A stretch of DNA of 64,000 nt from Phycisphaeraceae bacterium (GTDB taxonomy: Bacteria; Planctomycetota; Phycisphaerae; Phycisphaerales; Phycisphaeraceae): NCBI GenBank assembly GCA_020851735.1, contig JADZCD010000047.1:1-64000 (forward strand). Reading direction: 5' to 3'. Under the pieces are notes generated by a model, which was not told the origin of the DNA, did not search any database, and was given only the letters and a program-made list of their open reading frames with translations. This document shows, one piece after another, positions 1-64,000 of the stretch (positions are counted from its first letter, which is position 1; the number at the start of each line of letters is the position of its first letter). Both the position numbers and the translations under genes were made by a program.

Positions 1-2495
1 CCCTCGGAATCGCTCCCGGAACCTCTTATTCCCTCTCCCTCTCAGAGGGAGAGGGCAAGGGTGAGGGTGCAGCCCCCGGCGGCTCCCCACCCCCGTTTAG
101 CGGGCGGACCGAAGGTCCCCTCCCTCCCTCTCCCCAAGTTCCTTCCCTTCCCACCCCCGCAAATCGCCAATCGGCAATCGCCAATCGGCAATCCCCCCCC
201 TCCCTTGCCCTCTGCCTCGTCCCTCATCACGAACTCTTCCACCGCTACGGCACGCGCCGCCGCATCCGCCGCATCAGCGCCGGCACCGAACGCGCCAGCG
301 ACGCCTTCCTCGACTTGGAAGTCGGCGACTACGTCGTCCACGTCGATCACGGCATCGCCCGCTTCGTCGGGCTGCGCACCATGCGCCGCAACCAGGCCAC
401 CGAGGACTACCTCACCCTCGAATTCGCCGGCAAGGCCCTGTTGCACGTGCCCGCCACGCAGATGGACCTGATCCAGAAGTACGTCGGCGGGTTTGGCGGG
501 CGTCCTCCCTTAAGCATGCTCGGCGGCAAGCGCTGGGCCCGCCAGAAAGAGCAGGTCGCCGAAGCCGTCAAGGACTTGGCCGCCCAGATGCTGCGGATCC
601 AGGCCGCCCGCTCCAGCCTCCCCGGCGTGCGCTATCCCGCCGACACCGCCTGGCAAAAAGAGTTCGAGGCCGAGTTCCCCTACGAGGAAACCGAAGACCA
701 GCTCGCCGCCATCGCCGAAATCAAAAAAGACATGGCCGACGAGCAGCCCATGGACCGCCTGATCTGCGGCGACGTGGGCTTCGGCAAAACCGAAGTCGCC
801 ATCCGCGCCGCCTTCAAGGCCGTCGAATACGGCAAGCAGGTCGCCGTGCTCGTGCCCACCACCGTCCTCGCCGAGCAGCACGAGCGCACCTTCGCCGAGC
901 GCATGGCTGACTACCCCTTCCGCGTCGCCTCGCTCAGTCGCTTTAAGACCGGCAGCGAACAGAACGCCGTCCTTGGCGAATTATCCCAAGGCAAAGTCGA
1001 CGTGGTCATCGGCACCCATCGCCTGCTCAGCGAAGACGTCAAATTCGCCGACCTGGGCCTGGTCATCATCGACGAGGAGCAGCGCTTTGGCGTCGAGCAC
1101 AAGCAAAAACTCCTTAAATTCCGCTTAACCGCCGACGTCCTGACCCTCACCGCCACGCCCATCCCCCGCACCTTGCACATGTCCATGCTCGGGCTGCGCG
1201 ACATCAGCTCCCTCTCCACCGCCCCCCTTGACCGCCGCGCCATCGTCACCGAGGTCATCCCCTTCGACCAGCGCCGCATCCAGCAGGCCCTGCTCCGCGA
1301 ACTGAATCGCGAAGGCCAGGTCTACTTCGTCCACAACCGCGTCCACAACATCCAGTCCGTCGCCGACATGGTCCAGAAGCTCGTCCCCCAGGCCCGCATC
1401 GCCATCGGGCACGGGCAGATGGCCGGGCACGAGCTGGAAGCCGTCATGCTCCGCTTCATGCGCCGCCAGGTGGACATCCTCGTCTGCACCACCATCATCG
1501 AAAGCGGCATCGACATCGCCACCGCCAACACCATGTTCATCAACGAGGCCGACCACTTCGGGCTGGCCGATCTCCACCAGTTGCGCGGGCGCGTGGGGCG
1601 CTGGAAACACCGCGCCTATTGCTACCTCCTCCTGCCCGACGATCGGCCCATCACCGACACCGCCCAGCGCCGCTTAAAAGCCATCGAGCAATTCTCCATG
1701 CTCGGCGCCGGGTTTAAGATCGCCATGCGCGACCTGGAAATCCGCGGGGCCGGCAACCTCTTGGGCGCCGAACAGAGCGGGCACATCGCCGCCGTCGGGT
1801 ATGAAATGTACTGCAAGCTCCTAGAGCAGGAAGCCCGCAAGCTCCGCCAGGAAACCGTCGTCGAACCCGTCAAAACCCACATCGAGCTGGGCATCGTCGG
1901 GCGCATCACCCCCCAGTACATTCCCAGCGACAAATACCGCATGGACGCCTACCGCCGCCTCAGCCGCGCCGCCGCCGTCCAGGAACTCGAACTAGTCCGC
2001 CATGACATGGTCGACGCCTATGGCCCCGCCCCCGCGCTGGTGCAGACCCTGCTCGACCTAACCGAGCTGCGCATCCTCGCCAGCCTCGCCGGCATCAAAG
2101 GCATCCAACTCGACGGCCAAGACGTCATCTTCCGCGTCGACCCCCCCCCCGGAAGTCCCCTCGCCCCCGGAAGCTCTTATTCCCTCTCCCTCTCAGAGGG
2201 AGAGGGCAAGGGTGAGGGTGCAGCCCCCGGCTGCTCCCCATCCCCGTTTAGCGGGCGGACCGAAGGTCCCCTCCCTCCCTCTCCCCAAGATCCCTCCCTC
2301 GCCACTCCCGCCAATCGGCAATCGGCAATCGACAATCGGCCATCCCCCACCGCCCATGTCGTCGCCCTCTTCCGCCAGGCCCGCGGCCGCGTCACCGTCC
2401 TGGATGAAAAAACCGTCTACTATCGCCCGCCGGACCAATATCTAAAACCCGTCGAAACTCTCCTCGCCGTCCTGCGCAAAGTCCTCCGCGGTTGA
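1..2495 (+). CDS. mfd: Transcription-repair coupling factor Mfd, 5' end missing, with two in-frame repeat insertions
   Basis: Mfd is the DNA translocase that removes stalled RNA polymerase and recruits UvrA. The frame is open from base 3, so the gene enters from outside the window; the UvrB-like N-terminal part is not seen. In visible-residue numbering, the RNA polymerase-interacting (CarD-like) domain starts near 103 (GDYVVHVDHG). Walker A GDVGFGKTE is at 256-264, the DEEQ box at 357-360 and TATPIPRT from 383. The C-terminal UvrA-contacting domain ends the protein at VLRKVLRG. Residues about 4-66 and 714-783 are Pro/Gly/Ser-rich inserts encoded by two copies of the same repeat; family members lack them. 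The flanking helicase motifs are intact, so the gene is probably functional. Confidence 0.95.
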   Translation, partial: LGIAPGTSYSLSLSEGEGKGEGAAPGGSPPPFSGRTEGPLPPSPQVPSLPTPANRQSAIANRQSPPSLALCLVPHHELFHRYGTRRRIRRISAGTERASDAFLDLEVGDYVVHVDHGIARFVGLRTMRRNQATEDYLTLEFAGKALLHVPATQMDLIQKYVGGFGGRPPLSMLGGKRWARQKEQVAEAVKDLAAQMLRIQAARSSLPGVRYPADTAWQKEFEAEFPYEETEDQLAAIAEIKKDMADEQPMDRLICGDVGFGKTEVAIRAAFKAVEYGKQVAVLVPTTVLAEQHERTFAERMADYPFRVASLSRFKTGSEQNAVLGELSQGKVDVVIGTHRLLSEDVKFADLGLVIIDEEQRFGVEHKQKLLKFRLTADVLTLTATPIPRTLHMSMLGLRDISSLSTAPLDRRAIVTEVIPFDQRRIQQALLRELNREGQVYFVHNRVHNIQSVADMVQKLVPQARIAIGHGQMAGHELEAVMLRFMRRQVDILVCTTIIESGIDIATANTMFINEADHFGLADLHQLRGRVGRWKHRAYCYLLLPDDRPITDTAQRRLKAIEQFSMLGAGFKIAMRDLEIRGAGNLLGAEQSGHIAAVGYEMYCKLLEQEARKLRQETVVEPVKTHIELGIVGRITPQYIPSDKYRMDAYRRLSRAAAVQELELVRHDMVDAYGPAPALVQTLLDLTELRILASLAGIKGIQLDGQDVIFRVDPPPGSPLAPGSSYSLSLSEGEGKGEGAAPGCSPSPFSGRTEGPLPPSPQDPSLATPANRQSAIDNRPSPTAHVVALFRQARGRVTVLDEKTVYYRPPDQYLKPVETLLAVLRKVLRG
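12..200 (+). repeat. Composite repeat unit, copy 1, inside mfd
   Basis: This unit holds a CCCTCTCCCTC/GAGGGAGAGGG palindrome (about 30-54), a CAGCCCCCGG segment, GTTTAGCGGGCG at 95-106 followed by the small hairpin GGACCGAAGGTCC, and a tail of CAATCGGCAATCG-type tandem words. It is nearly identical to 2163-2345. It reads through in the Mfd frame without a stop, encoding SYSLSLSEGEGKGEG and following residues. Confidence 0.9.
2163..2345 (+). repeat. Composite repeat unit, copy 2, inside mfd
   Basis: This is the second copy of the unit at 12-200, in the same orientation and the same reading frame. It is almost base-for-base the same from CTTATTCCCTCTCC to TCTCCCCAAG and then diverges slightly in the tail. 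It interrupts the conserved C-terminal domain of Mfd and is preceded by two CCCCCGGAAG-type words at 2142-2172. Confidence 0.9.
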
Positions 2496-2502
2496 TACGC
2501 CC

Positions 2503-2560
2503 TGTGGAAATACCGCACGCGTGCACAAAAAAGCCCGGCCGCTCCGCCGGCCGGGTGAGC
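2503..2560 (+). repeat. 55-bp hairpin-containing repeat, copy 1
   Basis: GTGGAAATACCGCA is followed about 13 bases later by AAAGCCCGGCCG and an 8-bp stem (CCCGGCCG/CGGCCGGG) around CTCCGC. A closely similar copy lies inverted at about 16025-16085. It falls just after the mfd stop and could also act as a terminator, though there is no T-run on the plus strand after it. Confidence 0.7.
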
Positions 2561-2582
2561 AAGTGCTCCTTCGCCTGCGCGA

Positions 2583-2735
2583 TTACCGCAATCCCTGTAA
2601 CATCCGCCGATATATCTCCGCGTCGCCCTCCGCAAAACAACAGAAAATCACCCGCCCCGGCAGCGCGTGTTTCGCCAGCCAATTCCCCACCACCCGCATC
2701 CGCGACGCGCAGCTTCTGATCATCCTGATCCCCAC
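2583..2735 (-). CDS. Possible small protein (about 46-50 aa), unknown
   Basis: An open frame follows the URO-D-like gene by 12 bases on the same strand. GTG at 2735 is preceded by a purine-rich AGGGGGGAGAAG stretch that could serve as ribosome binding site; ATG at 2723 is the alternative start. The product is basic with three cysteines and a hydrophobic VIFC stretch (ends MLQGLR). I recognise no family. The position at the end of a same-strand cluster and the ribosome-site-like sequence are the only support, so this could be a chance frame. Confidence 0.35.
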   Translation of the reverse strand: MGIRMIRSCASRMRVVGNWLAKHALPGRVIFCCFAEGDAEIYRRMLQGLR

Positions 2736-2747
2736 CTTCTCCCCCCT

Positions 2748-3869
2748 TCACCTCTGCCCATACGCCTGCCGCCCATCCGTCTGTATCGCGTGCATCACCG
2801 CCCGCAGGCTCGTCAGCTTTGTGCCATTATTGACCGACCCGGACGTCGCCACGCACAGCCCGCGCTCCGCCGCCGCCTGCCGGCAATCCCGCCTGACTTC
2901 CGCCATGATCGCCTCTTCGTTATTGCTCATAAACGTAAACGGCGCCAGTTGCCCATAAATCACCGCCTTGGGCAGCGCCGCCCGGATCTGCCCCACCGTC
3001 AGGTTCGGGCCGAAATTCACCGCGTTCATCCCCGTTGCCGCCAGCAGCGGCAATAAATGCCCCATGTCCGAATCCGAATGCTGATACCGCCGATCCACGG
3101 GCCCCGGCGCGAACCTCTCAAACACCGCCTGCACGATCGGCTGCCCGAACCATCCATACATCTCGGCCGTCAACAGCGCCGAATTGTCATCGCAAAACGA
3201 AAAACCCGGGCGCACCCTTGTCGCATCGCTCGCCGCGTCGCATAGACTGAAATACGCAATGATCACCCTCGTCAGCGTGTCCCGAAACCGCTCCGCCAGC
3301 GCCCGCTCATCCACCAACAGAAAAATCAGATCCTCCGCCCCGTAAATATTCGTCGCCAGCGTCACCGGCCCGCGCATCCCCCGCGGCAGCAGCGGCCCGC
3401 GCCCCACGCGCTCCCGATATCGCCCCGCGTGCGCTTCCCAGTCCGCCGGGAACATCTCCGCGCGCAAATCCATGCGCTCCACCCGATCCAGCAGCCTCTC
3501 CAATTCCTTAGGCCCTTGCGCCGCCGGCATGTGCCACCAGCTGCCCGCGTGCCATTGCCTCTTACATCCGAAAATCTCCGCCAGGTCCTTCACCCGCGGC
3601 ATGCGATAGGGCGGATCGTACGCGTTCTCGTCCAACAGCGGCCGCCCCACGATCTCCACCGCCCGCCGGTTGTACGCCTCCGCCGCCGCCCGCGCGAACG
3701 CCGGCTCCGTCTCCACACGCCACGGATCGTACGCGTAGCCCAGCTCGGCGAACACGCACTCATACCCCATGTCAATGGCCAGCGGCGGCTGCGCACCTTG
3801 AGCGCTAAACGGATCTTGCCCCGCCAGATCGTTATCCCGCCAGAACCGCTCCAGATCAACCGGTTTCAT
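2748..3869 (-). CDS. Uroporphyrinogen decarboxylase (URO-D) fold protein, probable corrinoid/methyl-transfer type
   Basis: The product is 373 aa. The YQHSDSDMGHLLP segment and the following AVNFGPNLTV match the conserved His-containing region and second half of the URO-D TIM barrel, as in MtaA/CmuA-type methyltransferases and uncharacterised URO-D proteins. It is not a clear HemE: the N-terminal substrate-binding Arg motif of true uroporphyrinogen decarboxylases is not evident, and haem genes are absent nearby. Known family roles are tetrapyrrole decarboxylation or methyl transfer from corrinoid proteins; which applies here is unknown. It follows the membrane-anchored unknown gene by 33 bases, so co-transcription with it and the ABC ATPase is likely. 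Confidence 0.75.
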   Translation of the reverse strand: MKPVDLERFWRDNDLAGQDPFSAQGAQPPLAIDMGYECVFAELGYAYDPWRVETEPAFARAAAEAYNRRAVEIVGRPLLDENAYDPPYRMPRVKDLAEIFGCKRQWHAGSWWHMPAAQGPKELERLLDRVERMDLRAEMFPADWEAHAGRYRERVGRGPLLPRGMRGPVTLATNIYGAEDLIFLLVDERALAERFRDTLTRVIIAYFSLCDAASDATRVRPGFSFCDDNSALLTAEMYGWFGQPIVQAVFERFAPGPVDRRYQHSDSDMGHLLPLLAATGMNAVNFGPNLTVGQIRAALPKAVIYGQLAPFTFMSNNEEAIMAEVRRDCRQAAAERGLCVATSGSVNNGTKLTSLRAVMHAIQTDGRQAYGQR

Positions 3870-3902
3870 CGCTCACGCTCAACGCCGCGCTGGCCCGGGC
3901 CG

Positions 3903-4670
3903 CTAAAGCAGCCGCAGCCCCACCGGCGTGTCGAGAATTTCCTTCAAAATCACCGCCTGCCGCAGCGCATCGGCCGCCAACCGCGGCCGCCGTCCCGCCT
4001 GCGCATACGCCAGCCCTTCCGTCGCCGGCTTGGTGATCGCCGAACGCATCGTCGCCGGTGTCGCCGGCATTTCCGTCAGCACCGAATGCGATGCTCCCTG
4101 CGCTCCGTGCGTCGCCGGCACATGCGCAATCGGCTGCCGCGGCGCCGTCGGCACGGATATCCGCCGCGTCGGCGTCGTCGGCCGCGCCCCCGTCACCGGC
4201 GCCGGCCCCCGCCCCGCCTGCCCGCGCGCCCGTGGCGCCGCCGCACGCTGCTGGATCTCTTTCTGCCGCAGCTGCTCCTCCGCCGCCTGTTGCTCCCGCC
4301 GCAGCTTCTCCGCCCGCTGGCGATAAATCTCCTGCGCCTTCTGCCGCTGCAGCGATTCATTCACCGTCAGATTCCCCGGCCCAGGCTCCTGCCTTGCCGC
4401 CGTGGCGCCCCTCTGCCCGCGGATCATGCGCTCCAACTGCTCCTGCCGCCGCCGCGCCAGCGCGTCCGCGTTGGGCACCTCCGCCGCCCGCGCCCGCGCC
4501 GGCGTGGCCGGCCCACGCTCCTGGTCCTCTTCCTTCTTGTTCCCCTGCCGCTTGATGCTCGCCAATTGACTGGCGATCCACCCGCCGAACACGATAACCA
4601 CGCTGATGGCCGAGACCACCAACCTGATCCAATCATCATCCGCCGCCAGAGTGAGGAAAAAGTAGCTCAT
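3903..4670 (-). CDS. Membrane-anchored, Ala/Pro/Gln/Arg-rich protein of unknown function
   Basis: The product is 255 aa with one hydrophobic segment near the N-terminus (about 18-36, VVSAISVVIVFGGWIAS). A charged KRQGNKKEEDQER stretch follows, then a long low-complexity region rich in Ala, Arg, Gln and Glu with coiled-coil character (about 75-165) and a Pro/Thr-rich tail. No catalytic domain is recognisable. The start lies 9 bases after the ABC ATPase stop, so the two are probably one transcript. The topology suggests a small membrane stub with a cytoplasmic helical tail. Similar tiny-anchor proteins are common in planctomycete-like genomes, but I cannot name a family. Confidence 0.7.
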   Translation of the reverse strand: MSYFFLTLAADDDWIRLVVSAISVVIVFGGWIASQLASIKRQGNKKEEDQERGPATPARARAAEVPNADALARRRQEQLERMIRGQRGATAARQEPGPGNLTVNESLQRQKAQEIYRQRAEKLRREQQAAEEQLRQKEIQQRAAAPRARGQAGRGPAPVTGARPTTPTRRISVPTAPRQPIAHVPATHGAQGASHSVLTEMPATPATMRSAITKPATEGLAYAQAGRRPRLAADALRQAVILKEILDTPVGLRLL

Positions 4671-4679
4671 GATGGCTCC

Positions 4680-5588
4680 TTAACCAGGTGACTCGCCTCC
4701 TGAGGCTGCTTCCAGTGTATCCGCCGGCTCAACCGCGAACAGCGGCCGCTTCCCCGGGCTCTGGATCAGCGGCGTCAGCCGCACCCGATACACCGGCTCC
4801 AAAACCTCCGGCCGCAGCACCTTGTCCCACGGCCCGGCCGCGATCAGCCGCCCCTCGTGCAAAATCCACACGTCGTCGGCATATCGTGCCGTCAGATTCA
4901 AATCATGCAGCACGATCAACACCCCCATCCCCCGCCGCGTCTGCTCCGCCAAAAGCCCCATCGTCCGATGCACGTGCCACGGGTCCATCGCGCTCGCCGG
5001 CTCGTCGAGCAACATCGCCTTCGCCCCCGGCCCCTCCCGGTCCGCCGCCTGCGCCATCGCCCGCGCCAGCAGCACCAGCTGCTGCTGACCGATCGACAAC
5101 TGCGCAAACACCTTCTCCTGCACCCCCAGTAAATCACACGCCCCCAGCGCCTCCTCCACCGCCCCCGGCAGATACGGCAGCGCGTGCCTACCCATCGTCA
5201 CCACCTGCCGCACCGTAAACGCAAATCCGCACCCCCCGCGCTGCGGCACATAACTTAGCCACCGCGCCCGCTGCGGCGGCGCCAGCCCCGCGATGTCTCG
5301 CCCCCCCAGCCGCACCACCCCCTGCCAGGGCGATAACTGTCCCAGCAAAATACGAATCAGGGTGGATTTCCCCGCCGCGTTCGGGCCGATCAGCGCCGTG
5401 ACTCGCCCCGGCGCCAGCGTCAGGCTCACTTTCTCCAGCAGCGGCTGATCCGCTTGATAGCCAAAACACACATCCTCCGCCGCCAGCAACGGCTTAGGCG
5501 CGGTCGATGCCCCGGACAAGCTTGTTATCGGTCGGTGCGGCAAACGGGCCTCTTGTTGGTCTATCCCAGGTTCCATCACCTTCCGCAT
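4680..5588 (-). CDS. ABC transporter ATP-binding protein, FecE/BtuD/HmuV-like
   Basis: A single nucleotide-binding domain, probably for iron-siderophore, haem or cobalamin import by family resemblance. With ATG at 5588 (TTG at 5621 is also possible) the order is Walker A GPNAAGKST (about 68-76), Q-loop VPQ (about 116), signature LSIGQQQ (about 164-170), Walker B MLLDEPA (about 192-198) and switch VLHD (His about 227). The signature departs from the usual LSGGQ/E, with Ile in the second position. No permease or binding protein is adjacent, so the partner is unknown. It heads a same-strand cluster with two unrelated genes downstream. Confidence 0.85.
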   Translation of the reverse strand: MRKVMEPGIDQQEARLPHRPITSLSGASTAPKPLLAAEDVCFGYQADQPLLEKVSLTLAPGRVTALIGPNAAGKSTLIRILLGQLSPWQGVVRLGGRDIAGLAPPQRARWLSYVPQRGGCGFAFTVRQVVTMGRHALPYLPGAVEEALGACDLLGVQEKVFAQLSIGQQQLVLLARAMAQAADREGPGAKAMLLDEPASAMDPWHVHRTMGLLAEQTRRGMGVLIVLHDLNLTARYADDVWILHEGRLIAAGPWDKVLRPEVLEPVYRVRLTPLIQSPGKRPLFAVEPADTLEAASGGESPG

Positions 5589-5737
5589 TGTAAGCCTTAG
5601 AAGCCGCCCCTGGAAAAGCAACCGATTTATTTGGTCTTTCCGGTTTATGACGTTTAGGCAACCCCCTGGGGTGTCCGATACCTGTTACGTCAGACTCCCC
5701 ACCAGCGCGGGTAAGTATCTAGGCAGTGAGAAGCGAC

Positions 5738-8362
5738 ATGAACAGCCGAAGTGAAACCACCGACCACGGCCGCTCCTTGGACACCCAGCAAGTCGATCAC
5801 CTGCTGGTCGAGCTCGAGGACCGCCTAAGCAAACTCAAAGACTGGCAGCATGAAAGCATCCGCCAGGTTGAGGAAACCCGCCAGCAGTTCTCCGCCATCC
5901 AGCTCCGCACCCAGCTGATCGAATCCCGCCGCGCCCGCCTCCTGCGCATGCGCCAGGCCCTGCGCGGTCGCCGCCAGTGGCTCGAGGAACAAAAACAGTC
6001 CCTCGCCGCCGGCCACGCCGAAATCGAAAAAGAACGCACCGACGTCGACAAACGCCGCCAGCAGCTCGAAGCCGAATCCCGCCGCGTCGATGAACAGCGC
6101 CAGCAGATCTCCGAGGCCGGCAACCAGCTGGAAAAACAGAAATCCCAAATCCTCGAACGCCAGAAACAGGTCGAAAAACAACGCGCCGACCTCGAATGGT
6201 TCCGCGGCGAATTCACCGCCCAGAAGGAAGAATTCGAGAACAACCTCAAACGCTTCGAGGAACAGGCCTGCCAGATCGACCAGCAGAAGCAGGAGCTGGA
6301 GGAACGCAAAAAGCAGCTGGAAAAAACCCAGGCGGAATTGGCACGTAAGGAAAAGGAACTCGAGCAGCGCTGGGGCCAGCTCAACGAGCAGTCCCGCCAG
6401 CTGGAAGCCAAACAGCAGGCCCTCGAGCAGCAGACCAAGGAATTAGCCCAGGTCCGCCGCCAGACCGAGGAACGCCATGAGGAAGTCGAACGCGGCTGGC
6501 AGAAACTCGACGCCGAGCGCCGCCGCGTCGGCGAGGAAGAACGCAAACGCATCCAGGAAGTCATGCAGGCCGAGCGCAACAAGCTCCTCGACAGCCAGCG
6601 CAACATCGAAGCCCACGCCACGGAAATCGAAGCCCAGGGCGCCGAACTCGATGCCCGCCAGCAGCAGTTGGACCAGTATCGCAGCCAGCTGGAAACCTCC
6701 CGCCGCCAGATGACCGAACAGCAGCAGGAAATCGACCAGACCAAGACCACCCTCGCCGAGGAACGCGCCGCCCTGGCCGCCCGCAAACAGCGCCTCGATG
6801 ACCTGGTCGGGGAAATCCAGCGCAAGGAATCCGAGCTCGATCGCCGCGCCGCCGAAAAGTCCGGCCTCACCCAGCAGCGCGACGAGCTGGAGGAAATCAA
6901 ACGCAACATCAGCCAGCAGCAGGAACTGCTCGATCAAGCCCGCGCCGAGCTGGAAGAAGAAAAGGGCCAGCTCGAGGAGCGCCAGCAGCTCCTGGCCGAA
7001 AAACAGAAACAGGCCGACAAGGACCGCGCCGAACTCGACTCCCAGTGGCAGGAAATCGAACTCGCCCGCCAGGAAGCCGAGGAAGAAGCCACCAAGTTCG
7101 ACCAGGAACAGCGTAAGTTCGCCCAGGAACGCGAAAAGGAAACCCAGGACCTCGAAGAGCTCCAGAAGCTCTTAACCGACGAGCAGACCAAGCTCGAACA
7201 ACAGCGCCAGACCCTCGCCAAGCAGGGCCCGGGCGAATCCTCCTCCGCCGATCTCCAGAAACGCGAAGCCGAGCTGACCGCCAAGTGGGACGAATACCGC
7301 AAAACCGTCCAGGAAGCCAAGACCACCCTCGCCGCCCGCCAGAAGGAGCTCGAGGAACGCGAGGAAGAAGTAGAAGCCCGCCTGCACGAATTGGATCAGG
7401 AACACAGCAGCGAAGCCGCCGCCAACGGCGCATTGGCCCGCCTCCATGAACGCGAAGCCGAATTGGCCGAACGCGAAGCCAAACTCAAACGCCACGAAAA
7501 AACCCTGCGCGAGCAGATCGAGTCCATCAAGGCCGCCGAACGCGGCTCCCAGGCCGATCACCAACGCTACGCCGGCCTGCTCCAGCAGCGCCAGGTCCTC
7601 TTGGAAGTCAAACACTTCCTGGAAAACAGCGAAGCCGAAATGATCCGCCGCTGGTCCACCCAGAAAGCCGCCACCGTCGTCGCCGGCTGGATGCTCACCG
7701 TCGCCCTCCTGGCCATCGCCAGCTTCATGTTCGGCCAGCAGACCGTCGAGCCCGTCTGGCGGGCCACCGAGGTCCTGGAAGTCGAGTCCCCCGACGGGGG
7801 CGGCACCACCGCCTGGGCCCAGCAGCAGAAGCAGATCCTCCTCGGCGAGGCCGTCCTCACCGAAACCCTCAACCAGCTCTCCCAGCGCGGCCTGCGCCTC
7901 TTCGGCAGCGCCGAACAGTTGGGCGCCCATCTGCTTAAGCACCTCAAAGTCGTCAGCGCCGGCGAAAATCGCCTGCGCCTGGAATATTCCCAGAGCGGCG
8001 AGGAAGGCCGCCAGCAGGTCATCGGCGTGCTCGAAGCCCTCGGCCGCGCCTACGTCAATCACCAGATCCTCGCCTCCCGCCAGAACGGACGCGAACGCCA
8101 GATCAGCGTCATTCAGCCCGCCGTCCGCGACCTGTCCCCCGTGTCGGACAATCGCTGGGTCGTGACCGGCGCGATCTTCACCATCAGTCTCGCGGCGTCC
8201 ATCGGCCTGTGGATCATGGCCTGGGCCTGGCTTAAGCGCAGCAGTCGTGTCTTGGGCAACGAAGTCCCCGCCGCCGTCGATCACTTAACCGACGAAAGCG
8301 CCTGGCCCGCCGGCGGCGACATGACCTCCCCCTCCGACCAACCCGACCCCCAAGCTCCCTGA
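5738..8362 (+). CDS. Large coiled-coil membrane protein with Wzz-like C-terminal region
   Basis: The product is about 874 aa. ATG at 5738 is preferred; GTG at 5726 is in frame. Residues about 10-640 form an almost continuous Gln/Glu/Arg-rich coiled coil. Two hydrophobic segments follow, near 647-667 (TVVAGWMLTVALLAIAS) and 807-830 (VVTGAIFTISLAASIGLWIM). The roughly 135 residues between them resemble the periplasmic part of Wzz/GNVR chain-length proteins: an N-terminal ATEVLEV strand, then LEYSQSGEEGRQQVIGVLE in the position of the I-x-x-x-A repeat. Wzz proteins normally place their coiled coil between the two membrane helices. Here the long helix is cytoplasmic, which is atypical. It could be a scaffold for exopolysaccharide machinery; that is inference. 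Confidence 0.75.
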   Translation: MNSRSETTDHGRSLDTQQVDHLLVELEDRLSKLKDWQHESIRQVEETRQQFSAIQLRTQLIESRRARLLRMRQALRGRRQWLEEQKQSLAAGHAEIEKERTDVDKRRQQLEAESRRVDEQRQQISEAGNQLEKQKSQILERQKQVEKQRADLEWFRGEFTAQKEEFENNLKRFEEQACQIDQQKQELEERKKQLEKTQAELARKEKELEQRWGQLNEQSRQLEAKQQALEQQTKELAQVRRQTEERHEEVERGWQKLDAERRRVGEEERKRIQEVMQAERNKLLDSQRNIEAHATEIEAQGAELDARQQQLDQYRSQLETSRRQMTEQQQEIDQTKTTLAEERAALAARKQRLDDLVGEIQRKESELDRRAAEKSGLTQQRDELEEIKRNISQQQELLDQARAELEEEKGQLEERQQLLAEKQKQADKDRAELDSQWQEIELARQEAEEEATKFDQEQRKFAQEREKETQDLEELQKLLTDEQTKLEQQRQTLAKQGPGESSSADLQKREAELTAKWDEYRKTVQEAKTTLAARQKELEEREEEVEARLHELDQEHSSEAAANGALARLHEREAELAEREAKLKRHEKTLREQIESIKAAERGSQADHQRYAGLLQQRQVLLEVKHFLENSEAEMIRRWSTQKAATVVAGWMLTVALLAIASFMFGQQTVEPVWRATEVLEVESPDGGGTTAWAQQQKQILLGEAVLTETLNQLSQRGLRLFGSAEQLGAHLLKHLKVVSAGENRLRLEYSQSGEEGRQQVIGVLEALGRAYVNHQILASRQNGRERQISVIQPAVRDLSPVSDNRWVVTGAIFTISLAASIGLWIMAWAWLKRSSRVLGNEVPAAVDHLTDESAWPAGGDMTSPSDQPDPQAP

Positions 8363-8444
8363 CCACCCGCGGAATACCCCCGGGGAATACCCTCGAAAAC
8401 CTCCGCCCGACCACCGTCTCCTCTCCCGTAAATCCGCCCCCTAA

Positions 8445-8469
8445 AGCCCAGGGATTCCTTCCCTGGGCT
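8445..8469. repeat. AGCCC hairpin, inner arm AGGGA/TCCCT
   Basis: The outer arms AGCCC/GGGCT enclose AGGGA and TCCCT around a short loop. The same word recurs at 21568-21593 and 22587-22610. There is no T-run after it, so a terminator role is not required. Confidence 0.7.
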
Positions 8470-8501
8470 CTGCCTCCTTCTACCGCACCCCCTGCCTTAC
8501 A

Positions 8502-8526
8502 AGCCCAGGCATTGCCATGCCTGGGT
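8502..8526. repeat. AGCCC hairpin, inner arm AGGCA/TGCCT
   Basis: The palindrome has the constant outer arms and AGGCA/TGCCT within. The related word occurs at 24463-24487 and in the terminator at 60621-60645. Confidence 0.75.
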
Positions 8527-8540
8527 GCCTCGGATCTCAC

Positions 8541-8563
8541 AGCCCCGCATGGAAATGCGGGGC
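8541..8563. repeat. AGCCC hairpin, inner arm CGCAT/ATGCG, GGAA loop
   Basis: The same palindrome appears in reverse orientation at 32873-32896 and 54469-54491. At 32873 the match also extends into the neighbouring GGCCGGTTCGAT sequence. Confidence 0.8.
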
Positions 8564-8605
8564 CGGTTCGATGCCTTCCAGGGGCCGGGGGGTACGCGTC
8601 TTCGA

Positions 8606-8630
8606 AGCCCACGGATTGAATCCGTGGGTT
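8606..8630. repeat. AGCCC hairpin, inner arm ACGGA/TCCGT
   Basis: This member has inner arm ACGGA/TCCGT around TTGAA. A second copy of this word is at 22621-22644. Confidence 0.75.
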
Positions 8631-8655
8631 GCCTTGATTGCTTTGCCTCCGGGAC

Positions 8656-8690
8656 AAGCCCAGGCATTTCCGGGGGGCCATGTCTGGGTT
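8656..8690. repeat. Expanded AGCCC hairpin with a TTCCGGGGG word in the loop
   Basis: The arms AGCCCAGGCAT and ATGTCTGGGTT correspond to the hairpin at 8502. The loop is enlarged by TTCCGGGGGGCC, a word of the separate CCGGAAG repeat family, and one arm has a mismatch. It looks like one repeat type inserted into another. Confidence 0.55.
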
Positions 8691-8889
8691 GCCTTGCTGC
8701 CCTACTTTCGCGGGCTGCTTCACTTCCAGGGTTGGCAAGAACTCCCCAGGCACAATTCCCCCTTGTCCTCCCGTGTCCACCTGAACCCAACGGACAAAAA
8801 AACCACCCGACCGGCAGTGGACCTGCGGGCGGGTGGTAACTCCAAGGAACGTGTACGCGATGGTATCGCGGGGGTTTTGCGGGGGTCGG

Positions 8890-9228
8890 TTACAGGGCGT
8901 CGTTATCGGTTTCGCCGGTGCGGACGCGGACGACCTTGCCTAGTTCATAGACAAACAGTTTGCCGTCGCCGACGTTGCCGGTGTGGGCCGCGGCGACGAT
9001 GGCCTTGATGGCCTTGTCCAGGTCGGAGGACTTGACGGCGATCTTCAGCATGACTTTGGGCACGAAGCCCACGTCCATGCGTCCGCCGCGGTAGCGTTCG
9101 GTGTGGCCTTTCTGCTTGCCGAAGCCTTTGCATTCCAGGGCGGTGCAGCCGAGGATGCCCAGTTCCGCCAGTTTACTCTTGACCGCGTCCAAGGCCGCGG
9201 GCTTGATGACGCACTCGATCATGTACAT
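8890..9228 (-). CDS. glnK: P-II family nitrogen regulator lacking the uridylylated tyrosine
   Basis: The product is 112 aa from ATG at 9228, which has GGAGAG five bases upstream; the in-frame ATG at 9252 has none. P-II proteins are trimers that sense ATP/ADP and 2-oxoglutarate and bind targets such as Amt channels through the T-loop. The first half reads KGFGKQKGHTERYRGG; the C-terminal signature TGNVGDGKLFV and the RVRTGE nucleotide contact are intact. In E. coli numbering Tyr46, Arg47 and Lys58 are kept, but position 51, the uridylylated Tyr, is Met and position 49 is Gly. The gene lies about 130 bases downstream of amtB on the same strand, the classical pairing. Confidence 0.93.
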   Translation of the reverse strand: MYMIECVIKPAALDAVKSKLAELGILGCTALECKGFGKQKGHTERYRGGRMDVGFVPKVMLKIAVKSSDLDKAIKAIVAAAHTGNVGDGKLFVYELGKVVRVRTGETDNDAL

Positions 9229-9358
9229 GACAGCTCTCCAGGGATCTCCCATCCAAGGGAGGGATGTTTCATTTTAGAGGCCCAGGTCGATTTGTCTGGG
9301 CTGGGCGGGGCGGCGCGCGTGCGCCGCGGATGAAGCCCGCCGGGGCATGGTTGTCGAC

Positions 9359-10867
9359 TTACGCCTCGCGGATGTGGTAGCTCTTGATGGTGGTGATCTG
9401 GAAGTCGGGGTAAGCCGCCTGATCGTGTTCGCCTAAGTCCAGGCCCTCGAATTCCTCGACCTTGGTCACCCGCAGGCCCACGGTGGCCTTGAGGATCGAC
9501 CAGAACACAATGCTCAGGCCGAAGGTGATCGCCCCCGCCAGGAGGACGCCGATGATCTGTGGCTTAAGCTGGGTCATGCCGCCGCCGAAGAACAGGCCGT
9601 CGCTGGCTGTCGCAGCCGAGCAGATGCCTTTCTGGGCGAACAGGCCGACAGCCAGAGTGCCCCAGATGCCGTTGACCAAGTGGACGGACAGAGCGCCGAC
9701 GGGGTCGTCGAGCTTGAGCTTATCGAAGGTGAGCACCGCGAAGACCACGATGACGCCAGCCACCAGGCCGATGACGATCGAACTGGGCACGCTGACGAAG
9801 GCACAGGGGGCGGTGATGGCCACCAGGCCGGCGAGAGTGCCGTTGATGATCATGGAAAGGTCAGGTTTGCCCTGGAGGAGCCAGGAGGTGACCGCGGCGG
9901 CGACGGTGGCGACAGCCGCGGCGGTGTTGGTGGTGACGGCGATGTGGCCGATGGCGTCGGCATAACCGACGGCGCCCATGGTGGAGCCGGGGTTAAACCC
10001 GAACCAGCCGAACCACAGCACCAGGCCGCCTAGGGTGACGGAGGTCATGCTGTGGGCGGGGATGGGGTTGACCGAGCCGTCGGAGCCGTATTTGCCCGTG
10101 CGAGGCCCCAGGACCAGCACGCCGGCCAGAGCGGCCCAGCCGCCGACCGAGTGCACGACGGTGGAGCCGGCGAAATCGAACATGCCGTTGCTTCCCAGGT
10201 AACCGCCGCCCCAGATCATGTGGCCGACGATCGGGTAGACGATGGCGGTCAGCAGGAAGGAGAAGATGATGAAGGTGTGGAACTTGATGCGTTCAGCCAC
10301 CGCACCGGAGACGATGGTGGCGGCGGTGCCGCAGAAGACCAGCTGGAAGAAGAACTTGGTCCAGAGGGGCACACCAGCCCAGGCGATGGAGGAATAGGCG
10401 CCTTGGTAGGCCTCGCCGGTAAGGGGGCTGGCATCAGCACCGCTGACGAAGAGCAGGCCTTCCTTGCCGAAGAAGGGAGTGCCGCTGCCGAACATCAAGC
10501 CCCAGCCTAAGACATAGAAGCCCAAGCTGGAGATGGCGAAGACGATGAAGTTCTTCGCCAGGATGTTGACGGTATTCTTAGCTCGGCACAGACCGGACTC
10601 GACCATGGCGAAGCCCAGGTTCATGAAGAACACCAGGAAAGCGGCGATAAGGGTCCAGACGGTGTCGACGGCGATTTTGATGTCGCCGGCGAGTTTGAGG
10701 GCTTCTTCGCCGGGGGTGGTGGCGGCCGCGGCGGCCTGCCCGGCGGCGTCGGCGGCGGCCTCGACGGTGCTCGCAGCGTCCTGGGCCCATGCTGAATGGG
10801 AGGTGAAAAGAGTCACGGCCCCGATCAGCATGGCCAAGCCGAACAGCCATGTGTTCCTACGTCGCAT
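9359..10867 (-). CDS. amtB: Ammonium transporter AmtB
   Basis: An inner-membrane ammonium channel, 502 aa. ATG at 10867 follows AAGGAGACGCAC and opens a signal peptide (1-28, ending AWA) as usual for Amt proteins; an in-frame codon 16 residues upstream is less likely. After a short Ala-rich stretch there are about 11 membrane helices. AMVESGLCRAKN (87-98) is the conserved first-helix motif, FFF at 172-174 lies in the gate region, and the twin pore histidines are His239 (VVHSVGGW) and His396 (SVHLVNGIWGT). The C-terminal tail that contacts GlnK is present. A sigma-54 promoter lies upstream, and glnK follows. Confidence 0.96.
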   Translation of the reverse strand: MRRRNTWLFGLAMLIGAVTLFTSHSAWAQDAASTVEAAADAAGQAAAAATTPGEEALKLAGDIKIAVDTVWTLIAAFLVFFMNLGFAMVESGLCRAKNTVNILAKNFIVFAISSLGFYVLGWGLMFGSGTPFFGKEGLLFVSGADASPLTGEAYQGAYSSIAWAGVPLWTKFFFQLVFCGTAATIVSGAVAERIKFHTFIIFSFLLTAIVYPIVGHMIWGGGYLGSNGMFDFAGSTVVHSVGGWAALAGVLVLGPRTGKYGSDGSVNPIPAHSMTSVTLGGLVLWFGWFGFNPGSTMGAVGYADAIGHIAVTTNTAAAVATVAAAVTSWLLQGKPDLSMIINGTLAGLVAITAPCAFVSVPSSIVIGLVAGVIVVFAVLTFDKLKLDDPVGALSVHLVNGIWGTLAVGLFAQKGICSAATASDGLFFGGGMTQLKPQIIGVLLAGAITFGLSIVFWSILKATVGLRVTKVEEFEGLDLGEHDQAAYPDFQITTIKSYHIREA

Positions 10868-10944
10868 GTGCGTCTCCTTACTTGAAAGACAGAAAAGTTG
10901 GGTGCCTGGTCGCATGAGGGTTGATGCCTTGGTTTTCCTGGCGA

Positions 10945-10979
10945 TGGCTTACCGGTCAGCGGTAAGACGCATCGCAGCC
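10945..10979 (-). other. Stem-loop in the amtB leader
   Basis: GCGATGGCTTACCG pairs imperfectly with CGGTAAGACGCATCGC around a short loop within the roughly 230-base untranslated leader of amtB. It could influence mRNA stability or elongation, but no known riboswitch is recognised. Confidence 0.4.
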
Positions 10980-11099
10980 GGGGTCATTTGGGTGAGTCTG
11001 AGACGACCCAAGCAGGCGTGTTTTTCGTATCCGACTGGGGGAGTAGGGTCACCATGATTGGCCCATCTCAAGGGGAACCAGCCGGGTTAGAGCACGCAT

Positions 11100-11125
11100 G
11101 GCAAATGCAATGATGGTGCCATGAA
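11100..11125 (-). promoter_or_regulatory. Sigma-54 (RpoN) promoter for amtB-glnK
   Basis: Read on the minus strand, TGGCACC (11121-11115), four bases, and TTGCA (11110-11106) match the -24/-12 consensus TGGCACG-N4-TTGCW with exact spacing and one substitution. Transcription would start near 11095, giving a leader of about 230 bases before the amtB ATG. Family knowledge says such promoters need an NtrC-type activator; I did not find a convincing GCACC-GGTGC site upstream. Confidence 0.75.
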
Positions 11126-11528
11126 TGTAATTATGGGGTCGTTTATTAATGTAAATTGTTTAGTTTAATGGTCTTACGAACGGTTAATTATTTATGCGTT
11201 TGATTTTGGTTGCGCGCAAAAAGTATACGAATCATTGAATGTCGATTAATAAATAGGCAGGCAGACATATGACGCAAGGATAGATGGCCTGCAGAGTCTG
11301 CGGATTGAGGGTGCTCAGGCCGGTGGTCAGCTGCGGGCGGAGCGGGGGCTGGGGGAGGGCTGAATTGATGGCAACTGCTGAATGAGGCTGTTAATATGCG
11401 CTGACAAACCTTGAGTTTTTGAGGATTCTGCCGTTGGCGTTCCCGAGTTTAAGGGACATTTTCCGGGGACTGCTTTTGCCTGATTGAGGTGTTTTAGTCA
11501 ACCCACAGGACGAAAAGGTCAACATCCT
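11126..11528. other. A+T-rich spacer upstream of amtB and the secreted protein
   Basis: About 400 bases, clearly richer in A+T than the surroundings between 11126 and 11270. It presumably holds the activator region for the sigma-54 promoter and the promoter of the rightward gene. No repeat or gene is visible. Confidence 0.5.
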
Positions 11529-14387
11529 ATGTCCGCAACTTTAGCTTGGGCTGGTCGTTTTCCGCGTTTACGAAGCTGTCTGGTTCTTACGCTGCTGGGT
11601 GTGCTGACAGGGGCGGCTGCGGTCAACGCGCAGCAGGTATCGCCCGCGCGGCCACAAACCGCATTGCCGGCGGCGGGGGCGACGGAGGAAGCGGCTACGG
11701 AGTTGCAGGCCATTCCGCTGGAGATCGACGTCGGCCAACTGCTGGCGGCCGGCGAACTTTGGCGGGGGACATATCAGGCATCGATCTGGACGTTCACGGC
11801 TGCGGAAGGCAGACAGTTGCTGGTTTTGCCTTTGCGGCTGGCGACGGATCGTCAGGCATACACGGTTACCACCTCCACGATTCGCCTGCGTGGCGCGAAG
11901 CTGATTGCGTATGAACTGGTGCTGCCGCGCCAGGAGGAAGGCTCAGCCCGTCGCGACGGCAATGCGGGTAACGCTTCCGGGGGCGGGGGTGGGGGTGGGG
12001 AGGTTGTGGCGCCGCCGTTGGTGGCCAGGTCATTTACGGTTACGCCGGACGGGCGGGTGCAGTGGAAATTAGAGCGGAGCATCGTGGGGGGGACGTTGGT
12101 TCCGCCCACGGACCAGGCGGGGTTGAATCCTTATTTGCTTAAGCTGCAGCCGCAGTTGCTTGAACAGCGGACGCCGGCGGCGCCGGCGCGTATCACGCGT
12201 GAGGCCAATGAATCGGCGCGGGATTATCAGAATCGGGTGACCGCGGCGAGCGAGACGGCCCGCCAGCAGATAAAAGACTTCAACGAGCTGCGGCGGCGGG
12301 TGAACTCGTTGCCGACGGAATTCGAGATGCCGCTGCCGGCGCAGGTTTTGGCGGTGTTTGACGTGCGGGCGGGCACGTCGGTGCTGGAGCTGACCGGTCC
12401 GCCGCCGTTGCCTTGGAGCTTGAGTTTGGCGGACCTGCAGACGCTGGCGGGCGTGGGAGGTTCGGGGCGTGGCGCGGAAGGCGGGCTGAGCGAAGAGACG
12501 TTGAGCCTGATGCAGCGCATGATGCGTGCGCAGCCGGTGGCGTACCAGTTTCGTTTATTGGCCACGACGCTGAGCACGCTCAACCCGGCGACGGTGGGGC
12601 AAGAGTTGCGGTCCGGGGTGCTGGCGTTGCTTAAGCAGTTGCTGGCGTGTCCGGACGTGGCGGCCCGCCACACGGCCATTGAGGTGACGGCGAATTTCGC
12701 GGCGGCGCCCAATGGCGCGGGGGCGGGAGGCGCGGCGGGTGCGGATCCGAGCGTGGTGGAGATGTTGGCCAAGGCGCGTGAGGACGCTGACCCGGTCAAC
12801 AAGCTGTTGGCGTTGGGCGGCTGGATGCGGGTGAACGGGGGCGACCAAGCGGCGCTAAAGCAGGGGGTGGAGATGGCCAATCGGTTATTGGCTTCAGGGG
12901 CGCCGGGGGCGGAGCGCGTGTTAACGACGCTATTGGACGTGGCGGCGGGCTTGCCGCAGGCGAACAACACCACGGCTCCGCCGCAGGAGCTGGTCAAGGA
13001 CGTGGCGTTGGCGCAGATTCCCGCGGGGCAGCGTGACGCGGCGATCGCGACGGTGGCGCTGGCGGCGCCGGGCCGAATGTTGGCGTCGATGTGGCTGGAT
13101 CGGCATCTGCTGGGATCGGCTGACGGGGCTTGGGCGCGGCGGACGCTGGAGATTTTAAGAGCGTTGCCGGCCCCGGCGGCGGCGGAGCAGAGCAATGTTC
13201 TAGGTGACGAAAATCCTGGGGCGGCTGCGGCGGCGCGGGGGTTGATACCGTTAAGCACGGCTGAGCACGGAATATTCAAACTGCTGGGTTCGCCGGACCC
13301 GGCGGTGAGCGGGTTGGCGTGGGAAGTGATCGGGCGATTTCTCATTGTGGCCAACGAAAGCGTGTACGGCGAGGCTGGGGCGCAGACGGCGATCTCGCGG
13401 GCGGTGGCGCGGGCGGCGGGCAAGGTGACGCCGTTGCCGGCGCAGGTGGTGGACTTGCTGGTGCGGCAGCGGGACCCGGAAAATCGGGCGGCGTGCATAT
13501 TCCTGTTGTTGGCCAGCGGCGATCCGGCGGCGCGGGGGGGAATCATCGACATGTTGGCGGGGCCTGACGTGCCGGTGACGACGGCGTTCGCGACGCTGAC
13601 GGCGGACGATCGCCAGGCGGTGGCGGGGGGATATTACAGGGCATTTGGCGAGCCGGCGCCTAAGGTGATCGGGCTGTTGCGGGCGGGGGGCAGTGCGCCG
13701 ATTGTGGAGTGGTTTGCGCGTCAGGTCACGCGCGGCAGCTTGCCGACGGTGGCGGGTTGGGCGTTGGCGGCGGGGGAGACCTCAGCCCTGCTGGAATGGG
13801 CGGCGGCGGAGGATCGGGTGTTGGCGCAGGGCGCGGCGGTGGCGCTGGTGGCGAAGGTGGGGGGCAGGGAACAGGATGCGGACCCGCTGTACGAAGCGTT
13901 TGAGCATGCGGTGCCGCGCGACGCCAACGGGGTGGGGATTGTCTGGCAGGACAAGCGGGGGCCGATCCTGATGGCGGGGTTGAAGGCCCGGGCGGGATCG
14001 TATCGCCTGCTGGTGCACGTGCTGGAGGGGGCGTTTGACGAAGGGCTTAACGCGGCGGCGGTGAACGTCGACAATCCCGCGGCGACGCTGCCGGGACGGG
14101 TGATCAATGCGGGGGCGATGAATCTGAGCGTGACGGACAAAGGGGTGACGCTGGGCGGGGGGCCGTTGAATGTTTCGGTGCCGCAGGATGAGGATCGGCT
14201 CACGCTGCGGCTGGATATACCTTCAAACTTAAAGCAGCTGAGCGATCCGTCGGCAGCCAGTTTGCCGGTGGATGACACGAGCCCGCTGAATCTGTACCTG
14301 CAGCAGGATGGGTCGTTCCGCGGGTCGCTGGAAGTGGCTGGCGGCGGCGGAGCGGTGCAGGTGCTGCTGCTGCCGGTGGGGCGATGA
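11529..14387 (+). CDS. Large secreted protein of unknown function
   Basis: The product is about 952 aa. ATG at 11529 starts a signal peptide (RSCLVLTLLGVLTGAAAVNA, cleavage near residue 36). Ala/Leu-rich helices alternate with short Gly runs through the middle (about 350-800), loosely like HEAT-type repeats. The ends are more beta-rich: an N-terminal 50-170 segment (YQASIWTFTA) and a C-terminal segment with LTLRLDIPSN. No enzyme motif is visible. A Gly-rich run near 155 comes from a GGGGGCGGGGG tract. The gene stands alone between the amtB control region and a short spacer. Confidence 0.7.
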   Translation: MSATLAWAGRFPRLRSCLVLTLLGVLTGAAAVNAQQVSPARPQTALPAAGATEEAATELQAIPLEIDVGQLLAAGELWRGTYQASIWTFTAAEGRQLLVLPLRLATDRQAYTVTTSTIRLRGAKLIAYELVLPRQEEGSARRDGNAGNASGGGGGGGEVVAPPLVARSFTVTPDGRVQWKLERSIVGGTLVPPTDQAGLNPYLLKLQPQLLEQRTPAAPARITREANESARDYQNRVTAASETARQQIKDFNELRRRVNSLPTEFEMPLPAQVLAVFDVRAGTSVLELTGPPPLPWSLSLADLQTLAGVGGSGRGAEGGLSEETLSLMQRMMRAQPVAYQFRLLATTLSTLNPATVGQELRSGVLALLKQLLACPDVAARHTAIEVTANFAAAPNGAGAGGAAGADPSVVEMLAKAREDADPVNKLLALGGWMRVNGGDQAALKQGVEMANRLLASGAPGAERVLTTLLDVAAGLPQANNTTAPPQELVKDVALAQIPAGQRDAAIATVALAAPGRMLASMWLDRHLLGSADGAWARRTLEILRALPAPAAAEQSNVLGDENPGAAAAARGLIPLSTAEHGIFKLLGSPDPAVSGLAWEVIGRFLIVANESVYGEAGAQTAISRAVARAAGKVTPLPAQVVDLLVRQRDPENRAACIFLLLASGDPAARGGIIDMLAGPDVPVTTAFATLTADDRQAVAGGYYRAFGEPAPKVIGLLRAGGSAPIVEWFARQVTRGSLPTVAGWALAAGETSALLEWAAAEDRVLAQGAAVALVAKVGGREQDADPLYEAFEHAVPRDANGVGIVWQDKRGPILMAGLKARAGSYRLLVHVLEGAFDEGLNAAAVNVDNPAATLPGRVINAGAMNLSVTDKGVTLGGGPLNVSVPQDEDRLTLRLDIPSNLKQLSDPSAASLPVDDTSPLNLYLQQDGSFRGSLEVAGGGGAVQVLLLPVGR

Positions 14388-14417
14388 GCTGGCCTAGGAT
14401 ATTAAGACTTTGAGGTG

Positions 14418-14525
14418 ATGGCGGGTCTGTTTGATTGGTTGCGGCGTCCAGCTGGAAAGCGGTCTATGGAAGCGGGTCATGACAGGAGGTTGAAGAAGTC
14501 GGCGGGGGGCGTGACGATGGTTTAG
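14418..14525 (+). CDS. Possible 35-aa ORF, start of a truncated gene
   Basis: ATG at 14418 follows GAGGTG closely and begins MAGLFDWLRRP, typical of a real protein N-terminus, then a basic tail to a stop at 14523. It may be a small protein or the remnant of a gene cut when the adjacent methyltransferase segment arrived. Confidence 0.25.
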   Translation: MAGLFDWLRRPAGKRSMEAGHDRRLKKSAGGVTMV

Positions 14526-14600
14526 ATCCGCAGGGCGAGGGCCGGGCGGGCTGAGGAAGGTGGCGAGGAATGGAGGAGTGCGGAACGAAAACAATGTGTA

Positions 14601-14616
14601 GTAGTGTCCCCTTTTC
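14601..14616 (+). repeat. Left inverted repeat flanking the methyltransferase
   Basis: GTAGTGTCCCCTTTTC here is matched in reverse complement at 15565-15581 with one extra A. The two bracket the methyltransferase gene and its short flanks, about 980 bp in all. Confidence 0.75.
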
Positions 14617-14623
14617 TGTCCCC

Positions 14624-15487
14624 ATGAAGTTGACGGACGTTATCCAACGAAAGGTTCCCCCAACGCCATGGGAAGAAGGCGACAATATCCCATGGCACGA
14701 TGCCGCGTTCAGCACGCGTATGCTTCGGGAACACCTGTCGCAGGATCACGATCTGGCCAGCCGGCGAGCGACCAAGATTGACGAGCAGGTCCAGTGGATT
14801 CACGAACACGTATTGCAGTCCGCCCCGACCAAGATCCTTGATCTCGCCTGTGGGCCAGGACTCTACACCACCCACCTCGCGAAGCTCGGGCACACTTGCG
14901 TGGGCATCGACTATTCGCCCGCATCGATTGCACACGCCAAGAAATGCGCCGCCGATGAACACCTCGCCTGCGAGTACCTATTGCAGGACGTGCGTGAGGC
15001 AGAATATGGCGATGAGTTCGGCTTGGTGATGATGATCTTTGGGCAGTTCAACGTGTTCAGCCGGGGCGACGCGCGGCACATCCTGGGCAAGGCGTTTGCA
15101 GCGCTTCGTATCGGCGGACGTCTCCTGCTCGAACCGCAGAAGTACGCCACTGTCAAAGATAACGGCTTAGCCAGCGCGTCGTGGAGTTCACACGCGACGG
15201 GCCTCTTCAGCGACGAGCCGCACCTATGTCTGACCGAACACTTCTGGGACGAAACGTCTAAAACGTCCACACAGCGATTCTTCATCGTCGAGACCTCAAC
15301 CGGCGCTGTCACGCGGTATGCGATGAGTAATGAGGCCTACAGCGACGAACAGTACCTGCCCGTATTGATCGACGCCGGCTTCGAGAACATCGAGTTTTTC
15401 CCATCCCTCATCGGCGTCGAGGACGACACGCAGTCGGCCAATCTCGTGATCATGGCCCGACAACCCACACCTCCGGGAGCCCTCTGA
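14624..15487 (+). CDS. Class I SAM-dependent methyltransferase
   Basis: The product is 287 aa from ATG at 14624; an in-frame upstream ATG at 14570 would run through the flanking repeat and is less likely. Motif I is LDLACGPGLYTTHLAKLGH, with the acidic post-I residue in VGIDYSPAS and an RIGGRLLLEP motif. The substrate is unknown; the fold is that of small-molecule methyltransferases (ubiE/Tam-like). Base composition is visibly less G+C-rich and codon use more even than in neighbours such as the 11529 and 16323 genes. With the flanking inverted repeats this suggests an acquired cargo gene. Confidence 0.85.
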   Translation: MKLTDVIQRKVPPTPWEEGDNIPWHDAAFSTRMLREHLSQDHDLASRRATKIDEQVQWIHEHVLQSAPTKILDLACGPGLYTTHLAKLGHTCVGIDYSPASIAHAKKCAADEHLACEYLLQDVREAEYGDEFGLVMMIFGQFNVFSRGDARHILGKAFAALRIGGRLLLEPQKYATVKDNGLASASWSSHATGLFSDEPHLCLTEHFWDETSKTSTQRFFIVETSTGAVTRYAMSNEAYSDEQYLPVLIDAGFENIEFFPSLIGVEDDTQSANLVIMARQPTPPGAL

Positions 15488-15564
15488 CCACTCCCATGCG
15501 TCCCCGTCAGATCAAATAGCCTGCCAATGATCGTGCCGTACCTGCGCGCCGGTTTTTCGGAGGA

Positions 15565-15581
15565 GAAAAAGGGGACACTAC
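15565..15581 (-). repeat. Right inverted repeat flanking the methyltransferase
   Basis: GAAAAAGGGGACACTAC is the reverse complement of 14601-14616 apart from one A. No direct target duplication was identified immediately outside either copy. Confidence 0.75.
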
Positions 15582-15658
15582 AAGCTCTGTAGAAGACCCC
15601 TGTTTGTTCGGCGCCTGTTCGCTGGCGCGTGGCGTGGATGAATGATACACCATGGGGC

Positions 15659-15930
15659 ATGAGCACGACCAGCAAATCGCCACGGAGAGAGGTGCGGGTG
15701 GCGTACGCGGCGGCGCGGAAGGAGTTGCCTAGGTACGCTCACCGCGTTGCGCCCAGGAAGTTCACCTAACCCGAATTGTTCGCTTGTCTGGGGCTCGAGG
15801 TCCATCAGCAGAAAAACTATCGCGGTCTGGGCGCCCTTTTGGCGGACAGTCCCGACCTGGGGTAGGCCATTGACTTAAGCATCGTGGCGCACTGGACCAG
15901 TTTGCAGAAGGTTGACGACGGCTGGCCAAG
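15659..15930 (+). pseudogene. Degenerate DDE transposase, N-terminal fragment
   Basis: Reading from ATG at 15659 gives YAHRVAPRKFT, a stop (15767-15769), LFACLGLEVHQQKNYRGL, LADSPDLG, a stop (15863-15865), then TSLQKV. This is the N-terminal pattern of IS4/IS5-like transposases (FT-x-x-x-LFACL, YRG, LADSPDL, TTLQK). Two nonsense codons and the loss of the catalytic part show it is dead. Its product begins just after the right inverted repeat of the methyltransferase segment. Confidence 0.7.
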
Positions 15931-16024
15931 AGACGCGGGGGCAGACAGTTGGGGTATTACTTGGAGGCTGAGGACGGATAGGATTGCGGTGGTCTGGCGG
16001 GCGAAAGGCTGCTTGTCCCTGAAG

Positions 16025-16085
16025 GTGGGTCCCGGCCGACGGAGCGGCCGGGCTTTACTATTCACGCCTGCGGTATTTTCACTGT
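16025..16085 (-). repeat. 55-bp hairpin-containing repeat, copy 2 (inverted)
   Basis: The reverse complement reads GTGAAAATACCGCAGGCGTG followed by AAAGCCCGGCCGCTCCG and CGGCCGGG, closely matching 2503-2560 with a few substitutions. Confidence 0.7.
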
Positions 16086-16136
16086 GCGTACGATAAGATT
16101 GCGGACGATTGAGCATCTTTGGTTGGCCGTATGATG

Positions 16137-16200
16137 CCCCCCGCCCCCGGACGCCCCGGAAGCGCCGGAAGCCCCGGAAGTTCCAGAACACCGGAAGCCT
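16137..16200. repeat. Run of CCCCGGAAG words
   Basis: At least five near-copies of CCGGAAGC/CCGGAAGT are spaced by a few bases. The same word family is found in many intergenic and coding sites of this window. Confidence 0.8.
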
Positions 16201-16238
16201 TGGGCGGCGCGGGCGGGTTTGTGGCGGGGGGCGGACGC

Positions 16239-16263
16239 GGCGATCTTTGATCGCCCGCTAAAC
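16239..16263 (-). repeat. GTTTAGCGGGCG-type hairpin, variant
   Basis: On the minus strand the sequence is GTTTAGCGGGCG followed by a palindrome of ATC arms. Related copies are at 24707-24735 and 28422-28450, and the same constant half occurs in the mfd repeats at 95 and 2246. Confidence 0.75.
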
Positions 16264-16322
16264 TATGACGACAGGACGGGGAACTTTTCCTTGGGTTCTG
16301 GAGGTAGTGACGCGAGAACGGA

Positions 16323-17903
16323 ATGACACTAAGCAAGGTCACAGTGAGCGGAGCTGATTCGAAATTACCGATTGGCCCGGACGGGGGTCCGCGCGGGCTG
16401 AGGGGTTGGCAGCGGGTGGGGCTGTGGGTGTTTGTGTTGGCGGCGGGGCTGGTGTGCCTGGCGCGTGGGCCGGTGCGGGCGGGGGAGGATTATTCGGATT
16501 TCGCGTTGATCTACGCGCAGGCGCGGACGTGGCTGGCGGGGGGGAATCCCTACGCGCACGCGGAATTGCGGGCGAGCATGCAGGAGGCGGGGGTGGCGGC
16601 GCCGGCGACGTTTGAGCGGGCGCGCTGGCCGGCGCTGTATCCGCCGGCGACGTATCCGGTGATGGCGTTGGTGGCGTGGCAGCCGTATGGGGCGGCGAAG
16701 ATTCTGTGGGAAGCGATTAACCTGGCGGGGCTTTGGGCGCTGATGGGATTGTTGCTCAAGCTCGCAGGCGTGAGGCTTTGGCAGCCGGCGGGACTGCTGG
16801 GGGTGGGCGCGGTGCTGGCGTTTACGCCGATTCAGAATGGCTTGGCCAGGGGGCAATTGTCGTTGCTGGCGGTGACGTTGGGGTTGTTGGCGCTGTTTTT
16901 GGATCAGAGGTGGAGAAGTACCGGCACGACAGGTCTACACCCTCACCCTGCCCTCTCCCTCGGGAAGGGAGAGGGTCAACCGGACCTTCGGTTGCCACGG
17001 CAACCTCAGGTCCGGCTTTGGACACATCCGGGGGCGGGGGATGAAAACAGAGGGCTTGCGGGGGCAGCACACAGCACCCTTCGGGATGCTGTGTGGCACC
17101 CTGCATTTTTGCTTGCGGGGGCGGGGGAAGAGGCACCGCTTACTGACGTGCGCGGCTCGTTCATGCCATTGCTTGCGGGGGGGGTGATGGGGTTGGCGTT
17201 GGTGCTTAAGCCGCAGATCGCGGTGGTGTTTTGGTTGTGGGGATTATGTCGGGGGCGATGGCGGATGTGTGTGTTGGCGTTGGGCGTGGCGATGATTTTG
17301 ATGGCGGTGGGGATTGGGCGGATGGGTGTGCGTGACGTGCCTTGGCTGGAGAGTTTGCGGCAGAACGTGGTGGACAACAGTCACGGGGGGAGCGGGGATC
17401 CGACGGTGGCGAACGTGGCGCGGTTTCAGCTTTTGAATCTGCACTATCCGCTGCACACGCTGGTGGACAGTCGCGCGGCGGTGAACGGGCTGGTGCTGGC
17501 GGCGGCGGGCTTGCCATGCGTGGCGGCGGCGTGGCGGGCGCGGGGGCGGCGGAGCGCGGCGGTGGATTTATTGTTGTTGGGTGTGATAAGTGGAGCGGCG
17601 TTGTTGGCGGCGTATCACCGGTTGTACGACGCGGTGCTGCTCTTGCCGGGCCTGGCGATTTTGGCGCGGCTGTGGCGGGCTGATCGCGTGCGTTGTTGGG
17701 CGGCGCTGATTCTGCTGGCCACGTTTCTCACGCCGGGGGCGGCGCTGCTGACGGTGGCGGCGGAGCGGCTGCGGTTGCCGGCGTCGATAACCGAGGGAGT
17801 TTTCTGGCAACTGGTGGTGCTGCCTCATCAGACCTGGGCGGTGTTATTGCTGATGCTGATCTGGCTGAGCCAATTGTGGCGATGCACAAGGCAGGCGGAG
17901 TGA
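16323..17903 (+). CDS. GT87-like (DUF2029) membrane glycosyltransferase with a chain of repeat insertions
   Basis: The product is 526 aa. This family transfers mannose or a related sugar from polyprenyl-phosphate carriers at the membrane. About ten hydrophobic helices are visible. The first luminal loop carries the acidic motif EDYSDFALIYAQARTW, followed by GNPYA and the YPPATYPV segment usual in GT87; LALVLKPQ is the other family hallmark. Between LALFLDQRW (ends about 196) and LLAGGVMGLALVLKPQ (from about 282) homologues have only a short loop. Here about 85 residues are encoded by four successive repeat modules, all in frame. The helices on both sides are intact. Confidence 0.8.
   Translation: MTLSKVTVSGADSKLPIGPDGGPRGLRGWQRVGLWVFVLAAGLVCLARGPVRAGEDYSDFALIYAQARTWLAGGNPYAHAELRASMQEAGVAAPATFERARWPALYPPATYPVMALVAWQPYGAAKILWEAINLAGLWALMGLLLKLAGVRLWQPAGLLGVGAVLAFTPIQNGLARGQLSLLAVTLGLLALFLDQRWRSTGTTGLHPHPALSLGKGEGQPDLRLPRQPQVRLWTHPGAGDENRGLAGAAHSTLRDAVWHPAFLLAGAGEEAPLTDVRGSFMPLLAGGVMGLALVLKPQIAVVFWLWGLCRGRWRMCVLALGVAMILMAVGIGRMGVRDVPWLESLRQNVVDNSHGGSGDPTVANVARFQLLNLHYPLHTLVDSRAAVNGLVLAAAGLPCVAAAWRARGRRSAAVDLLLLGVISGAALLAAYHRLYDAVLLLPGLAILARLWRADRVRCWAALILLATFLTPGAALLTVAAERLRLPASITEGVFWQLVVLPHQTWAVLLLMLIWLSQLWRCTRQAE
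16939..16980 (-). repeat. CCCTC/GAGGG palindrome, inside the GT87-like gene (module i)
   Basis: CACCCTCACCCTGCCCTCTC and the following GAGAGGG arm are the reverse complement of the palindrome in the mfd repeats. It is translated as HPHPALSLGKGEGQ. Confidence 0.85.
16978..17021 (+). repeat. GGACCTTCGGTT hairpin, inside the GT87-like gene (module ii)
   Basis: CGGACCTTCGGTTGCC pairs with GGCAACCTCAGGTCCGGC. A related copy is at 26796-26845 within a gene on the other strand. Here it is translated as PDLRLPRQPQVRLW. Confidence 0.85.
17068..17101 (+). repeat. CACACAGCA hairpin, inside the GT87-like gene (module iii)
   Basis: CACAGCACCC and GGGATGCTGTG form a strong hairpin around TTC, followed by TGGCACCC. 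An identical copy is at 29139-29172 in the Cld-family gene, and a diverged one at 21614-21647. It is translated as AHSTLRDAVWHP in both genes. Confidence 0.9.
17132..17160 (+). repeat. CCGCTTACTGACGTGCGCGG module, inside the GT87-like gene (module iv)
   Basis: CCGCTTACTGACGTGCGCGG plus CTCGT recurs at 34455-34481 in the LptD-like gene. It is translated as APLTDVRGS in both. Confidence 0.85.
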
Positions 17904-17945
17904 GGCGAGAGCGGGAACCGGGACGAGGCCGTTGACGTAGTACCA

Positions 17946-18011
17946 GAGCCCCCCCGGAAATCCCCCGGAAGTGCCCCCCCGGAATCCCCCGGAATCCCCC
18001 GGAAAATCCAC
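17946..18011. repeat. Array of CCCCCGGAAT/CCCCCGGAAG words
   Basis: Five to six tandem near-copies lie between the GT87-like gene and the subtilase-like gene. It is part of the dispersed CCGGAAG family. Confidence 0.8.
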
Positions 18012-18089
18012 CTTGGGGAACAATGGTGTGGGGAGATGTTGGCCCCTTGGCGGAGTTTAAATTCATTGTCCAACTACTATCAGCGTTAC

Positions 18090-19844
18090 ATGAAGTTTGT
18101 TTGTGGTCGGAGCCTGCGTGTTTATGTGGGGGCGATGGTGTTTGCGGCGGTGGTATTGGCCGAGGCGCATGTCTGGGGCGAGCGGACGCGGCCATATATC
18201 CCTGCGATTGCTGCGCCAACGGCGACGCGGCCGACGGTGCCGGCGGCGACGGGTCCGAGCACGCAGCCGGCGACCCAACCGGCGAGTCAACCGGCGACGC
18301 GGCCGAGCACGCAGCCGGTGCGTCGTCCGCCGTCCACGCGCAAGTTGATCGGCATGGACGCGTTGTTTCAGATGTGCAAGGGGGGGCCGCTGGGCGTGCC
18401 GCAGGGGCGGGGCGTGAAGGTGGCGCACGTGGAAGGGCCGGTGGGCCAGTACATGCCGGACGTCGCGAACCGGCGCTTTGAGCAGCTGATTCCGCGCGGC
18501 AAGAGCGGGGCGAGCCAGGTTTCCGGGCATGCCACGAGCACCAGTCAGATTATTTACGGCAGGAGCGGGCTGGCGCCGGGGATTGTCGACGTGCATTTTT
18601 ACGCCAGCGAGCACTGGCTGGGGGCGGGGTATTTGAATACCGGGTCGCCCTTGCCGCCGGTGGAGGACGATCGGCGGCTGTTCACGCACAGCTGGATCGC
18701 CGATTCGGCCAGGCTGGAGGCTGACGTGCTGCGGAGGGTGGATTATCTGGTGGATACGCGCGAGGACCTGGTGGTGGTGGGGGTGAACAACGGCAAGTCG
18801 ATGGTGCCGGCGTTGCTGGGCAGCGCTTATAACGTGATCGCGGTGGGGAATGATTCGGGGAACAGTTCGTCGGGGTACACGAGGGTGGAAGGTGAAGGGC
18901 GGTGCAAGCCGGACGTGGTGGCGCCGGGGGGACTGACCAGCTATGCGACGCCGGCGGTGGCGGCGGTGGTGGCGCGGTTGTTGGAGACGGCGGATGGGAT
19001 GGAGGACTGGCCGGACGCCCGGCGAGCGGCGGTGATCCGGGCGGTGCTGCTGGCTGGGGCGCAGAAGCTGCCGGGCTGGAAGCAGGAGGCGGGCAAGCCG
19101 TTGGACGGGCGATTGGGCGCGGGGCGGGTGCGCGTGGATCAGAGCTATCAGATATTGACGGCAGGGCCGATGAGTCCGGTGACACTTCCGGGGGCGGGGA
19201 CGTACCCCCCGGCAGAGCCGGGGGCTGCCCCGAATGCGCATGGGGGAGCGGGGGGACTTCCGGGGGCGGGGACGTATCCCCCGGCAGAGCCGGGGGCTGA
19301 CCCGAATGCGCAGGGGGGGGCGGGGGTGCTTCCGGGGATTCCGGGGGCGGGGGGGACCGATTCGAAGAGGCAGATGGGGTGGAGCTTTCACGCCTTGGCG
19401 GGCGGGGGTGTGGATGCGTATGAGTTCGAAGTGCCTTCGCCGGGGGGGGAGGCGTCGATCGTGCTGGCGTGGAATCGGCGGGTCGAGGGTGGGCTGGCCA
19501 AGGAGCTGATGACCGGGCGGGTGTTCTGGAATAACGGGGCGCGTCTGGCGGATTTGGATTTGTTTTTGTATCGGTTGCCGGCGGATGGGGAGCAAGGCCC
19601 GGTTCGGCGGCAGGTGGCGCAATCGTCGAGCAGGATCGACAACGTGGAGCACATTTATCAGCCGACGTTGGCGGCGGGGCGATATCGGCTTGAGGTGGTG
19701 CGGCTGGACCCCTTGGCGGAGGACTGGACGTATGGTCTGGCTTATCGCGTGACGCCGCCGGCGGGGCCTGGGGAGGGGCAGGAATCGGCCCAGACCCAGC
19801 CGGTCGCCACCGGGCCCAGGCCGAGCACGCAGATAAGTAAGTAA
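18090..19844 (+). CDS. Subtilisin-like (S8) secreted protein with altered catalytic Asp
   Basis: The product is about 584 aa. ATG at 18090 opens a signal peptide (VYVGAMVFAAVVLAEA). A Thr/Gln/Pro-rich linker occupies 40-85. The S8 landmarks follow: VKVAHVEGPV at 109-118, where the catalytic Asp is replaced by Glu115; SGHATSTSQII with His147; GVNNGKS in the oxyanion region; and TSYATPAVAAVVARLL with Ser284. A C-terminal beta-rich domain (about 425-570, DLDLFLYRLP) resembles a pre-peptidase-type domain. Residues about 366-420 are two GTYPPAEPGA units plus LPGAGG-type words encoded by repeats. The Asp-to-Glu change makes activity uncertain. Confidence 0.7.
   Translation: MKFVCGRSLRVYVGAMVFAAVVLAEAHVWGERTRPYIPAIAAPTATRPTVPAATGPSTQPATQPASQPATRPSTQPVRRPPSTRKLIGMDALFQMCKGGPLGVPQGRGVKVAHVEGPVGQYMPDVANRRFEQLIPRGKSGASQVSGHATSTSQIIYGRSGLAPGIVDVHFYASEHWLGAGYLNTGSPLPPVEDDRRLFTHSWIADSARLEADVLRRVDYLVDTREDLVVVGVNNGKSMVPALLGSAYNVIAVGNDSGNSSSGYTRVEGEGRCKPDVVAPGGLTSYATPAVAAVVARLLETADGMEDWPDARRAAVIRAVLLAGAQKLPGWKQEAGKPLDGRLGAGRVRVDQSYQILTAGPMSPVTLPGAGTYPPAEPGAAPNAHGGAGGLPGAGTYPPAEPGADPNAQGGAGVLPGIPGAGGTDSKRQMGWSFHALAGGGVDAYEFEVPSPGGEASIVLAWNRRVEGGLAKELMTGRVFWNNGARLADLDLFLYRLPADGEQGPVRRQVAQSSSRIDNVEHIYQPTLAAGRYRLEVVRLDPLAEDWTYGLAYRVTPPAGPGEGQESAQTQPVATGPRPSTQISK
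19184..19350 (+). repeat. Duplicated CTTCCGGGGG + CCCCCGGCAGAGCCGGGGG unit inside the subtilase-like gene
   Basis: Two tandem copies of about 72 bp each contain CTTCCGGGGGCGGGGACGTA and then a hairpin with CCCCCGGC/GCCGGGGG arms, followed by a third CTTCCGGGG stretch. All are in frame. Confidence 0.85.
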
Positions 19845-20040
19845 GCCCGCGGGCGGGAGGGGTTGGTGTTTGTCGGGGGGGTGGAAGTGACCTTTGCCCG
19901 GCGGGGTCATAAAATAGGAATGACAGCGTTGACGTCCAAGTATGGTTATATGCCTTGACGCCTTTTGCCGGGGCTATTAACGTCGATAGGGTCCAAGTTT
20001 CCATAGGTTAAGTCCCGGCCCATCCTTCTGGAGCCTGATC

Positions 20041-21525
20041 ATGCGTCGCACCGGTAACTGGTCGAAATTCTCTGTTCTGCTGAGTGTGGTGGGCACCTTG
20101 TTCTTGGGGGCCTCGGTGGCGTGGGCCCAGGAGGTGCCGTTCACCGGGATTGTGGTGGAGGACAACGCGGTGTTGCGGGCGGGCGCGGCCCGCGGATTTT
20201 ACGCGGTGGGGTCGCTGTCCAAGGGCACGCTGGTGACGGTGGACCAGGTGCTTAACGGCTGGTACAGCATCGCGGCGCCTCCGGGAACGTTCAGCTATAT
20301 CTCCAAGGCGTACGTGGAAGCGCGCGGCGACGGGAAGTCGGGGATCGTCACGGCCGACAGCGCCTGGGTGCGTGCGGCCGGCGTGGATAAGTCGGCTACG
20401 CTCAGCTATCAGACGCACGCGACGCTGACCAAGGGCCAAGCGGTGCAGATCGTCGGTGAGGACGGCGACTTCTATAAGATTATTCCTCCGCCCAACGCGC
20501 ACGTGTGCCTGCCTCCGGGCGCGGTTCGGCGGGCGACGCCCGCGGAGATTGCGGCGGTGGAAGGCGGCGCGGCGCCGGCGGTAGTTGAACCGGCGGCACC
20601 GGCTCCTGCACCGGCGCCCGCTCCGGCGGCTACTCCGGGGGCGGTTGCGGGGGCGGCGAAGGCGGAGACACCCAAGCCTGCGGCGGCGGAAAAGCCTGCT
20701 GTAAAGCCGGAGGCTGCGGCGGCAGTGCCAGCGGCTGCGCCGGCGGCTACTCCGGGGGCGGTTCCGGCGGCCGTTCCGGGGGCGGTGGTGACGACGCAAC
20801 CGGCTGGGGGCGCGGCGGTGCCGACGGTTCCGGCGGCTGTGCCTGCGACGGAAACCCCGGCGGCGCCAGCGGCCCCGGAAGCGGCGGAGGTCACACCGGT
20901 GCCCCTGGGCACGCCCGTGGCGGAGCCCGTGCTCCCGGCCACGCAGACGCAAACGACCGACGAACAGCGTCAATGGCCGACGGCGATTTCGCCGCAGCTG
21001 CAGGCGTTGGAAGTCAAGCTCAAGGAAGTGTGGGACTTGCCGGTGGAACAGCAGCCGGCCGAGCAGTTGATACCCGAATACAAGGCCCTGGTGACGGATC
21101 GGACGATTCCGTCGTCGGACCGACGCATCGCGCAGATGCGGGTGTATCAGCTGGAACGGAACCTGGAGATCGCCAACACGATTCGCCGGCTGGGCGCGGC
21201 GGACGGGACGCAGCGGTCGGCCCGGGACGTGCTGGGGCAATTTAAGGATCTGCCGCCGGCCGGCAGCGCGCCGCGCTATGACGCGGTCGGACGGCTGCTG
21301 GCCAGCGCGGTGTACGACGGGACGAACCTGCCGCGGCTATACCGCCTGGTGGAGCCGGTGACGGGCAGGACGATTGCGTATGTCGAGCCCTCGCGGCTGG
21401 CGGACGGAGCGGCGTACCTGGGCAAGGTGGTGGGGGTGGTCGGCAAGTTCAACCTGGACCCATCGCTGCGGTTGAACATCATCGAGGTTGAAAAGGTGAC
21501 CGTGCTGGCCCCGGTGAAGGAATAG
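20041..21525 (+). CDS. Secreted SH3-domain protein with Ala/Pro-rich linker
   Basis: The product is 494 aa with signal peptide 1-29 (ends VAWA). Two bacterial SH3-like segments occupy about 32-94 (VLRAGAARGFYAVGSLSKG, then NGWYSIAAPPGTFSYISKAYV) and 100-162 (AWVRAAGVD, then GDFYKIIPPPNAHVCLP). A low-complexity Ala/Pro/Val linker covers about 170-300. A C-terminal region (320-494) ends in GKVVGVVGKFNLDPSLRLN, OB-like and possibly another small beta domain. SH3b domains usually bind peptidoglycan, so a periplasmic wall-associated role is likely. A good terminator follows at 21568. Confidence 0.75.
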   Translation: MRRTGNWSKFSVLLSVVGTLFLGASVAWAQEVPFTGIVVEDNAVLRAGAARGFYAVGSLSKGTLVTVDQVLNGWYSIAAPPGTFSYISKAYVEARGDGKSGIVTADSAWVRAAGVDKSATLSYQTHATLTKGQAVQIVGEDGDFYKIIPPPNAHVCLPPGAVRRATPAEIAAVEGGAAPAVVEPAAPAPAPAPAPAATPGAVAGAAKAETPKPAAAEKPAVKPEAAAAVPAAAPAATPGAVPAAVPGAVVTTQPAGGAAVPTVPAAVPATETPAAPAAPEAAEVTPVPLGTPVAEPVLPATQTQTTDEQRQWPTAISPQLQALEVKLKEVWDLPVEQQPAEQLIPEYKALVTDRTIPSSDRRIAQMRVYQLERNLEIANTIRRLGAADGTQRSARDVLGQFKDLPPAGSAPRYDAVGRLLASAVYDGTNLPRLYRLVEPVTGRTIAYVEPSRLADGAAYLGKVVGVVGKFNLDPSLRLNIIEVEKVTVLAPVKE

Positions 21526-21567
21526 GGCAAGCGGGGGTCGGGGATCAGCGTGTGCCAGATGAAGATA

Positions 21568-21600
21568 GCGCCCAGGGATTACTTCCCTGGGCTTTTTTTT
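21568..21600 (+). terminator. Rho-independent terminator (AGCCC-type hairpin)
   Basis: GCCCAGGGA/TCCCTGGGC around a short loop is followed directly by eight T residues, 42 bases after the SH3 protein stop. The stem is the same word as the hairpins at 8445 and 22587. Confidence 0.85.
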
Positions 21601-21613
21601 AGGTGAGTTTTGG

Positions 21614-21647
21614 CACACAGCACTCTACGAGCTGCGGTGTGGCACCC
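21614..21647 (+). repeat. Diverged CACACAGCA hairpin
   Basis: It shares TGGCACACAGCA and GGTGTGGCACCC with module iii of the GT87-like gene, but the inner arms differ and pair with each other less well. Intergenic. Confidence 0.6.
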
Positions 21648-21707
21648 GATCCGGGCGGGGCATCCGGGGGTGTGAAATTTCCGGAGGGGGAATGAAATTA
21701 ACACTTT

Positions 21708-21735
21708 AGCCCAGGAAAGTTTTTCTGGGCGTTTT
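21708..21735 (+). terminator. Terminator-like hairpin with T-run
   Basis: AGCCCAGGAAA and TTTTTCTGGGC form a stem followed by GTTTTTG. It is a second possible stop for the SH3 protein transcript and also carries AGCCC/GGGC outer arms. Confidence 0.5.
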
Positions 21736-21960
21736 TGTTGGTTTTGCTTAGCTCTATGCGGTTGCGGAAGGTCAACGCAAGCGGGGCTGGGGATTGGGTG
21801 TCTGGGCTTGGGCGGGCGGCGTATAGACCGTCAGGCCCGCTTAATCGTTAAGGTTGCCCGTCGGACCGGTGGAATATGGACGCTTGTCCGGCGCGGGGCT
21901 GAAGGCATGGGAGGCTTTGGTCGATTCGCATGCTGGGTAGCGAAAATTAAGGAGTTATCC

Positions 21961-22476
21961 GTGCCCAGCAAGCCTCAAGATATTCGCATCGGTCAGATCC
22001 TCGTGCAGCGTGGCTTACTTTCCGAGCAGCAGGTTTTTGAGATTCTCCAGGCCCAGAAGAAGCGGGCTCTGCCGTTCGGCGTGCTGGCGGAACAGATGTT
22101 TGAGATCACCGTGGAGTCGATCGAGGATGCTTGGGTGGAGCAGTATTGCCAGGTGACCGGGTGCCTGGACCTGGATTCGGTGCGGATCGACTTGGAGGCT
22201 TTGCGGCAGGTCAGCCGGCGGCAGGCCTGGCAGTTTGAAATTCTGCCGGTGGCGTTTGAGTCTTCGGGCGAGTTGCTGATGGCCGCGTCCAAGCAGCGGC
22301 TGGCGCGGGCGGTGACGTTTGTGGCCAACCGGTTGGAGCCGATCGTTTATTTCCGGGTGGCGGAGTCGGGCCAATTGCGTGATTTTCTGCGGCGGTATTA
22401 TCCGCTGCCGGAGCTGAGCGACGAGATCATCCGGCGGGCGAAGGAATTGGCGCACGAGGATTCGCCGATCGGGTGA
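21961..22476 (+). CDS. GspE/MshE N-terminal-domain protein (stand-alone)
   Basis: The product is 171 aa. GTG at 21961 follows AAGGAGTTATCC, an ideal ribosome binding site, which decides against longer in-frame starts. IRIGQILVQRGLLSEQQVFE and the following helical bundle match the N-terminal domain of GspE/PilB/MshE ATPases, a domain that can bind c-di-GMP and contact GspL-like partners. No ATPase domain is attached. Stand-alone copies are frequent in Planctomycetota-like genomes (family knowledge), possibly regulating secretion or pili. Confidence 0.75.
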   Translation: MPSKPQDIRIGQILVQRGLLSEQQVFEILQAQKKRALPFGVLAEQMFEITVESIEDAWVEQYCQVTGCLDLDSVRIDLEALRQVSRRQAWQFEILPVAFESSGELLMAASKQRLARAVTFVANRLEPIVYFRVAESGQLRDFLRRYYPLPELSDEIIRRAKELAHEDSPIG

Positions 22477-22560
22477 TAGAGAGTAGAGAGTAGAAATGTA
22501 GATAGGAGAGCCGAGAGAGGAGAGCGGAGCAGGGAGAGGCACTTGCGGGGGAGGGGGCGT
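22477..22560. repeat. Purine-rich GAGAGTAGA tract
   Basis: A stretch of TAGAGAGTAGAGAGTAGAAAT and GGAGAG-type words follows the GspE-N gene. It is low-complexity and no function is assigned. Confidence 0.5.
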
Positions 22561-22586
22561 TGGGTTCAGGCGGTAGACAGAAGAAT

Positions 22587-22644
22587 GCCCAGGGATTTCT
22601 TCCCTGGGCTTTAGAAGGCGACCCACGGATTTGGTCCGTGGGTT
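22587..22644. repeat. Two AGCCC-type hairpins in tandem
   Basis: GCCCAGGGA/TCCCTGGGC at 22587-22610 and ACCCACGGA/TCCGTGGGT at 22621-22644 lie between the convergent GspE-N gene and ruvX. They match the words at 8445 and 8606, also found there in one cluster. Confidence 0.75.
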
Positions 22645-22693
22645 GGTGTTTTTGGGGACGGGGTTGGGGGGGGATGCGATTCGAGGGCGCGAT

Positions 22694-23110
22694 CTAGGGT
22701 TGGTTTTTCTGTTGCCAGAACTGCTGGAGGATGGTGGCGGCGGCGAGGGCGTCGCGGCGGGCTTTTTTTTTGCCGCGGGTGAGGTCCTGTCCGCGGAGGA
22801 GTTCCTCGGCGGCGAAGCTGGTCAGGCGTTCGTCGACTAAGTGGATGGGCAGTTTGGTCTGGCGGCCCAGTTGTTCGGCCAATTGGCGGGCGGCCTGGGC
22901 GGCTGGGCCGGCGGAGTCGTCCATGTTCAGGGGCAGGCCGACGACCAGGGCGGCGGCTTCCTGTTCCTGGGCGGCGTGGGCGATCAGGGCCAGGAGACGC
23001 TGGGGATTGGATTCCTCTAATACCGCCAGGGGAGTGGCGATGGCGGTGCGATCGTCGCCGACCGCCAGGCCGGTGCGCCGTTGCCCAAAATCAATGGCCA
23101 GGTAACGCAT
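22694..23110 (-). CDS. ruvX: Putative pre-16S rRNA nuclease / Holliday junction resolvase-like YqgF
   Basis: The product is 138 aa, full length for the family. MRYLAIDFGQRRTGLAVGD carries the first catalytic Asp, LVVGLPLNMD the second motif, and LVDERLTS the Glu motif; a basic KKKARRD segment and a helical end follow. YqgF is an RNase H-fold protein needed for 16S rRNA 5'-end maturation in E. coli. It lies 34 bases downstream of manC on the same strand, so they are likely co-transcribed. Confidence 0.93.
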   Translation of the reverse strand: MRYLAIDFGQRRTGLAVGDDRTAIATPLAVLEESNPQRLLALIAHAAQEQEAAALVVGLPLNMDDSAGPAAQAARQLAEQLGRQTKLPIHLVDERLTSFAAEELLRGQDLTRGKKKARRDALAAATILQQFWQQKNQP

Positions 23111-23144
23111 GAGAGTGTCGGTCGGGCGCAGGGGGCGGAGGGAG

Positions 23145-24239
23145 CTAGAGCAGCTGGGGCCCGAAGCGTTCGCCCACCTGCTTGTGGACTTTTTTGATGT
23201 CCTCGGCCTTATCGGCGCGGCAGACGAGGGTGGCGTCGGGGGTGTGCACGATCAACAGGTTTTCGCAGCCGACGGCGGCGATCAGGTGATGGGGATCGCT
23301 GGAGGCCACGAGGGTGTTGGCTGAGTCAAGGATCACGTGGCGGGCGGCGGCGACGGCGTTGTTGCGATCGTCCATCGGGCAGGTTTGGGCGAAGGCGGGC
23401 CAGGAACCGACGTCCAACCAGGTCAGGGGCATGGGCAGCGCGGCCACCTGGACGGAGGGGTCCTTGGCGGCCGGTTCCATGACGGCGTAATCGACGCTGA
23501 TTTTTTTAAGGGTGGGGTAGACGCGGGCGAGGACTTCGTCACGGCGGGGGGTGTCCCAGGCCCGGGCGATGGACATGATGCCTTCAAAATTGCCCGGCTC
23601 GTAGCGTTCGACGCAGCTTAAGAGCGTCTGGGCCCGCCAGACGAACATGCCGCTGTTCCAGAGGTATTGACGCGGCCCGGCATTGAGGTATTGGCGGGCG
23701 GTGACGGCGTCGGGCTTTTCCTTGAACTGGGCGACCTTGCGGGCTTGGCCGGCGATGGTGTCGGCCAGTTCGAGGTAGCCGTAGGCGGTGGCGGCGTACA
23801 AGGGAGCGATGCCGAAGGTCACGAGGGTTGTAGGCTGCTGTTCGGCCAGTTCGTACCCGGCGCGGACGACGGCCTGGAAGGTTTCGACCGGTTCGATGAT
23901 GTGATCGGCGGTGAAGATGGCCACGACGGCCTCGGGATCGTTGCGCCCGATGACGGCGGAGGCGAAGGCGACGGCGTTGAGGGTGTCGCGGCCTTCGGGT
24001 TCGCTTAGGTAGAGATCCGGGGCGAAATCAGGCAGGGCTTTTAGGACCTGGGGGCGAATGGCCTGGCCGGCGCAGATGTAGACGCGGTCGGATTCGATTA
24101 AGCCCTCTAAGCGTTGGCGGGCGATCTGGAGCAGGCTTTCTCCGCCGATGAAGGGGAGCAGTTGCTTGGGCATCGACGCCCGGCTCATGGGCCAAAGACG
24201 CGTGCCGGACCCGCCGGCCATGATGATCGCATAACGCAT
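23145..24239 (-). CDS. manC: Mannose-1-phosphate guanylyltransferase (GDP-mannose pyrophosphorylase)
   Basis: The product is 364 aa. ATG at 24239 gives MRYAIIMAGGSGTRLWPMSR, the nucleotidyltransferase signature, with KQLLPF following; longer in-frame upstream codons precede the fold and are rejected. Later motifs include FTADHII, QFKEKPDA and WNSGMFVW. The enzyme makes GDP-mannose from mannose-1-phosphate and GTP for polysaccharide and glycan synthesis. It lacks the C-terminal phosphomannose isomerase domain of type II enzymes. GDP-mannose could feed the GT87-like enzyme indirectly. Confidence 0.93.
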   Translation of the reverse strand: MRYAIIMAGGSGTRLWPMSRASMPKQLLPFIGGESLLQIARQRLEGLIESDRVYICAGQAIRPQVLKALPDFAPDLYLSEPEGRDTLNAVAFASAVIGRNDPEAVVAIFTADHIIEPVETFQAVVRAGYELAEQQPTTLVTFGIAPLYAATAYGYLELADTIAGQARKVAQFKEKPDAVTARQYLNAGPRQYLWNSGMFVWRAQTLLSCVERYEPGNFEGIMSIARAWDTPRRDEVLARVYPTLKKISVDYAVMEPAAKDPSVQVAALPMPLTWLDVGSWPAFAQTCPMDDRNNAVAAARHVILDSANTLVASSDPHHLIAAVGCENLLIVHTPDATLVCRADKAEDIKKVHKQVGERFGPQLL

Positions 24240-24462
24240 AGGGGGAATGTCCTTCGAACGCGTGGGGGGGACGAAGCCTCCTAATACATCGGCCAAACCA
24301 GGGGGAATCATCGCCAAGATGGGGGAAAGCGACAAATGGGGGAGGAGCGGGAGTTGGGGCTGGGGGATTTTACTTTTGGGCGCTGGCGAGGGAGGTGGGG
24401 AGAGGTTGGAGGTGACCGCGGCGGGCTGGGAGGGACGACGCGGCTGGCGGGGGGCCGATACA

Positions 24463-24487
24463 ACCCAGGCATGCAATGCCTGGGCTT
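24463..24487. repeat. AGCCC-type hairpin, inner arm AGGCA/TGCCT
   Basis: ACCCAGGCA/TGCCTGGGC around TGCAA. It is the same word as at 8502-8526. Confidence 0.7.
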
Positions 24488-24565
24488 GCTGAGGCAATCA
24501 AGACACGCACACGGCACGCGGTGGGATGCTGGGTAGCGCCCGGCGGGGCACGCGAGGGTTTGGAG

Positions 24566-24770
24566 TACCCCCCGGCGGAGCCGGGGGCTGAAGAGGGGCA
24601 ACATCCGGGGGAGGGGTTATCCGCGTCGGGGACGACGCGGCTGGCGGACGAAGGAATTCCGGGGGCGCTTCCGGGGCGCTTCCGGGGGCGGCGGGGGTGA
24701 TTTCACGGGCGGCGATCTGCGATCGCCCGCTAAACAAGACGACGTACCCCCCGGCGGAGCCGGGGGCTGC
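24566..24770 (+). repeat. Composite repeat block, intergenic copy of the rsmE insert
   Basis: The order is a CCCCCGGCGGAGCCGGGGG hairpin, GAAGAGGGGCAACATCCGGG, ATCCGCGTCGGGGACGACGC, GGAATTCCGGGGGCGCTTCC repeats, a GATCTGCGATC hairpin ending CGCTAAAC (24707-24735), and a second CCCCCGGCGGAGCCGGGGG hairpin. From about 24620 to 24770 it matches 28335-28484 with few differences. Confidence 0.9.
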
Positions 24771-24853
24771 GGGAAGAGGGGACAGACGCGGGATTGACGG
24801 GGGGGCGGGGGCCACTATTGTGGGGGGCCAACCTATTTCAATCCGGCGTTCCC

Positions 24854-26104
24854 GTGCGCAATCTATCGATTCAGTATTTTCTGGTGTTCACCGTGCTGGG
24901 GGCTTTGACGCCGTTCGTGCCGGTGTTCCTGGCATCGTCCCGGGGGATGAACGCGGCTGAGGTGGGGTATGTGTTGTCGGCGGCGAGTCTGGCGCCGATT
25001 TTAAGCCCGGTGATCATCACGTTTCTGGCCGACGCGGCGTTGTCCGCGCGGGTGTTGATCGGGCTGGCGTGTCTGACGGGGGGCGTGTGTCTGGCGGGGA
25101 TGCTGGGCAGTGGAGGTTTCTGGCCGACGTTGATTTTCTACTGTTTGTTTTCGCTGGTGTATCTGCCGCTGACGCCGGTGCAGGACGGTTTTTATTTTGC
25201 GCTAAGCAAGCATCGGGCGGCGGCGGGCCTGCGGACCCGGCCGTATCACCGGATTCGGGTGTGGGGGACGGTGGGATTTATCTTGCCGGGGGTGGTTTTG
25301 TGGGCGTTGTTGCAGCGGGAGAGTCTGGACCCGTGGATGTTGCTGGTGGCGATGGGTTTCGCGGGTCTGGCGTTGGGCAACAGTTTCACGCTGCCGGTGC
25401 TGCTGGGCGAGGAGCGGGGGCGGAAGATCGCGGCGAAGGTGGAAGGGGGCGAAGAATCGCTGGCGGTGGAGACGACGGGCCGACCGGAGTCCACGCTGCC
25501 GACGGTGGCGGCGCTGCGGGTGTGCCTGCAGAAGCGGCTATTGATTTTTTTTGTGGCGATGTTTTTAACGAACGTGGCGGCGGCGATGTATTACGGTTTT
25601 TACCCGATTTACTTAAAGACCACGGTGGGCTTTGGGGATTCGTGGCTGGGGGTGATCGCGGACGTGGGGGTGGTGGTGGAGATTTTTTTCATGCTGGCGT
25701 TCGGCAGGATGGTCGCGTGGCTGGGCTTAAAGCGGTATCTGGTGATGGGCGTGGGGTGCATGACGCTGCGGATGCTGTTTCTGGCGGTTTTGCCTTGCCC
25801 GCTGGTGGCGGTGGGGACGCAGTTATTTCACGGGGTGCAGGTGGTGTCGATGCACGTGGCGCCGCCGGTGTATCTGGATCGCCATGCCCAGGATCACTAT
25901 CGGAGTTCGATTCAGGGGCTGTTTTCGATGGTGGTCATCGGTCTGGGCCGGCTGGGGGGGAATATTCTCGGCGGGCAGGTGGCGATGGTTTCCCTGCAGG
26001 GGGCGTTCTACGTAGCGGCGGGTTTATGCGTGCTGGCGACGCTGCTGCTGGCGTTTTATTTTCGGGAGCAGGAAGTGGGGGAGGCGGCGCCGGCGGGGGG
26101 ATGA
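24854..26104 (+). CDS. MFS transporter, MFS_1-like
   Basis: The product is about 416 aa with 12 hydrophobic helices. GTG at 24854 gives MRNLSIQYFLVFTVLGALTP; a longer in-frame TTG start would run into the repeat block and is disfavoured. FALSKHRAAAGLRTRPYHRI in the central loop with the RVWGTVGFI segment, and QGLFSMVVIGLGRLGGNILGG late in the protein, match MFS_1-like/nucleoside-symporter-type permeases (LacY/NupG-related). The substrate is unknown. Upstream and downstream spacers are both repeat-rich. Confidence 0.85.
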   Translation: MRNLSIQYFLVFTVLGALTPFVPVFLASSRGMNAAEVGYVLSAASLAPILSPVIITFLADAALSARVLIGLACLTGGVCLAGMLGSGGFWPTLIFYCLFSLVYLPLTPVQDGFYFALSKHRAAAGLRTRPYHRIRVWGTVGFILPGVVLWALLQRESLDPWMLLVAMGFAGLALGNSFTLPVLLGEERGRKIAAKVEGGEESLAVETTGRPESTLPTVAALRVCLQKRLLIFFVAMFLTNVAAAMYYGFYPIYLKTTVGFGDSWLGVIADVGVVVEIFFMLAFGRMVAWLGLKRYLVMGVGCMTLRMLFLAVLPCPLVAVGTQLFHGVQVVSMHVAPPVYLDRHAQDHYRSSIQGLFSMVVIGLGRLGGNILGGQVAMVSLQGAFYVAAGLCVLATLLLAFYFREQEVGEAAPAGG

Positions 26105-26180
26105 GGAGGTCAATGGTTCCAGGGATTTTTTGCTGGGCTTTGGGGAGTGGAGGGCGCGTTAATTTTTTTGGGATCGGTCA

Positions 26181-26226
26181 GATACACCCTCTCCCGGCCT
26201 CTCCCTCAAGGAGGGAGAGGAGTTAG
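26181..26226. repeat. CCCTC/GAGGG palindrome, intergenic
   Basis: GATACACCCTCTCCCGGCCT and CTCCCTC/GAGGGAG form the palindrome. The GATACACCCTCTCCCGGCC start is shared with 34100 and approximately with 16936. Confidence 0.8.
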
Positions 26227-26258
26227 ATGCGGATACGAGTTGCGATGATCTTTCGGGG

Positions 26259-26326
26259 GGAACATTCCGGGGGAACGTTCCGGGGAAACGTTCCGGGGGA
26301 GCATGCCGGGGGAAAAATCCGGGGGG
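26259..26326. repeat. Array of CATTCCGGGGGAACGTTCC-like words
   Basis: Five successive TTCCGGGG/GCCGGGGG words spaced 13-16 bases directly abut the stop codon of the minus-strand disordered membrane protein. Confidence 0.8.
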
Positions 26327-26327
26327 A

Positions 26328-27698
26328 TCAGGTGGCGGCCAGCATGCGGATGAGGGAATAGAGCATCACGACGGTGCCGTTGAAGAGGGTCAGGAGGGCG
26401 ACGTACCCGACGGCCTGGCGGGAGGGCATGGACAGGCGGTAGACGGGCATATTGACGATGCGGCAGATGTGGAAGATGGGGTTGCCGCGCTGGGGTGGGG
26501 CGGGCTCTTCGGCGATTTCCGCGGCGGCGTCGGCAGGTTGGCTGTCAACGGGCTCGGCGCGGGAAGAACTTGCCGGTGCGGAGCTTGCGGGGGCGGGTTT
26601 TTCTTTGGGTTCTTCGTCTAGTTCTTTAGCGACGTCGTTGGCGGTGGCCTGGAAGCCCTGGGGCGCGGAGGCAGCGGCGGGTGTTTCTTCGGCGGCGGCC
26701 TGGGGCTCGGTGGTTGGGGGTGCTGGCGGCTCAGACTGGGCGGCGACGGCGGGTTCGGGCTCGGTTTTGACTTCGACGGGTGGGTGGGGAGGGGCAACCA
26801 GACCTTCGGTTTCCGCTTGCGTGGGAACCTCAGATCCGGCTTTGATGCTTGCGGGGGTGGGGGCTTTGGGTGCGCGGGAAGTTGCGGTGGCGGGAGTGGG
26901 GGGACTTCCAGGGGCTGGGGCGGTGGTGGGGGGGACGATTTGTTCGTCGCCCAGGACGTCTTGGACGGTTTCAAAGTCGCCGGCGACGGATTTATCGGCT
27001 TCGCTGGCGAGGAGTTCGTCGATTTGATGGACGACTTGGGCGGTGGCGGGATCGTTTTCGGCGGCGGCCTCGGCAGGTGGCGGGGGAGCAGGGGCTGGTT
27101 TGCGCGGGCGCGGCGCATTGGCGGAGCTGGCGGGCGCGGGCTGGGATTGCAGCGCGGCGGCGTTGTTGAGCAGATCCTGGATCTGGCTGGAGAGCGCGTC
27201 CTCGGCGGACGGTTCGTTGGCGGCGGATGCCTGTGGGCTGGCCTGGCTGGCGGCTTGGCCCTGGGGCGGCTGATTCTCCTCGACCTTTGATGGCGTCACA
27301 CCATGCTCCAATTCTTGCTTAGGCGCGGCGGGCTTGGGCGCGTCCGTCGGGCGGGCGGTTGCGGGTGCGGGCGGTTGGGCGGCTGCGGACTCCTTGGGGA
27401 GTGCGGCGGCGGCTGGCGTTGACCCCGGAGCTGGTGGTGCGAGTTCCTCGACTTTCTGTGCGGCGGCGGCAGGGGCGGCGTCAGGCGAAGCGGAAGCGGG
27501 AACGATGGGGTTCTGCGGCGCGTCGTCGGGAGAAGGCTTGACGACCTTGGGCTCGCCTAACCCGGCGGCTTTCATGAACCCGGGCTCTTCCTGCTCGACA
27601 GCGGCCAGCAACTGCTCGAGTTGCTGTTGGAGGTCCTGATCGTCTTGGCCGAAGGTTTTGGCCAAAGCGCTTTTTCTCCCCGTCACGGCCCGCACCAT
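26328..27698 (-). CDS. Disordered tail-anchored membrane protein, unknown
   Basis: The product is 456 aa. A short conserved-looking helical N-terminus (DDQDLQQQLEQLLAAVEQEE) is followed by about 370 residues of Ala/Pro/Glu/Ser-rich sequence, probably disordered, with two further short helices (SSQIQDLLNNAA and VVHQIDELLAS). The end has one clear membrane helix (VGYVALLTLFNGTVVMLYSLI). Topology suggests an insertion with the tail in the membrane and the rest cytoplasmic. The two Q/D-I-D/Q-LL helices are similar to each other and may be protein-binding motifs. A repeat module lies within the coding region at 26796-26845. Confidence 0.7.
   Translation of the reverse strand: MVRAVTGRKSALAKTFGQDDQDLQQQLEQLLAAVEQEEPGFMKAAGLGEPKVVKPSPDDAPQNPIVPASASPDAAPAAAAQKVEELAPPAPGSTPAAAALPKESAAAQPPAPATARPTDAPKPAAPKQELEHGVTPSKVEENQPPQGQAASQASPQASAANEPSAEDALSSQIQDLLNNAAALQSQPAPASSANAPRPRKPAPAPPPPAEAAAENDPATAQVVHQIDELLASEADKSVAGDFETVQDVLGDEQIVPPTTAPAPGSPPTPATATSRAPKAPTPASIKAGSEVPTQAETEGLVAPPHPPVEVKTEPEPAVAAQSEPPAPPTTEPQAAAEETPAAASAPQGFQATANDVAKELDEEPKEKPAPASSAPASSSRAEPVDSQPADAAAEIAEEPAPPQRGNPIFHICRIVNMPVYRLSMPSRQAVGYVALLTLFNGTVVMLYSLIRMLAAT
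26796..26845 (+). repeat. GGACCTTCGGTT hairpin copy inside a minus-strand gene
   Basis: AACCAGACCTTCGGTTTCCG pairs with GGGAACCTCAGATCCGGC. The plus strand matches module ii of the GT87-like gene at 16978, but here the opposite strand is translated (KAGSEVPTQAETEGLVAP). Confidence 0.8.
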
Positions 27699-27838
27699 CC
27701 CACACCCCCTGCATCAGTGGCAGAATGAGCGGGCTTCTGCCATGATGATTCTTGAGTCCTCCGGAGGTTTTATCGACCCCTTTGACTCGTTACTCAAGGT
27801 TGCCGGCGCCTTTGGCCATGACCGCGGACACCGCTTGC

Positions 27839-28762
27839 ATGTACCGATTCTATTGCCCGCATCTTCCTGTTCTGCCGACTGGTAAGGGCTTATCAGACCT
27901 TACGAGTCAGGAGGTGGCGTTATCCAGGGAGGAATCGCATCACGGGCTGGGGGTTTTGCGTCTGCGGGCGGGGGAGGAAGTGGAGCTGTTCGACGGGCAG
28001 GGCGGGTTGGCGCGGGGTCGGCTGGCGGTGGCGGGGAAGACGGCGGTGGTGGCGTTGGCGCGGCTGTGGCGGGTGGCGGAGCCCCGGCTGCGGATCGATG
28101 TGGCGGCGGCGATTCCCAAGGGGGCGCGGGTGGATCAGATGGTCGAGCAACTGACGCAACTGGGGGCGGATCGGCTGATTCCGCTGGTGACGGCGCGGAG
28201 CGTGGTGGACCCGCGGGCGGGCAAGCTCCAGCGGCTGCGGCAGCACGTGGTGGAGGCGACCAAGCAGTGCGGCAGGGCGTATTTGATGGGAATTGGGGAG
28301 AGCATGGGGCTGGGGGAGGTGTTGGGGGAGGGGGTATCCGCGTCGGGGACGACGCGGCTCGCTGAGGAAGGAATTCCGGGGGCGCTTCCGGGGGTGCTTC
28401 CGGGGGCGGGGGTGATTTCACGGGCGGCGATCTGCGATCGCCCGCTAAACAAGACGACGTACCCCCCGGCGGAGCCGGGGGCTGAAGAGGGGCAACATCC
28501 GGGGGCGGGGGTGGGGGTTAGGTTGATGGCGGATCCGGGGGGCAAGGGGATGTCGGAATTGCGGGCACGAATAGGGGAAGCTCGGAGGGTGCTGGTGTTG
28601 ATTGGCCCGGAGGGCGGGTGGACGGATGAGGAACGGGAGATGGCGGTGGCGGGTGGGTGTCTGCCTTGGGCGCTGAGCGGGCAGGTGCTGCGGATCGAAA
28701 CCGCGGCGGCGGCGGCGGTGGCGATTCTGCGGCAAGACGAAGTGGGCCCGGCGGCAGTCTGA
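27839..28762 (+). CDS. rsmE: 16S rRNA m3U1498 methyltransferase RsmE with a repeat-encoded insertion
   Basis: RsmE methylates N3 of U1498 in 16S rRNA and has an N-terminal PUA-like domain and a C-terminal SPOUT knot. ATG at 27839 (MYRFYCPHLP) is chosen by fold; the earlier in-frame ATG lacks support. REESHHGLGVLRLRAGEEV, AAIPKGARVDQMVEQLTQLG and VEATKQCGR are typical. The knot motif LIGPEGGWTDEE (from about 255) and the C-terminal LRIETAAAAAVAIL are intact. The length is 307 aa against roughly 240 usual. The surplus is residues about 158-233, a Gly/Pro-rich insert from the repeat block at 28310-28540, placed between conserved strands and read through in frame. Confidence 0.93.
   Translation: MYRFYCPHLPVLPTGKGLSDLTSQEVALSREESHHGLGVLRLRAGEEVELFDGQGGLARGRLAVAGKTAVVALARLWRVAEPRLRIDVAAAIPKGARVDQMVEQLTQLGADRLIPLVTARSVVDPRAGKLQRLRQHVVEATKQCGRAYLMGIGESMGLGEVLGEGVSASGTTRLAEEGIPGALPGVLPGAGVISRAAICDRPLNKTTYPPAEPGAEEGQHPGAGVGVRLMADPGGKGMSELRARIGEARRVLVLIGPEGGWTDEEREMAVAGGCLPWALSGQVLRIETAAAAAVAILRQDEVGPAAV
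28325..28520 (+). repeat. Composite repeat block inside rsmE
   Basis: ATCCGCGTCGGGGACGACGC, GGAATTCCGGGGGCGCTTCC, GATCTGCGATC with CGCTAAAC (28422-28450), and the CCCCCGGCGGAGCCGGGGG hairpin (28458-28483) occur in the same order as the intergenic block at 24620-24770. No stop codon arises in the rsmE frame. Confidence 0.92.
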
Positions 28763-28828
28763 GCCCTTTTGACCGTCCTACAATGTGGTCCGAATCTTTA
28801 GCATCACCAAACTATCAGGTGCCCCTTT

Positions 28829-29812
28829 ATGACTCATTCCCCCACCCCCGGAAGCAGCCCCACCCCCGGAAGTCACCCCGGAAGCAACCCCGGAAGTCAT
28901 TCCACCCACGGAGGGCTGAGTGTTGGTCAAGGTGGTCCGCATGGCGCGGGAGCGGGCCAAGAAAACCAGGGACCTGACCTTAGGGAAAAGGGCGGGCTGC
29001 GCGATGGTCAATTGCAGTACTCGCAGCACAGGCTGTACATGCAGCTGCTGGTGCTGCGGGAGTGCGGGGATTACCAGGTGATCGTAGAGGGGTTAGAGAA
29101 GGTGTTCGGGAAACCAGAGGGATTACATTCCAAGGAGGCACACAGCACCCTTCGGGATGCTGTGTGGCACCCGGCCCGCACGCAGGACCAGAATGACCCC
29201 CCGGCGGAGCCGGGGGCTGAAACATTGACGTCACCGACATGTTTTGGGGGAGTCGTTTATGCGGATCTGCATGATCCCCGGGGGGTGGGGGTGTTGACGT
29301 TTCACACGGATCCGGGGTTTTTTGTACAGACGCTGCGGCCGGTGCTGAATCAGGGGAAGCTGGCGGAATGCAGGTGTGATGCGGGCATGACGATGTTCGG
29401 GCGCAGCTACGGCAGCGGGTTTGAGGCGGATCTGGAGGATTGGCTGATCGATCATCCCCGGCGGACGGTGCTCAATCCGGATTGGCCCTGGGCGGTGTGG
29501 TATCCGTTGCGGCGGAAGGGGGAGTTTGAGGCTCTGGAGGCCCAGGAGCAGCGGGCGATCATGGGGGAACACGGGCAGATCGGGCGGGCATTTGTGGCGG
29601 CGGGGCACGTGCATGACGTGCGGCTGGCGTGCCACGGGCTGGACCGGAATGACAATGATTTTCTATTGGGACTGGTGGCCGCCCAGCTGCATCCGTTGTC
29701 GGCGATCGTGCAGGCGATGCGGAAGACGCGGCAGACTTCCCGGTACTTACAGAGCTTAGGTCCGTTTTTTGTGGGCAGGGCGGTTTGGCGCAGCGACGAT
29801 TACAGGCCATGA
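28829..29812 (+). CDS. Chlorite dismutase (Cld) family protein with two repeat-derived segments
   Basis: The product is 327 aa. The second half matches the Cld/haem-peroxidase-like family found in Planctomycetota: LEDWLIDHP, WAVWYPLRRKGEFEALE, EHGQIGRAFVAAG, VRLACHGLDRNDNDFLLGL, and MRKTRQTSRYLQSLGPFFVG. The first half has REKGGLRDGQLQYSQHRLYM and ADLHDPRGVGVL. Family members bind haem or have lost it; activity cannot be judged from sequence. Residues about 5-30 (PTPGSSPTPGSHPGSNPGS) come from CCCCGGAAG words, and about 104-131 (SKEAHSTLRDAVWHP and following) from a CACACAGCA hairpin plus a CCCCCGGC hairpin. Homologues have no such insert at that position. Confidence 0.75.
   Translation: MTHSPTPGSSPTPGSHPGSNPGSHSTHGGLSVGQGGPHGAGAGQENQGPDLREKGGLRDGQLQYSQHRLYMQLLVLRECGDYQVIVEGLEKVFGKPEGLHSKEAHSTLRDAVWHPARTQDQNDPPAEPGAETLTSPTCFGGVVYADLHDPRGVGVLTFHTDPGFFVQTLRPVLNQGKLAECRCDAGMTMFGRSYGSGFEADLEDWLIDHPRRTVLNPDWPWAVWYPLRRKGEFEALEAQEQRAIMGEHGQIGRAFVAAGHVHDVRLACHGLDRNDNDFLLGLVAAQLHPLSAIVQAMRKTRQTSRYLQSLGPFFVGRAVWRSDDYRP
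28849..28915 (+). repeat. CCCCGGAAG array inside the Cld-family gene
   Basis: Four CCCCGGAAGC/T words at 9-18 base spacing encode the PGS-rich N-terminus. Confidence 0.85.
29139..29220 (+). repeat. CACACAGCA hairpin followed by CCCCCGGCGGAGCCGGGGG hairpin, inside the Cld-family gene
   Basis: 29139-29172 is an exact copy of module iii of the GT87-like gene, in the same reading frame. 29196-29220 is the hairpin also present in rsmE, read as PPAEPGAE in both. Confidence 0.9.
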
Positions 29813-29859
29813 TTCACACTTAAGTTGATCAACGCACCCGCAGGCATTTGAGGTTTGCC

Positions 29860-31305
29860 ATGACGTCCACTTCGTATTCCATGCAAGAACGATTCGCGGC
29901 GGCCAAGCAAGCGCTGGAGCAATGCGACCAGCTTCACCTGCTGGCGTATTACGAGGCGCTGTTGCCGGCCGACCGGCAGCACCTGTTGGCGCAGATGGAA
30001 TCGGTGGACTGGCAGGAGCTGGGCAGGCTGGTGGAGTCGCACGTGCGCCAGCGCCCGGAATTGAAGTTGCCCGACCGCATCGACCCGGCCCCGTGTTATC
30101 CGTGGCCGGCCAGTCCGGACCTGCGGGAGAAGTATCGGCATGCCCGGCAGCTGGGCGAGGATCTGTTGCGGGCGGGGAAGGTGGCGGCGTTCACGGTGGC
30201 GGGCGGGCAGGGCACGCGGCTGGGGTGGAACGGGCCGAAGGGGACTTTCCCGGCCACGCCGATCCGCAAGCTGCCGCTGTTTGGGTGTTTTGCGGAGTAC
30301 ATTCGCAAGGCCCAGCAGAAATACAGCTGCGTGATTCCCTGGTATGTGATGACCAGTCCGGTCAACGACGCGCAGACGCGGCACTATTTGCAGGAGAACG
30401 CTTATTTTGGCCTGGACGCGGGCAACGTGGTTGTTTTTCCGCAGGGCATGATGCCGGCGTTGGACCTGGTGTCGGGCAAGGTGCTGATGGAGTCGCCATC
30501 GTCGATCGCCCTTTCACCCAACGGGCACGGCGGGTCGCTCAAGGCGTTGTACACCCAGGGGGCGGTGGCGGACATGAAGAACCGGGGCATCGAACACATC
30601 AGCTACGTGCAGGTGGACAATCCGTCGGTGAGGGTGGTGGACCCGCTGTTCATCGGGCTGCACGCGTTGGATAAGGCCCAGATGTCCTCGAAGATGCTGC
30701 CCAAGGCGTTTCCCAAGGAAAAGCTGGGGAACTTCTGCATCGTGGACGGGCGGATGACGGTGATTGAATATTCCGACCTGCCCGACGAGCTGGCCGAGCA
30801 GCGGCTGGCCAACGGGGAGCTGCGCTTCCGGGCGGGGTCGATTGCCATTCACGTCTTGCGGACGGATTTTGTCGAATCGCTTAACACCCGGGCGGGAGGA
30901 TTCGCCCTGCCGTATCACCGGGCGGAGAAGAAGGTGCCGTATCTGGACCTGGACACGGGGCAGGTGGTTAAGCCGCAGAATCCCAACGCGGTGAAGCTGG
31001 AGACGTTTGTGTTTGACGCGCTGCCGTTCTGCACGGCGTCGATTATTCTGCAGACGGACCGGATCGACGAATTCGCGCCGATCAAGAACGCCGACGGGAT
31101 CGACTCGCCGAGCACGAGCCGGGCGCTGCAGATTGAGCGGGCGGCCCGCTGGCTGGAGGCGCGGGGCGTGAAGGTGCCGCGGTCGGAAGAAGGCGGGGTG
31201 GATGCGATTCTGGAGATCAGCCCGCTGACGGCCATTGAACCTGGGGATTTGGCGGACGTGAAGCTGCCGGAGCAGATCGAGCGGCGGGCGTCGGTGTTGT
31301 TTTGA
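29860..31305 (+). CDS. UDPGP-family nucleotidyltransferase (probable UDP-N-acetylhexosamine or UDP-glucose pyrophosphorylase)
   Basis: The product is 481 aa; ATG at 29860 is preferred over a TTG four codons upstream. VAGGQGTRLGWNGPKGTFP (near 114) is the eukaryotic-type UDPGP signature with the catalytic Lys. The ALSPNGHGGSLKAL segment and QVDNPSVRVVDP are the uridine/metal-binding regions. LETFVFDALPF and the following segment resemble UAP1-like UDP-GlcNAc/GalNAc pyrophosphorylases more than bacterial GalU. The reaction is sugar-1-phosphate plus UTP to UDP-sugar; the exact sugar is not determined. Confidence 0.88.
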   Translation: MTSTSYSMQERFAAAKQALEQCDQLHLLAYYEALLPADRQHLLAQMESVDWQELGRLVESHVRQRPELKLPDRIDPAPCYPWPASPDLREKYRHARQLGEDLLRAGKVAAFTVAGGQGTRLGWNGPKGTFPATPIRKLPLFGCFAEYIRKAQQKYSCVIPWYVMTSPVNDAQTRHYLQENAYFGLDAGNVVVFPQGMMPALDLVSGKVLMESPSSIALSPNGHGGSLKALYTQGAVADMKNRGIEHISYVQVDNPSVRVVDPLFIGLHALDKAQMSSKMLPKAFPKEKLGNFCIVDGRMTVIEYSDLPDELAEQRLANGELRFRAGSIAIHVLRTDFVESLNTRAGGFALPYHRAEKKVPYLDLDTGQVVKPQNPNAVKLETFVFDALPFCTASIILQTDRIDEFAPIKNADGIDSPSTSRALQIERAARWLEARGVKVPRSEEGGVDAILEISPLTAIEPGDLADVKLPEQIERRASVLF

Positions 31306-31318
31306 AAGTCAAAGCATC

Positions 31319-31435
31319 GCGAACCGCCAAGACGCCAAGGACGCCAAATTCTGGAAGGTCATGTCGCAGGGGCTTTATTGCCTCAACCATTCGTCTTGAC
31401 GGTTTGGTTGGCGATCTTGGCGACTTGGCGGTTTA
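31319..31435. repeat. Long inverted repeat of AACCGCCAAG type
   Basis: The left arm GAACCGCCAAGACGCCAAGG (31321-) and right arm with CTTGGCGACTTGGCGGTTTA (31416-) are imperfect complements of about 28-30 bases. It is related to the element at 50245-50362. Confidence 0.8.
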
Positions 31436-31553
31436 TTTCATTTGGGACTCCTAAACATTTAATCAGACTGCAGCGGTTGGCTGATTTGGCGTCTTGGGCC
31501 TCCAAGCGGTTATGATGCCGACTGCTATTGCTTTTTGTGAAAGCGAGTTTTTT

Positions 31554-32669
31554 ATGACCAGTGTTCCCACGCTTTCAGTGGGCATTGTCGGGGCTTGCGG
31601 GCGCGGGGCGAGCTTTCGCAGCGCGTGCCAGTTGTTGGGCATTCGCATTGCCGCGGTCTGCGACATCTACGCGGAGGGTTTGCCCAAGGCCAAGGAGACT
31701 TTAGGGGCCGAGGAGGCGTACCTGGATTACCAGCAGATGCTCGAGCGCGCAAAGCTGGACGCGGTGATCATCGGCACGCCGATGCCGCTGCACGTGCCGC
31801 AGGCGGTGATGGCGCTGGAGAAGAATATTCACGTTTTAAGCGAAGTGCCGGTGGGGATTTCCATCGACGAATGCCGGCAACTGGTGCGGGCGTGCAAGAC
31901 GAGTAAGGCGTTGTACATGATGGCGGAGAATTACACGTACATCCGCTCGAACATGGTGATCCGCGAAATGGTTCGGCAGGGACTTTTCGGCAGGCCGTAT
32001 TACGCCGAGGGCGAGTACCTGCACGAGCTGAAGGAACTAAACGAGATCACCAAGTGGCGGCGGAAGTGGCAGACAGGGATCAACGGGCTGACGTATCCGA
32101 CGCACAGTCTGGGGCCGATCTTGCAGTGGATGCCGGGCGATCGGGTGGTGTCGCTGTGTTGCGCGGGGTCGGGGCATCACTACAAGGATCCGCGCGGGGA
32201 CAGCTATGAAAACGAGGATTCCTGCGTGATGCTGTGCAAGATGCGTTCGGGGGGGTTGGTCAAGATTCGGCTGGACATGCTTTCGAATCGTCCGCACGCG
32301 ATGACCAATTACCAGTTGCAGGGCACGGACGGCTGCTACGAATCGTCGCGTGGCGGGCCGGGGCAGAGTCACCGCATCTGGCTGCGCGAGCGGTGCCCGG
32401 ACATGCACACCTGGCGCCCGCTGGAGGATTTTTACGAGGAGTTCACGCCCACGGTCTGGAAGACCTATCTGGAACAGGCCAAACAGGCGGGGCATGGCGG
32501 GGGCGATTTGATTGAGATGGTTGATTTTCTGGATGCGGTGACGGGCAAGCGCGAGGCGGACATCGGCATTCACCAGGCGCTGGACATGACCTTGCCGGGG
32601 CTGGTCAGCCAGCAGTCGATTGCCCAGGGCGGCGCGTGGCTGGACGTGCCGGATTCGAGGGAGTGGTAG
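31554..32669 (+). CDS. Gfo/Idh/MocA family NAD(P)-dependent oxidoreductase
   Basis: The product is 371 aa; ATG at 31554 matches the start of the Rossmann fold. VGIVGACGRG is the dinucleotide-binding loop, and VLSEVPVGISIDECRQLV replaces the usual EKP with EVP. The EYLHELKELNEITKWRRKWQ and GINGLTYPTHSLGP segments match sugar or inositol dehydrogenase-like members typical of Planctomycetota. The substrate is presumably a sugar or cyclitol. In this family the catalytic Lys is normally in EKP; its replacement by Val here raises doubt about dehydrogenase chemistry. Confidence 0.85.
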   Translation: MTSVPTLSVGIVGACGRGASFRSACQLLGIRIAAVCDIYAEGLPKAKETLGAEEAYLDYQQMLERAKLDAVIIGTPMPLHVPQAVMALEKNIHVLSEVPVGISIDECRQLVRACKTSKALYMMAENYTYIRSNMVIREMVRQGLFGRPYYAEGEYLHELKELNEITKWRRKWQTGINGLTYPTHSLGPILQWMPGDRVVSLCCAGSGHHYKDPRGDSYENEDSCVMLCKMRSGGLVKIRLDMLSNRPHAMTNYQLQGTDGCYESSRGGPGQSHRIWLRERCPDMHTWRPLEDFYEEFTPTVWKTYLEQAKQAGHGGGDLIEMVDFLDAVTGKREADIGIHQALDMTLPGLVSQQSIAQGGAWLDVPDSREW

Positions 32670-32689
32670 GCCCGGAGGGAGTGAACCAG

Positions 32690-32835
32690 TTAAGAATGGT
32701 GAATGACGAATTGCGAATGACGAATGGGAGAAAGGGTCTGGGGTTGGGGGTCGGATGGAATTCGGGAGTGGTATAGCCGGCGGGGGCGCATTCGGCATTC
32801 GACACTGGACATTCGACACTCGACACTGGACGTTA
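32690..32835. repeat. Simple GAATGACGAAT / CATTCGACACTGG repeat words
   Basis: GAATGACGAATTGCGAATGA (32699-) and CATTCGGCATTCGACACTGG with further CATTCGACACT words (32790-32830) are short, imperfect tandem words between two rightward genes. No function is visible. Confidence 0.6.
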
Positions 32836-32872
32836 TCGTTTCCCGGAAGTTCCCCCGGATGGCGATCGAACC

Positions 32873-32896
32873 GGCCCCGCATTTCCATGCGGGGCT
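32873..32896. repeat. AGCCC hairpin, inner arm CGCAT/ATGCG (reverse orientation)
   Basis: It is the reverse complement of the hairpin at 8541, with the CGATCGAACCGG flank also partly shared. The same word is at 54469. Confidence 0.8.
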
Positions 32897-33002
32897 GTTC
32901 CGACGCCCGGAATCAGCAAAATCGCCTGCGTGATCTTGCTTGCCTGTCGACGAGGGGGTAGTTTGTTCGCGTCACGCTGGTTTTGGACGCGCCCTTTGAC
33001 GG

Positions 33003-33536
33003 ATGTCCGGACGTGCCATGGCTGCTTTATCGCTCCAATCCGATTCGCGGATAGTTCTGCGCCTGGCCGCGGCGGCTGATCTGCCGGCCATTAACGACAT
33101 CTACAACCACTACGTCGCTCATTCCACCTGCACCTACCAGGTCCAACCCGAGACCCTCGAGGCGCGCTCGGCCTGGTTTGCCGACCATGGGCCGGCTCAT
33201 CCGGTAATCGTGGCGGTGCGGGCGGACCAGGTTGTCGGGTGGGGATCGCTGTCCAGCTACAAGTCCCGCGAGGCATATCGTTTTACCGTCGAGGATTCAG
33301 TCTATGTCCGCCACGACCAGCAGCATCGGGGCATCGGCTCCGCCCTGCTGGCCAGGCTCGTTGAACTGGCCCAGCTCCACCATCACCACAGCGTCCTGGC
33401 CATCATTGACGGCGCGCAGGCGGGCAGCATCGCCTTGCACGAGCGGTTTGGTTTCGCCAAGGTGGCGCAGCTGGTTGAGGTCGGCTACAAATTCGACCGC
33501 TGGCTCGACGTGGTTTACCTGCAACGTATGCTCTAG
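33003..33536 (+). CDS. GNAT-family acetyltransferase, phosphinothricin-type
   Basis: The product is 177 aa, or 172 from the in-frame ATG at 33018. LRLAAAADLPAINDIYNHYV at the N-terminus, EDSVYVRHDQQHRGIGSALL (acetyl-CoA pyrophosphate loop) and HERFGFAKVAQLVEVGYKFD with the terminal DVVYLQRML are the hallmarks of the PAT/Bar-like subfamily. Members acetylate phosphinothricin, methionine derivatives or unknown amines; the native substrate is unknown. Codon use here is C-ending, unlike the G-ending genes on either side, which may mark a different origin. Confidence 0.85.
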   Translation: MSGRAMAALSLQSDSRIVLRLAAAADLPAINDIYNHYVAHSTCTYQVQPETLEARSAWFADHGPAHPVIVAVRADQVVGWGSLSSYKSREAYRFTVEDSVYVRHDQQHRGIGSALLARLVELAQLHHHHSVLAIIDGAQAGSIALHERFGFAKVAQLVEVGYKFDRWLDVVYLQRML

Positions 33537-33574
33537 CTGTTTCTATCTCTATGCCCAGGAGGTTCCACATCACC

Positions 33575-34054
33575 ATGGCTAATTCATCCCCCAATCCCAA
33601 TTCCCAAGCAGCGTCGCCGGTTGGCACGGACCCGATGACCTGTAATCCGGTGGCGTCGATCCCCACGCGCTGGGTCTGCAACCTGCCGGGGTACAGCAAT
33701 GCGCCTTGGGTGGGGGCGGTGATCGCCTGGCCGGCGTGGGCGGCGTATGAGTGCAACGGGCGGGCGAAGGATCAGTCCCGGACGGTGTATTCCCGGGTGG
33801 ATGGGCAGATGCTGTATCCCTACATGGGGCCATGGGCCAACGGGGGCCAGATCACGGTGATCGAAGGCGACGTGCTGATCATCGAGTGGAAGCGCGGCAG
33901 CGAAGTCTGGCGGGAGAAAAAACTAAAGCCGGGCGACACGTACACCATTGCCCTCCAGGCCCATGAAGACAACGCCATGATCGAGAGCCCGGACGGCGTG
34001 GAACCGAAGTTTACGGTGAAGTTGGCCAACTTTCGGCCGCAGAAGATACGGTAG
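33575..34054 (+). CDS. Hypothetical protein, possibly beta-sandwich
   Basis: The product is about 159 aa from ATG at 33575, with AGGAGG about a dozen bases upstream. A Trp/Pro-rich N-terminal half (RWVCNLPGYSNAPW) is followed by a beta-rich part (GGQITVIEGDVLIIEWKRGS, then KLKPGDTYTIALQAHEDNAM). No signal peptide or catalytic motif. The IEGDVLIIEW/GDTYTI spacing is reminiscent of small immunoglobulin-like or OB folds; I do not recognise the family. Confidence 0.65.
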   Translation: MANSSPNPNSQAASPVGTDPMTCNPVASIPTRWVCNLPGYSNAPWVGAVIAWPAWAAYECNGRAKDQSRTVYSRVDGQMLYPYMGPWANGGQITVIEGDVLIIEWKRGSEVWREKKLKPGDTYTIALQAHEDNAMIESPDGVEPKFTVKLANFRPQKIR

Positions 34055-34099
34055 ACGGGTGAGGGGCAGGTCCCCGCCGAGGTCTTGCGTGAGGGGTCC

Positions 34100-34145
34100 G
34101 ATACACCCTCTCCCGGCCTCCCCCTCAGCGAGGGGGAGGAGAAGA
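34100..34145. repeat. CCCTC/GAGGG palindrome, intergenic
   Basis: GATACACCCTCTCCCGGCC followed by CCCCCTC/GAGGGGG arms, in the spacer before the LptD-like gene. It is the same module as 26181. Confidence 0.75.
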
Positions 34146-34288
34146 GGCCGGATGGGGAAAAGGCTGGGGTTGAATCGCTCTTGGGGTGGGGATGAGTTAA
34201 GATTCGCGGCAATCCGTCAGGGCGACGGGTTCGTCTTGGGCGCAGGATGCCTGGGGCGTCATGGGAGCCATTTCGGAAACGAGGCTTG

Positions 34289-37200
34289 ATGAATCGCTCG
34301 CTTCGTTCACGCACTGCTTGGTCGGCTGCTGCGGGCCCCCGCGAGGTGGGTGGGTCTGTCCGATGGCGGATGATGATTCTGTGGCTGTGTGTGATCCAGG
34401 CGCTGGGCCCGCTGGGCATGGCAGTGGGGGCGGTTTCGGGGGCGGAGGGCAAGGCTCCGCTTACTGACGTGCGCGGCTCGTCGAAGCAAACTCTTCCGGG
34501 GGCGGGGGTGACCTATCGTTCGGATTTACCTTTAGCTGAGCCGGTGCTGACCACCGACGCGCGGATCGCGGCCCGGCGGGCTTCGACTTGGGAGGATCAT
34601 TCCCAGGCTAATGTCGTCCGCTGGCTGGTGCTGGAAGAGCAGGTCGAGGTGGGGTCGGGGATTTATGGAGTCCGGGCCCAGCGGGCGGTGGTTCGCATCG
34701 ACACGGAAAACCGGTTCGGGCAGCGGATCGCGCACGTGATGGCGTATCTGGATCAGGCGCGGCCGCTGGCGGGCGGGTCGGTGATCACGGCGGAGGCGCC
34801 GCGGCTGCTGGTGACGCTGTCCACCTCGGGGGACGTGCTGCTGGAGGTGGATGACTTTACCGAAGACTTTGTGGCGGACAATCAACTGGTGGCTGACGCG
34901 ATGGGGCGGTTTGAGCGCCATCTGGCGACGATTTCCTCGCCGCTGATCGCGGTGCCGGCTGAGCCGCCGTTGACGCCGCCGGCGATGCTGAGCAAACGTG
35001 ACGAATCGCGGCAGGACATCGCCCAGCAGCAGATGGCGCTGCTGCTCCCGCCGGGGATTACGCCCGAGCCGTTGCTGGCGACGCGCTCGCCGGCGGCGGA
35101 GACGGCGTTGGGCCCGGAAGGGATAGCCCAGCCGTCGGAAGTTCGCGAGGCAATTGCGCTCCTGCCGGCTACGCCGACGATTGTCACGCCAAAATTGCCC
35201 GTTCCACCATCCACCCCCCCCGGAAGTCAGGCCCCCGCCCCCGGAAGCGAAGCCCCCGGAAGCCAAGCCCCCGGAAGTCAAGCCCCCGGAAGTCAAGCCC
35301 CCGGAAGTCAAAGCCCCGGAATGCAGGCTGTTACGCAGGAGCAGGTGGGGCGGCAGGAGGTTGCCGCGGAGGAGGGTGTGGTGGCGGTGACGCCGGTGGT
35401 GCCGGCGGAAGCGGGCCAGGCGGTGACGCGGCCGGCGGGGGCGGCGGACACGAATATTCTGCCGCAGGACGGCGTGGTTTCGTTCTCGGCGCAGAGGATT
35501 ATTTATTCACCGGCCCAGAGCGACGACGAAGAGACGGTTTTGATCCTGGCGGGCAACGTGCAGCTGGCGTATCAGCAGGCGTCGTCGGGGCGTTCTTACA
35601 CGTTGCAGGCGGAAAAGATCGTGGTGTTCTTAACGCCCAAGGCCGAGGCGCCCGGTCCGGGCCAGCGGATGGGGGCGGAGATGGTGCGGGGGATTTACTT
35701 GGAAGACAACGTGATCGCCACCGACGGGCAGTACACGCTGCGGGCGCCGCGGGTGTATTACGACCCGGCCCGCAATCAGGCGATATTGCTGCAGGCGGTG
35801 CTGTACACCTGGGACATGCGCGAGCAGGCGCCGATTTATCTGCGGGCCAAGCAGCTGCGGCAGGTGGCGCGGCAGCAGTGGGAAGCGCGGTCGGCCTTAC
35901 TGACCAACAGCGAATTCGCTGAGCCGCACGTTTCGGTGGGCGCCAGCCGCCTGACGTTTGATCAGACGCCCGGCCCGGACGGCAAGGCCCAGGGGCGTTA
36001 CGTGGCCAAGGGGGCGACGCTGCGCTGGGGCAAGGTGCCGGTGTTCGGCTGGCCGGTGGTGGGCGGGACGACGGCGCAGATTCCGCTGGAAGACGTGAAC
36101 GTGGGCTTCAGCGATCGCGACGGCCCGAACGTGCGCACGCGGTGGGATGTGTTTAATCTGATGAATCAGCCCAAGCCGGACGGGGTGAAGATGACCGGCG
36201 ACATCGACTACCGCGGGGAGCGCGGCCCGGGGCTGGGCTTGAATCTGGATTACGATTTGCCGGAGATGCTCGGGCAGGTGCAGACTTACGGGCTGCTGTT
36301 TGACGAGGGCGAGGATAGGGTTTCGGATCGGAACGGGATCGGATTCGACCAGGAGCCGCGCGGGTTTGCCCACCTGCAGCATCGCCAGTATTTGCAGGAC
36401 AACTGGGAACTGACTCTGGAGGGGGCTTATGTTTCCGATCCGACGTTCTTAGAGACGTTTTTCTCTGGCCAGGCGTATGAAGCCAAGCCGTATGAGACTT
36501 CGCTGTACTTAAAGAAACAGCAGGACGACTGGGCGCTGACGTTTTTGGCGTCGTCGAGCTTGAACAGCTTTTCGCCGCAGCTGCCGGTGCTGCAGACGCC
36601 CGGATACACGGTCGAGAAGCTGCCGGAGCTGGGCTGGTGGCAGGTGGGTACGGATTTGTGGGATGACCGGCTGACGTATTTCGGGCAGACGTCGGTGGGG
36701 CGGATGCGCATCTTAGGCGGGTCGGACAGTCCGGCTGAGCGAGGCTTCACCAACGCCCAGAGCCTGCAGGCTTTTGGCTTCCCGGCGACGACGGACTTCG
36801 GGGACAACCTGGAGTTAAGCGGCATTTCGGATGAATCGCGGCTGCGGCTGGACACGCGGCACGAATTGGACGCGCCGCTGCGGTGGGGGATTCTGGACTT
36901 TACGCCGTACGTGGCGGGGCGGGCGACGGTGTATGACCAGGACTATGAGAACTACGATCCGGACGCGGAGAACGCGCGGCTGTGGGGGACCACGGGGGTG
37001 CGTTCGTCCACGCAATTCGCGCGCACGTATGAGGGGGCGCAATCCAACGTGCTGGACGTGCACGGGCTGCGGCACGTGATCGAGCCCTACGCGGACGTGT
37101 TCGCGATGGGCGCGACGGTTGACGCCGGCTCGTATCCGATCTACGACCAGGACGTGGAGGGCATTGACGAAGGCTATGGCACGCGGCTGGGCGTGCGGAA

Positions 37201-37789
37201 CACGTTGCAGACGCGCCGCGGCGGACCGGGACGCTGGCGCAGCGTGGACTGGGTGGTGTTCGACAACGCCCTGACGCTGCGGGGCGATGAAGCCAACCCC
37301 GACGCCGACGTGCCCGCCAGCTTCGGGTATCGTCCGGAACTGGGCACGGGCGGGGACAATCTGCACAGCGGGCTGATGTGGATGCTCAGCGACACGTTCA
37401 CGACGATGGCGGACTCGACCTACGGGCTGGAAGACGAGGAATTAGAGCAGTGGCGGGTGGGCGGGGAGTTGGCGCATTCGCGGTGGCTGACGCTGTTCTC
37501 CAGCTTTACGCGGCTGGAGGACCTGGACCGGTCGCTGTTGCGGTATGGGTTCAGCTATCGGTTGTCGCGCAAGTACTCGATGGCGTTAAGCCACACGTTG
37601 GATTTTGAGCAGGAGCACCTGTCCCGCCGATTGGATGTTTCGTTGGATCGCCGCCTGCCGCGGTGGCGTTTGCGGCTGGAGGCCAGCTTCGATCAGATCG
37701 ACGGGGATACGGTGTTCAGCGTGGTGCTGGTCCCCGAGGGTCTGGGGCTGGAGGCGCCCAGCCGCGATGCGGGCTTCCTGATCGACTAG
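34289..37789 (+). CDS. LptD-like outer-membrane assembly protein with OstA-type N-terminal domains
   Basis: The product is about 1166 aa. After a signal peptide (MILWLCVIQALGPLGMAVGA) there are two beta-jellyroll-like stretches with OstA/LptA character: 80-175 (LEEQVEVGSGIYGVRAQRAV) and 390-560 (VLILAGNVQLAYQQA and GIYLEDNVIATDGQYTLRA). A region of about 600 residues of amphipathic strands follows, the putative barrel, ending in EASFDQIDGDTVFSVVLVPE. This is the LptD architecture: lipopolysaccharide translocation across the outer membrane. A repeat-encoded APLTDVRGS stretch (about 55-66) lies just after the signal peptide, and a five-fold S-Q-A-P-G array (about 310-350) lies in the linker. 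A PpiD/SurA-like gene follows. Confidence 0.75.
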   Translation: MNRSLRSRTAWSAAAGPREVGGSVRWRMMILWLCVIQALGPLGMAVGAVSGAEGKAPLTDVRGSSKQTLPGAGVTYRSDLPLAEPVLTTDARIAARRASTWEDHSQANVVRWLVLEEQVEVGSGIYGVRAQRAVVRIDTENRFGQRIAHVMAYLDQARPLAGGSVITAEAPRLLVTLSTSGDVLLEVDDFTEDFVADNQLVADAMGRFERHLATISSPLIAVPAEPPLTPPAMLSKRDESRQDIAQQQMALLLPPGITPEPLLATRSPAAETALGPEGIAQPSEVREAIALLPATPTIVTPKLPVPPSTPPGSQAPAPGSEAPGSQAPGSQAPGSQAPGSQSPGMQAVTQEQVGRQEVAAEEGVVAVTPVVPAEAGQAVTRPAGAADTNILPQDGVVSFSAQRIIYSPAQSDDEETVLILAGNVQLAYQQASSGRSYTLQAEKIVVFLTPKAEAPGPGQRMGAEMVRGIYLEDNVIATDGQYTLRAPRVYYDPARNQAILLQAVLYTWDMREQAPIYLRAKQLRQVARQQWEARSALLTNSEFAEPHVSVGASRLTFDQTPGPDGKAQGRYVAKGATLRWGKVPVFGWPVVGGTTAQIPLEDVNVGFSDRDGPNVRTRWDVFNLMNQPKPDGVKMTGDIDYRGERGPGLGLNLDYDLPEMLGQVQTYGLLFDEGEDRVSDRNGIGFDQEPRGFAHLQHRQYLQDNWELTLEGAYVSDPTFLETFFSGQAYEAKPYETSLYLKKQQDDWALTFLASSSLNSFSPQLPVLQTPGYTVEKLPELGWWQVGTDLWDDRLTYFGQTSVGRMRILGGSDSPAERGFTNAQSLQAFGFPATTDFGDNLELSGISDESRLRLDTRHELDAPLRWGILDFTPYVAGRATVYDQDYENYDPDAENARLWGTTGVRSSTQFARTYEGAQSNVLDVHGLRHVIEPYADVFAMGATVDAGSYPIYDQDVEGIDEGYGTRLGVRNTLQTRRGGPGRWRSVDWVVFDNALTLRGDEANPDADVPASFGYRPELGTGGDNLHSGLMWMLSDTFTTMADSTYGLEDEELEQWRVGGELAHSRWLTLFSSFTRLEDLDRSLLRYGFSYRLSRKYSMALSHTLDFEQEHLSRRLDVSLDRRLPRWRLRLEASFDQIDGDTVFSVVLVPEGLGLEAPSRDAGFLID
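34453..34508 (+). repeat. CCGCTTACTGACGTGCGCGG module plus CTTCCGGGGG word, inside the LptD-like gene
   Basis: It matches module iv of the GT87-like gene (17132-17160) and is followed by CTCTTCCGGGGGCGGGGGTG. It is translated as APLTDVRGS, then LPGAGV. Confidence 0.85.
35215..35325 (+). repeat. Tandem 15-bp AAGCCCCCGGAAGTC array inside the LptD-like gene
   Basis: Five to seven near-perfect units (AAGCCCCCGGAAGTC) occur in a row, in frame, encoding repeated S-Q-A-P-G. The array sits in the flexible linker between the two OstA-like stretches. Confidence 0.9.
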
Positions 37790-37927
37790 GCCAGGAGAGG
37801 ATTGCGGCAGCGATCGTTATACTGGTTCCCCTTCCCGTGTCCGGCCGGTTTGGCCGGCCAGGGCTGAGCAAGCATGTGTCCCGGCCTGGCATTCTGGGCC
37901 GGACGGGGGCAAACGGAGTAGCAGGGT

Positions 37928-39934
37928 ATGCTTAAGTTCTTTCGCAAATATCTCTTAAACAAATGGGTGCTGGCCTTAGGCGGCGTGCTGCTGATGGTGG
38001 TGTTTTTGATGCCCCAGGGGGGCATGGGCAACCGCGGCTACAACCCGGTGATCGGGCGCTTGGAGGGCAAGAAGGTCTACCAGTCGCAGCGGGCGGCGAT
38101 GGCGGGGGAGCTGGAGATTCTCGGCCGGATATCCCCGGTGCTGCGTCTGACGGCGGCGGAAAATGACCTGCACTGGATGCTGATGCTCCATGAAGCGCGG
38201 GCCATGGGCTTATCCGGCAGCGAGGCGGAGGCTGTGCACATCCTGGCGGAGCTGGGGCTGACGACGATGGATCTGCAGCGTCTGATGCGCGAAGCGCGCG
38301 TGCCGGAAGGCGACATATTGATGATGCTCGGCGATTACGCGATGGTGCAGCGTTACAAGGAGCTGGTGCGGGGCGTAAAGCACACGCCGATCCGCCAGCG
38401 TCTGCGGCTGTACGCGACGATCGGGGCGCAGTTTGGAGCGGCGGCTTTGCGGCAGGCGGACAAAGTTCTGCCTTGGACGCTTGGCGAAGCGCGCTTGAGC
38501 CTGCCGGTGCTCGAGCGTTTTGTGTACGACCAGAGTTCGCGGGTGAAGGTGGCGGTGCTGCCGATCGATTCCCGCCGTTATCTGCCCGAAACGCCGGCGC
38601 CGAGCGCCGAGGAGCTTGCGCAGCTATTCAATCAATACCGCGATCAACTGCCGGGCCAGACCGAGCCTTACGGTATCGGCTTTAAGTCGCCGCGGCGGGT
38701 GAAGGTCGAATACCTGAGCCTGCCCCTGGATCGTCTGCACCAGGTGGTGGAGGTGACCGAGGCGGAGGCGATCGCGTATTTCCGCGATCATCCCGGTCAA
38801 TTTACGCCGGCGGCGGGCAATCCCAATCAGGGGCAGCTGGTGGCGCCGGATTACCGTCAGGCCCGGACGCAGGTGATCAGCCTGCTGACGAACCAGCGGG
38901 CGGCGGAACTGGCGGACAAGATGCTGCAGAAGGCCCGGGCCATCCTGACGGTGGAGGATGCCCGCAATCTGCCGCAGCAGGATGGGTATTACCAGATTCC
39001 CGAAGGGTGGCAGCCGATGGCCCTGGCGGCGGTGGCGGATCGGCTGGCGGAGGAATTCAAGGTTCGGCCGGACGTGGTCGTGCGCGACAACGAATGGCTG
39101 GCGCCGGAAGAATTGTCGTTCCTGCCGGGCATCGGGCAAGCGGCCCTCTTAGGCGGAGCGGTGATGGCGTCCTTTGGCGACTATGTGTTAAGCGCCAAGG
39201 AGCTTGAGCCGGCCAAGGACAACTTGTTGCTGGTCGAGCGTCTGCAGACGAGCCTGCCCAGCAAGACGCTGCGTGACCAGGAAGGCACGCGGTATTTGTT
39301 CCGCCTGATCGAAGCGCAGCCGGAGCGGGCACCGCAGACGCTTGAGGAAGTGCGTGAGCAGGTGGACACGGCGGCCCGGCGTCTGGCGGCGTATAAGATG
39401 CTGGTGGAGCGGCATCAGACCTCCTGGCTGGAGCGCGCGGAGGCTCAGCCGCTGACCGATCTGGCGGTGGAGACGGGGGTGGCGATTCTGACTCCGCCGA
39501 TGTTCCCACGCAGCGAGCGGTCGGAAGATCGCGGGCTGCAGGCGCCGGAGATCGCGGGCATCGGCCGCAGCCAGGCGTTTGTCGACGCGGTGTTCACGTT
39601 CGCGGACAAGTTCGCGCAGCAAGGCGACCTGTCGGCCCTGCCGCTGGCCAGCCGGGTGCTGGCGGTGCCGGTGGACGGCAAGCTGGCGCTGTACGTGGTG
39701 CGGTTGGATGAGTGTCGCCCGGCCACGGAGCAACTGGTGACCCAGCAGACGGCCAATCCCATCCTGCGGGCGGTGATCAGCGGCGTGCTCAATGAGCCGT
39801 TGAGCCTGACGGATCCGCTGTCGTTCGAGGCGGTTTCCCGGCGGGTGAATTTCGTCCGCGAAGGCGAGATGCAGGACCAGGAGGAAGGCGAACCGGCCAG
39901 TGCCCCGGCGGACAAAGAGCAGGAGAAATCGTAG
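37928..39934 (+). CDS. PpiD/SurA-like periplasmic chaperone, membrane-anchored
   Basis: The product is 668 aa. An N-terminal signal anchor (VLALGGVLLMVVFLMP, about 14-29) precedes helices resembling the SurA/PpiD N-domain (YNPVIGRLEGKKVYQSQRAA, about 38-57). A long helical region follows and then SPRRVKVEYLSLP near 250-270. I do not see a clear parvulin PPIase domain; the middle looks degenerate for one. The position directly after the LptD-like gene suggests assistance in outer-membrane protein folding. PpiD with an inactive or missing PPIase domain is known in the family; the assignment here is by architecture and context. Confidence 0.7.
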   Translation: MLKFFRKYLLNKWVLALGGVLLMVVFLMPQGGMGNRGYNPVIGRLEGKKVYQSQRAAMAGELEILGRISPVLRLTAAENDLHWMLMLHEARAMGLSGSEAEAVHILAELGLTTMDLQRLMREARVPEGDILMMLGDYAMVQRYKELVRGVKHTPIRQRLRLYATIGAQFGAAALRQADKVLPWTLGEARLSLPVLERFVYDQSSRVKVAVLPIDSRRYLPETPAPSAEELAQLFNQYRDQLPGQTEPYGIGFKSPRRVKVEYLSLPLDRLHQVVEVTEAEAIAYFRDHPGQFTPAAGNPNQGQLVAPDYRQARTQVISLLTNQRAAELADKMLQKARAILTVEDARNLPQQDGYYQIPEGWQPMALAAVADRLAEEFKVRPDVVVRDNEWLAPEELSFLPGIGQAALLGGAVMASFGDYVLSAKELEPAKDNLLLVERLQTSLPSKTLRDQEGTRYLFRLIEAQPERAPQTLEEVREQVDTAARRLAAYKMLVERHQTSWLERAEAQPLTDLAVETGVAILTPPMFPRSERSEDRGLQAPEIAGIGRSQAFVDAVFTFADKFAQQGDLSALPLASRVLAVPVDGKLALYVVRLDECRPATEQLVTQQTANPILRAVISGVLNEPLSLTDPLSFEAVSRRVNFVREGEMQDQEEGEPASAPADKEQEKS

Positions 39935-40053
39935 GACAATGGCCGAGGGGCGATTGTCGATGTTCAAGGCAAATAGCCCCGATTTCTTCCGGGCGTTTTC
40001 GCCCCAACGCATGTTTTCTTGGCAGACGCAGTTCGGCCATGCGCCCTGGGCGA

Positions 40054-40407
40054 TTACGACACGCTGGAGCCGGCGGGGACGGGTTTATCCAAAGACAAGA
40101 GGGCCAGATCTTTGACTTCCTCGCCTTCGCGGGCGCTGGCGGCCAGGATCATGCCGCTGGAGATTTCCCCGCGGATGGTGCGGGGGGCGAGGTTGGCCAC
40201 GACGATCACCTGGCGGCCGACGAGCGCGGCCGGGTCGGCGTAATAGGCGCGGATGCCGGCGCAGACCTGGCGTTGTTCGCCGCCTAGGTCCACCTGGATC
40301 TTGAGCAGGCGGTCGGCGTTGGGGTGGGGTTCGGCGGCCACGATGGTGGCGACCTTCAGGTCCAGCTTGGCGAAATCATCGTAGGTGATGGTCGGTTTGT
40401 CAGGCAT
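40054..40407 (-). CDS. Stand-alone tRNA-binding domain protein (MetRS beta/Trbp111-like)
   Basis: The product is 117 aa. ITYDDFAKLDLKVATIVAAE, HPNADRLLKIQVDLG, QVCAGIRAYY and VVANLAPRTIRGEISSGMIL form the OB-fold tRNA-binding domain of MetG-C/Trbp111/CsaA type. It may act as a dimer-forming tRNA-binding module for methionyl-tRNA synthetase; the synthetase body is not in this window. The gene converges with the PpiD/SurA-like gene and diverges from the AsmA-like gene. Confidence 0.9.
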   Translation of the reverse strand: MPDKPTITYDDFAKLDLKVATIVAAEPHPNADRLLKIQVDLGGEQRQVCAGIRAYYADPAALVGRQVIVVANLAPRTIRGEISSGMILAASAREGEEVKDLALLSLDKPVPAGSSVS

Positions 40408-40514
40408 GGGGTAGGTTCCTTATGCGGGCCGGTAGCGATCGGAGCCAGAAGGTACAATCTTGCCGCCGTGGCCGCCACAATCTTAAGGCCTGCTGATATT
40501 CCAGGAAACCGCCG

Positions 40515-43500
40515 TTGACGGATCAGCCTACCACGCCGACGCCCGCCTCCACGCCCGGTCCCTGGCGCCGCCGGCGGATCCTGCGCTGGGTGCTGGGGAC
40601 GCTGCTGGCGCTGACGCTGCTGGCGGGGGGCGCCTATTACACGCTGACCAGTCCGCGGCACTTCGCCACGGTGTTGGGCTGGGTGCTCAGCCACATCACC
40701 CACGGGCGGGTGCAGATTGAAGAAGCCACCTTCGCGATGCGCGGGCCGATCGAGATCACGGGGTTTACGCTGCGGGTGCCGGGCATGCCGGCCGAGGGCG
40801 ATCGGCTGTTCACGGCTGACCGGATCTACGTGACGTACAACCCCTGGCCGCTGCTGTGGTTTTCGCTGCGGCTGACGAGCATGTCGTTTGTCAATCCGGT
40901 GCTGCACGTCACCGAGGACCTGGACCAGCGGAAGTTCAACTTCCAGCGGCTGATGGAATTGCAGAGCGGCAAGTCCGGGCGACCGCCGGAGCACTGGCCG
41001 GAGATTTATCTGGGGGCGGCCAAGGCGGTGTTCGGGCGGGTCAGCGGAGGGCAGTACCAGGCGTACGAGTCGGTGGACTTAACGGGCAATCTGATGCCTT
41101 CGTCCAAGGAATCGGGGGGTTATTCGTTGACCCTGGTGCATCAGGTGACCGAGGGTCAGACGGGCGAGATTCTTACCGCCAGCTTCACGCCGCGGGTGGC
41201 GCGGGCGGCGGGAAAGCTCGAGCGTTTTGGGCCCAAGAGCCCGCTCTTAAACGTGCTGCCCCAGCGGGTGATGCAGTGGTGGCGGCAGATGGAGCCGACC
41301 GGGCACGTGGAGCCGATCACGTTCGGCTACGACCCGGACCCGGCGGTGGGGTTTTTCGCCCGGATGGAAGTGAGCGATTTTGAATTGTCGCTGCCCTATG
41401 GAGAGTCGCAGACGCGGCTGACGCAGGTGGCGGGGGTGTTCGAGCTGGCCAACGAGACCATCGCGGTGCAGAAGCTGCACGGGCAACTGGAGGACATCCG
41501 TTGCCTGATCGACGGGAAGGTGCATGGCTTTAAGGCGGACGCGCCCTTTGAGCTTTCGGTGGTGCTGGAGGGCAACATTCCCGCGCAGCCGCGTTACCTG
41601 TTCGCCATGCCGCCGGGGGTGCAGAGGCAATTCGCGCGATTTTCGCCCAGCGGGCTCTTTCACGCCCAGGTGGACGTATTGCGCGAACAGCCGGGCAGCC
41701 CGCTGAACTACAACGGGGTGGTGCGCATCCGCGGGGTGAGCAGCAAGTACGTCAAGTTTCCCTATCCGATGCACAATCTCGAGGGCCAGTTCCGGTTCAA
41801 CCAGGACAGCCTGGACATTGATGCGCTCGAGGGCCTGGGCCCCCACGACAACCGGCTGCGGATCAGCGGGCGGATTTTGCCGCCCGGCGAGGACGCGGCG
41901 GTGGACATCCGTATCCAGGCGAGCGACGTGCCGTTGGATCAGGTGCTGTTTGATTCGCTGGATGCCAAATACCAACCGATTTTCCGCATGTTTCTGGATC
42001 AGGAAGCGCTGGCGCGGTTGTCAGGCCGGGGGGTGGTGGTGGCGGCCGAGGACCCGGCGGCGGCGCAGCGACCGGACCGGGTTTTCGCGTTAGGCGGCAA
42101 GATTCAGGCGGACATTCGGGCGGTGCGTGCGGCCGGGAAGGACAAGCCGTATCAGATCGTCACCCGCGTGCAGGGTCCGGGCACGGGGGCGCTGTTCACG
42201 CACTGGCCTTACCCGGTGCGGGTGCTGGACGGACAGATCATCATTGATCCGCAGAAGATCGCGGTGGAGGGCTTAAAGCTGCAGGGGCTTTCGGGGGCCA
42301 TCCTGCGGGCGGACGGGAAGGTGGATTTGCCGCGCAAGGCTGAGGGGCTGCCGTTGTCGCCGGACCTGCAGGTGGCGGTGGAGAAGGTGCCGGTGGATGA
42401 CCTGTTGCTGGCGTCGATCGGCGGGCAGCAGGAGCGGTGGCTGCGGGAGTTGGGGCTGGAGGGGGCTTTTGACGGCAAGGGGGTGATTGTTTTAGGGGAC
42501 GACAAGCGGGTGGACTTTACCATCGACGCAAGCATGCAGGACGGCCGGGCGCGGCCGTTCGGCGGGCAGTTTGTCATTGGGCAGGTGAACGGCACGTTTG
42601 CGTTAAAGCGGCACAGCGTGACGGTTCACGGCATGAAGGGCGCGCACGGCGGGGGGCGGTTTGAGGCCCAGGGGCAGGCGTCCTGGCGCGAAGGGGCGCC
42701 GGCGGTGAACATGAAGCTGGCGGCCTTCGGGCTGCACTTTGAGGAGCCGGTGCTGGACTTGATTCCGCAGGGCCATCCGTCGCTCGAACGGCTGCGGCCG
42801 ATTTTCGCCGAGCATCAGCCGCGGGGCTTGTTTGACGCGGAGCTGGACTATCGCGACACGGAAGGCGGGGACAGCCACTACACGTTGGCGATCAAGCCCT
42901 ACGCCTTGGCGTTTGATCTGCGCGGGCGGAAGGTGGATCTGACGGACATCCAGGGCAAACTGCTGGTGACGCCCGAGCACCTCTGGGCGGACCACTTGTG
43001 GGCCCGGGCGGAAGAGGGCACGGTGTCGCTGAGCGCCTTGATGGACTTAGGGCCCGACCCGGCGGCGGAACTGACGCTGGACGTGGCGGCCACGCACATC
43101 GGGGAAACCACGCGGGCGTTTCTGCCCCAGGGAGTGCTGGCTGCCATTCACGGGCTGGAACTGCAGGGCGACTACACGCTCGAGGGCGCGCACCTGACCT
43201 GGCGGCCCCAGGAGGAACGGAATCCCATTCTGACCTTCAGCGGGCCGATCCGGTTTAATGCCGCCAGCGCCAACGTCGGCGTGCCGGTGACGGAATTGCA
43301 GGGCCAATTGCAGGTGACGGCGAATCTGATGCCTGGGCAATCCAGCCCGTTCATGAAGCTGACGATGGAGGCGGACAAGCTGCGGATATTAGGCCGGCTG
43401 GTGGAGAACATGCGTTTGCGCATGGGCCAGAGCGCGACGACCGAGCAGCTTTTGATCGAGCAGATGATCGGCTCCTGCTACGGGGGCGTGCTGACCGGGA

Positions 43501-44171
43501 CGGGGCAGATTGATCTGGGCAAGGAGTCGCAGTATCGGTTCGCGTTGGCGTTGCAGGACGTGGCGTATGATCCGATGGTGCATCCCGAGCAGGAGCAGAA
43601 GTGGCTGGCGACCAACCAGCCGCTGGCGGCGAACGCTCCGCTGGAGCGCAACACGGGGACGGCGCTGTTGTCGGCCAGTCTGGCGGTGGGCGGCGCGCTG
43701 GGCGATTCGGAATCGCGTTTCGGGCGCGGGGAGCTGTTCCTCCGCGACGCCCATCTGGTGCAGACGCCGTTGGGCATCGCCCTATTGCACATCCTGAACC
43801 TGAACCTGCCGATGTCCAAGGCTTTCGACCGGGTAACGGCGCGGTATCTGATCGACGGGGACCTGGTGCGCATCGACCGCATCAGCTTCGAATCGCCCAG
43901 CGTGGAGGTGATCGGGTCCGGGTTGTTGCGCTACAGCAGCAAAGCGTTGGATTTGAGGTTGTACAGCCGAAATCCGGCGGGGCTGAATTTAGGGCCGATC
44001 TCCGGGCTGCTGAATCTGGTCAAGGACGAGCTCTTGAGCATTCGCGTGACCGGGACGCTCGACGAGCCGCAGACGCAGACACAGACGCTCAGCGGCGTAA
44101 GCCAATCGCTGAATGTTATCTTCGGGCGCTCGGCGCGGGGCGAGGGTTCGCCGATCTTAGGCTCGCAGTAG
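40515..44171 (+). CDS. AsmA-like envelope protein (giant), TTG start
   Basis: The product is about 1218 aa. TTG at 40515 is used (AGGAAACCGCCG upstream); no ATG lies in a suitable position. One N-terminal membrane helix (RWVLGTLLALTLLAGGAYYT, about 21-40) is followed by repeating amphipathic beta structure. The C-terminal part carries the AsmA-family pattern YLIDGDLVRIDRISFESPSV and LDLRLYSRNPAGLN, ending LNVIFG. AsmA/TamB relatives form long hydrophobic grooves that bridge the membranes and move phospholipids. It lies in the envelope-biogenesis stretch downstream of the LptD-like gene. Confidence 0.8.
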   Translation: MTDQPTTPTPASTPGPWRRRRILRWVLGTLLALTLLAGGAYYTLTSPRHFATVLGWVLSHITHGRVQIEEATFAMRGPIEITGFTLRVPGMPAEGDRLFTADRIYVTYNPWPLLWFSLRLTSMSFVNPVLHVTEDLDQRKFNFQRLMELQSGKSGRPPEHWPEIYLGAAKAVFGRVSGGQYQAYESVDLTGNLMPSSKESGGYSLTLVHQVTEGQTGEILTASFTPRVARAAGKLERFGPKSPLLNVLPQRVMQWWRQMEPTGHVEPITFGYDPDPAVGFFARMEVSDFELSLPYGESQTRLTQVAGVFELANETIAVQKLHGQLEDIRCLIDGKVHGFKADAPFELSVVLEGNIPAQPRYLFAMPPGVQRQFARFSPSGLFHAQVDVLREQPGSPLNYNGVVRIRGVSSKYVKFPYPMHNLEGQFRFNQDSLDIDALEGLGPHDNRLRISGRILPPGEDAAVDIRIQASDVPLDQVLFDSLDAKYQPIFRMFLDQEALARLSGRGVVVAAEDPAAAQRPDRVFALGGKIQADIRAVRAAGKDKPYQIVTRVQGPGTGALFTHWPYPVRVLDGQIIIDPQKIAVEGLKLQGLSGAILRADGKVDLPRKAEGLPLSPDLQVAVEKVPVDDLLLASIGGQQERWLRELGLEGAFDGKGVIVLGDDKRVDFTIDASMQDGRARPFGGQFVIGQVNGTFALKRHSVTVHGMKGAHGGGRFEAQGQASWREGAPAVNMKLAAFGLHFEEPVLDLIPQGHPSLERLRPIFAEHQPRGLFDAELDYRDTEGGDSHYTLAIKPYALAFDLRGRKVDLTDIQGKLLVTPEHLWADHLWARAEEGTVSLSALMDLGPDPAAELTLDVAATHIGETTRAFLPQGVLAAIHGLELQGDYTLEGAHLTWRPQEERNPILTFSGPIRFNAASANVGVPVTELQGQLQVTANLMPGQSSPFMKLTMEADKLRILGRLVENMRLRMGQSATTEQLLIEQMIGSCYGGVLTGTGQIDLGKESQYRFALALQDVAYDPMVHPEQEQKWLATNQPLAANAPLERNTGTALLSASLAVGGALGDSESRFGRGELFLRDAHLVQTPLGIALLHILNLNLPMSKAFDRVTARYLIDGDLVRIDRISFESPSVEVIGSGLLRYSSKALDLRLYSRNPAGLNLGPISGLLNLVKDELLSIRVTGTLDEPQTQTQTLSGVSQSLNVIFGRSARGEGSPILGSQ

Positions 44172-44207
44172 GGAGCGGGATTCGTCCGGTTGTTCCAGGT
44201 GATTATT

Positions 44208-45005
44208 TCAGCGTGGGGGACGGGCGACGGCCAGCCAATCCATGGTGGCGGCGGCTTCGAGAATTTCCGGCGGAAGCAGGGCTTTTTGCGGTTGAACCTG
44301 GGCGGCCGGGCAGCGCGGGAGCGTGGCCAGCACCTTGAGGCCCGTCAAGCGTTCGAGCCAGAGGCGATTGCCGGCCATGGAGGGATCGTCGGTGGCGGCG
44401 GGGTCGGCCACGTAACCATTGACTACCAGGCCCGCCAGGCGGCAGCCGGCCTCGCGCAGGAGGCGTACGGTCATGGCGGTGTGGTTGAGCGTGCCTAAGT
44501 CGGCCCGGGCGACGACCAGCACGGGGTAATCCAGGGCGACGGCCAGGTCGAGCACGGTTTCGTAGCTCTGGCGTTTACCTTCGACGTGAGGCTTGGGGGC
44601 CAGAGGGACGAGCAAGCCGCCGACGCCTTCGACTAAGAGAACCTCGCCATAGTCGCCCAGCACGCGCAGGCTGGTTTCCAGGGATGACCAGGCGACGTCC
44701 TGCCCGGTTTTTTCCGCGGCCGCGGCGGGCGCCAGGGGCGGGGCGAAGCGGATGGGGTTGATGATGTCCAGCGGTTGGCGGCAGTCGGAAAAATGCGCCA
44801 GGGCTTCGGCGTCTTCGCTGACCAGGCCCTCGCGGTCGTGCCGGCACCCGCTGGCCAGCGGCTTGCACACGGCCACGCGCAAGTGGGGGTGGTGCTGGCG
44901 CAACGCCCAGGCGATGGCGCAGGTGGCCACCGTTTTGCCCACGCCCGTGTCCGTGGCGGTGATGAAGAGTCCGGGTTTGCCCGAGGCTGGCTTGCCAATC
45001 CGCAT
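44208..45005 (-). CDS. bioD: Dethiobiotin synthetase
   Basis: The product is 265 aa (ATG 45005; ATG 45023 also possible; both follow the long low-confidence upstream frame). The reaction is the ATP-dependent ring closure of 7,8-diaminopelargonate with CO2. TATDTGVGKTVATCAIAWAL is the P-loop, CKPLASGC holds the carbamate Lys, and VEGVGGLLVPL the Walker B-like loop. LVVNGYVAD is the purine-binding part. No other biotin gene is adjacent. It diverges from an SDR gene 71 bases away. Confidence 0.92.
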   Translation of the reverse strand: MRIGKPASGKPGLFITATDTGVGKTVATCAIAWALRQHHPHLRVAVCKPLASGCRHDREGLVSEDAEALAHFSDCRQPLDIINPIRFAPPLAPAAAAEKTGQDVAWSSLETSLRVLGDYGEVLLVEGVGGLLVPLAPKPHVEGKRQSYETVLDLAVALDYPVLVVARADLGTLNHTAMTVRLLREAGCRLAGLVVNGYVADPAATDDPSMAGNRLWLERLTGLKVLATLPRCPAAQVQPQKALLPPEILEAAATMDWLAVARPPR

Positions 45006-45076
45006 CTTGGCATCATACTCCATGCGCTGCGGACGGCGGCAGGGCCTTTGAGGGAGCCAATCTGGAGATTTCAGCG

Positions 45077-45829
45077 ATGGTGGATTTTCAAGCGGATTTC
45101 GCGGGCAAGGTAGCGGTGGTGACGGGGGGGACCGACGGCCTGGGCAAGCACCTGACCCAGACGCTGATCGGCTTGGGGGCGACGGTTTACTTTTGCGCCC
45201 GGCGCGTGGAACTGGGGCAAGCGCTGGTTGCCGAGTGCGGCCCACAAGCGCGTTTTGTGGCTTGCGATCTGGCGGACCCCAGACAGGCCCGCGACTTTAT
45301 CACCCAGGCTGGGCAAGGGGGGGCGATCGATTACCTGGTGAACAACGCGGCCATCGATCCGCGCATTGAATTCGCCCAGGCGACCGACGCGGACTTTGAC
45401 CGGCTGATGGCGATCAACCTGCGGCCGTTTTTCTCCGCCACCCACGCGGCGTTGCCGTATCTGAAGGCTGGGCGGGGCAAGGCGATCGTGAACATCTGCA
45501 CCACCAATTACATGCTGGGCCTGTCGCCGTTTACGCTCTATAACGCGTCCAAGTCGGCGGTGGTGGGCTTCACGCGCTCGCTGGCCCGCGAGCTTGGGCC
45601 GCTGGGCATTCGCGCCAACGTGCTATCGCCGGGCTGGATCATGACCGACAAGCAGCTCCGCGCGCACGTGACCGAAGAGGACAAGAAGCAGTTGCTGGAG
45701 GCTCAGGCGCTGAAGTTTCTGCTTAAGGAAGCGGACGTGACGCCGGCCACGCTGTTTTTGCTCTCGTCGGCGGCGCGGGGAATCACCGGGCAGAACCTGG
45801 TGGTCGACGGCGGAAAGGTGATGTATTAA
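45077..45829 (+). CDS. Short-chain dehydrogenase/reductase
   Basis: The product is 250 aa, full length. VVTGGTDGLGKHLTQTL is the TGxxxGxG cofactor loop, NNAAIDPR the NNAA motif, NICTTNY holds the catalytic Ser-position (Thr/Ser region), and YNASKSAVVGF the Tyr-Lys pair. SPGWIMTDKQL follows. FabG-like fold; the substrate is unknown. The N-terminal sequence VDFQADFAGKVAVVTG is typical. Confidence 0.9.
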   Translation: MVDFQADFAGKVAVVTGGTDGLGKHLTQTLIGLGATVYFCARRVELGQALVAECGPQARFVACDLADPRQARDFITQAGQGGAIDYLVNNAAIDPRIEFAQATDADFDRLMAINLRPFFSATHAALPYLKAGRGKAIVNICTTNYMLGLSPFTLYNASKSAVVGFTRSLARELGPLGIRANVLSPGWIMTDKQLRAHVTEEDKKQLLEAQALKFLLKEADVTPATLFLLSSAARGITGQNLVVDGGKVMY

Positions 45830-45878
45830 GAAGTAGGGATTGGGGACTGAGTTTCGGGGGGAACATCGGCAGAAATAT

Positions 45879-45976
45879 TTACCACGGAGAGCACAGAGGT
45901 CACGGAGATGGATTCAAAAACATCGTGACTCTGGAATCTGATCGTTCTCTGTGTTCTCCGTGATCTCGGTGGTAAA
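45879..45976. repeat. Inverted repeat of ACCACGGAGA/TCTCCGTG type
   Basis: The left arm (TTTACCACGGAGAGCACAGA) and right arm (TTCTCTGTGTTCTCCGTGAT) are imperfect complements, with a partial repeat continuing to 46020. Words like ACCACGGAGA are common intergenic repeats in unrelated bacteria as I recall; I have not verified that here. Confidence 0.75.
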
Positions 45977-46048
45977 AATACGTGGTAAAAAACTCTGCGT
46001 TCTCGGCGCACTCTGCGGTGAGAATGCTTCTTTCAGGGATATTGGGAT

Positions 46049-47536
46049 TTACGGCTTGGCCTGGACCAGGTCGCGGGCGACTTTCCAGACGTCGCCGGCG
46101 CCCATGGTGACCACCAGATCGCCGGGGCGGGCGATCATGCGCAGCTGCTCGACGATGGCCTCTAAGGGGTGGACGTGCAGGGCCTGCTGCCCGCGGCGGC
46201 GGAGGCGCAGGACCAGGTCATTGGCGCTGACGGCCTGGCGTTCCTGTTCGCTGTCGCGCACGAAGTAGATTTCCGGGACGATGACGATGTCGGCCTCGGA
46301 AAAGCTGGCCGCGAACTGCTCCATCAAAAAGCGAGTCCGGCTGTGCTGATGCGGCTGAAAGACGCAGATCATCCGCTGCGGCTGATAGTGGCGGCGCAGG
46401 GCCCGGAGGGTGGTGTCGATTTCCGTGGGGTGATGCCCGTAGTCGTCCACGACGGTGATGGTCCCGCCGTCCACGCGGGGCTGGCCGATGCGTTGCATGC
46501 GGCGGTCCAGGCCCTCGAAGGACCCGATGGCCGAGCTGATTTTTTCCCAGGCAGCCCCTAAGCGATGCGCGGTGACGGCTGCGGCGGCGGCGTTGTAGGC
46601 CATGTGATCGCCCGGCAGGGGGCTTTCCCAACTGGCGACTTTTTGTCCGCGATGATGCAGGCTGACCTGCGGGCGAAGGCCGTGGGTGCGGAGGGTCTGG
46701 GGGCGGGTGTCGACGTTGACTTCCCAATCCGCCTGCGGGGCGAAGCCGATGGTCTCGACCTTGCAGTTAAGACCGGCGCAGATCGTCAGGCGGTGGGGCA
46801 TTTCATGGTTGATTAACAGCGACCCGTGCTCGGGCACCAGGCGGGCGAAGGTGGCGAAGGCCTGGATGATGGCGTCGAGGTTGGGATAGACGTCCAGGTG
46901 GTCTTCCTCGACGTTAAGAATCAGGGCGTGGGTGGGGCGAAGGTTGTGGAAGGAACGGTCGAACTCGCAGGCCTCGGCCACCAGAAAATCGCTCTGGCCC
47001 ACGTGCCAGCCCCCGCCGATCTGCGGGCAATTGGCGCCGACGATCACCGAAGGGTCCAGCCCGCATTGGATGAGGATGTGTCCCAGGAGCGAGGTGGTGG
47101 AAGACTTGCCGTGCGTGCCGGCGACGGCGATGCCGGTGCGGCCGATCATCAGGCGTCCGAGCAGCTGGGCGTACTTGAGGATCATCAGGCCGCGTTTGCG
47201 GGCGGCGACGACCTCGGGGTGTTCCGAGTTGATGGCGGCGGAGATCACCAGCAGATTGCAGTCGGCCGGGACGCTCTGGGCGGATTGTTCTAAGACGATG
47301 GGGAAACCCTCGGAGCGCAGGGCCTGGATGGTGGCCGTGTCACTTTTGTCACTGCCCGAGCAGAGGGCGCCGGCGTGGCGGGCCATGCGTGCCAGCCCGG
47401 ACATTCCGCACCCGCCGATGCCCACAAAGTGCAATCGTTTGCCGGCCAGATTGATGGCTTGTGCTTGATTATCGGACCCCGCGGGCGCCGCCGCGGCGGG
47501 GTTGGCAGGAATCGCTGAAGTAGGGGTGGATGTCAT
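46049..47536 (-). CDS. murC: UDP-N-acetylmuramate--L-alanine ligase
   Basis: The product is 495 aa, full length. MurC adds L-Ala to UDP-MurNAc in peptidoglycan precursor synthesis. LHFVGIGGCGMSGLARMA (35-52) is the N-terminal UDP-binding loop, VAGTHGKSSTTSL (138-150) the ATP loop, DYGHHPTEI the C-terminal signature, and FQPHQHSRTRFLM the last motif. The 25-residue Ala/Pro-rich N-terminal tail before GKRLHF is dispensable by family comparison. It is convergent with the upstream SDR transcript. Confidence 0.95.
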   Translation of the reverse strand: MTSTPTSAIPANPAAAAPAGSDNQAQAINLAGKRLHFVGIGGCGMSGLARMARHAGALCSGSDKSDTATIQALRSEGFPIVLEQSAQSVPADCNLLVISAAINSEHPEVVAARKRGLMILKYAQLLGRLMIGRTGIAVAGTHGKSSTTSLLGHILIQCGLDPSVIVGANCPQIGGGWHVGQSDFLVAEACEFDRSFHNLRPTHALILNVEEDHLDVYPNLDAIIQAFATFARLVPEHGSLLINHEMPHRLTICAGLNCKVETIGFAPQADWEVNVDTRPQTLRTHGLRPQVSLHHRGQKVASWESPLPGDHMAYNAAAAAVTAHRLGAAWEKISSAIGSFEGLDRRMQRIGQPRVDGGTITVVDDYGHHPTEIDTTLRALRRHYQPQRMICVFQPHQHSRTRFLMEQFAASFSEADIVIVPEIYFVRDSEQERQAVSANDLVLRLRRRGQQALHVHPLEAIVEQLRMIARPGDLVVTMGAGDVWKVARDLVQAKP

Positions 47537-47673
47537 GGCCTCGCCTCCGCCGCTAAAGCATCATATCCGCAAGTTCCGTATGCCATCGGCCGGGGGTGCG
47601 TTTCTCCCGCAATCATCCCCAATTTTATCTGGCGTGGATTGGCGTTCTGACCGACCCCGGCTACCATGCCAGC

Positions 47674-49380
47674 ATGAGCATTGGAAGCTTCTGCCTGGTC
47701 CTGCACGGCCATCTTCCCTACGTCCTTAGGCATGGTATCTGGCCGCACGGGGAGGACTGGCTGTACGAAGCGGCGGCGGAGACGTATCTGCCGATCTTGT
47801 CCATGATCGACGAGTGTGTTTTTCTCAACGCCCGTCCGCACATGGTGATGGGTTTGACGCCGGTGCTCCTCGAGCAGCTGGCCAGCGATCACTTTAAGAA
47901 AGGTTTTGAGCATTACCTGGAGGACCGCATCGACCGGGCCCGCCAGGACCGCAAGGATTTTGAGTCCTTCGGCAACGGGCACATGAGCTATCTGGCCGAC
48001 CGCTGGGTGGAGTGGTTCAGCAAGCTGGGCGAACAGTTCCAGCGCCTTAATCGCGACATCCCCGCCGCCTACGCGCAGCGGGCCCGGGAGGGGTTGATCC
48101 AGATATTGACCTCCACCGCCACGCACGCGTATCTGCCGCTGCTTTACGAAGATGCCTCGATCCGCGCCCAGCTGCGGGCGGGGTTGGCCTCGTCGCACCG
48201 TATCCTGGGCTTTAAGCCCACGGGCATGTGGCTGCCCGAATGCGCCTATCGGCCCGGCGGGGCGTGGAATCCGCCCAACCACTGGGCGGGCAAGAGCGGG
48301 CGCATCGGCATCGAGCACCTGATCGCCGACGAGACGATCAACCACTTTTTCGTGGAAAATCACCTGATCGAACGGGCCAATTCCGAGCAGGTGTTCAACG
48401 ACGGCGGGTGGTGGAAGGTGAACTGGAGCGAGGCGGAAAAATACGCCAATCGCGGTTGGCGCTCGGTGCATGAGCCGCACGGAGTCAACAGCGACGGCAC
48501 GGGGCTGGCGCGGGTGTCGGTGTTCGCCCGCGATCCGGGCGTCTGCCAGCAGGTGTGGTCGGGGGACATCGGCTATCCGGCCGACGGAGCGTATCTGGAA
48601 TTCCACAAGAAGTGGGGGCCCAAGCGCGGGCTGCGCTACTGGAAGATCACCGGGCACAAGACCGACCTGGGCGAAAAGCACCTGTATTACCCGGAAAACA
48701 TTCCCTCGAAGATTCACGAACATGCCTCGCACTTCTGTTCGTATGTGCGTGAGCGGCTGTGGGACTATCACCATCGCACCGGGCGGCACGGCGTGTGCGT
48801 AGCCTGCTTTGACGCCGAGCTGTTCGGGCACTGGTGGTTTGAAGGCCCCCAGTTCCTGCGCGACGTGATGCTCAGCCTCAACGCAGACCCGGACGTGGAC
48901 GTGGTGACGGCTGAGCAATTTCTGGGCAATCACTGGGTGGACAAGGTGGTGTCGCTGCCCGAAGGGTCCTGGGGCGACGGCGGGGATCACCGGGTGTGGT
49001 CCAATCCGCAGGTCAACTGGATGTGGGACATCGAATACCGCTGCGAAGCCCTGTTCGGCAAGAACACCTGCGAATTGCCCTGGCAGAATAATAAGCCCGT
49101 GGAGGACCTTTTAAAGAAGGCCGCCCGCGAGCTGCTGCTCCTGCAGGCCAGCGACTGGCAGTTCAACATCACCCGCGGCCAGTCCATCGACTACGCCATC
49201 AAGCGCTTCATGCAGCACGTCTCACGCTTTGAGGTCCTGCTGGACCTGGCTGAACGCACCGCCCATGACACCAGCTATCTGGGCAAGCTCAATGAAATTG
49301 AGCAATTTGAAGCCAAGGACGCCGAGCTGCACGACATCATCTTCCCCGACATTGACTTGAAGTGGTGGAGCATGGGCTGA
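47674..49380 (+). CDS. GH57 1,4-alpha-glucan branching enzyme-type protein
   Basis: The product is 568 aa from ATG at 47674. The GH57 first motif HGHLPY is at 11-16, the catalytic Glu at 189 in WLPECAYRP, and the second acid at about 380 in FDAELFGHWWFEGP. A C-terminal helical region (VNWMWDIEYRCEALF and onwards) matches the DUF1957 part of Thermus-type branching enzymes. The predicted reaction is alpha-1,4 to alpha-1,6 transglycosylation in glycogen synthesis. Other glycogen genes are not adjacent. Confidence 0.85.
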   Translation: MSIGSFCLVLHGHLPYVLRHGIWPHGEDWLYEAAAETYLPILSMIDECVFLNARPHMVMGLTPVLLEQLASDHFKKGFEHYLEDRIDRARQDRKDFESFGNGHMSYLADRWVEWFSKLGEQFQRLNRDIPAAYAQRAREGLIQILTSTATHAYLPLLYEDASIRAQLRAGLASSHRILGFKPTGMWLPECAYRPGGAWNPPNHWAGKSGRIGIEHLIADETINHFFVENHLIERANSEQVFNDGGWWKVNWSEAEKYANRGWRSVHEPHGVNSDGTGLARVSVFARDPGVCQQVWSGDIGYPADGAYLEFHKKWGPKRGLRYWKITGHKTDLGEKHLYYPENIPSKIHEHASHFCSYVRERLWDYHHRTGRHGVCVACFDAELFGHWWFEGPQFLRDVMLSLNADPDVDVVTAEQFLGNHWVDKVVSLPEGSWGDGGDHRVWSNPQVNWMWDIEYRCEALFGKNTCELPWQNNKPVEDLLKKAARELLLLQASDWQFNITRGQSIDYAIKRFMQHVSRFEVLLDLAERTAHDTSYLGKLNEIEQFEAKDAELHDIIFPDIDLKWWSMG

Positions 49381-49430
49381 AGGGAAGGGGGCGGGCGCCA
49401 GGAATCAGAGGAAGTCAAGGGATAAGGAGT

Positions 49431-49453
49431 AGCCCCACGTGGAAACGTGGGGC
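49431..49453. repeat. AGCCC hairpin, inner arm CACGT/ACGTG, GGAA loop
   Basis: AGCCCCACGT/ACGTGGGGCT around GGAA. A variant is at 54402-54426. Confidence 0.75.
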
Positions 49454-49511
49454 TGGATCGGGCGATTGACGACTGTGATTTGGGTTTTCGAGTTTGCTTG
49501 TTTACTCAATA

Positions 49512-49542
49512 CGGCCCCACCTTTCCAGGTGGGGCTTTTTTT
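49512..49542 (+). terminator. Terminator with AGCCC-type stem
   Basis: GGCCCCACCT/AGGTGGGGC around TTCC, then TTTTTTT, 130 bases after the GH57 stop. It is a plausible rightward stop and also a member of the hairpin family. Confidence 0.7.
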
Positions 49543-49640
49543 GCCCCTTAACTTCTGCCCCATTGCCAGGCCGGCCGCAAAGAAGCCGGCTCAGGGTGGA
49601 TATGATTACCGGGTATGATGGTCCGCCAAGGAGTCAAAAC

Positions 49641-50228
49641 ATGGCTAATTCGACCCAGGGTTTAAGCGAGATCGACGCGGCAACACTCAAAGGTTGGCTG
49701 GACAGCCAGCAGGCTCTGCTTATCGACGTGCGTGAGCCCGTTGAGCACGGAGCCGAGAAGATACCCGGCGCGCTGCTGGTTCCCTTGACGGGATTCGACC
49801 CCGCCCAGGTGCCGGCGGCGGGGGATAAGAAGCTGGTGCTGCACTGCAAAGGGGGGATGCGTTCGCGCAAGGCTGGTGAAATTCTGGTGGCGGGCGGGCG
49901 CGGGGCGGTGTATTCGCTTACGGGCGGCATCGAAGCCTGGAAGCAGGCGGGTCTGCCGGTGCAGCGTGCGGAACGGAAGATCATCGAGGTTCAGCAGCAG
50001 GTGTTTATCGTGATTTCCATCATGATCCTGGCGGGCCTGGCTTTGGGGGTGTGGGTCAATCCGTGGTGGCTGCTGTTGCCGACGTTCGCCGGTTTGGGGC
50101 TGCTTAACGCGGGCCTGACCGGATTCTGCCCGTTGCTGACGGTGATGGCCAAGATGCCGTGGAACCAGGTCAAGAGCACGTGCTCTTCCGGGGGTGCTTC
50201 CGGGGGCGGGTGCGGCTGCGGACACTAA
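49641..50228 (+). CDS. Membrane rhodanese, YgaP-like
   Basis: The product is 195 aa. ATG at 49641 has AAGGAG seven bases upstream, deciding against longer starts. A rhodanese domain (LLIDVREPVEHGAEKIPGAL; active-site Cys69 in HCKGGMRSRKAG) is followed by two membrane helices (VFIVISIMILAGLALGVWV and LLLPTFAGLGLLNAGLTGF) of the DUF2892/YgaP type. Such proteins carry persulfide sulfur at the membrane. The C-terminal tail is Gly/Cys-rich (GGASGGGCGCGH) and is partly encoded by CTTCCGGGGG words. Confidence 0.9.
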   Translation: MANSTQGLSEIDAATLKGWLDSQQALLIDVREPVEHGAEKIPGALLVPLTGFDPAQVPAAGDKKLVLHCKGGMRSRKAGEILVAGGRGAVYSLTGGIEAWKQAGLPVQRAERKIIEVQQQVFIVISIMILAGLALGVWVNPWWLLLPTFAGLGLLNAGLTGFCPLLTVMAKMPWNQVKSTCSSGGASGGGCGCGH

Positions 50229-50244
50229 GAGCCCCTAACAAACA

Positions 50245-50362
50245 TGAACCGCCGAGTCGCCAAGAGCGACAAGAAAACCGCCAAGATGAATGTTTGGATC
50301 AAAATGAAACGTTGATTCATGACTATACAGAGCTTGGCGTCCTTGGCGTCATGGCGGTTAAT
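50245..50362. repeat. Long inverted repeat of AACCGCC-type, second copy
   Basis: The left arm TGAACCGCCGAGTCGCCAAG and right arm CTTGGCGTCATGGCGGTTAA form imperfect complements. It is the same family as 31319-31435 and lies between ygaP-like and rdgB. Confidence 0.8.
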
Positions 50363-50410
50363 CGTATTTTGTCAGCGGCTCTAAGACGAAGCGGGGCACA
50401 GCGGACAGTC

Positions 50411-51070
50411 ATGACGATACTTCTAGCTACGTCCAACCCTCACAAACTGGCGGAGATTGCCGCGGTGTTGGGCGACGGCGCGGGCTTGCTGAGCCTAGGC
50501 GACATGGGGCGGGCGATTGCCGAGCCCGTGGAAGATCAGCCCACGTTTGCGGGCAACGCTCTTCTAAAGGCTCGCTACTACGCGCGGGCTTTTGGATTGC
50601 TTTGCCTGGCTGACGACAGCGGGCTGGAAGTGGACGCCCTAGGCGGCGAACCGGGGGTGCTTAGCGCTCGCTACAGCGGACGGACGGGCCCGCGCGGGGT
50701 GGTGGATCCCGCCAACAATCGGTTGCTTTTAGAGAAACTCGCTGACGTGCCGATCGCGCGGCGCGGGGCGCGGTTTGTCTGCGCCATGACCCTATGCAGC
50801 CCGGAGCAATCCGAGCCGTTGGCCGAGGTTCGCGGCGTGATTGAAGGGCGGATTCTGACGGCCCCCGAAGCGGCTGACCCCAGCCAGCCGGAGCGCGGGC
50901 GGGGCGACAACGGCTTTGGCTACGATCCGATCTTCTTTGTGCCGGCGTTGGGCAAGACCACGGCCGAGCTGGCCCCGGCGGACAAGAACGCCATCAGCCA
51001 TCGCGGGCAGGCGACCCGGCTGATGGCTGCCCACCTGCGGCGGCTGGGCCTTCTGTGCCGATCGGGCTGA
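50411..51070 (+). CDS. rdgB: Non-canonical purine NTP pyrophosphatase (RdgB/HAM1)
   Basis: The product is 219 aa. It hydrolyses ITP/dITP/XTP to monophosphates. ATG at 50411 gives MTILLATSNPHKLAEIA, the family start motif; FAGNALLKARYYA, LADDSGLEVDALGGEPGVLS, RGDNGFGYDPIFFVP and NAISHRGQA are the remaining signatures, all intact. The longer in-frame upstream sequence runs through the preceding repeat and is rejected. Confidence 0.95.
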   Translation: MTILLATSNPHKLAEIAAVLGDGAGLLSLGDMGRAIAEPVEDQPTFAGNALLKARYYARAFGLLCLADDSGLEVDALGGEPGVLSARYSGRTGPRGVVDPANNRLLLEKLADVPIARRGARFVCAMTLCSPEQSEPLAEVRGVIEGRILTAPEAADPSQPERGRGDNGFGYDPIFFVPALGKTTAELAPADKNAISHRGQATRLMAAHLRRLGLLCRSG

Positions 51071-51216
51071 GTGGGCGGGGGGATTTCCCTGTTTTGGGCG
51101 CTGTTTTTTTCTTGACCGGAGCCTGGTTATATCGACTAGTTGTCTCCAGCCGGCCCGGCGGCGGGTCTGTTCTGCGCCGTGACTTAGGCCCGGCGTTCTA
51201 AACAGGGGAAATCGTC

Positions 51217-51435
51217 ATGGGCGATTCAGGGCTATACCGCAAGGCAATGTGGACGGTCGGCTCGGCCGTGGTGGTGGTGGGCCTCGCCACGTCGGCCGGC
51301 GCGACCATGTTGACGGTCAGCCAGGGGTTGATCGGGCTGGTATCCACGACGTTTTCCGAGCCTGGTTCGTTGATGCTGCTCTTGGGGGCGGTGATGACCG
51401 CCACCGGCAGGCCCGGCGCGTTTCCCCGGCGGTAA
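51217..51435 (+). CDS. Very small PEP-CTERM-like exported protein
   Basis: The product is 72 aa. ATG at 51217 has AGGGGA about seven bases upstream. Residues 1-30 look like a signal peptide (VGSAVVVVGLATSAGA). After about 17 residues a second hydrophobic stretch (FSEPGSLMLLLGAVMTATG) ends in RPGAFPRR. The E-P, hydrophobic run and basic end resemble a PEP-CTERM sorting signal, although the Pro-Glu-Pro consensus is only partial (S-E-P). If so, almost the entire protein is targeting sequence. It could be an envelope peptide or a decayed gene; I cannot choose between these. Confidence 0.6.
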   Translation: MGDSGLYRKAMWTVGSAVVVVGLATSAGATMLTVSQGLIGLVSTTFSEPGSLMLLLGAVMTATGRPGAFPRR

Positions 51436-51441
51436 ACGCTG

Positions 51442-51512
51442 AACCCTCACCGTTCGGCCGAGCTCACGGCCGAGGCCCTGCCCTCTCCTTGGGAGGGAGA
51501 GGGGAGAAAAGA
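51442..51512. repeat. CCCTC/GAGGG palindrome with CGGCCG hairpin
   Basis: CCCTCACCGTTCGGCCGAGC, a CGGCCG hairpin, then CCCTCTCC/GGGAGAGGG arms. Intergenic, between the small peptide and the deacetylase-like gene. Confidence 0.75.
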
Positions 51513-51529
51513 CAATTCTCCAGTTCTCC

Positions 51530-52483
51530 TCAGACGTTCGCTGCGGCCCGGCGGGCCAATTCGCTGCAGCGCACCCACTGGATCCGGCTGCCGAAGGTCT
51601 TTTTCATGCGCCCAAGCAGTTGCTCTAAGCCCCAGAGGCCCGCAGCGCTGCCATTGGAAAAAAGGCTCTGCCAATGCGTCAAGATGGTCAACGGTCCGCC
51701 GGCGTCGAACACTTCGCGCAGGCGACCGGACCGCCCGTCGGCGCTTAAGAGTTTGTCCAGGCCGTCGGCGGCGATTTGCTTAGCCTCGCGGGGGGAGTGG
51801 GCGAATTGCGTGTTCCACCACAGATCGCCGGTATTGGCCGGCACCATCACCACGTTCTGCCCGCGCTGGGCATGACGGCTGGTGACCACCGGTTGCCGCG
51901 GCGGGCCGTTCTCCTGGACGTGCAGCATGTACCAGGTCAGTTTCCGCCGATGCACCAGCCACTGGGCCTGCCCGATGGCCTGGGCGTAATCCGCTTCATT
52001 ATTCTCGCCGGTCATCCACGGCGAGGTGACGCCGTTGGCCGGCAGCCCGGCGTTCTTGAGAATCACCAGGGCCATGGCCAAAAGGTCGGCGATCGATCCG
52101 ACGCTGGCCTGCTCGACCCACAGATCCTCAAACAGATGCCAGGCGCCGCCGGTCTTGGGATTAATGGCAAACAGGTGGGTGAGCAGTTCCGGGGTGATGT
52201 CGAAATTTGGGGCGATGCCTTTGCGGGCGATCGCGCGGAAGCGGGCTAAGTGTCTGGGCGGCACGCCGAGGATCTGCCCATCCAGCCGGCCCAGGCCCAG
52301 GGGCATGGGCACGATGGAAAACTTGCCGCGCACGCCGAATTTCCGGCACAGGGAAGCGAAACGCACGGTGAGGGTATGGGGAATCAGATAGCGGTGTCCG
52401 CCGCCGGGGTGATGGCTGACCATCAGGTTCACCGGCGAACCGTCATCGACCAGCAAAGAAGCCGCCAGGCGAGGCTTGGACAT
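51530..52483 (-). CDS. Polysaccharide deacetylase-like protein (NodB-type fold suspected)
   Basis: The product is 317 aa. ATG at 52483 has AAGGA upstream. LLVDDGSPVNLM near the N-terminus and FGVRGKFSIVPMPLG, then LTILTHWQSLFSNG at the end, resemble the metal-binding first motif and C-terminal motif of NodB-like deacetylases as found in Planctomycetota. A complete HxxxH metal site is not obvious, so this could be a non-catalytic relative. No signal peptide is apparent. Confidence 0.55.
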   Translation of the reverse strand: MSKPRLAASLLVDDGSPVNLMVSHHPGGGHRYLIPHTLTVRFASLCRKFGVRGKFSIVPMPLGLGRLDGQILGVPPRHLARFRAIARKGIAPNFDITPELLTHLFAINPKTGGAWHLFEDLWVEQASVGSIADLLAMALVILKNAGLPANGVTSPWMTGENNEADYAQAIGQAQWLVHRRKLTWYMLHVQENGPPRQPVVTSRHAQRGQNVVMVPANTGDLWWNTQFAHSPREAKQIAADGLDKLLSADGRSGRLREVFDAGGPLTILTHWQSLFSNGSAAGLWGLEQLLGRMKKTFGSRIQWVRCSELARRAAANV

Positions 52484-52549
52484 GGCTGATCCTTTCCCAA
52501 AGGACGATCCCGCTCGGCGGCGCCGGGCGCAGGTCAGCCGGAAGAAAAA

Positions 52550-54310
52550 CTAGTTCGTCTGATCCTCAGCCAACCGCACGTTGTTGTTTTCCAGCAGCGT
52601 GCCCATGGTGCGATAGAGCTTGGCCAGGGACAGGTTGTAGGCGGTCATGGCCTCGATTTCCTGGACTTCGGCGTCGGCCAAGCGCTGCTGGGTGGAGAGC
52701 TTTAAGTCCAGCAGGAATTCGGGCGTGAGCGCCACGCCGGCTTTTTCCTGTTCCTCGATGGCCCGCAGGCTGTCGGCCGCGGCGCGGCGGGCGGCCCGGG
52801 TGGCGCCGATCAGTTCATAGGTGGTCAGCAGCTCGCGCAAGGCTTCCTTGACTTCCACAATGGCCGTCTGCACCGAACGCTGGTAGCCGATCACCGAGGC
52901 GCTGCGTTCGAGCCGGCGCTGTTCCAGGGCGGCCTGGGCCTGGCGGTTGCCGATGGGCATTTCAAACTGCAGGCTGGCCAAGTAGTCGATGAACCGGCCG
53001 TCGCTGGTCGTGTCGTAGGAGTCAGCCACGCCGTCGTTGGACAGGCCGTTGAAGCGCGTGGCCAGCTCGACGTCCAGTTTCGGCAGCGTCTGATTGTCGG
53101 CCAGGCGCTGGCGGATGGAGGCGTCGTCAATGGAAATCAGGGATCGACGGACATCCGGGCGGCGGCGCAGGGCTGTGGTCACCGCGTCCAGCAGGTTGAA
53201 CTCCACCGGCAGGTCGGCCGGAACATCCACCGGCAGAAGCAGGGCTTCGCTGGAGACCGGCAGCTCCGGGGCGTTGATGGCCACTTTAAGCCGATCCGAC
53301 GCCACGCGCACCAGGTTGCGGGAGCGGATCACCTCCGCGCGGCGGAGCTCCACGAAGCTGTTGGCCTCGGTGATGCGCACGGGGCTGACGTCGAACTGCT
53401 CGCGTTTTTCCAGGCGGTCGCGGTCTTCCATGGTGCGCTTGAGCAGCCGCAGTTGGATGAGCAGCCGCTGGCGGCTTTGCACCAGGTCCCAGTACTTGCT
53501 TTCCACGTCCAGCACGGTGTCCAGCAGGGAATTGTGCAGATCCAGCATGCTGGCGCGCTTGGCGTTTAAGGCCAGCTCGAGGGGGGCTTCGGTGGCGTCC
53601 TTGCCGAAGTTGCGCAGCAAGGGCTGGGTGATGCCCACCAGCACGCTGCTGGAGTAGATCGGGTCCCAGCGGGTCTGGTTCGGGTCGTTGTCGGTGCGGG
53701 AGATGTCGGTCTGCACGCGGGCGGAACCGCCGGTGCTCAGGGGCTTGCGGATGCCCGTCGAAAGCGTGCTCACGTCCGAGGCGCGGTTGCCGCCGCTGCC
53801 TAATGGCAGGGCCGGCCCGCCGGGCGTGTCCAGATGCGAGAAGTCGAAGTTGCTGAAGAACACCGCGTCGAACACCGCCTGGGCCTGGGTGACCAGCGTC
53901 TCCTGGGCGGCGGGCGCCAAGCGGGCGATTTGCACGTTGAGGTTGTTCCTGACCGCCAGCTCCACGGACTTCTGGAGGGTGATGGAAACGGTGGTGGCTT
54001 TTTCCTCGCCCTGCAGGTCGGTGCCCAATTGCAGCGGGTCGTTCTCATAGGCCGTCGGCCCGGACATGCGGTCCAGTTCCGTCACCCGCCCCGCCTGCGT
54101 GAGGCGTTCTTCCACGTCGCTGGGCGTCCGCGCCAGCTCCACCTTTGGAGCGTCCTTGATCGCGTCCTGATAGAACCGATGGCTGGACAGCAGCTTTTCG
54201 CGCAGCGCCTCTTCGGCATCGCGCCGCATCGGGTTGGCGCAGGCCGCTAGCCCCAGGGCGGCGATGGCGGTCCACAAGGTCGCTTGGAGGGCCCGGTTAG
54301 GGTACTTCAT
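52550..54310 (-). CDS. TolC-family outer membrane channel lipoprotein
   Basis: The product is 586 aa. ATG at 54310; signal with lipobox (ALGLAAC, Cys24). Two long coiled-coil halves typical of outer-membrane efflux proteins: LQKSVELAVRNNLNVQIARL (about 115-135) and the later VTTALRRRPDVRRSLI and VKEALRELLTTYELIGATR. It would form the outer-membrane tunnel of a tripartite efflux or secretion system; no inner-membrane pump or periplasmic adaptor gene is adjacent. Confidence 0.88.
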   Translation of the reverse strand: MKYPNRALQATLWTAIAALGLAACANPMRRDAEEALREKLLSSHRFYQDAIKDAPKVELARTPSDVEERLTQAGRVTELDRMSGPTAYENDPLQLGTDLQGEEKATTVSITLQKSVELAVRNNLNVQIARLAPAAQETLVTQAQAVFDAVFFSNFDFSHLDTPGGPALPLGSGGNRASDVSTLSTGIRKPLSTGGSARVQTDISRTDNDPNQTRWDPIYSSSVLVGITQPLLRNFGKDATEAPLELALNAKRASMLDLHNSLLDTVLDVESKYWDLVQSRQRLLIQLRLLKRTMEDRDRLEKREQFDVSPVRITEANSFVELRRAEVIRSRNLVRVASDRLKVAINAPELPVSSEALLLPVDVPADLPVEFNLLDAVTTALRRRPDVRRSLISIDDASIRQRLADNQTLPKLDVELATRFNGLSNDGVADSYDTTSDGRFIDYLASLQFEMPIGNRQAQAALEQRRLERSASVIGYQRSVQTAIVEVKEALRELLTTYELIGATRAARRAAADSLRAIEEQEKAGVALTPEFLLDLKLSTQQRLADAEVQEIEAMTAYNLSLAKLYRTMGTLLENNNVRLAEDQTN

Positions 54311-54401
54311 GGCTCGGAATATAGGCTGACGGCGGCGGGTGGTCAATCGGACCGTACGTTGTACGAGCCGGCGGCGGGGGAGAATGGGGAATTTCCGTCT
54401 T

Positions 54402-54491
54402 AAGCCCCACGTGGGAATGTGGGGCTGGCATGGAATGAACTTGCCGCGGATGCTGTTGGGGGCAGACCAGCCCCGCATTTCCATGCGGGGC
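54402..54491. repeat. Two AGCCC hairpins upstream of leuC
   Basis: 54402-54426 carries CACGT/ATGTG arms around GGGA, and 54469-54491 the CGCAT/ATGCG word in the same orientation as 32873. They lie in the divergent tolC-like/leuC spacer. Confidence 0.75.
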
Positions 54492-54601
54492 TATATCCCG
54501 CAAAAGGCCGAGCCAAGCTGTGCTACAATGATTTATCCGGCGTCGAACGGCCCATGCTTTGCGGCCGCGGGGCCGGTGATGCTTTAATTGGAGGTTCTGC
54601 C

Positions 54602-56005
54602 GTGGCCAGGATGACCCTGACCGAAAAAATCATGGCTCGCCACGCGGGCCGGCCGTCCGTCGAACCCGGCGAAAACGTCTGGGTCGGCGTCGATATCCTC
54701 ATGACTCACGACGTGTGCGGTCCGGGCACCATCGGCATTTTTAAGGAAGAGTTCGGGCCTGCCGCCAAGGTCTGGGACAAGGACCGGGTGGTCATTATCC
54801 CCGACCACTACATCTTCACGGCTGAGGAAAAGTGCCACCGCAATATCCAGATCCTGCGCGACTTTGTGAAAGAGCAGGGCCTGCGCTATTACTACGATGC
54901 GGACTTCGTGCAGGGTTCGGGCATGCCCAGCCCCTATCGCGACCCCAATAAGACCAACTACAAGGGCGTCTGCCACAAGGCTCTGCCCGAAGAGGGACAC
55001 GTGCGGCCCGGCGAAATCCTCCTGGGCACGGACAGCCACACCTGCACGGCCGGGGCCTTCGGGCAGTTCGCCACCGGCGTGGGCAACACCGACGCGGCAT
55101 TCGCCATGGGCACCGGCAAGACCTGGCTGAAGGTGCCGCCGACGATGAAGTTCACCTTCCACGGGCGGATTCCTCCTTATCTGACCGCCAAGGACCTGAT
55201 CCTGGCGGTGATCGGGCAGATTTCCGTCTCCGGCGCCACGTACAAGACGATGTACTTCGCCGGCGAGGGCATCGCCAGCCTGACGCTCGAAGACCGCATG
55301 ACGCTGACCAACATGGCCATTGAGGCCGGCGGAAAGAACGGCGTCTGCGACGTGGACGAAAAGACACTGGCCTACGTCCGCAAGCGCTCCACGCGCCCGA
55401 ACTGGGAAGTCTTAAAGGACGACCCCGGGTGTGCATACTGCTACGAGCACGCGTGGGACTTAGCCACGATGGAGCCGATGGTCGCCAAGCCGCACAGCCC
55501 CGACAACAAGGACACCGCCCGCAATTGCCGGGACGTGAAGCTCGATCGGGCGTACATCGGCTCCTGCACGGGCGGGAAGATCACGGACATGATCTTCGCG
55601 GCCACGATTTTGCAGGGTAAGCAGGTGAAGATCCCCACCTACGTGGTGCCCGGCTCCACGGAAGTGCATTCCGACATGCTGAAGCTGAACTTAAAAGGCC
55701 AGCCCAAGCAGGCCGGCCAGAAGAGCGTGTATGAAGTCCTCCAGGACGCCGGCTGCCAGATCGGCCCGTCGGGTTGCGCCGCGTGCTTGGGCGGCCCGTC
55801 CGACACCTTCGGCCGGCTGAACGAGCCGATCGCCTGCATCAGCACGACCAACCGCAACTTCCCCGGGCGCATGGGCCACAAGGACGCGGGCGTGTACCTG
55901 GCTTCGCCGCTGACCGTGGCGGCCAGCGCCTTGACCGGATTCGTCACCGACCCACGTGACTATGTGAGTGGGCCGATCGAAACGGGGTTGGCAGGGGTGG
56001 CGTAA
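54602..56005 (+). CDS. leuC: Aconitase-family hydratase, large subunit; probable 3-isopropylmalate dehydratase LeuC
   Basis: The product is 467 aa. GTG at 54602 has GGAGGT six bases upstream; an earlier frame runs through the hairpin and is rejected. GTDSHTCTAGAFGQFATGVG is the substrate/cluster region. The 4Fe-4S ligands are Cys322 (YIGSCTGGK), Cys392 and Cys395 (GCAACLGG). LeuC isomerises 2- to 3-isopropylmalate with LeuD; LeuD is not in this window. Archaeal-type homoaconitase cannot be fully excluded from sequence alone. Confidence 0.88.
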   Translation: MARMTLTEKIMARHAGRPSVEPGENVWVGVDILMTHDVCGPGTIGIFKEEFGPAAKVWDKDRVVIIPDHYIFTAEEKCHRNIQILRDFVKEQGLRYYYDADFVQGSGMPSPYRDPNKTNYKGVCHKALPEEGHVRPGEILLGTDSHTCTAGAFGQFATGVGNTDAAFAMGTGKTWLKVPPTMKFTFHGRIPPYLTAKDLILAVIGQISVSGATYKTMYFAGEGIASLTLEDRMTLTNMAIEAGGKNGVCDVDEKTLAYVRKRSTRPNWEVLKDDPGCAYCYEHAWDLATMEPMVAKPHSPDNKDTARNCRDVKLDRAYIGSCTGGKITDMIFAATILQGKQVKIPTYVVPGSTEVHSDMLKLNLKGQPKQAGQKSVYEVLQDAGCQIGPSGCAACLGGPSDTFGRLNEPIACISTTNRNFPGRMGHKDAGVYLASPLTVAASALTGFVTDPRDYVSGPIETGLAGVA

Positions 56006-56063
56006 GTTCTTTTTACCCGTTCGTTCTCATGGTTTTATAAAACGCCTACAATATGATCAGAGC

Positions 56064-57578
56064 ATGAAGGCGGATACCCATCGAGAATACCTGTTTGCCG
56101 GCGCCAATCTGCCTGCGGCTTTAGTGGCGGATTTGCAGAGGCTTAATCCCTGGTGGACTGATCAGGCGATGCGTCAGTTGCCCAAGACGCGTCGCCATCT
56201 GGTGCAATGGATTCATCGCCGACTAAAACAGCGGCTGGCCCCCATTGTGGTGGTCCGTGGACCGCGTCAGATCGGTAAGACCATCGCTCAATTTCATGTC
56301 ATTGAGGATTTGCTGAAACAAGGCGTTGATCCGGCGCACATTTTGCGCGTCCAATTCGAGGATAATTCCGAATTATCCCGAATACGCGAGCCTATCTTGC
56401 GCGTGGTGGAATGGTATGAAAGCGTCATTCTGAAAAAATCGCTCAATGATGCCGCCCAAGTTGGAGCACACGTTTTTTTGTTTTTTGACGAAGTGCAGAA
56501 TCTGAAAAATTGGGACACGCAATTGAAATTTCTGGTGGACGCCTCCACCGTTCAGGTGGTGGTGACCGGAAGCTCGGCGTTGCGCATCGAAATGGGGCGG
56601 GACAGCCTCTCGGGGCGGATCACCACCATTGAGGCCGGCGTGCTTTCCCTGACGGAGATCGCTGATTTTCACGGGTTGGACATAGGCAAGCCACGTTTGG
56701 CGGATAACGGATTGGAGCCTTTGTTGTCGCAAGAGTGGTGGCGGTCATTGCACGCAAGCGCGCAATCTGTTGGCGCATATGTCATGACCGCGTTTGCCTG
56801 GTTTTCCGAACGCGGAGGCTATCCGCTGGCCCATGAAAAGCATGATTTGGCTTGGGCGCAGATCGCGGATCAACTTAACGAGAACGTGGTGAAGAGAGTC
56901 ATCCAACACGACCTGCGCGTGGGCGAAGTCGGTCGCAAACGAGATGCCGCCCTGTTGGAGGAGGTTTTTCGGCTTTGTTGTCGATACATCGGCCAGTCAC
57001 CGGCAGTCGGCACTTTAGCGCGAGAGGCACAACGATCCCACGCAGCCAACGTAGGCCCCCGACGGATACTGCAATATCTGCGATTCCTGAATAACACCTT
57101 ATTGTTGCGGATGATTCAGCCGCCCGAGATCCGTTTGAAACGAAAAAAGGGGAATGCCAAAATTTGCCTGGCGGATCACGCGCTGCGAGCCTCCTGGCTG
57201 CAAGAGCAAATTCCTATCGATCCCGATCGCCTGGTTAAGGAACCTCATTTGACTGATCTGGCTGGCCGGATCGCGGAAAGCGTTACAGGCGCTTTACTGG
57301 CCTCGATCCACGGATTGGACGTCAATTATCTTCCTCCCCGGCCTGACCAGCCCGAGGTGGATTACATCTTGACCATCGGCACCCAACGAATTCCCTTGGA
57401 AGTTAAATATCAGCGTCGAATAGACCCCTTGACGGACACGGAGGGGATCAGGACGTTTATTGAGAAAACGGTCAATAACGCTCCGTTCGGTGTGCTGGTC
57501 ACCCAGCAGGCGGTGGACAACGTGCTCGATCCTCGCATCGTCGTGCTTCCTTTAAGCAGTCTGATGCTGATTCGATGA
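56064..57578 (+). CDS. AAA-family ATPase with C-terminal DUF4143-like nuclease-type domain
   Basis: The product is 504 aa from ATG at 56064 (upstream in-frame codons overlap the leuC end and are rejected). The N-terminal half is an AAA_14-type domain with P-loop VVVRGPRQIGKTIAQFHVIE and Walker B VFLFFDEVQNLKN, then VVVTGSSALRIEM. The second half (ILQYLRFLNNTLLLRMIQ and VDYILTIGTQRIPLEVKYQR) matches DUF4143. Such proteins are widespread, often horizontally spread, and of unsettled function. Base composition is markedly less G+C-rich than the neighbours, and no partner gene is adjacent. Confidence 0.88.
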   Translation: MKADTHREYLFAGANLPAALVADLQRLNPWWTDQAMRQLPKTRRHLVQWIHRRLKQRLAPIVVVRGPRQIGKTIAQFHVIEDLLKQGVDPAHILRVQFEDNSELSRIREPILRVVEWYESVILKKSLNDAAQVGAHVFLFFDEVQNLKNWDTQLKFLVDASTVQVVVTGSSALRIEMGRDSLSGRITTIEAGVLSLTEIADFHGLDIGKPRLADNGLEPLLSQEWWRSLHASAQSVGAYVMTAFAWFSERGGYPLAHEKHDLAWAQIADQLNENVVKRVIQHDLRVGEVGRKRDAALLEEVFRLCCRYIGQSPAVGTLAREAQRSHAANVGPRRILQYLRFLNNTLLLRMIQPPEIRLKRKKGNAKICLADHALRASWLQEQIPIDPDRLVKEPHLTDLAGRIAESVTGALLASIHGLDVNYLPPRPDQPEVDYILTIGTQRIPLEVKYQRRIDPLTDTEGIRTFIEKTVNNAPFGVLVTQQAVDNVLDPRIVVLPLSSLMLIR

Positions 57579-57601
57579 CCGTCCAACCCAGGAGAAGAGT
57601 C

Positions 57602-57991
57602 ATGCCCGCAAGTCTAAAACATTTGGCCGTGGGGTTACTGGCGGCGAGCGTTCTGACCCTTTCCGGCTGCTTGGCCGTGGCGGCGGCGGGCGGTGCGGCT
57701 GGGGGGGTAGCGTACGTCATGGGCGATCTGGAAGCGGTGGTCGAGGCCACGCCTCAGAAAACGATCAAAGCAGCCGAATTGGCGGCTGACGATTTGAAGC
57801 TCCTGCGCATCGCCTCGGAAGCCTCGGACTTGGAGGGCAAGCTGACGCTGCGCACCTCCTCGGATAAAAAAATCACCGTCACCGTCAAGAAGGAAACCGA
57901 CGCGGCCAGCAAGCTTTCCATCCGCGTGGGCATCTTCGGCGACGAAGCCATGAGCCGGGCGCTTTACGACAAGATCCGCGCGCACCTCTGA
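57602..57991 (+). CDS. DUF3568-type lipoprotein
   Basis: The product is 129 aa. ATG at 57602 has AGGAG seven bases upstream. Lipobox LSGC (Cys23). GGAAGGVAYVMGDLEAVVEA and the beta-rich end (KLTLRTSSDKKITVTVKKE, LSIRVGIFGDEAMSRALYDK) match the DUF3568 family of small lipoproteins. Anchored in the outer or inner membrane; the function is unknown. Confidence 0.85.
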   Translation: MPASLKHLAVGLLAASVLTLSGCLAVAAAGGAAGGVAYVMGDLEAVVEATPQKTIKAAELAADDLKLLRIASEASDLEGKLTLRTSSDKKITVTVKKETDAASKLSIRVGIFGDEAMSRALYDKIRAHL

Positions 57992-58109
57992 TTTTTTTCA
58001 CTCTCGTCGCGATTTGTTGACAGATTGGTGACAAGCGACGCCGCCGGATTCAAACCCCAACGTCCGGTAAGGTCGCTTCTGGCGTCGAGCCGGCGGGGAA
58101 TCATTCCGC

Positions 58110-58180
58110 TGGGGCGGTCCGAAGCCCGCGGCCCGGGCGCCAAAGGGTGGAAAAACAGCGCCCGGGCGGACCTAAAGTAG
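58110..58180. repeat. GCCCGGGCGC inverted repeat between two lipoprotein genes
   Basis: GGCGGTCCG, GCCCGGGCGCC and, after about 17 bases, GCGCCCGGGCGGACC form a strong imperfect hairpin. It could terminate the DUF3568 transcript; no T-run is present. Confidence 0.6.
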
Positions 58181-58236
58181 GCCGCTGCTTTAAGCTGATG
58201 GATACAATGAGGTTGTTTCCCAGCGAGGAGACCAAC

Positions 58237-58743
58237 GTGAGTCTGACAAGAATTCGCCTAAGTTGCGGACTGGTTTTGGTGATGGCCTTAGGGGTCGTCG
58301 GCTGTGAGTCTTTGATGAATGTGCCGCCCGAGGGCCAGGACTCGGCCCTGAACAATCCCAACCAGTACAACGTCAGCCACGCGATGAACGCCGCGATCAA
58401 GTGGCTGTTGGCGGATCGGCCCGCCTCCGAGCCCTTCTACGTGGTGCTGCCCGAAGGCTGCGACCAAGCCACCTATGCCCGCGTGTTGGCCGGCCTGGAC
58501 GACCAGGCGGTTTCCGGCCTAGGCCAGCGCATCGACGGCCCTGTGCTGCAAGTGCTCAGCGTCCGCGTCCGCGGCTACAACGCCGAGGTGGACTTAGTAC
58601 GCTACCTTTCCCCCAAGCTCGACGGCCCGCGGGGACGATTCATTACCGTGTATCTGCGCCGCCGGGCCTTTGAGAACTGGACGCTGGATCGCATCACCCC
58701 CTGGTTGGCCGTCCCGGCCCAGCCCCCGTCGATGGTTCCGTAA
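58237..58743 (+). CDS. Lipoprotein of unknown function
   Basis: The product is 168 aa. GTG at 58237 follows GAGGAGACCAAC, a good ribosome binding site. Lipobox VVGC (Cys23). The remainder (NAAIKWLLADRPASEPFYVV, LRRRAFENWTLDRITPW) suggests a small beta/alpha domain, often annotated only as hypothetical in PVC bacteria. No enzyme motif is visible. Confidence 0.7.
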   Translation: MSLTRIRLSCGLVLVMALGVVGCESLMNVPPEGQDSALNNPNQYNVSHAMNAAIKWLLADRPASEPFYVVLPEGCDQATYARVLAGLDDQAVSGLGQRIDGPVLQVLSVRVRGYNAEVDLVRYLSPKLDGPRGRFITVYLRRRAFENWTLDRITPWLAVPAQPPSMVP

Positions 58744-58829
58744 GCCCCACATTTTCGTAAGCCGCTTGCACCCAACCATCCACCGGTTAGGCTGGATGAG
58801 TTGATTCCTTTTAACCGGAGTGCAAGCCG

Positions 58830-59696
58830 ATGTCCTGGTTGCTCAGCGCCTTTGCCGACGAAGCCGGCGATACCACCGAACAACAGATCCAAGCCCTTAA
58901 ACGCGCGGGACTCCACGCCATCGATCCCCGCAACGTCGAACGCTGCAACATCTCCCAGCTTCCGCTGGACGTGGCCACGAAGGCGGCTGCCCAACTGGCG
59001 GCGGCCAAGATCAAAGTCCACATGTTCGGCTCGCCGCTGGGCAAGATCGACATTGCCGACGACTTTAAGATCGACGTGGACAAGCTGGACCACCTCGCCA
59101 AGCTCAAGGACGTCTTCAGCTGTAACGCGGTGCGCATTTTCAGCTATTACAACAAGGCCCAGAAGCCGCTGGACCAGTGGCAGAAGGCATCGCTGGACCG
59201 CCTGAGCCGGCTGCGCGATCAGGCCGGTCGGTTGGGTTTGGTGCTGTATCACGAGAACGAACGGCACATCTTCGGCGATCGCGGCCCGCAGGTGGAAGAG
59301 ATCGCCGCCAAGCTCCGCGACGGAAAAACGTTCAAGATGATTTTCGACTTCGACAACTACAACCAGAGCGGCGACGACGTCTGGGCCAACTGGCTGCGCC
59401 AACGCGACACCGTTGACGCCTTCCACTTAAAGGACAGCGACCGCCAGAATCACCACGTGCCGGTGGGCGAAGGGGCCGGCCGCGTGGCGGATATCCTAAA
59501 GGACGCCTTGGCCCGCCAATGGCAGGGCACCTTGAGCTTAGAGCCGCACTTAACCCACTCCTCGGCGGTGATGGCCACCGGGCCCAGCGGGCAGGCCAAT
59601 CAGAAGCTGGCCGACCTGCCTCCCGCCGAGTCCTTCCACGTGGCGGCCACGGCGGCGCTGAAGGTGCTCAAACAGGTGGGCGCTAAAATCAGTTGA
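58830..59696 (+). CDS. Xylose isomerase-like TIM barrel (sugar phosphate isomerase/epimerase)
   Basis: The product is 288 aa. MSWLLSAFADEAGDTTEQQI starts the barrel; VLYHENERHIFGDRG carries the metal-binding Glu region, MIFDFDNYNQSG and VDAFHLKDSD the next metal and His positions, and LSLEPHLTHSSA the last Glu/His. The family isomerises or epimerises sugars or acts on cyclitols. The specific substrate is unknown. CGGAG lies before the start. Confidence 0.85.
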   Translation: MSWLLSAFADEAGDTTEQQIQALKRAGLHAIDPRNVERCNISQLPLDVATKAAAQLAAAKIKVHMFGSPLGKIDIADDFKIDVDKLDHLAKLKDVFSCNAVRIFSYYNKAQKPLDQWQKASLDRLSRLRDQAGRLGLVLYHENERHIFGDRGPQVEEIAAKLRDGKTFKMIFDFDNYNQSGDDVWANWLRQRDTVDAFHLKDSDRQNHHVPVGEGAGRVADILKDALARQWQGTLSLEPHLTHSSAVMATGPSGQANQKLADLPPAESFHVAATAALKVLKQVGAKIS

Positions 59697-59797
59697 GCCC
59701 AATCGCTTTCCGTTCCCGCCGCGCGGGTGTAGATTATGGCGGACCGGCTCGCAAGGGCGATGGAATGACGATGGCACCTGAACCAGGAGTATCTTCC

Positions 59798-60580
59798 GTG
59801 AGCAGAACCCGCTTTCTGATCGTGGGCTTGATCCTCCTGGCCGGCCTGTGGCTGGTTCGTGGCGGCGCAGCTGGAGCCGAGGAACACCAAACCCCGCCAG
59901 CCGACAGCACCACAACCTCCCCTGCCCCTGCCCCCGCCCCCGGAACAGAAACTCCTCAAACCACCCAAAGTTCAGCCCCCGGCTCAGCCGGGGGGTACGT
60001 GGCATCGGATTCAGCCCCCGGCTCAGCCGGGCAGTCCGCCCCCGCGCCGGAGGAATCTTCCACCCCCACGGAAACGACCTTCGGCCCGCAGGTGCAAATG
60101 CCCGCCACCAGCCCCAGTCAGGAAGCTTCTTCGCAGCCCTCCGCCGAAGAAGTCATGCAGCGCATGCTCCGCCGCCGGCAGGAGATTCCCGTGGTCGAGC
60201 CGATCTCCCAGGCTCCGGTCGATCTGCCAGCCATCGGCAATCTGCGCTCGGACCGGGACGTCTTAGGCTCCGCGCCCGGACAGGACGGCCCGACCTTGCG
60301 CCGGGAAGGCGAGTTCATCGTCGGCCGGCGCGGGCGGGTGTTGCGCACGCCCGATGGATTCCTGCAGTTCCGCTTCGAAGCCGATGCCGAAGCCTCGCCC
60401 GAACCGCCGATTTACCTAATGCCCTGCCAGATGCTCGAACACATGGAGCAATTGTCCGAGGACCGCAAGGAAGAAGTGGTGTTCGTGCTCTCCGGGCAGG
60501 TGTTCGTCTATCGCGGGCGCAATTGGCTGCTGCCGACGATGATGAAGCTGGACATCGACCGCGGCAATCTGCGCAAGTAG
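59798..60580 (+). CDS. Secreted or anchored protein with repeat-encoded linker, unknown
   Basis: The product is about 260 aa from GTG 59798 (AGGAG eight bases upstream; ATG at 59765 possible). A signal or anchor (FLIVGLILLAGLWLV) precedes a Pro/Ala/Ser-rich region of about 90 residues containing SSAPGSAGG twice, encoded by two AGCCC-type hairpins (59974-59996 and 60012-60030). A conserved-looking C-terminal domain (about 165-260) reads GEFIVGRRGRVLRTPDGFLQ and YLMPCQMLEHMEQLSEDRK and ends in PTMMKLDIDRGNLRK. No known family is recognised. Confidence 0.7.
   Translation: MSRTRFLIVGLILLAGLWLVRGGAAGAEEHQTPPADSTTTSPAPAPAPGTETPQTTQSSAPGSAGGYVASDSAPGSAGQSAPAPEESSTPTETTFGPQVQMPATSPSQEASSQPSAEEVMQRMLRRRQEIPVVEPISQAPVDLPAIGNLRSDRDVLGSAPGQDGPTLRREGEFIVGRRGRVLRTPDGFLQFRFEADAEASPEPPIYLMPCQMLEHMEQLSEDRKEEVVFVLSGQVFVYRGRNWLLPTMMKLDIDRGNLRK
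59974..60031 (+). repeat. Two AGCCCCCGGCTCAGCCGGGG hairpins inside a gene
   Basis: 59974-59996 and 60012-60030 are near-identical palindromes whose reverse complement is the CCCCCGGCGGAGCCGGGGG hairpin of rsmE and the Cld-family gene. Here the opposite strand is read, giving SAPGSAGG. Confidence 0.85.
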
Positions 60581-60613
60581 CTCACGCCCAAGACCGTTGG
60601 CCCCACCGACATC

Positions 60614-60647
60614 AAAAAAAAGCCCAGGCATGATGGCCTGGGCTTTT
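60614..60647. terminator. Bidirectional terminator between convergent genes
   Basis: AAAAAAAAGCCCAGGC/GCCTGGGCTTTT around ATGATG, with A-run on one side and T-run on the other, between the rightward unknown and the leftward DUF4432 gene. The stem is AGCCC-type. Confidence 0.85.
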
Positions 60648-60676
60648 GCGTTTGTCGGGGGTGCTTGTCTGAGCGC

Positions 60677-61828
60677 TTACGCCCACTGAATCGGGCCGTC
60701 GTGGCGGGCAAATGCCGCCAGCGCGGCAGGATCGTCCAGCACGCGCAGCGTCAGTTGATACCGGCGCGATTGCCCGGGCTTTAGCCATTGCTCCGCCCAG
60801 GGGTGCTGCTCGCGATTCTTGCCTAAAAGCGAGCCGAAGTAGGGCTCCACGCCCACCACGTAAGAGCCGCCGGGCCCGTAGTGCTGCCAGTTGGCCAGAC
60901 GCGGCAGGTCGGCGATGGGATATTCCAGCTCCAGGGCCAGGCCGCGCTTGCGATTGATCAGCCCCACGTGGGCGATGCCTTGGCGATCCGCCCGCGGATC
61001 TAAAAGCAGGCCCTCCTCGCCGGACCCGCGATGGGATTCCAGCGGCCCGCGCACAGTCTTGAGGGCGGGCAGTTCCTTGGACGTGGGCTTTAGCTCCGTG
61101 GGCCAGACGTACGTGACCGGGCCCCTGTAAATCAGCTTGCAGTCCTCATCCACCAGTGGGTAGCCCAGGTTGCAGTGATACAGCCAGTTGTGGGCCACGC
61201 GGGCGTTGCCGCGATTGGTCACCTGGTCGAAAATGCGGATCTCCGGCCGGCCCAGCACGCACTGGATCTGCCGGCGGACTTCCACCACCGGCCCGAACAT
61301 GCGGGCATCGCGGATGATCAGCGACAAGAGCATTTCATACTTGCCCTGCTGCGGATCGGGATTGACCACCATCTCCACCGCCGCCGGCGTGTTGCTGAAC
61401 GTGCCGTGCAGCCCGATCTCCTGGCCGTCCTCCTCGCGCGCGCCGCCCATGTAGCGCGGGCCGCAGGTGGTCACCAAGCCGCCCGGCCAGGAGTTCAGCC
61501 AGGACAATCCTTCGTTATATGCGTAGCTCGGCGGCTTGTAGTCGTTGGGCGTTAAGTAAGCCAGGCTCGTCCGGTTGTAGGAAGCCTCCACAATGTCGCC
61601 GCCGCGGTCGAGGGCGACAACAAACCGCAGCCCGCTGCCGGTATCAACCATCGCCACCCGGCAACCGGCCGTGGCGCTGCCGCTGGGGTTGGGGTAATCG
61701 AAGGTCGCCGTGCGGATGCCGCCGACCTGGTGGATGCTCTCAAATTTCTCCGTGTCCAGATTCAATCCCTGGGGCGGAGTTTTGCCTTTGGTGGGTTGTT
61801 TGACGGGTTTGCGGGATTTTTTAGCCAT
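60677..61828 (-). CDS. DUF4432 aldose-1-epimerase-like protein
   Basis: The product is 383 aa. VALDRGGDIVEASYNRTSLA, WPGGLVTTCGPRYMGG and GQEIGLHGTFSNTPAAVEM, then YHCNLGYPLVDED, match DUF4432, a galactose mutarotase-like fold. The short basic N-terminal tail (KKSRKPVKQPTKGKT) is extra. The probable substrate is a sugar or sugar acid; the function is unsettled in the family. Confidence 0.85.
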   Translation of the reverse strand: MAKKSRKPVKQPTKGKTPPQGLNLDTEKFESIHQVGGIRTATFDYPNPSGSATAGCRVAMVDTGSGLRFVVALDRGGDIVEASYNRTSLAYLTPNDYKPPSYAYNEGLSWLNSWPGGLVTTCGPRYMGGAREEDGQEIGLHGTFSNTPAAVEMVVNPDPQQGKYEMLLSLIIRDARMFGPVVEVRRQIQCVLGRPEIRIFDQVTNRGNARVAHNWLYHCNLGYPLVDEDCKLIYRGPVTYVWPTELKPTSKELPALKTVRGPLESHRGSGEEGLLLDPRADRQGIAHVGLINRKRGLALELEYPIADLPRLANWQHYGPGGSYVVGVEPYFGSLLGKNREQHPWAEQWLKPGQSRRYQLTLRVLDDPAALAAFARHDGPIQWA

Positions 61829-61909
61829 GTCAATTCCTTTTTTACGTCAGCGTTGCACGCGAACTGGGGCAAATCCTATACTCTTGGCCTTGGTTTGTGG
61901 AGTTGCCCC

Positions 61910-62170
61910 ATGCCCATCTATGAATACCGCTGCCGGGATTGCCATCACTTAACCGAAGCTTTGCGCTCCATGAGCCAGGCTGACGATCCGATCGCCTGCG
62001 GGCATTGCGGCAAGAAACACACCCAGCGCGTGCTGAGCGTCTTCGCCGTGGCTGGCTCGAGCGATGCCGGTTCCTCCTGCGGCATGGATGGATCGTGCGG
62101 TCATGCCGGGGGCGGGGGCCATTCCGGGGGTGGGGGATGTTGCGGCGGAGTGTGCCGGCATCACCATTGA
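61910..62170 (+). CDS. FmdB-type zinc ribbon protein with Gly/Cys/His tail
   Basis: The product is 86 aa. ATG at 61910 begins MPIYEYRCRDCHHLTEAL, with Cys8, Cys11, Cys30 and Cys33 (CGHCGKK) as the zinc ligands of the FmdB/CxxC_CxxC_SSSS family. The tail (SCGMDGSCGHAGGGG and HSGGGGCCGG, then VCRHHH) is metal-binding-like, and part of it comes from GGGGGCGGGGG/TTCCGGGGG words. Regulatory or RNA-linked roles are speculative. Confidence 0.88.
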   Translation: MPIYEYRCRDCHHLTEALRSMSQADDPIACGHCGKKHTQRVLSVFAVAGSSDAGSSCGMDGSCGHAGGGGHSGGGGCCGGVCRHHH

Positions 62171-62334
62171 CCAGAAGTTGGGGCTTGGCAGAGCCGGGTT
62201 CTGTGAGCCCGGTGCGGCAACACGGTCGCCGGCTCTGATAAACCAAGGGAATCTTGGCGCCCGCGCGCACGAATCGTCGCTATTTGCAGACTCCCCTGGA
62301 CAACAGGAATTTTGCCGGATTCCGCGGAATTTCT
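62171..62334. other. Spacer before the small gene
   Basis: About 160 bases with no gene; an imperfect GCCGGG/CCCGG inverted repeat near 62193-62215 is the only structure noticed. Confidence 0.4.
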
Positions 62335-62363
62335 TTGTAAAGACCCTGTTCGCCGATTATAAT
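62335..62363 (+). promoter_or_regulatory. Sigma-70-type promoter for the small gene
   Basis: TTGTAA (62335-62340), exactly 17 bases, then TATAAT (62358-62363). The -10 box is perfect and unusual in such G+C-rich DNA. The expected start is about 20 bases before the ATG. Confidence 0.8.
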
Positions 62364-62389
62364 TACAGGTGTGAACTGGAGGTGCTCCG

Positions 62390-62602
62390 ATGCTCAGAAA
62401 CATGCATCTGGAATCGGTGCATCGGCAAGTGCGGTCAGACCTGCTGGCTGACAGCTACCGTCAGCCGCCGGTGGCCTCGCCGGAGGAACCGGTGCAGGTC
62501 AAAACGACCGACCCCTTGATCCGCGGCCTGCTTAAGGCAGTCCGGCACCTGCGGCACGTTTGTGCCGCCGGGCCCCGGAATCTGCCGACGCTCAAGCACT
62601 AG
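62390..62602 (+). CDS. Small protein of unknown function, well supported
   Basis: The product is 70 aa. GGAGGT lies six bases before ATG 62390, and a sigma-70 promoter precedes it. The sequence is basic with a His/Arg-rich end (LLKAVRHLRHVCAAGPRNL); no family is recognised. Strong expression signals argue that it is real. Confidence 0.7.
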   Translation: MLRNMHLESVHRQVRSDLLADSYRQPPVASPEEPVQVKTTDPLIRGLLKAVRHLRHVCAAGPRNLPTLKH

Positions 62603-62670
62603 GGTCTGGGCCGGTAGCTGATCGCAGGACGCTGCACCAACTCTTTTAGGATGGGACGGAAGATCTGGGG

Positions 62671-62706
62671 GCGCTATTGTTATGCGCCGGGGGCAATAGT
62701 GTTTTT
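62671..62706 (+). terminator. Possible terminator of the small gene
   Basis: CTATTG and CAATAG pair across a loop, followed by TGTTTTTC. The stem is only 6 bp with a long loop. Confidence 0.4.
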
Positions 62707-62719
62707 CTAATAAGACATT

Positions 62720-62801
62720 TGGCCACCGATGAACGCGGATAAACGCGGCTCAGAGTCGATTGCCTGTTTATCCGTGTTCATCTGCGTTAATCCGCGGCCA
62801 T
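62720..62801. repeat. Inverted repeat of GATGAACGCGGATAAACG type
   Basis: The left arm GATGAACGCGGATAAACGCG and right arm TTTATCCGTGTTCATCTGCG, then TTAATCCGCGG, are imperfect complements between the small gene and gltD. The words resemble a frequent intergenic repeat in several phyla (recollection, unverified). Confidence 0.75.
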
Positions 62802-62817
62802 CTGAGGATTCTGGACA

Positions 62818-64000
62818 TTAACCCGTAGGGTTGGTCGGTGGCGGGGGCGCCCACTGGCCGCTCCGCAGATACTCGTGAATGGAAGCCGCCGCCTTGCGCC
62901 CGGCGCCCATGGCCAAAATGACCGTGGCCGCCCCGGTGACAATATCGCCGCCGGCAAACACGCCGGTCTTGCTGGTGCGCATGGTGTCCGCGTTCGCTTC
63001 GATGTACCCGCCGCGGCGCGTCTTTAAATCCGGCGTCGTGGCCTGCACCAGCGGGTTGGCGGTGGTGCCCACGGCGATCACCGCCATTTCCGCGTCGACC
63101 TCGAATTCCGAGCCCGCCATGGGCTTGGGGCTGCGCCGCCCGGAGGCGTCCGGCTCACCAAGTTCCATGCGGATGCAGCGGGCCTTTTTCAGCCAGCCTT
63201 TTTCATCGCCTAAAAACGCCACCGGATTGGCCAGCACCAGAAACTCCACGCCTTCTTCCTTGGCGTGCTTGACCTCTTCCTTGCGGGCGGGCATTTCCGC
63301 CTCGGTCCGCCGGTAGATCAGCCGCGCCTTGCGGGCGCCCAGGCGCAACGCGGTGCGCACCGCGTCCATGGCCACGTTGCCCCCGCCGACCACCGCCACT
63401 TCCTTGTCCCGGCAATCGAACACCGGTTGGTCATAGTCGTCGGCAAACGCTTTAAGCAGGTTCACGCGGGTGAGGAATTCGTTGGCTGAGTAAACGCCGT
63501 TTAAGTGTTCGCCCGGCACGTTCAAAAACTGCGGCAGGCCCGCGCCGGTGGCGATGAATACCGCGCTGTAGCCCTCTTCATTGAGCAGCCCGTCGACGGT
63601 GACCGTCTTGCCCACCACCACATTGGTGACGAATTCCACGCCCATCTTGGCCAGGTTGTCCACTTCCTGGCGCACGATCTCCTTAGGCAGGCGAAATTCG
63701 GGAATCCCGTAGACCAGCACGCCGCCTAATTCGTGCAGCGCTTCAAAAACGGTCACGTGATGCCCGCGCTGCACCAAATCGCCGGCACAGGTCAGCCCAG
63801 CCGGGCCGGAGCCGACGACGGCGACTTTCTTCCCCGTCGGCGGGGCGTTGGGCGGCAAGCCCAGTTGCCCGGATTGTCGTTCCCAGTCCGCCACGAAGCG
63901 TTCCAGATAGCCGATGGCCAGCGGCGCTCCGCGCTTGGCGATGACGCACACGCCTTCGCACTGATCTTCCTGCGGGCAGACCCGTCCGGTGATGGCCGGC
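62818..64000 (-). CDS. gltD: Glutamate synthase small subunit (NADPH) GltD, N-terminal end outside the window
   Basis: The visible C-terminal 394 or so residues include CPQEDQCEGVCV (4Fe-4S ligands), VAVVGSGPAGLTCAGDL (FAD loop), VYGIPEFRLPKEIV, the NADPH loop VVGGGNVAMDAVRTALRLGA, and the end GVFAGGDIVTGAATVILAMG. GltD transfers electrons from NADPH to GltB, converting glutamine and 2-oxoglutarate to two glutamates. The frame stays open to the window edge, so it is cut, not short. Together with glnK-amtB it represents ammonium assimilation. Confidence 0.95.
   Translation of the reverse strand, partial: PAITGRVCPQEDQCEGVCVIAKRGAPLAIGYLERFVADWERQSGQLGLPPNAPPTGKKVAVVGSGPAGLTCAGDLVQRGHHVTVFEALHELGGVLVYGIPEFRLPKEIVRQEVDNLAKMGVEFVTNVVVGKTVTVDGLLNEEGYSAVFIATGAGLPQFLNVPGEHLNGVYSANEFLTRVNLLKAFADDYDQPVFDCRDKEVAVVGGGNVAMDAVRTALRLGARKARLIYRRTEAEMPARKEEVKHAKEEGVEFLVLANPVAFLGDEKGWLKKARCIRMELGEPDASGRRSPKPMAGSEFEVDAEMAVIAVGTTANPLVQATTPDLKTRRGGYIEANADTMRTSKTGVFAGGDIVTGAATVILAMGAGRKAAASIHEYLRSGQWAPPPPTNPTG

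Follow-up and report, generated by a model that had tools for sequence, protein, structure and literature searches.

REP-like palindromes of four families chained in frame in one loop of a GT87-like glycosyltransferase from a Phycisphaeraceae bacterium

Among the closest described systems are the REPtrons, in which one REP family accompanies one RAYT (PMC3733652, PMC6006769), and species that have several GTAG repeat families also have repeat-specific REPtrons (PMC3733652). The transposases of IS200/IS605 elements insert into the lagging-strand template (PMC6006769). In-frame intragenic REPs have been published, with clusters encoding 43–82 amino acids (PMC3733652), and palindromic elements (RPE) are translated as part of conserved proteins in Rickettsia (PMC2229807). 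Here we describe a locus of a Phycisphaeraceae bacterium in which four palindromic modules, M1 to M4, follow one another inside a single gene for a membrane glycosyltransferase. The window, i.e., the whole stretch of DNA that was analyzed, comprises 64,000 nucleotides (contig JADZCD010000047.1, assembly GCA_020851735.1), and the genome is a draft of 69 contigs. The insertion that holds the modules is probably an accretion of REP-like palindromic mobile elements, belonging to four families, in one tolerant loop of a GT87-like protein. The coordinates of the features are collected in Table 1.

The reading frame of the GT87-like gene is unbroken across the whole insert. The protein matches PF09594 (E 2e-14) in two stretches, of which the best, residues 105–200, lies directly ahead of the insert. 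The bounds of the insertion were taken from a MAFFT alignment with 16 GT87-like homologues from genomes of the same family, order, and class. In this alignment, 3–15 residues of the homologues stand opposite 87 residues (197–283) of the GT87-like protein, matching the preliminary description, which had reported about 85 additional in-frame residues in a normally short loop. The matches to the homologues break at residues ~198 and ~283, and the target DNA runs on with few codons between. The short loops of the homologues are rich in Arg and Lys and are located between predicted membrane helices (174–192 and 287–305 in the GT87-like protein), which, by the positive-inside rule, suggests that the loop is on the cytoplasmic side. 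A sequence search of the PDB with the GT87-like protein matched no solved structure, and a search of the window against Rfam at gathering scores matched nothing. The predicted translation of the insert includes the peptide DAVWHPAFLLAGAGEEAPLTDVR.

Table 1. Coordinates of the modules, their host gene, and associated features. Positions are those of the window unless a contig or locus is given.
Feature	Position	Strand	Details
GT87-like membrane glycosyltransferase ORF, carrier of the insertion	16323..17903	+	526 aa; ORF call; PF09594; homologues match both sides
In-frame insertion	16917..17165	+	249 nt, 83 aa, residues 199–281; absent from 16/16 aligned homologues
M1	16938..16975	+	CACCCTCACCCTGCCCTCTCCCTCGGGAAGGGAGAGGG
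M2	16980..17019	+	CCGGACCTTCGGTTGCCACGGCAACCTCAGGTCCGGCTTT
M3	17067..17101	+	GCACACAGCACCCTTCGGGATGCTGTGTGGCACCC
M4	17136..17158	+	CCGCTTACTGACGTGCGCGGCTC
Direct repeat CTTGCGGGGG, copy 1	17055..17064	+	ahead of M3
Direct repeat CTTGCGGGGG, copy 2	17112..17121	+	between M3 and M4
Direct repeat CTTGCGGGGG, copy 3	17172..17181	+	after M4, at the gene junction
M1 copy	31..55	-	81% identity
M1 copy	2182..2206	-	81% identity
M1 copy, decayed	26197..26221	+	
M2 relative, decayed	26798..26838	+	
M3 copy	21613..21643	+	84%
M3 copy	29138..29168	+	100%
M4 copy	34457..34479	+	exact core
Six different RAYT genes	contigs C1, C15, C24, C28, C42, C65		loci L061, L090, L114, L117, L116, L115
valS with complete in-frame RAYT and flanking M4-type palindromes	L090:1-3864, contig C15, outside the window		1288-aa open frame
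valS loop in relatives and sisters	loci L297-L301, L315, L317-L328		
Modules in QueA, EngA, ThiF-like, NAGK, MutS, MutL, GatB, DnaX	loci L097, L123, L165, L149, L109, L122, L086, L103, and others; ~17 more ORFs		

The four modules were found within 16914–17175 in the order first described. They measure 23–40 bp each and are free of stop codons in the frame used. M1 combines a CACCCTCACCC tail with a CCCTCTCCC...GGGAGAGGG palindrome, M2 is a palindrome in which CCGGACCT and AGGTCCGG enclose a variable stem and which carries a CTTT tail, and M3 is a GCACACAGCA...TGCTGTGTGGCACCC hairpin. M4 had been listed as a plain module and this had to be corrected, as it is also a hairpin, albeit an imperfect one (CCGC-t-TAC-TGAC-GTG-c-GCGG). 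Pairing and covariation were analyzed in stretches picked around modules (about 0.56 Mb in total), a sample that is hence biased toward them; the statistics on orientation, in-gene copies, and G-rich repeats come from the same sample. There are two main M4 sequence types, which differ at two mutually pairing positions, so that the variable pair covaries from A-T to G-C. The M3 stems covary as well, with GC/TA at one pair and CG/GC at two others, and 97% of their cells are paired as compared with a maximum of 90.5% in 300 shuffles. The same shuffle test was not decisive for M4 and M1 because most of their pairs do not vary.

A genome-wide pattern search for each module, the check proposed in the preliminary description, returned 33 copies of M1, 7 of M2, 78 of M3, and 78 of M4, against 0 in each of the reversed-pattern controls. 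A looser M3 pattern yielded 98 copies in the sampled loci. For M2, the strict palindrome retrieved the window copy only, the loose version retrieved 3, and the combination of outer stem and CTTT tail retrieved the 7. Therefore, M1, M3, and M4 have the size and high copy number of REPs (palindromes of 20–40 bp), and M2 is of low copy number. The expectation that each module recurs elsewhere in the window held for M1, M3, and M4 and was weakest for M2, since only a decayed relative of it was found there. The window also includes a direct duplication of 213 nt (10–222 and 2161–2373, 90% identical) with the M1 palindrome inside. The M4 sequence is widespread among bacteria of several phyla: among the exact matches listed for its 23-nt consensus there were sequences from Acidobacteria, Planctomycetota, Legionella (including the cultured Legionella waltersii), Lentisphaerae, and others, a distribution that may reflect either transfer between phyla or convergent constraint.

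The preliminary description had interpreted the GT87-like loop as a landing site that accepts successive insertions and had suggested a comparison of this loop in orthologues. None of the 16 homologues has any module at that location and, with nothing there in any of them, the interpretation is unsupported. The nearest homologues, which share only ~30–44% identity, lack all modules, and no close relative turned up in which the loop is filled in part. Modules are present in many other genes. By a codon-score test, 26 ORFs, the GT87-like one included, have M1, M3, or M4 in a frame that is open and coding-like, and coding sequence flanks the module on both sides; the training set for the codon counts consisted of long ORFs picked greedily, so the in-gene numbers are estimates. 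The codon-score test was used in place of a stricter flanking-coding test that missed the GT87-like gene itself. Pfam matches were obtained for 24 of the 25 other ORFs, which include MutS, MutL, EngA, QueA, GatB, DnaX, a Mur ligase, RNase HII, and CcmF, as well as NAGK, a ThiF-like protein, a radical-SAM methylthiotransferase-like protein, and GH38. In alignments to solved structures, the additional residues coincide with the module in QueA (~40), EngA (~60), the ThiF-like protein (~41), and NAGK (~50). Copies within such ORFs are a minority of each family (14/79 for M4, 9/98 for M3, and 4/35 for M1). Since modules lie in frame in about 25 unrelated genes, the GT87-like loop would seem to be just one among many sites where they are tolerated.

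A search with the PF01797 profile identified six Y1/RAYT loci in the genome. The RAYT gene of contig C1 has six M3 copies within ~1.1 kb, and that of contig C15 has M4 on each side in inverted orientation. Thus, M3 and M4 each have copies flanking a RAYT of the same genome, as in a REPtron. Inspection by eye revealed the catalytic HUH and Tyr motifs (NHVHVV and YKYVVDQQ in C15, PEHFHLL in C1), and the PF01797 scores are above the cut-off. The gene of contig C24 has GCCCGCTAAAC palindromes, another hairpin family, on both sides, and further hairpins were recognized by eye around those of C42, C65, and C28; most of the six RAYT genes are near a hairpin type of their own, as in a genome with multiple REPtrons. 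No RAYT flanked by M1 or M2 was found in the genome and, for this reason, these two modules are filed as REP-like only. The conserved flanks of the modules are GGCTCGTT (M4), GGCACCC (M3), CGGCTTT (M2), and CACCCTCACCC (M1), with no GTAG or GTGG foot on either strand. As the GTRG foot of canonical REPs (GTAG superfamily) is absent from all four, they are classified as REP-like and not as GTAG REPs.

In 88 of 92 20-kb bins of the sampled loci and the window, the modules of all tested families are oriented in keeping with local GC skew. The skew was computed with G/C runs masked and with the surroundings of the modules excluded. When members of different families were compared, their orientations agreed at a ratio of 71:9 at distances of 200 nt to 5 kb and 87:29 at 5–20 kb, and the agreement was lost beyond 20 kb. 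The skew domains extend for ~50 kb, an unusual size in itself; in the window, the sign flips near 8 kb and again near 60 kb. There was no clear trend in the direction of the modules with respect to genes, whose directions were taken from codon scores that are not fully reliable. Given the insertion of IS200/IS605 elements into the lagging-strand template, an orientation linked to skew is expected if RAYTs place the modules into single-stranded DNA of one polarity. We propose that each module family is non-autonomous, that M3 and M4 are most likely mobilized by the two different RAYT (Y1/HUH) transposases that sit between their copies, and that insertion probably occurs via single-stranded DNA of one polarity, the lagging-strand template. 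A copy that keeps the frame in a solvent-exposed loop would survive selection, and modules could then build up in such a loop, much as between genes, where they form islands.

There is good support for the idea that each module moves as an individual unit, since the families were found alone and in other pairings, whereas the block of four occurs once in the assembly. When three more hairpins were added to M1–M4, the seven families gave 317 hits in the ~0.56 Mb sampled, and neighboring hits formed 80 adjacent pairs; 73 of the 80 pairs, in many family combinations, have both members in the same orientation. Only two mixed-family chains of four modules are present in the sampled stretches, M1-M2-M3-M4 in the GT87-like gene and M6-M5-M7-M4 at C20:26345. 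An alternative is that the 249-nt insert came in a single step, as an intergenic repeat island that was copied or moved in by recombination. Module islands with G-rich spacers are indeed common between genes, M3-M4 pairs with a gap of 38–43 nt recur at four places (the GT87-like gene included), and partial similarity spans M3, the linker, and M4 at C1 and C19. However, no second copy of the 262-bp four-module block exists in the assembly and no M1-M2 adjacency was detected in the sampled loci outside the GT87-like gene, and we consider such a single event unlikely. Because of the recurrent spacing, M3 and M4 may have arrived as one pair. It is also conceivable, and in our opinion quite improbable, that no transposase took part and that the insert was built by recombination or slippage between G-rich direct repeats (CTTSCGGGGG) acting as homology arms. 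The three CTTGCGGGGG copies that bracket M3 and M4 are spaced by 57 and 60 nt, each divisible by 3, and 39 of 79 M4 copies have TTSCGGGGG at a constant offset of +14. Nonetheless, many module copies have no bracketing pair, and both the RAYT flanking and the strand-linked orientation point to a transposase. The CTTGCGGGGG repeats that bracket M3 and M4 might be read as the target site duplications of a MITE, but similar repeats belong to the wider M4 element family. The G-rich TTCCGGGGG repeats of the sampled loci and the window have multiple-of-three spacing in 148 of 196 cases, mostly in stop-free stretches, and they form islands in the window at, e.g., 18951–19346, 24565–24771, 28324–28510, and 35222–35326.

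Two other explanations concern the nature of the long loop itself. It could be a selected functional domain of the GT87 enzyme, with a role in regulation or partner binding; the ORF is intact and a long translated loop could gain a role. This is very improbable, because all 16 homologues do without it and its residues are translated repeats that also occur in unrelated genes and in intergenic DNA. An assembly chimera or a repeat-induced error might be suspected in a draft genome with many repeats and several contigs that end in modules, but the frame is kept over 249 nt, conserved coding sequence lies on either side, and the pattern is repeated in about 25 other genes, all of which makes an artifact barely credible. 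Under the accretion of mobile palindromes that we favor, the 83 residues would most likely be a neutral, translated passenger.

The RAYT of contig C15 is inserted in frame within valS, the gene for valyl-tRNA synthetase (ValRS). The domains identified in the open frame are tRNA-synt_1 (E 1.5e-119), Anticodon_1, Val_tRNA-synt_C, and, at 567–638, Y1_Tnp; the RAYT is located between DQWYVKVTDERLAGAALRAM and the segment that leads to a 23-residue stretch. Relatives have a frame-keeping insert at the same valS loop, which is empty in sisters. A query spanning the junction, run against 400 genomes of the order, detected at least 17 with this RAYT type at the loop, distributed over families f1, f2, f3, f5, and f6. 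The other valS-embedded RAYTs are 44–63% identical to that of C15. In two genomes (G028 and G040), the loop is occupied by a RAYT of another type, and the query gave further, weaker matches of this second kind. The two types imply at least two insertion events. From these sequence comparisons, valS, rather than GT87, looks like a true landing site. No relevant paper linking a transposase to valS was found in the literature searched. As a tentative and more speculative extension, the palindromes and RAYTs of this order might be protein-compatible parasites (stop-free, often with multiple-of-three spacing, and dwelling in essential genes), of which at least two RAYT lineages would have repeatedly colonized a fixed ValRS loop; this loop would be an intein-like safe harbor that sends REP modules in frame into other loops such as that of GT87.

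As far as the literature searched shows, two features are new: the chaining in a single loop of four families, two of which have RAYT partners, and the presence of a RAYT in valS. Several independent repeat families converge on one protein loop and candidate transposases are at hand for two, which makes the frame-safe entry of short palindromes into genes directly testable. A RAYT in frame at one loop of an essential tRNA synthetase throughout an order would, if true, be an unusual example of a transposase gene that gains protection by belonging to an essential protein, and it bears on why RAYTs persist.

The modules resemble the intragenic REPs of the GTAG and CGTC superfamilies (PMC3733652) in that both are short high-copy palindromes, mostly intergenic, with some in frame inside ORFs; those clusters also reach 82 amino acids, and their hosts include repair genes and tRNA synthetases. 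Unlike them, the locus described here has four families in one loop, no GTRG foot, and no RAYT for M1 and M2. The association of a Y1/HUH gene with one flanking palindrome family, with one transposase for each, is that of the REPtron/TnpAREP (RAYT) systems (PMC6006769, PMC8266576), from which the M4 REPtron differs by its in-frame location inside valS and its atypical foot. The orientation bias fits the strand-specific single-stranded DNA insertion model of IS200/IS605, although the modules are non-autonomous, lack left and right ends enclosing a coding sequence, and were seen with no TnpB. Finally, RPEs (PMC2229807) are likewise palindromes translated in frame as tolerated extra peptides of conserved proteins. 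They share with the modules the in-frame insertion into conserved genes, but they are 105–146 bp long and specific to Rickettsia, whereas the modules are of ~23–40 bp, belong to several families, have RAYT partners, and occur in another lineage.

Follow-up and report, generated by a model that had tools for sequence, protein, structure and literature searches.

RAYT transposases, which are HUH nucleases, are generally credited with moving REPs in the form of single-stranded DNA. For Opitutus terrae, Thauera and Rickettsia conorii, palindromes tagged with GTAG/CGTC and linked to RAYTs have been described within ORFs, repair and tRNA-synthetase genes among them, and intragenic REP clusters were reported to encode up to 82 aa (Di Nocera et al. 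2013, PMC3733652). Rickettsia palindromic elements (RPE) are found both in frame in protein genes and between genes, and an RPE-bearing Gmk was reported to be translated and active (PMC10969869, PMC2229807). In Pseudomonas fluorescens, RAYTs are flanked by their own REPs, which have many dispersed copies; of the 1,067 commonest 16-mers only 14 overlap genes, and doublets are the prevailing form (Bertels and Rainey 2011, PMC3116915).

Analysis of the window, the whole 64,000-nucleotide stretch of a Phycisphaeraceae bacterium, revealed a repeat block that lies in frame in rsmE and a second time in the spacer between a manC-like gene and an MFS transporter gene. The features concerned are as follows.

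23145 to 24233, minus strand: manC-like gene, one flank of the intergenic twin (PF00483, PF22640)
24565 to 24616, plus strand: extra A module and right flank adjoining the twin, matching the rsmE insert at its right end (98% over 52 nt against 28459-28510)
24607 to 24781, plus strand: intergenic twin block, with J at 24620-24640, C at 24711-24735 and A' at 24746-24770 (alignment with 28324-28492)
24854 to 26104, plus strand: MFS transporter gene, the other flank of the twin (PF12832, PF03825; start according to the gene caller, 24818)
27818 to 28762, plus strand: rsmE, 16S rRNA m3U1498 methyltransferase, 314 aa from ATG 27818 (profiles, Foldseek)
28331 to 28516, plus strand: in-frame insert in rsmE, about residues 172-233 (comparison with relatives)

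The two blocks (24607-24781 and 28324-28492) are identical in 163 of 176 columns (93%) and differ by three indels of 1, 3 and 4 nt, which confirms the claim of a sequence-only reading that the rsmE insert has a near-identical intergenic twin. Searching the genome with 24560-24780 returned, over most of the query, only the query itself and the rsmE copy, the next best match showing 74% identity over 134 query bases. The likeness of the twins lies far beyond chance, yet, since the block is composed of genome-wide repeats, its parts occur beyond these two sites as well. Segment 24565-24616 matches 28459-28510, so that the intergenic site is a partial tandem (A-x-J-D-C-A'); this match is absent from the sequence-only reading. 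The same reading held that one piece of DNA occupies both a coding and a noncoding site, and here it finds support: the rsmE copy is open and in frame with both enzyme halves flanking it, whereas in the spacer copy, taken in the rsmE register, a 1-nt difference shifts the frame and two stops are met. Gene prediction placed no gene over the spacer copy. A 105-aa minus-strand ORF made up almost wholly of repeats runs across it (24498-24815), so the spacer copy is probably, rather than provenly, noncoding. No Rfam family was matched over 24200-29900, and the intergenic twin gave no blastn match in a plasmid collection.

The identity of RsmE is given by a profile match above the curated cut-off (TIGR00046, 120.1 bits for a cut-off of 41) together with both halves of the SPOUT domain. 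PF04452 is matched at 121.3 bits in two separate stretches, the Pfam scan also finds PF20260, and the top Foldseek matches of the predicted protein are RsmE structures. An alternative TTG start at 27752 would give a product of 336 aa. The insert is missing in all 29 relatives aligned (221-293 aa, with ends as delimited in this analysis), 27 of which have at most 6 residues at the site; the other two have 31 (L008) and 15 (L025) residues, both unrelated to the insert. The insert had been placed between the PUA-like/linker and knot segments and was said to extend the enzyme from about 240 to 307 aa. Its presence stands, but it lies inside the SPOUT domain PF04452, and the enzyme has 314 aa from ATG 27818 against the lengths of the relatives given above. 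AlphaFold assigns a pLDDT below 50 to residues 173-241, a stretch predicted to be disordered. Like intragenic REP or RPE-like insertions, the insert occupies a conserved gene in frame and is missing in homologues; the same is seen in queA, where 21 relatives match both halves and none of them covers query residues 157-178. RsmE with the insert probably still works as an enzyme.

The block is not a protein domain but a mosaic in which 12-bp D iterons link three hairpin repeats (J, C and A). Its modules in rsmE are listed here.

28337 to 28357, plus strand: module J, hairpin CCGCGTC..GACGCGG (genome copies, folding)
28373 to 28412, plus strand: D iterons, TTCCGGGGGCGC, with a 12-nt period (core counts)
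28426 to 28450, plus strand: module C, REP, GGCGATCTGCGATCGCCCGCTAAAC (0 mismatches)
28461 to 28485, plus strand: module A, REP, ACCCCCCGGCGGAGCCGGGGGCTGA (genome copies)

At up to 3 mismatches, module A has 168 genomic copies (0 for the reversed-pattern control) and module J has 20, while C was found at 35 places and D cores 356 times in an 838-kb sample, half of which was picked for its richness in A. The tandem form of D occurs 307 times in the genome and is common in 23 of 41 genomes, including those where A is rare, the comparison genomes being 40 relatives from outside the genus. Like REPs, A, J and C are short, palindromic and high in copy number, and each folds as a hairpin. Folded as single-stranded DNA, the whole block exceeds its shuffles in stability by a mild margin only (z -1.66), so its stability is by itself no evidence. 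As in a BIME, REPs and linkers form a mosaic in one repeated block, with the J-D-C-A order common to the two loci; the combinations A-D, J-D and A-B-D occur elsewhere in the genome. A, C and J each stand single in rsmE, with no REPIN (two inverted REPs close together) at this locus; inverted A doublets are present in genome G008. By eye, the window sequence shows no GTAG/CGTC tag beside A, C or J, and module A begins with GTAC and ends with CTGA. An interpretation of D as a DNA-uptake-like word was dropped, D being clustered with a 12-nt period.

Families B, C, F and G flank Y1/RAYT genes in this genome, and inverted copies of the C family flank a RAYT both at G000:C24 and at G008:C51. A fifth RAYT of this genome is flanked by an A-like inverted pair, and A-type repeats flank a RAYT in G009. 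Since several sibling families, including C, flank RAYT transposase genes, the repeats are regarded as REP elements, small selfish DNA that is presumably mobile. In this genome no RAYT was found to have A itself, J or D at its flanks, so that for these parts palindromy and copy number carry the REP label, joined in the case of A by the RAYT of a relative.

The rsmE twin is one instance of a genome-wide pattern and not a lone event. Many housekeeping genes carry REP modules in frame, for the most part in those frames that yield Pro/Gly/Ala/Ser peptides, and the modules fall within Pfam domains in at least 14 of the 30 ORFs scanned, as judged from coordinates. Other repeat-bearing genes in the window include the following.

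3 to 2495, plus strand: mfd-like gene with open 5' end (TRCF, DEAD and CarD domains), a single 830-codon open frame in which a repeat block occurs twice (10-222 and 2161-2373), 90% identical and in the same frame
17904 to 19841, plus strand: subtilase-like gene with two tandem A modules (19204-19228 and 19276-19300; module scan)
28829 to 29812, plus strand: HemQ/chlorite-dismutase-like gene just downstream of rsmE (PF06778 over residues 216-318), its long N-terminal part holding D iterons, module B (29138-29172) and module A (29196-29220)

In the 838-kb sample, all but one of the 17 copies of A in coding frames (16) fall in two of the five frames that are open (Monte Carlo p = 0.007, from 12 ORFs only), and 53 of 55 ORF-frame cases of D avoid the two Arg/Lys/Phe frames (chi-square p = 2e-5). 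The D-to-D spacing is a multiple of 3 in all 35 coding pairs, compared with 49 of 81 noncoding pairs. Strictly coding copies make up 6 of the 32 A copies in the first sample, the coding classes of the gene caller being lower bounds. The C19 pair (L131 8540-8724 and 11569-11759) was rejected as a second coding/noncoding twin, as its first copy lies in a maf gene on the other strand; the gene caller had missed this gene, and its separation of coding from noncoding is therefore imperfect. Mosaic pairs lie at most 6.2 kb apart in 8 of 19 cases (chance is about 0.014 per pair), and all 8 are in direct orientation.

Very probably, the block is a mosaic of mobile REPs and G-rich iterons that was copied locally into the spacer and into rsmE, where it is read through as a tolerated peptide. 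RAYT-driven single-stranded movement of REPs would spread the modules, and existing mosaics would then be copied as whole blocks over short range and in direct orientation, with template switching or gene conversion at G-rich junctions as the probable route. A single copying event would account for the composite unit in the manC-MFS spacer and in a length-variable loop of rsmE, in which it would be read as about 62 disordered, mostly Pro/Gly/Ala/Ser residues. Selection would have retained only the in-frame version in rsmE, and the spacer copy would have drifted out of frame.

It is possible, though distinctly less probable, that D iterons and G-rich runs drive the spread through minisatellite-like expansion or recombination, with the REP hairpins as passengers and the RAYTs uninvolved in the rsmE event. 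The frequency of D tandems, also where A is rare, fits this account, as do the local and direct twin pairs, which would suit recombination or template switching; against it, RAYTs of the REP families are present in the same genome, and REPs occur genome-wide in both orientations. We consider it improbable that the insert serves RsmE as a functional module, selected for its peptide (for example an RNA- or partner-binding loop), from which the spacer copy was derived. In favour are the retention of the insert in frame, the bias of the peptide frames and, by eye, the better fit of the rsmE copy than of the spacer copy to the J consensus flank of other loci, but the same modules recur across unrelated enzymes, in several frames and either orientation, disorder is predicted for the stretch, and the bias favours bland residues with no single motif.

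Removal or skipping of the insert, by RNA splicing, intein-like protein splicing or translational bypass, would make its frame irrelevant and would suit inserts within conserved domains of housekeeping enzymes. A skipped insert, however, would show neither the D spacing in multiples of 3 in every coding pair nor the avoidance of stop or charged/bulky frames, and with no Rfam family in the region this explanation is very improbable. An assembly artefact, with the spacer repeat wrongly placed in rsmE, is the kind of error to which a 69-contig draft is open, as assemblies break at repeats. The copies nevertheless differ at 13 of 176 columns, with indels between them, the two halves of RsmE follow each other in order and in frame on one contig, and like inserts occur in many other genes and other genomes; the assembly error that the sequence-only reading had named as its own refutation is thus extremely improbable.

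In at least 43 of the 400 genomes that were sampled from the order, the gene for valyl-tRNA synthetase carries a RAYT in frame at one and the same site, and no published description of this arrangement was found in our literature searches. L143 in G008 was rejected as a ValRS, its match falling below the valS cut-off. The RAYT in the ValRS of this genome resembles TnpA-Y1 class 3, which is mainly found in Planctomycetes and has the signature NHVH, W[TA], YV[VI][AENY]EQ; the TnpA-Y1 survey set aside proteins of unexpectedly great length, treating them as fusions or annotation errors, and no mention of tRNA synthetases was seen in it, with 0 occurrences of 'synthetase' (PMC6006769). On balance, we favour a view in which the REP/RAYT elements of the order live inside coding sequences. 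REP mosaics, the rsmE block included, would be tolerated as bland linkers in essential enzymes, and a RAYT with inverted REPs would reside in frame at one loop of the single valS in these at least 43 genomes, with at least two RAYT lineages and a RAYT tree that does not follow that of the host enzyme, as well as in frame in LeuRS-like, Ham1-family and methyltransferase-like genes. If true, this would be a new transposase lifestyle, in which the element persists, without splicing, by residing in frame in indispensable genes, and homing-like spread among valS genes would be possible. Confirmation of the transposase in ValRS would explain how single-copy RAYTs persist and would raise the question of how an essential synthetase bears a DNA nuclease mid-protein.

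One genome here presents the same, presumably mobile, DNA under coding and noncoding constraint, a natural test of which loops, frames and peptides proteins tolerate. The automatic annotations and protein models of the group hold many repeat-derived segments that resemble domains.

When compared with the P. fluorescens REPs and REPINs, this genome shares RAYT genes with flanking REPs and many scattered copies; the strictly coding share of A (6 of 32) and its occurrence as a singlet in rsmE set it apart. The RPE likewise are palindromic repeats found both in frame in genes and between them, but they measure about 100-150 bp, with no transposase named in the portions of the sources used (PMC10969869, PMC2229807), whereas the modules here are 20-35 bp long, come from RAYT-linked families and combine into composites. 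With the intragenic REPs of Di Nocera et al. 2013, the locus has in common short RAYT-linked palindromes within ORFs; it differs in its mosaics of several REP families and G-rich iterons, its tag other than GTAG/CGTC, its biased frames, its local block copying, and a RAYT gene that is itself in frame in a host gene. As REPs within genes are already known from Rickettsia and Opitutus, the rsmE case is a variant of a known phenomenon.

The repeat block inside rsmE, the gene for the 16S rRNA m3U1498 methyltransferase, was claimed in the sequence-only reading to have a near-identical intergenic twin, and alignment bears this out: 24607-24781, in the spacer between the manC-like gene and the MFS gene, and 28324-28492, in rsmE, are identical in 163 of 176 columns, with three indels of 1, 3 and 4 nt. 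Searching the whole genome with 24560-24780 gave, as the next best place beyond the twins, 74% identity over 134 query bases. In rsmE the block has GGGGGAGGGG as its left boundary and GGGGGCGGGG as its right one, and the spacer holds an additional copy of its right end (24565-24616, 98% identical to 28459-28510). The modules, short REP-like hairpin repeats (J, C, A) and 12-bp G-rich iterons (D), run A-x-J-D-C-A' in the spacer and J-D-C-A-x in rsmE, the latter being a single tandem unit. Read in the rsmE register, the spacer copy has a frameshift within the D array and then two stops.

The encoded RsmE (314 aa from the ATG at 27818) passes TIGR00046 with 120.1 bits against a family cut-off of 41. 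The block is absent from RsmE of all 29 relatives aligned (L002-L030), drawn from a search with matches in 38 of 41 genomes, this one counted, the other three being misses. At the insert point 27 of the 29 have at most six residues, and loop length is naturally variable, since two others carry 31 and 15 unrelated residues there. The AlphaFold model, built on an alignment of 15 sequences, has a mean pLDDT of 72.7 and finds solved RsmE structures as its best Foldseek matches; residues 173-241, flanked by helices 165-171 and 243-252, are its sole long stretch with pLDDT below 50. Since this model, the relatives' alignment and the PF04452 match, which is split in two stretches, put the block in the SPOUT domain, upstream of the IGPEGGW knot motif, the earlier view of it as separating the PUA domain from the knot was not exact. 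The neighboring HemQ-like gene (28829-29812) has a long, largely repeat-derived N-terminal part, its family match being confined to residues 216-318.

The same modules are widespread. Module A (ACCCCCCGGCRGAGCCGGGGGCTGA) has 168 genomic copies at up to three mismatches (reversed control, 0) and J has 20; C and A are hairpins as well, and the J stem in a relative (G024) shows, by eye, changes on both sides with pairing kept. D (CCCCCGGAAG) occurs 356 times in an 838-kb sample, often at a 12-nt period, and tandem 12-bp D arrays (GCCCCCGGAAGY) are present in 23 of 41 genomes, with more than 200 in G015. B hairpin loops contain D-like letters (L131:11569-11759; L040, L041), as though one repeat had entered another. 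Two further repeats were seen: a CRISPR-like one (GTCGCCCCCCACGCGGGGGCGTGGATTGAAAC; about 50 copies on contigs C47, C62, C37 and part of C34, the part sampled first) and a larger dispersed one, about 300-700 bp long, that includes modules B and D (contigs C10, C17, C18, C37, C57, C62).

The finding in rsmE is real, and is one example of what REP-type elements do across this genome, which is to reside in coding DNA. In a sample of 837,893 of the 3,561,976 bases, with genes called by our own simple gene caller, 33 of 628 predicted genes contain, flanked on each side by coding signal, one of the named REP-like modules A, B, C, F, G and J; when any module is counted, the number is 61. The 443,394 bases taken first alone (the remainder was picked for many A copies) give 14 and 28 of 319 ORFs, respectively. 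In at least 14 of 30 scanned ORFs, with coordinates by our reading, the module lies inside one Pfam match or between its two stretches; in others it lies outside the matched domain, and several ORFs have no family match.

Domain matches with a module inside or between their stretches
NadA
Sulfatase
UvrD-like helicase
HAD hydrolase
Amino-acid kinase
QueA
GT87
SpoU methylase
TauE
Class-III aminotransferase
GatB
ABC permease
DUF1015
GltX

In QueA, query residues 157-178 are uncovered in the 21 relatives having both halves matched, and in MutS a stretch with J and D separates domain I from domain II. A-type REPs also occur in relatives' ORFs with matches to RuvB, to Mfd/TRCF and to a class I tRNA synthetase (L158 and L159 of G009, L143 of G008).

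Reading frames are not used evenly. Among 17 strictly coding A copies, six read YPPAEPGAE-like, ten SAPGSAGG-like and one in a third frame, and the two open frames with Arg are unused (Monte Carlo p = 0.007 over 12 distinct ORFs). Counted per ORF, the six D frames are used 8, 15, 1, 19, 11 and 1 times (chi-square p = 2e-5); the two nearly unused frames encode PRK and FRG. The spacing from one D to another is divisible by 3 in 35/35 coding, 8/8 mixed and 49/81 noncoding pairs; this last value probably exceeds one third because some coding copies were missed, as in maf, which also uses the third A frame.

Composite blocks were compared as pairs with a minimum of 78 bp and 85% identity in which A, C, D, G or J is present while E, F and H are absent. 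Eight of 19 such pairs, the rsmE/spacer twin included, lie within 6.2 kb on the same piece, all eight in direct orientation; the chance for a random pair to be as near and direct is about 0.014. Another lies in the mfd-like gene within which the contig begins (10-222 and 2161-2373, 90% identical, same frame), and a further one is a 192-bp block that maf reads antisense (L131:8540-8724) and an 833-aa ORF 3.0 kb away reads in sense (11569-11759). Seven of the remaining 11 pairs look, by our reading, like one larger dispersed repeat. The local, direct pairs favour short-range copying of composites, by a mechanism that we infer, besides the dispersal of single REPs.

REPs are linked to RAYTs, Y1 transposases of the HUH nuclease type, of which PF01797 identifies six in this genome.

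RAYT genes of this genome and adjoining repeats
C1: flanked by B repeats
C15: flanked by G repeats
C24: flanked by C repeats
C28: flanked by F repeats
C65: flanked by an A-like inverted pair

The sixth, on C42, adjoins none of the known modules at the distance inspected. Exact C repeats flank a RAYT in G008 and A-type repeats one in G009; J was not found adjoining a RAYT at 20 fetched loci, save for one match with five mismatches. By the usual test C is a REP; A qualifies through what is seen in relatives, and J by form only.

The RAYT of family G lies in frame within the valyl-tRNA synthetase (ValRS) gene (L163:142-3864, plus strand, on C15), the only one of the genome above the valS cut-off. 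The same arrangement, in the same loop, recurs in six of 40 relatives (L164, L165, L167-L170), and inverted repeats flank the transposase in all seven genomes. In six of them the two halves of ValRS and Y1_Tnp are all recognized by Pfam, two of the Y1 scores being slightly under Pfam's own cut-off; the seventh, G036, is a fetched piece ending in the gene. Forty more RAYT loci in long frames were retrieved in a survey of 400 genomes of the order: in 36 (L179-L214; Pfam applied to three) the host gene is ValRS, its DQW motif preceding the transposase and SRQLWWG following it, one is LeuRS-like (L215) and three are of the Ham1 family (L216-L218). A RAYT thus lies in the ValRS gene in at least 43 of the 400 genomes, a lower bound with about two dozen further candidates outside the count. 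In the first seven genomes the embedded RAYTs fall into two lineages, 25-35% identical over the embedded region, the second in G028 and the first in its congeners G032 and G036. The trees of embedded RAYTs and of ValRS, rough as they are, hardly correlate (Mantel r 0.09 for all, and -0.07 and 0.14 in the two groups taken singly), a result that argues against simple vertical inheritance. Outside the class, in G676, the same RAYT lineage and REP lie in frame in an ORF (L219) that reads like an adenine-specific methyltransferase.

In the open-access literature searched we found neither a RAYT joined with valyl-tRNA synthetase or a tRNA synthetase nor a report of planctomycete in-frame REP mosaics; a Y1 transposase survey, in a passage of PMC6006769, excluded proteins of unexpected length, taking them for fusions or for errors of annotation. 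The kind of phenomenon is already known, REPs and Rickettsia palindromic elements inside genes being described in passages of PMC3733652, PMC10969869 and PMC2229807; new to us are the composition as mosaics, the bias in reading frame, the copying of blocks nearby in direct orientation, and a transposase within an essential gene. Repair genes recur among the REP-bearing ORFs of relatives, a remark also made by Di Nocera et al.
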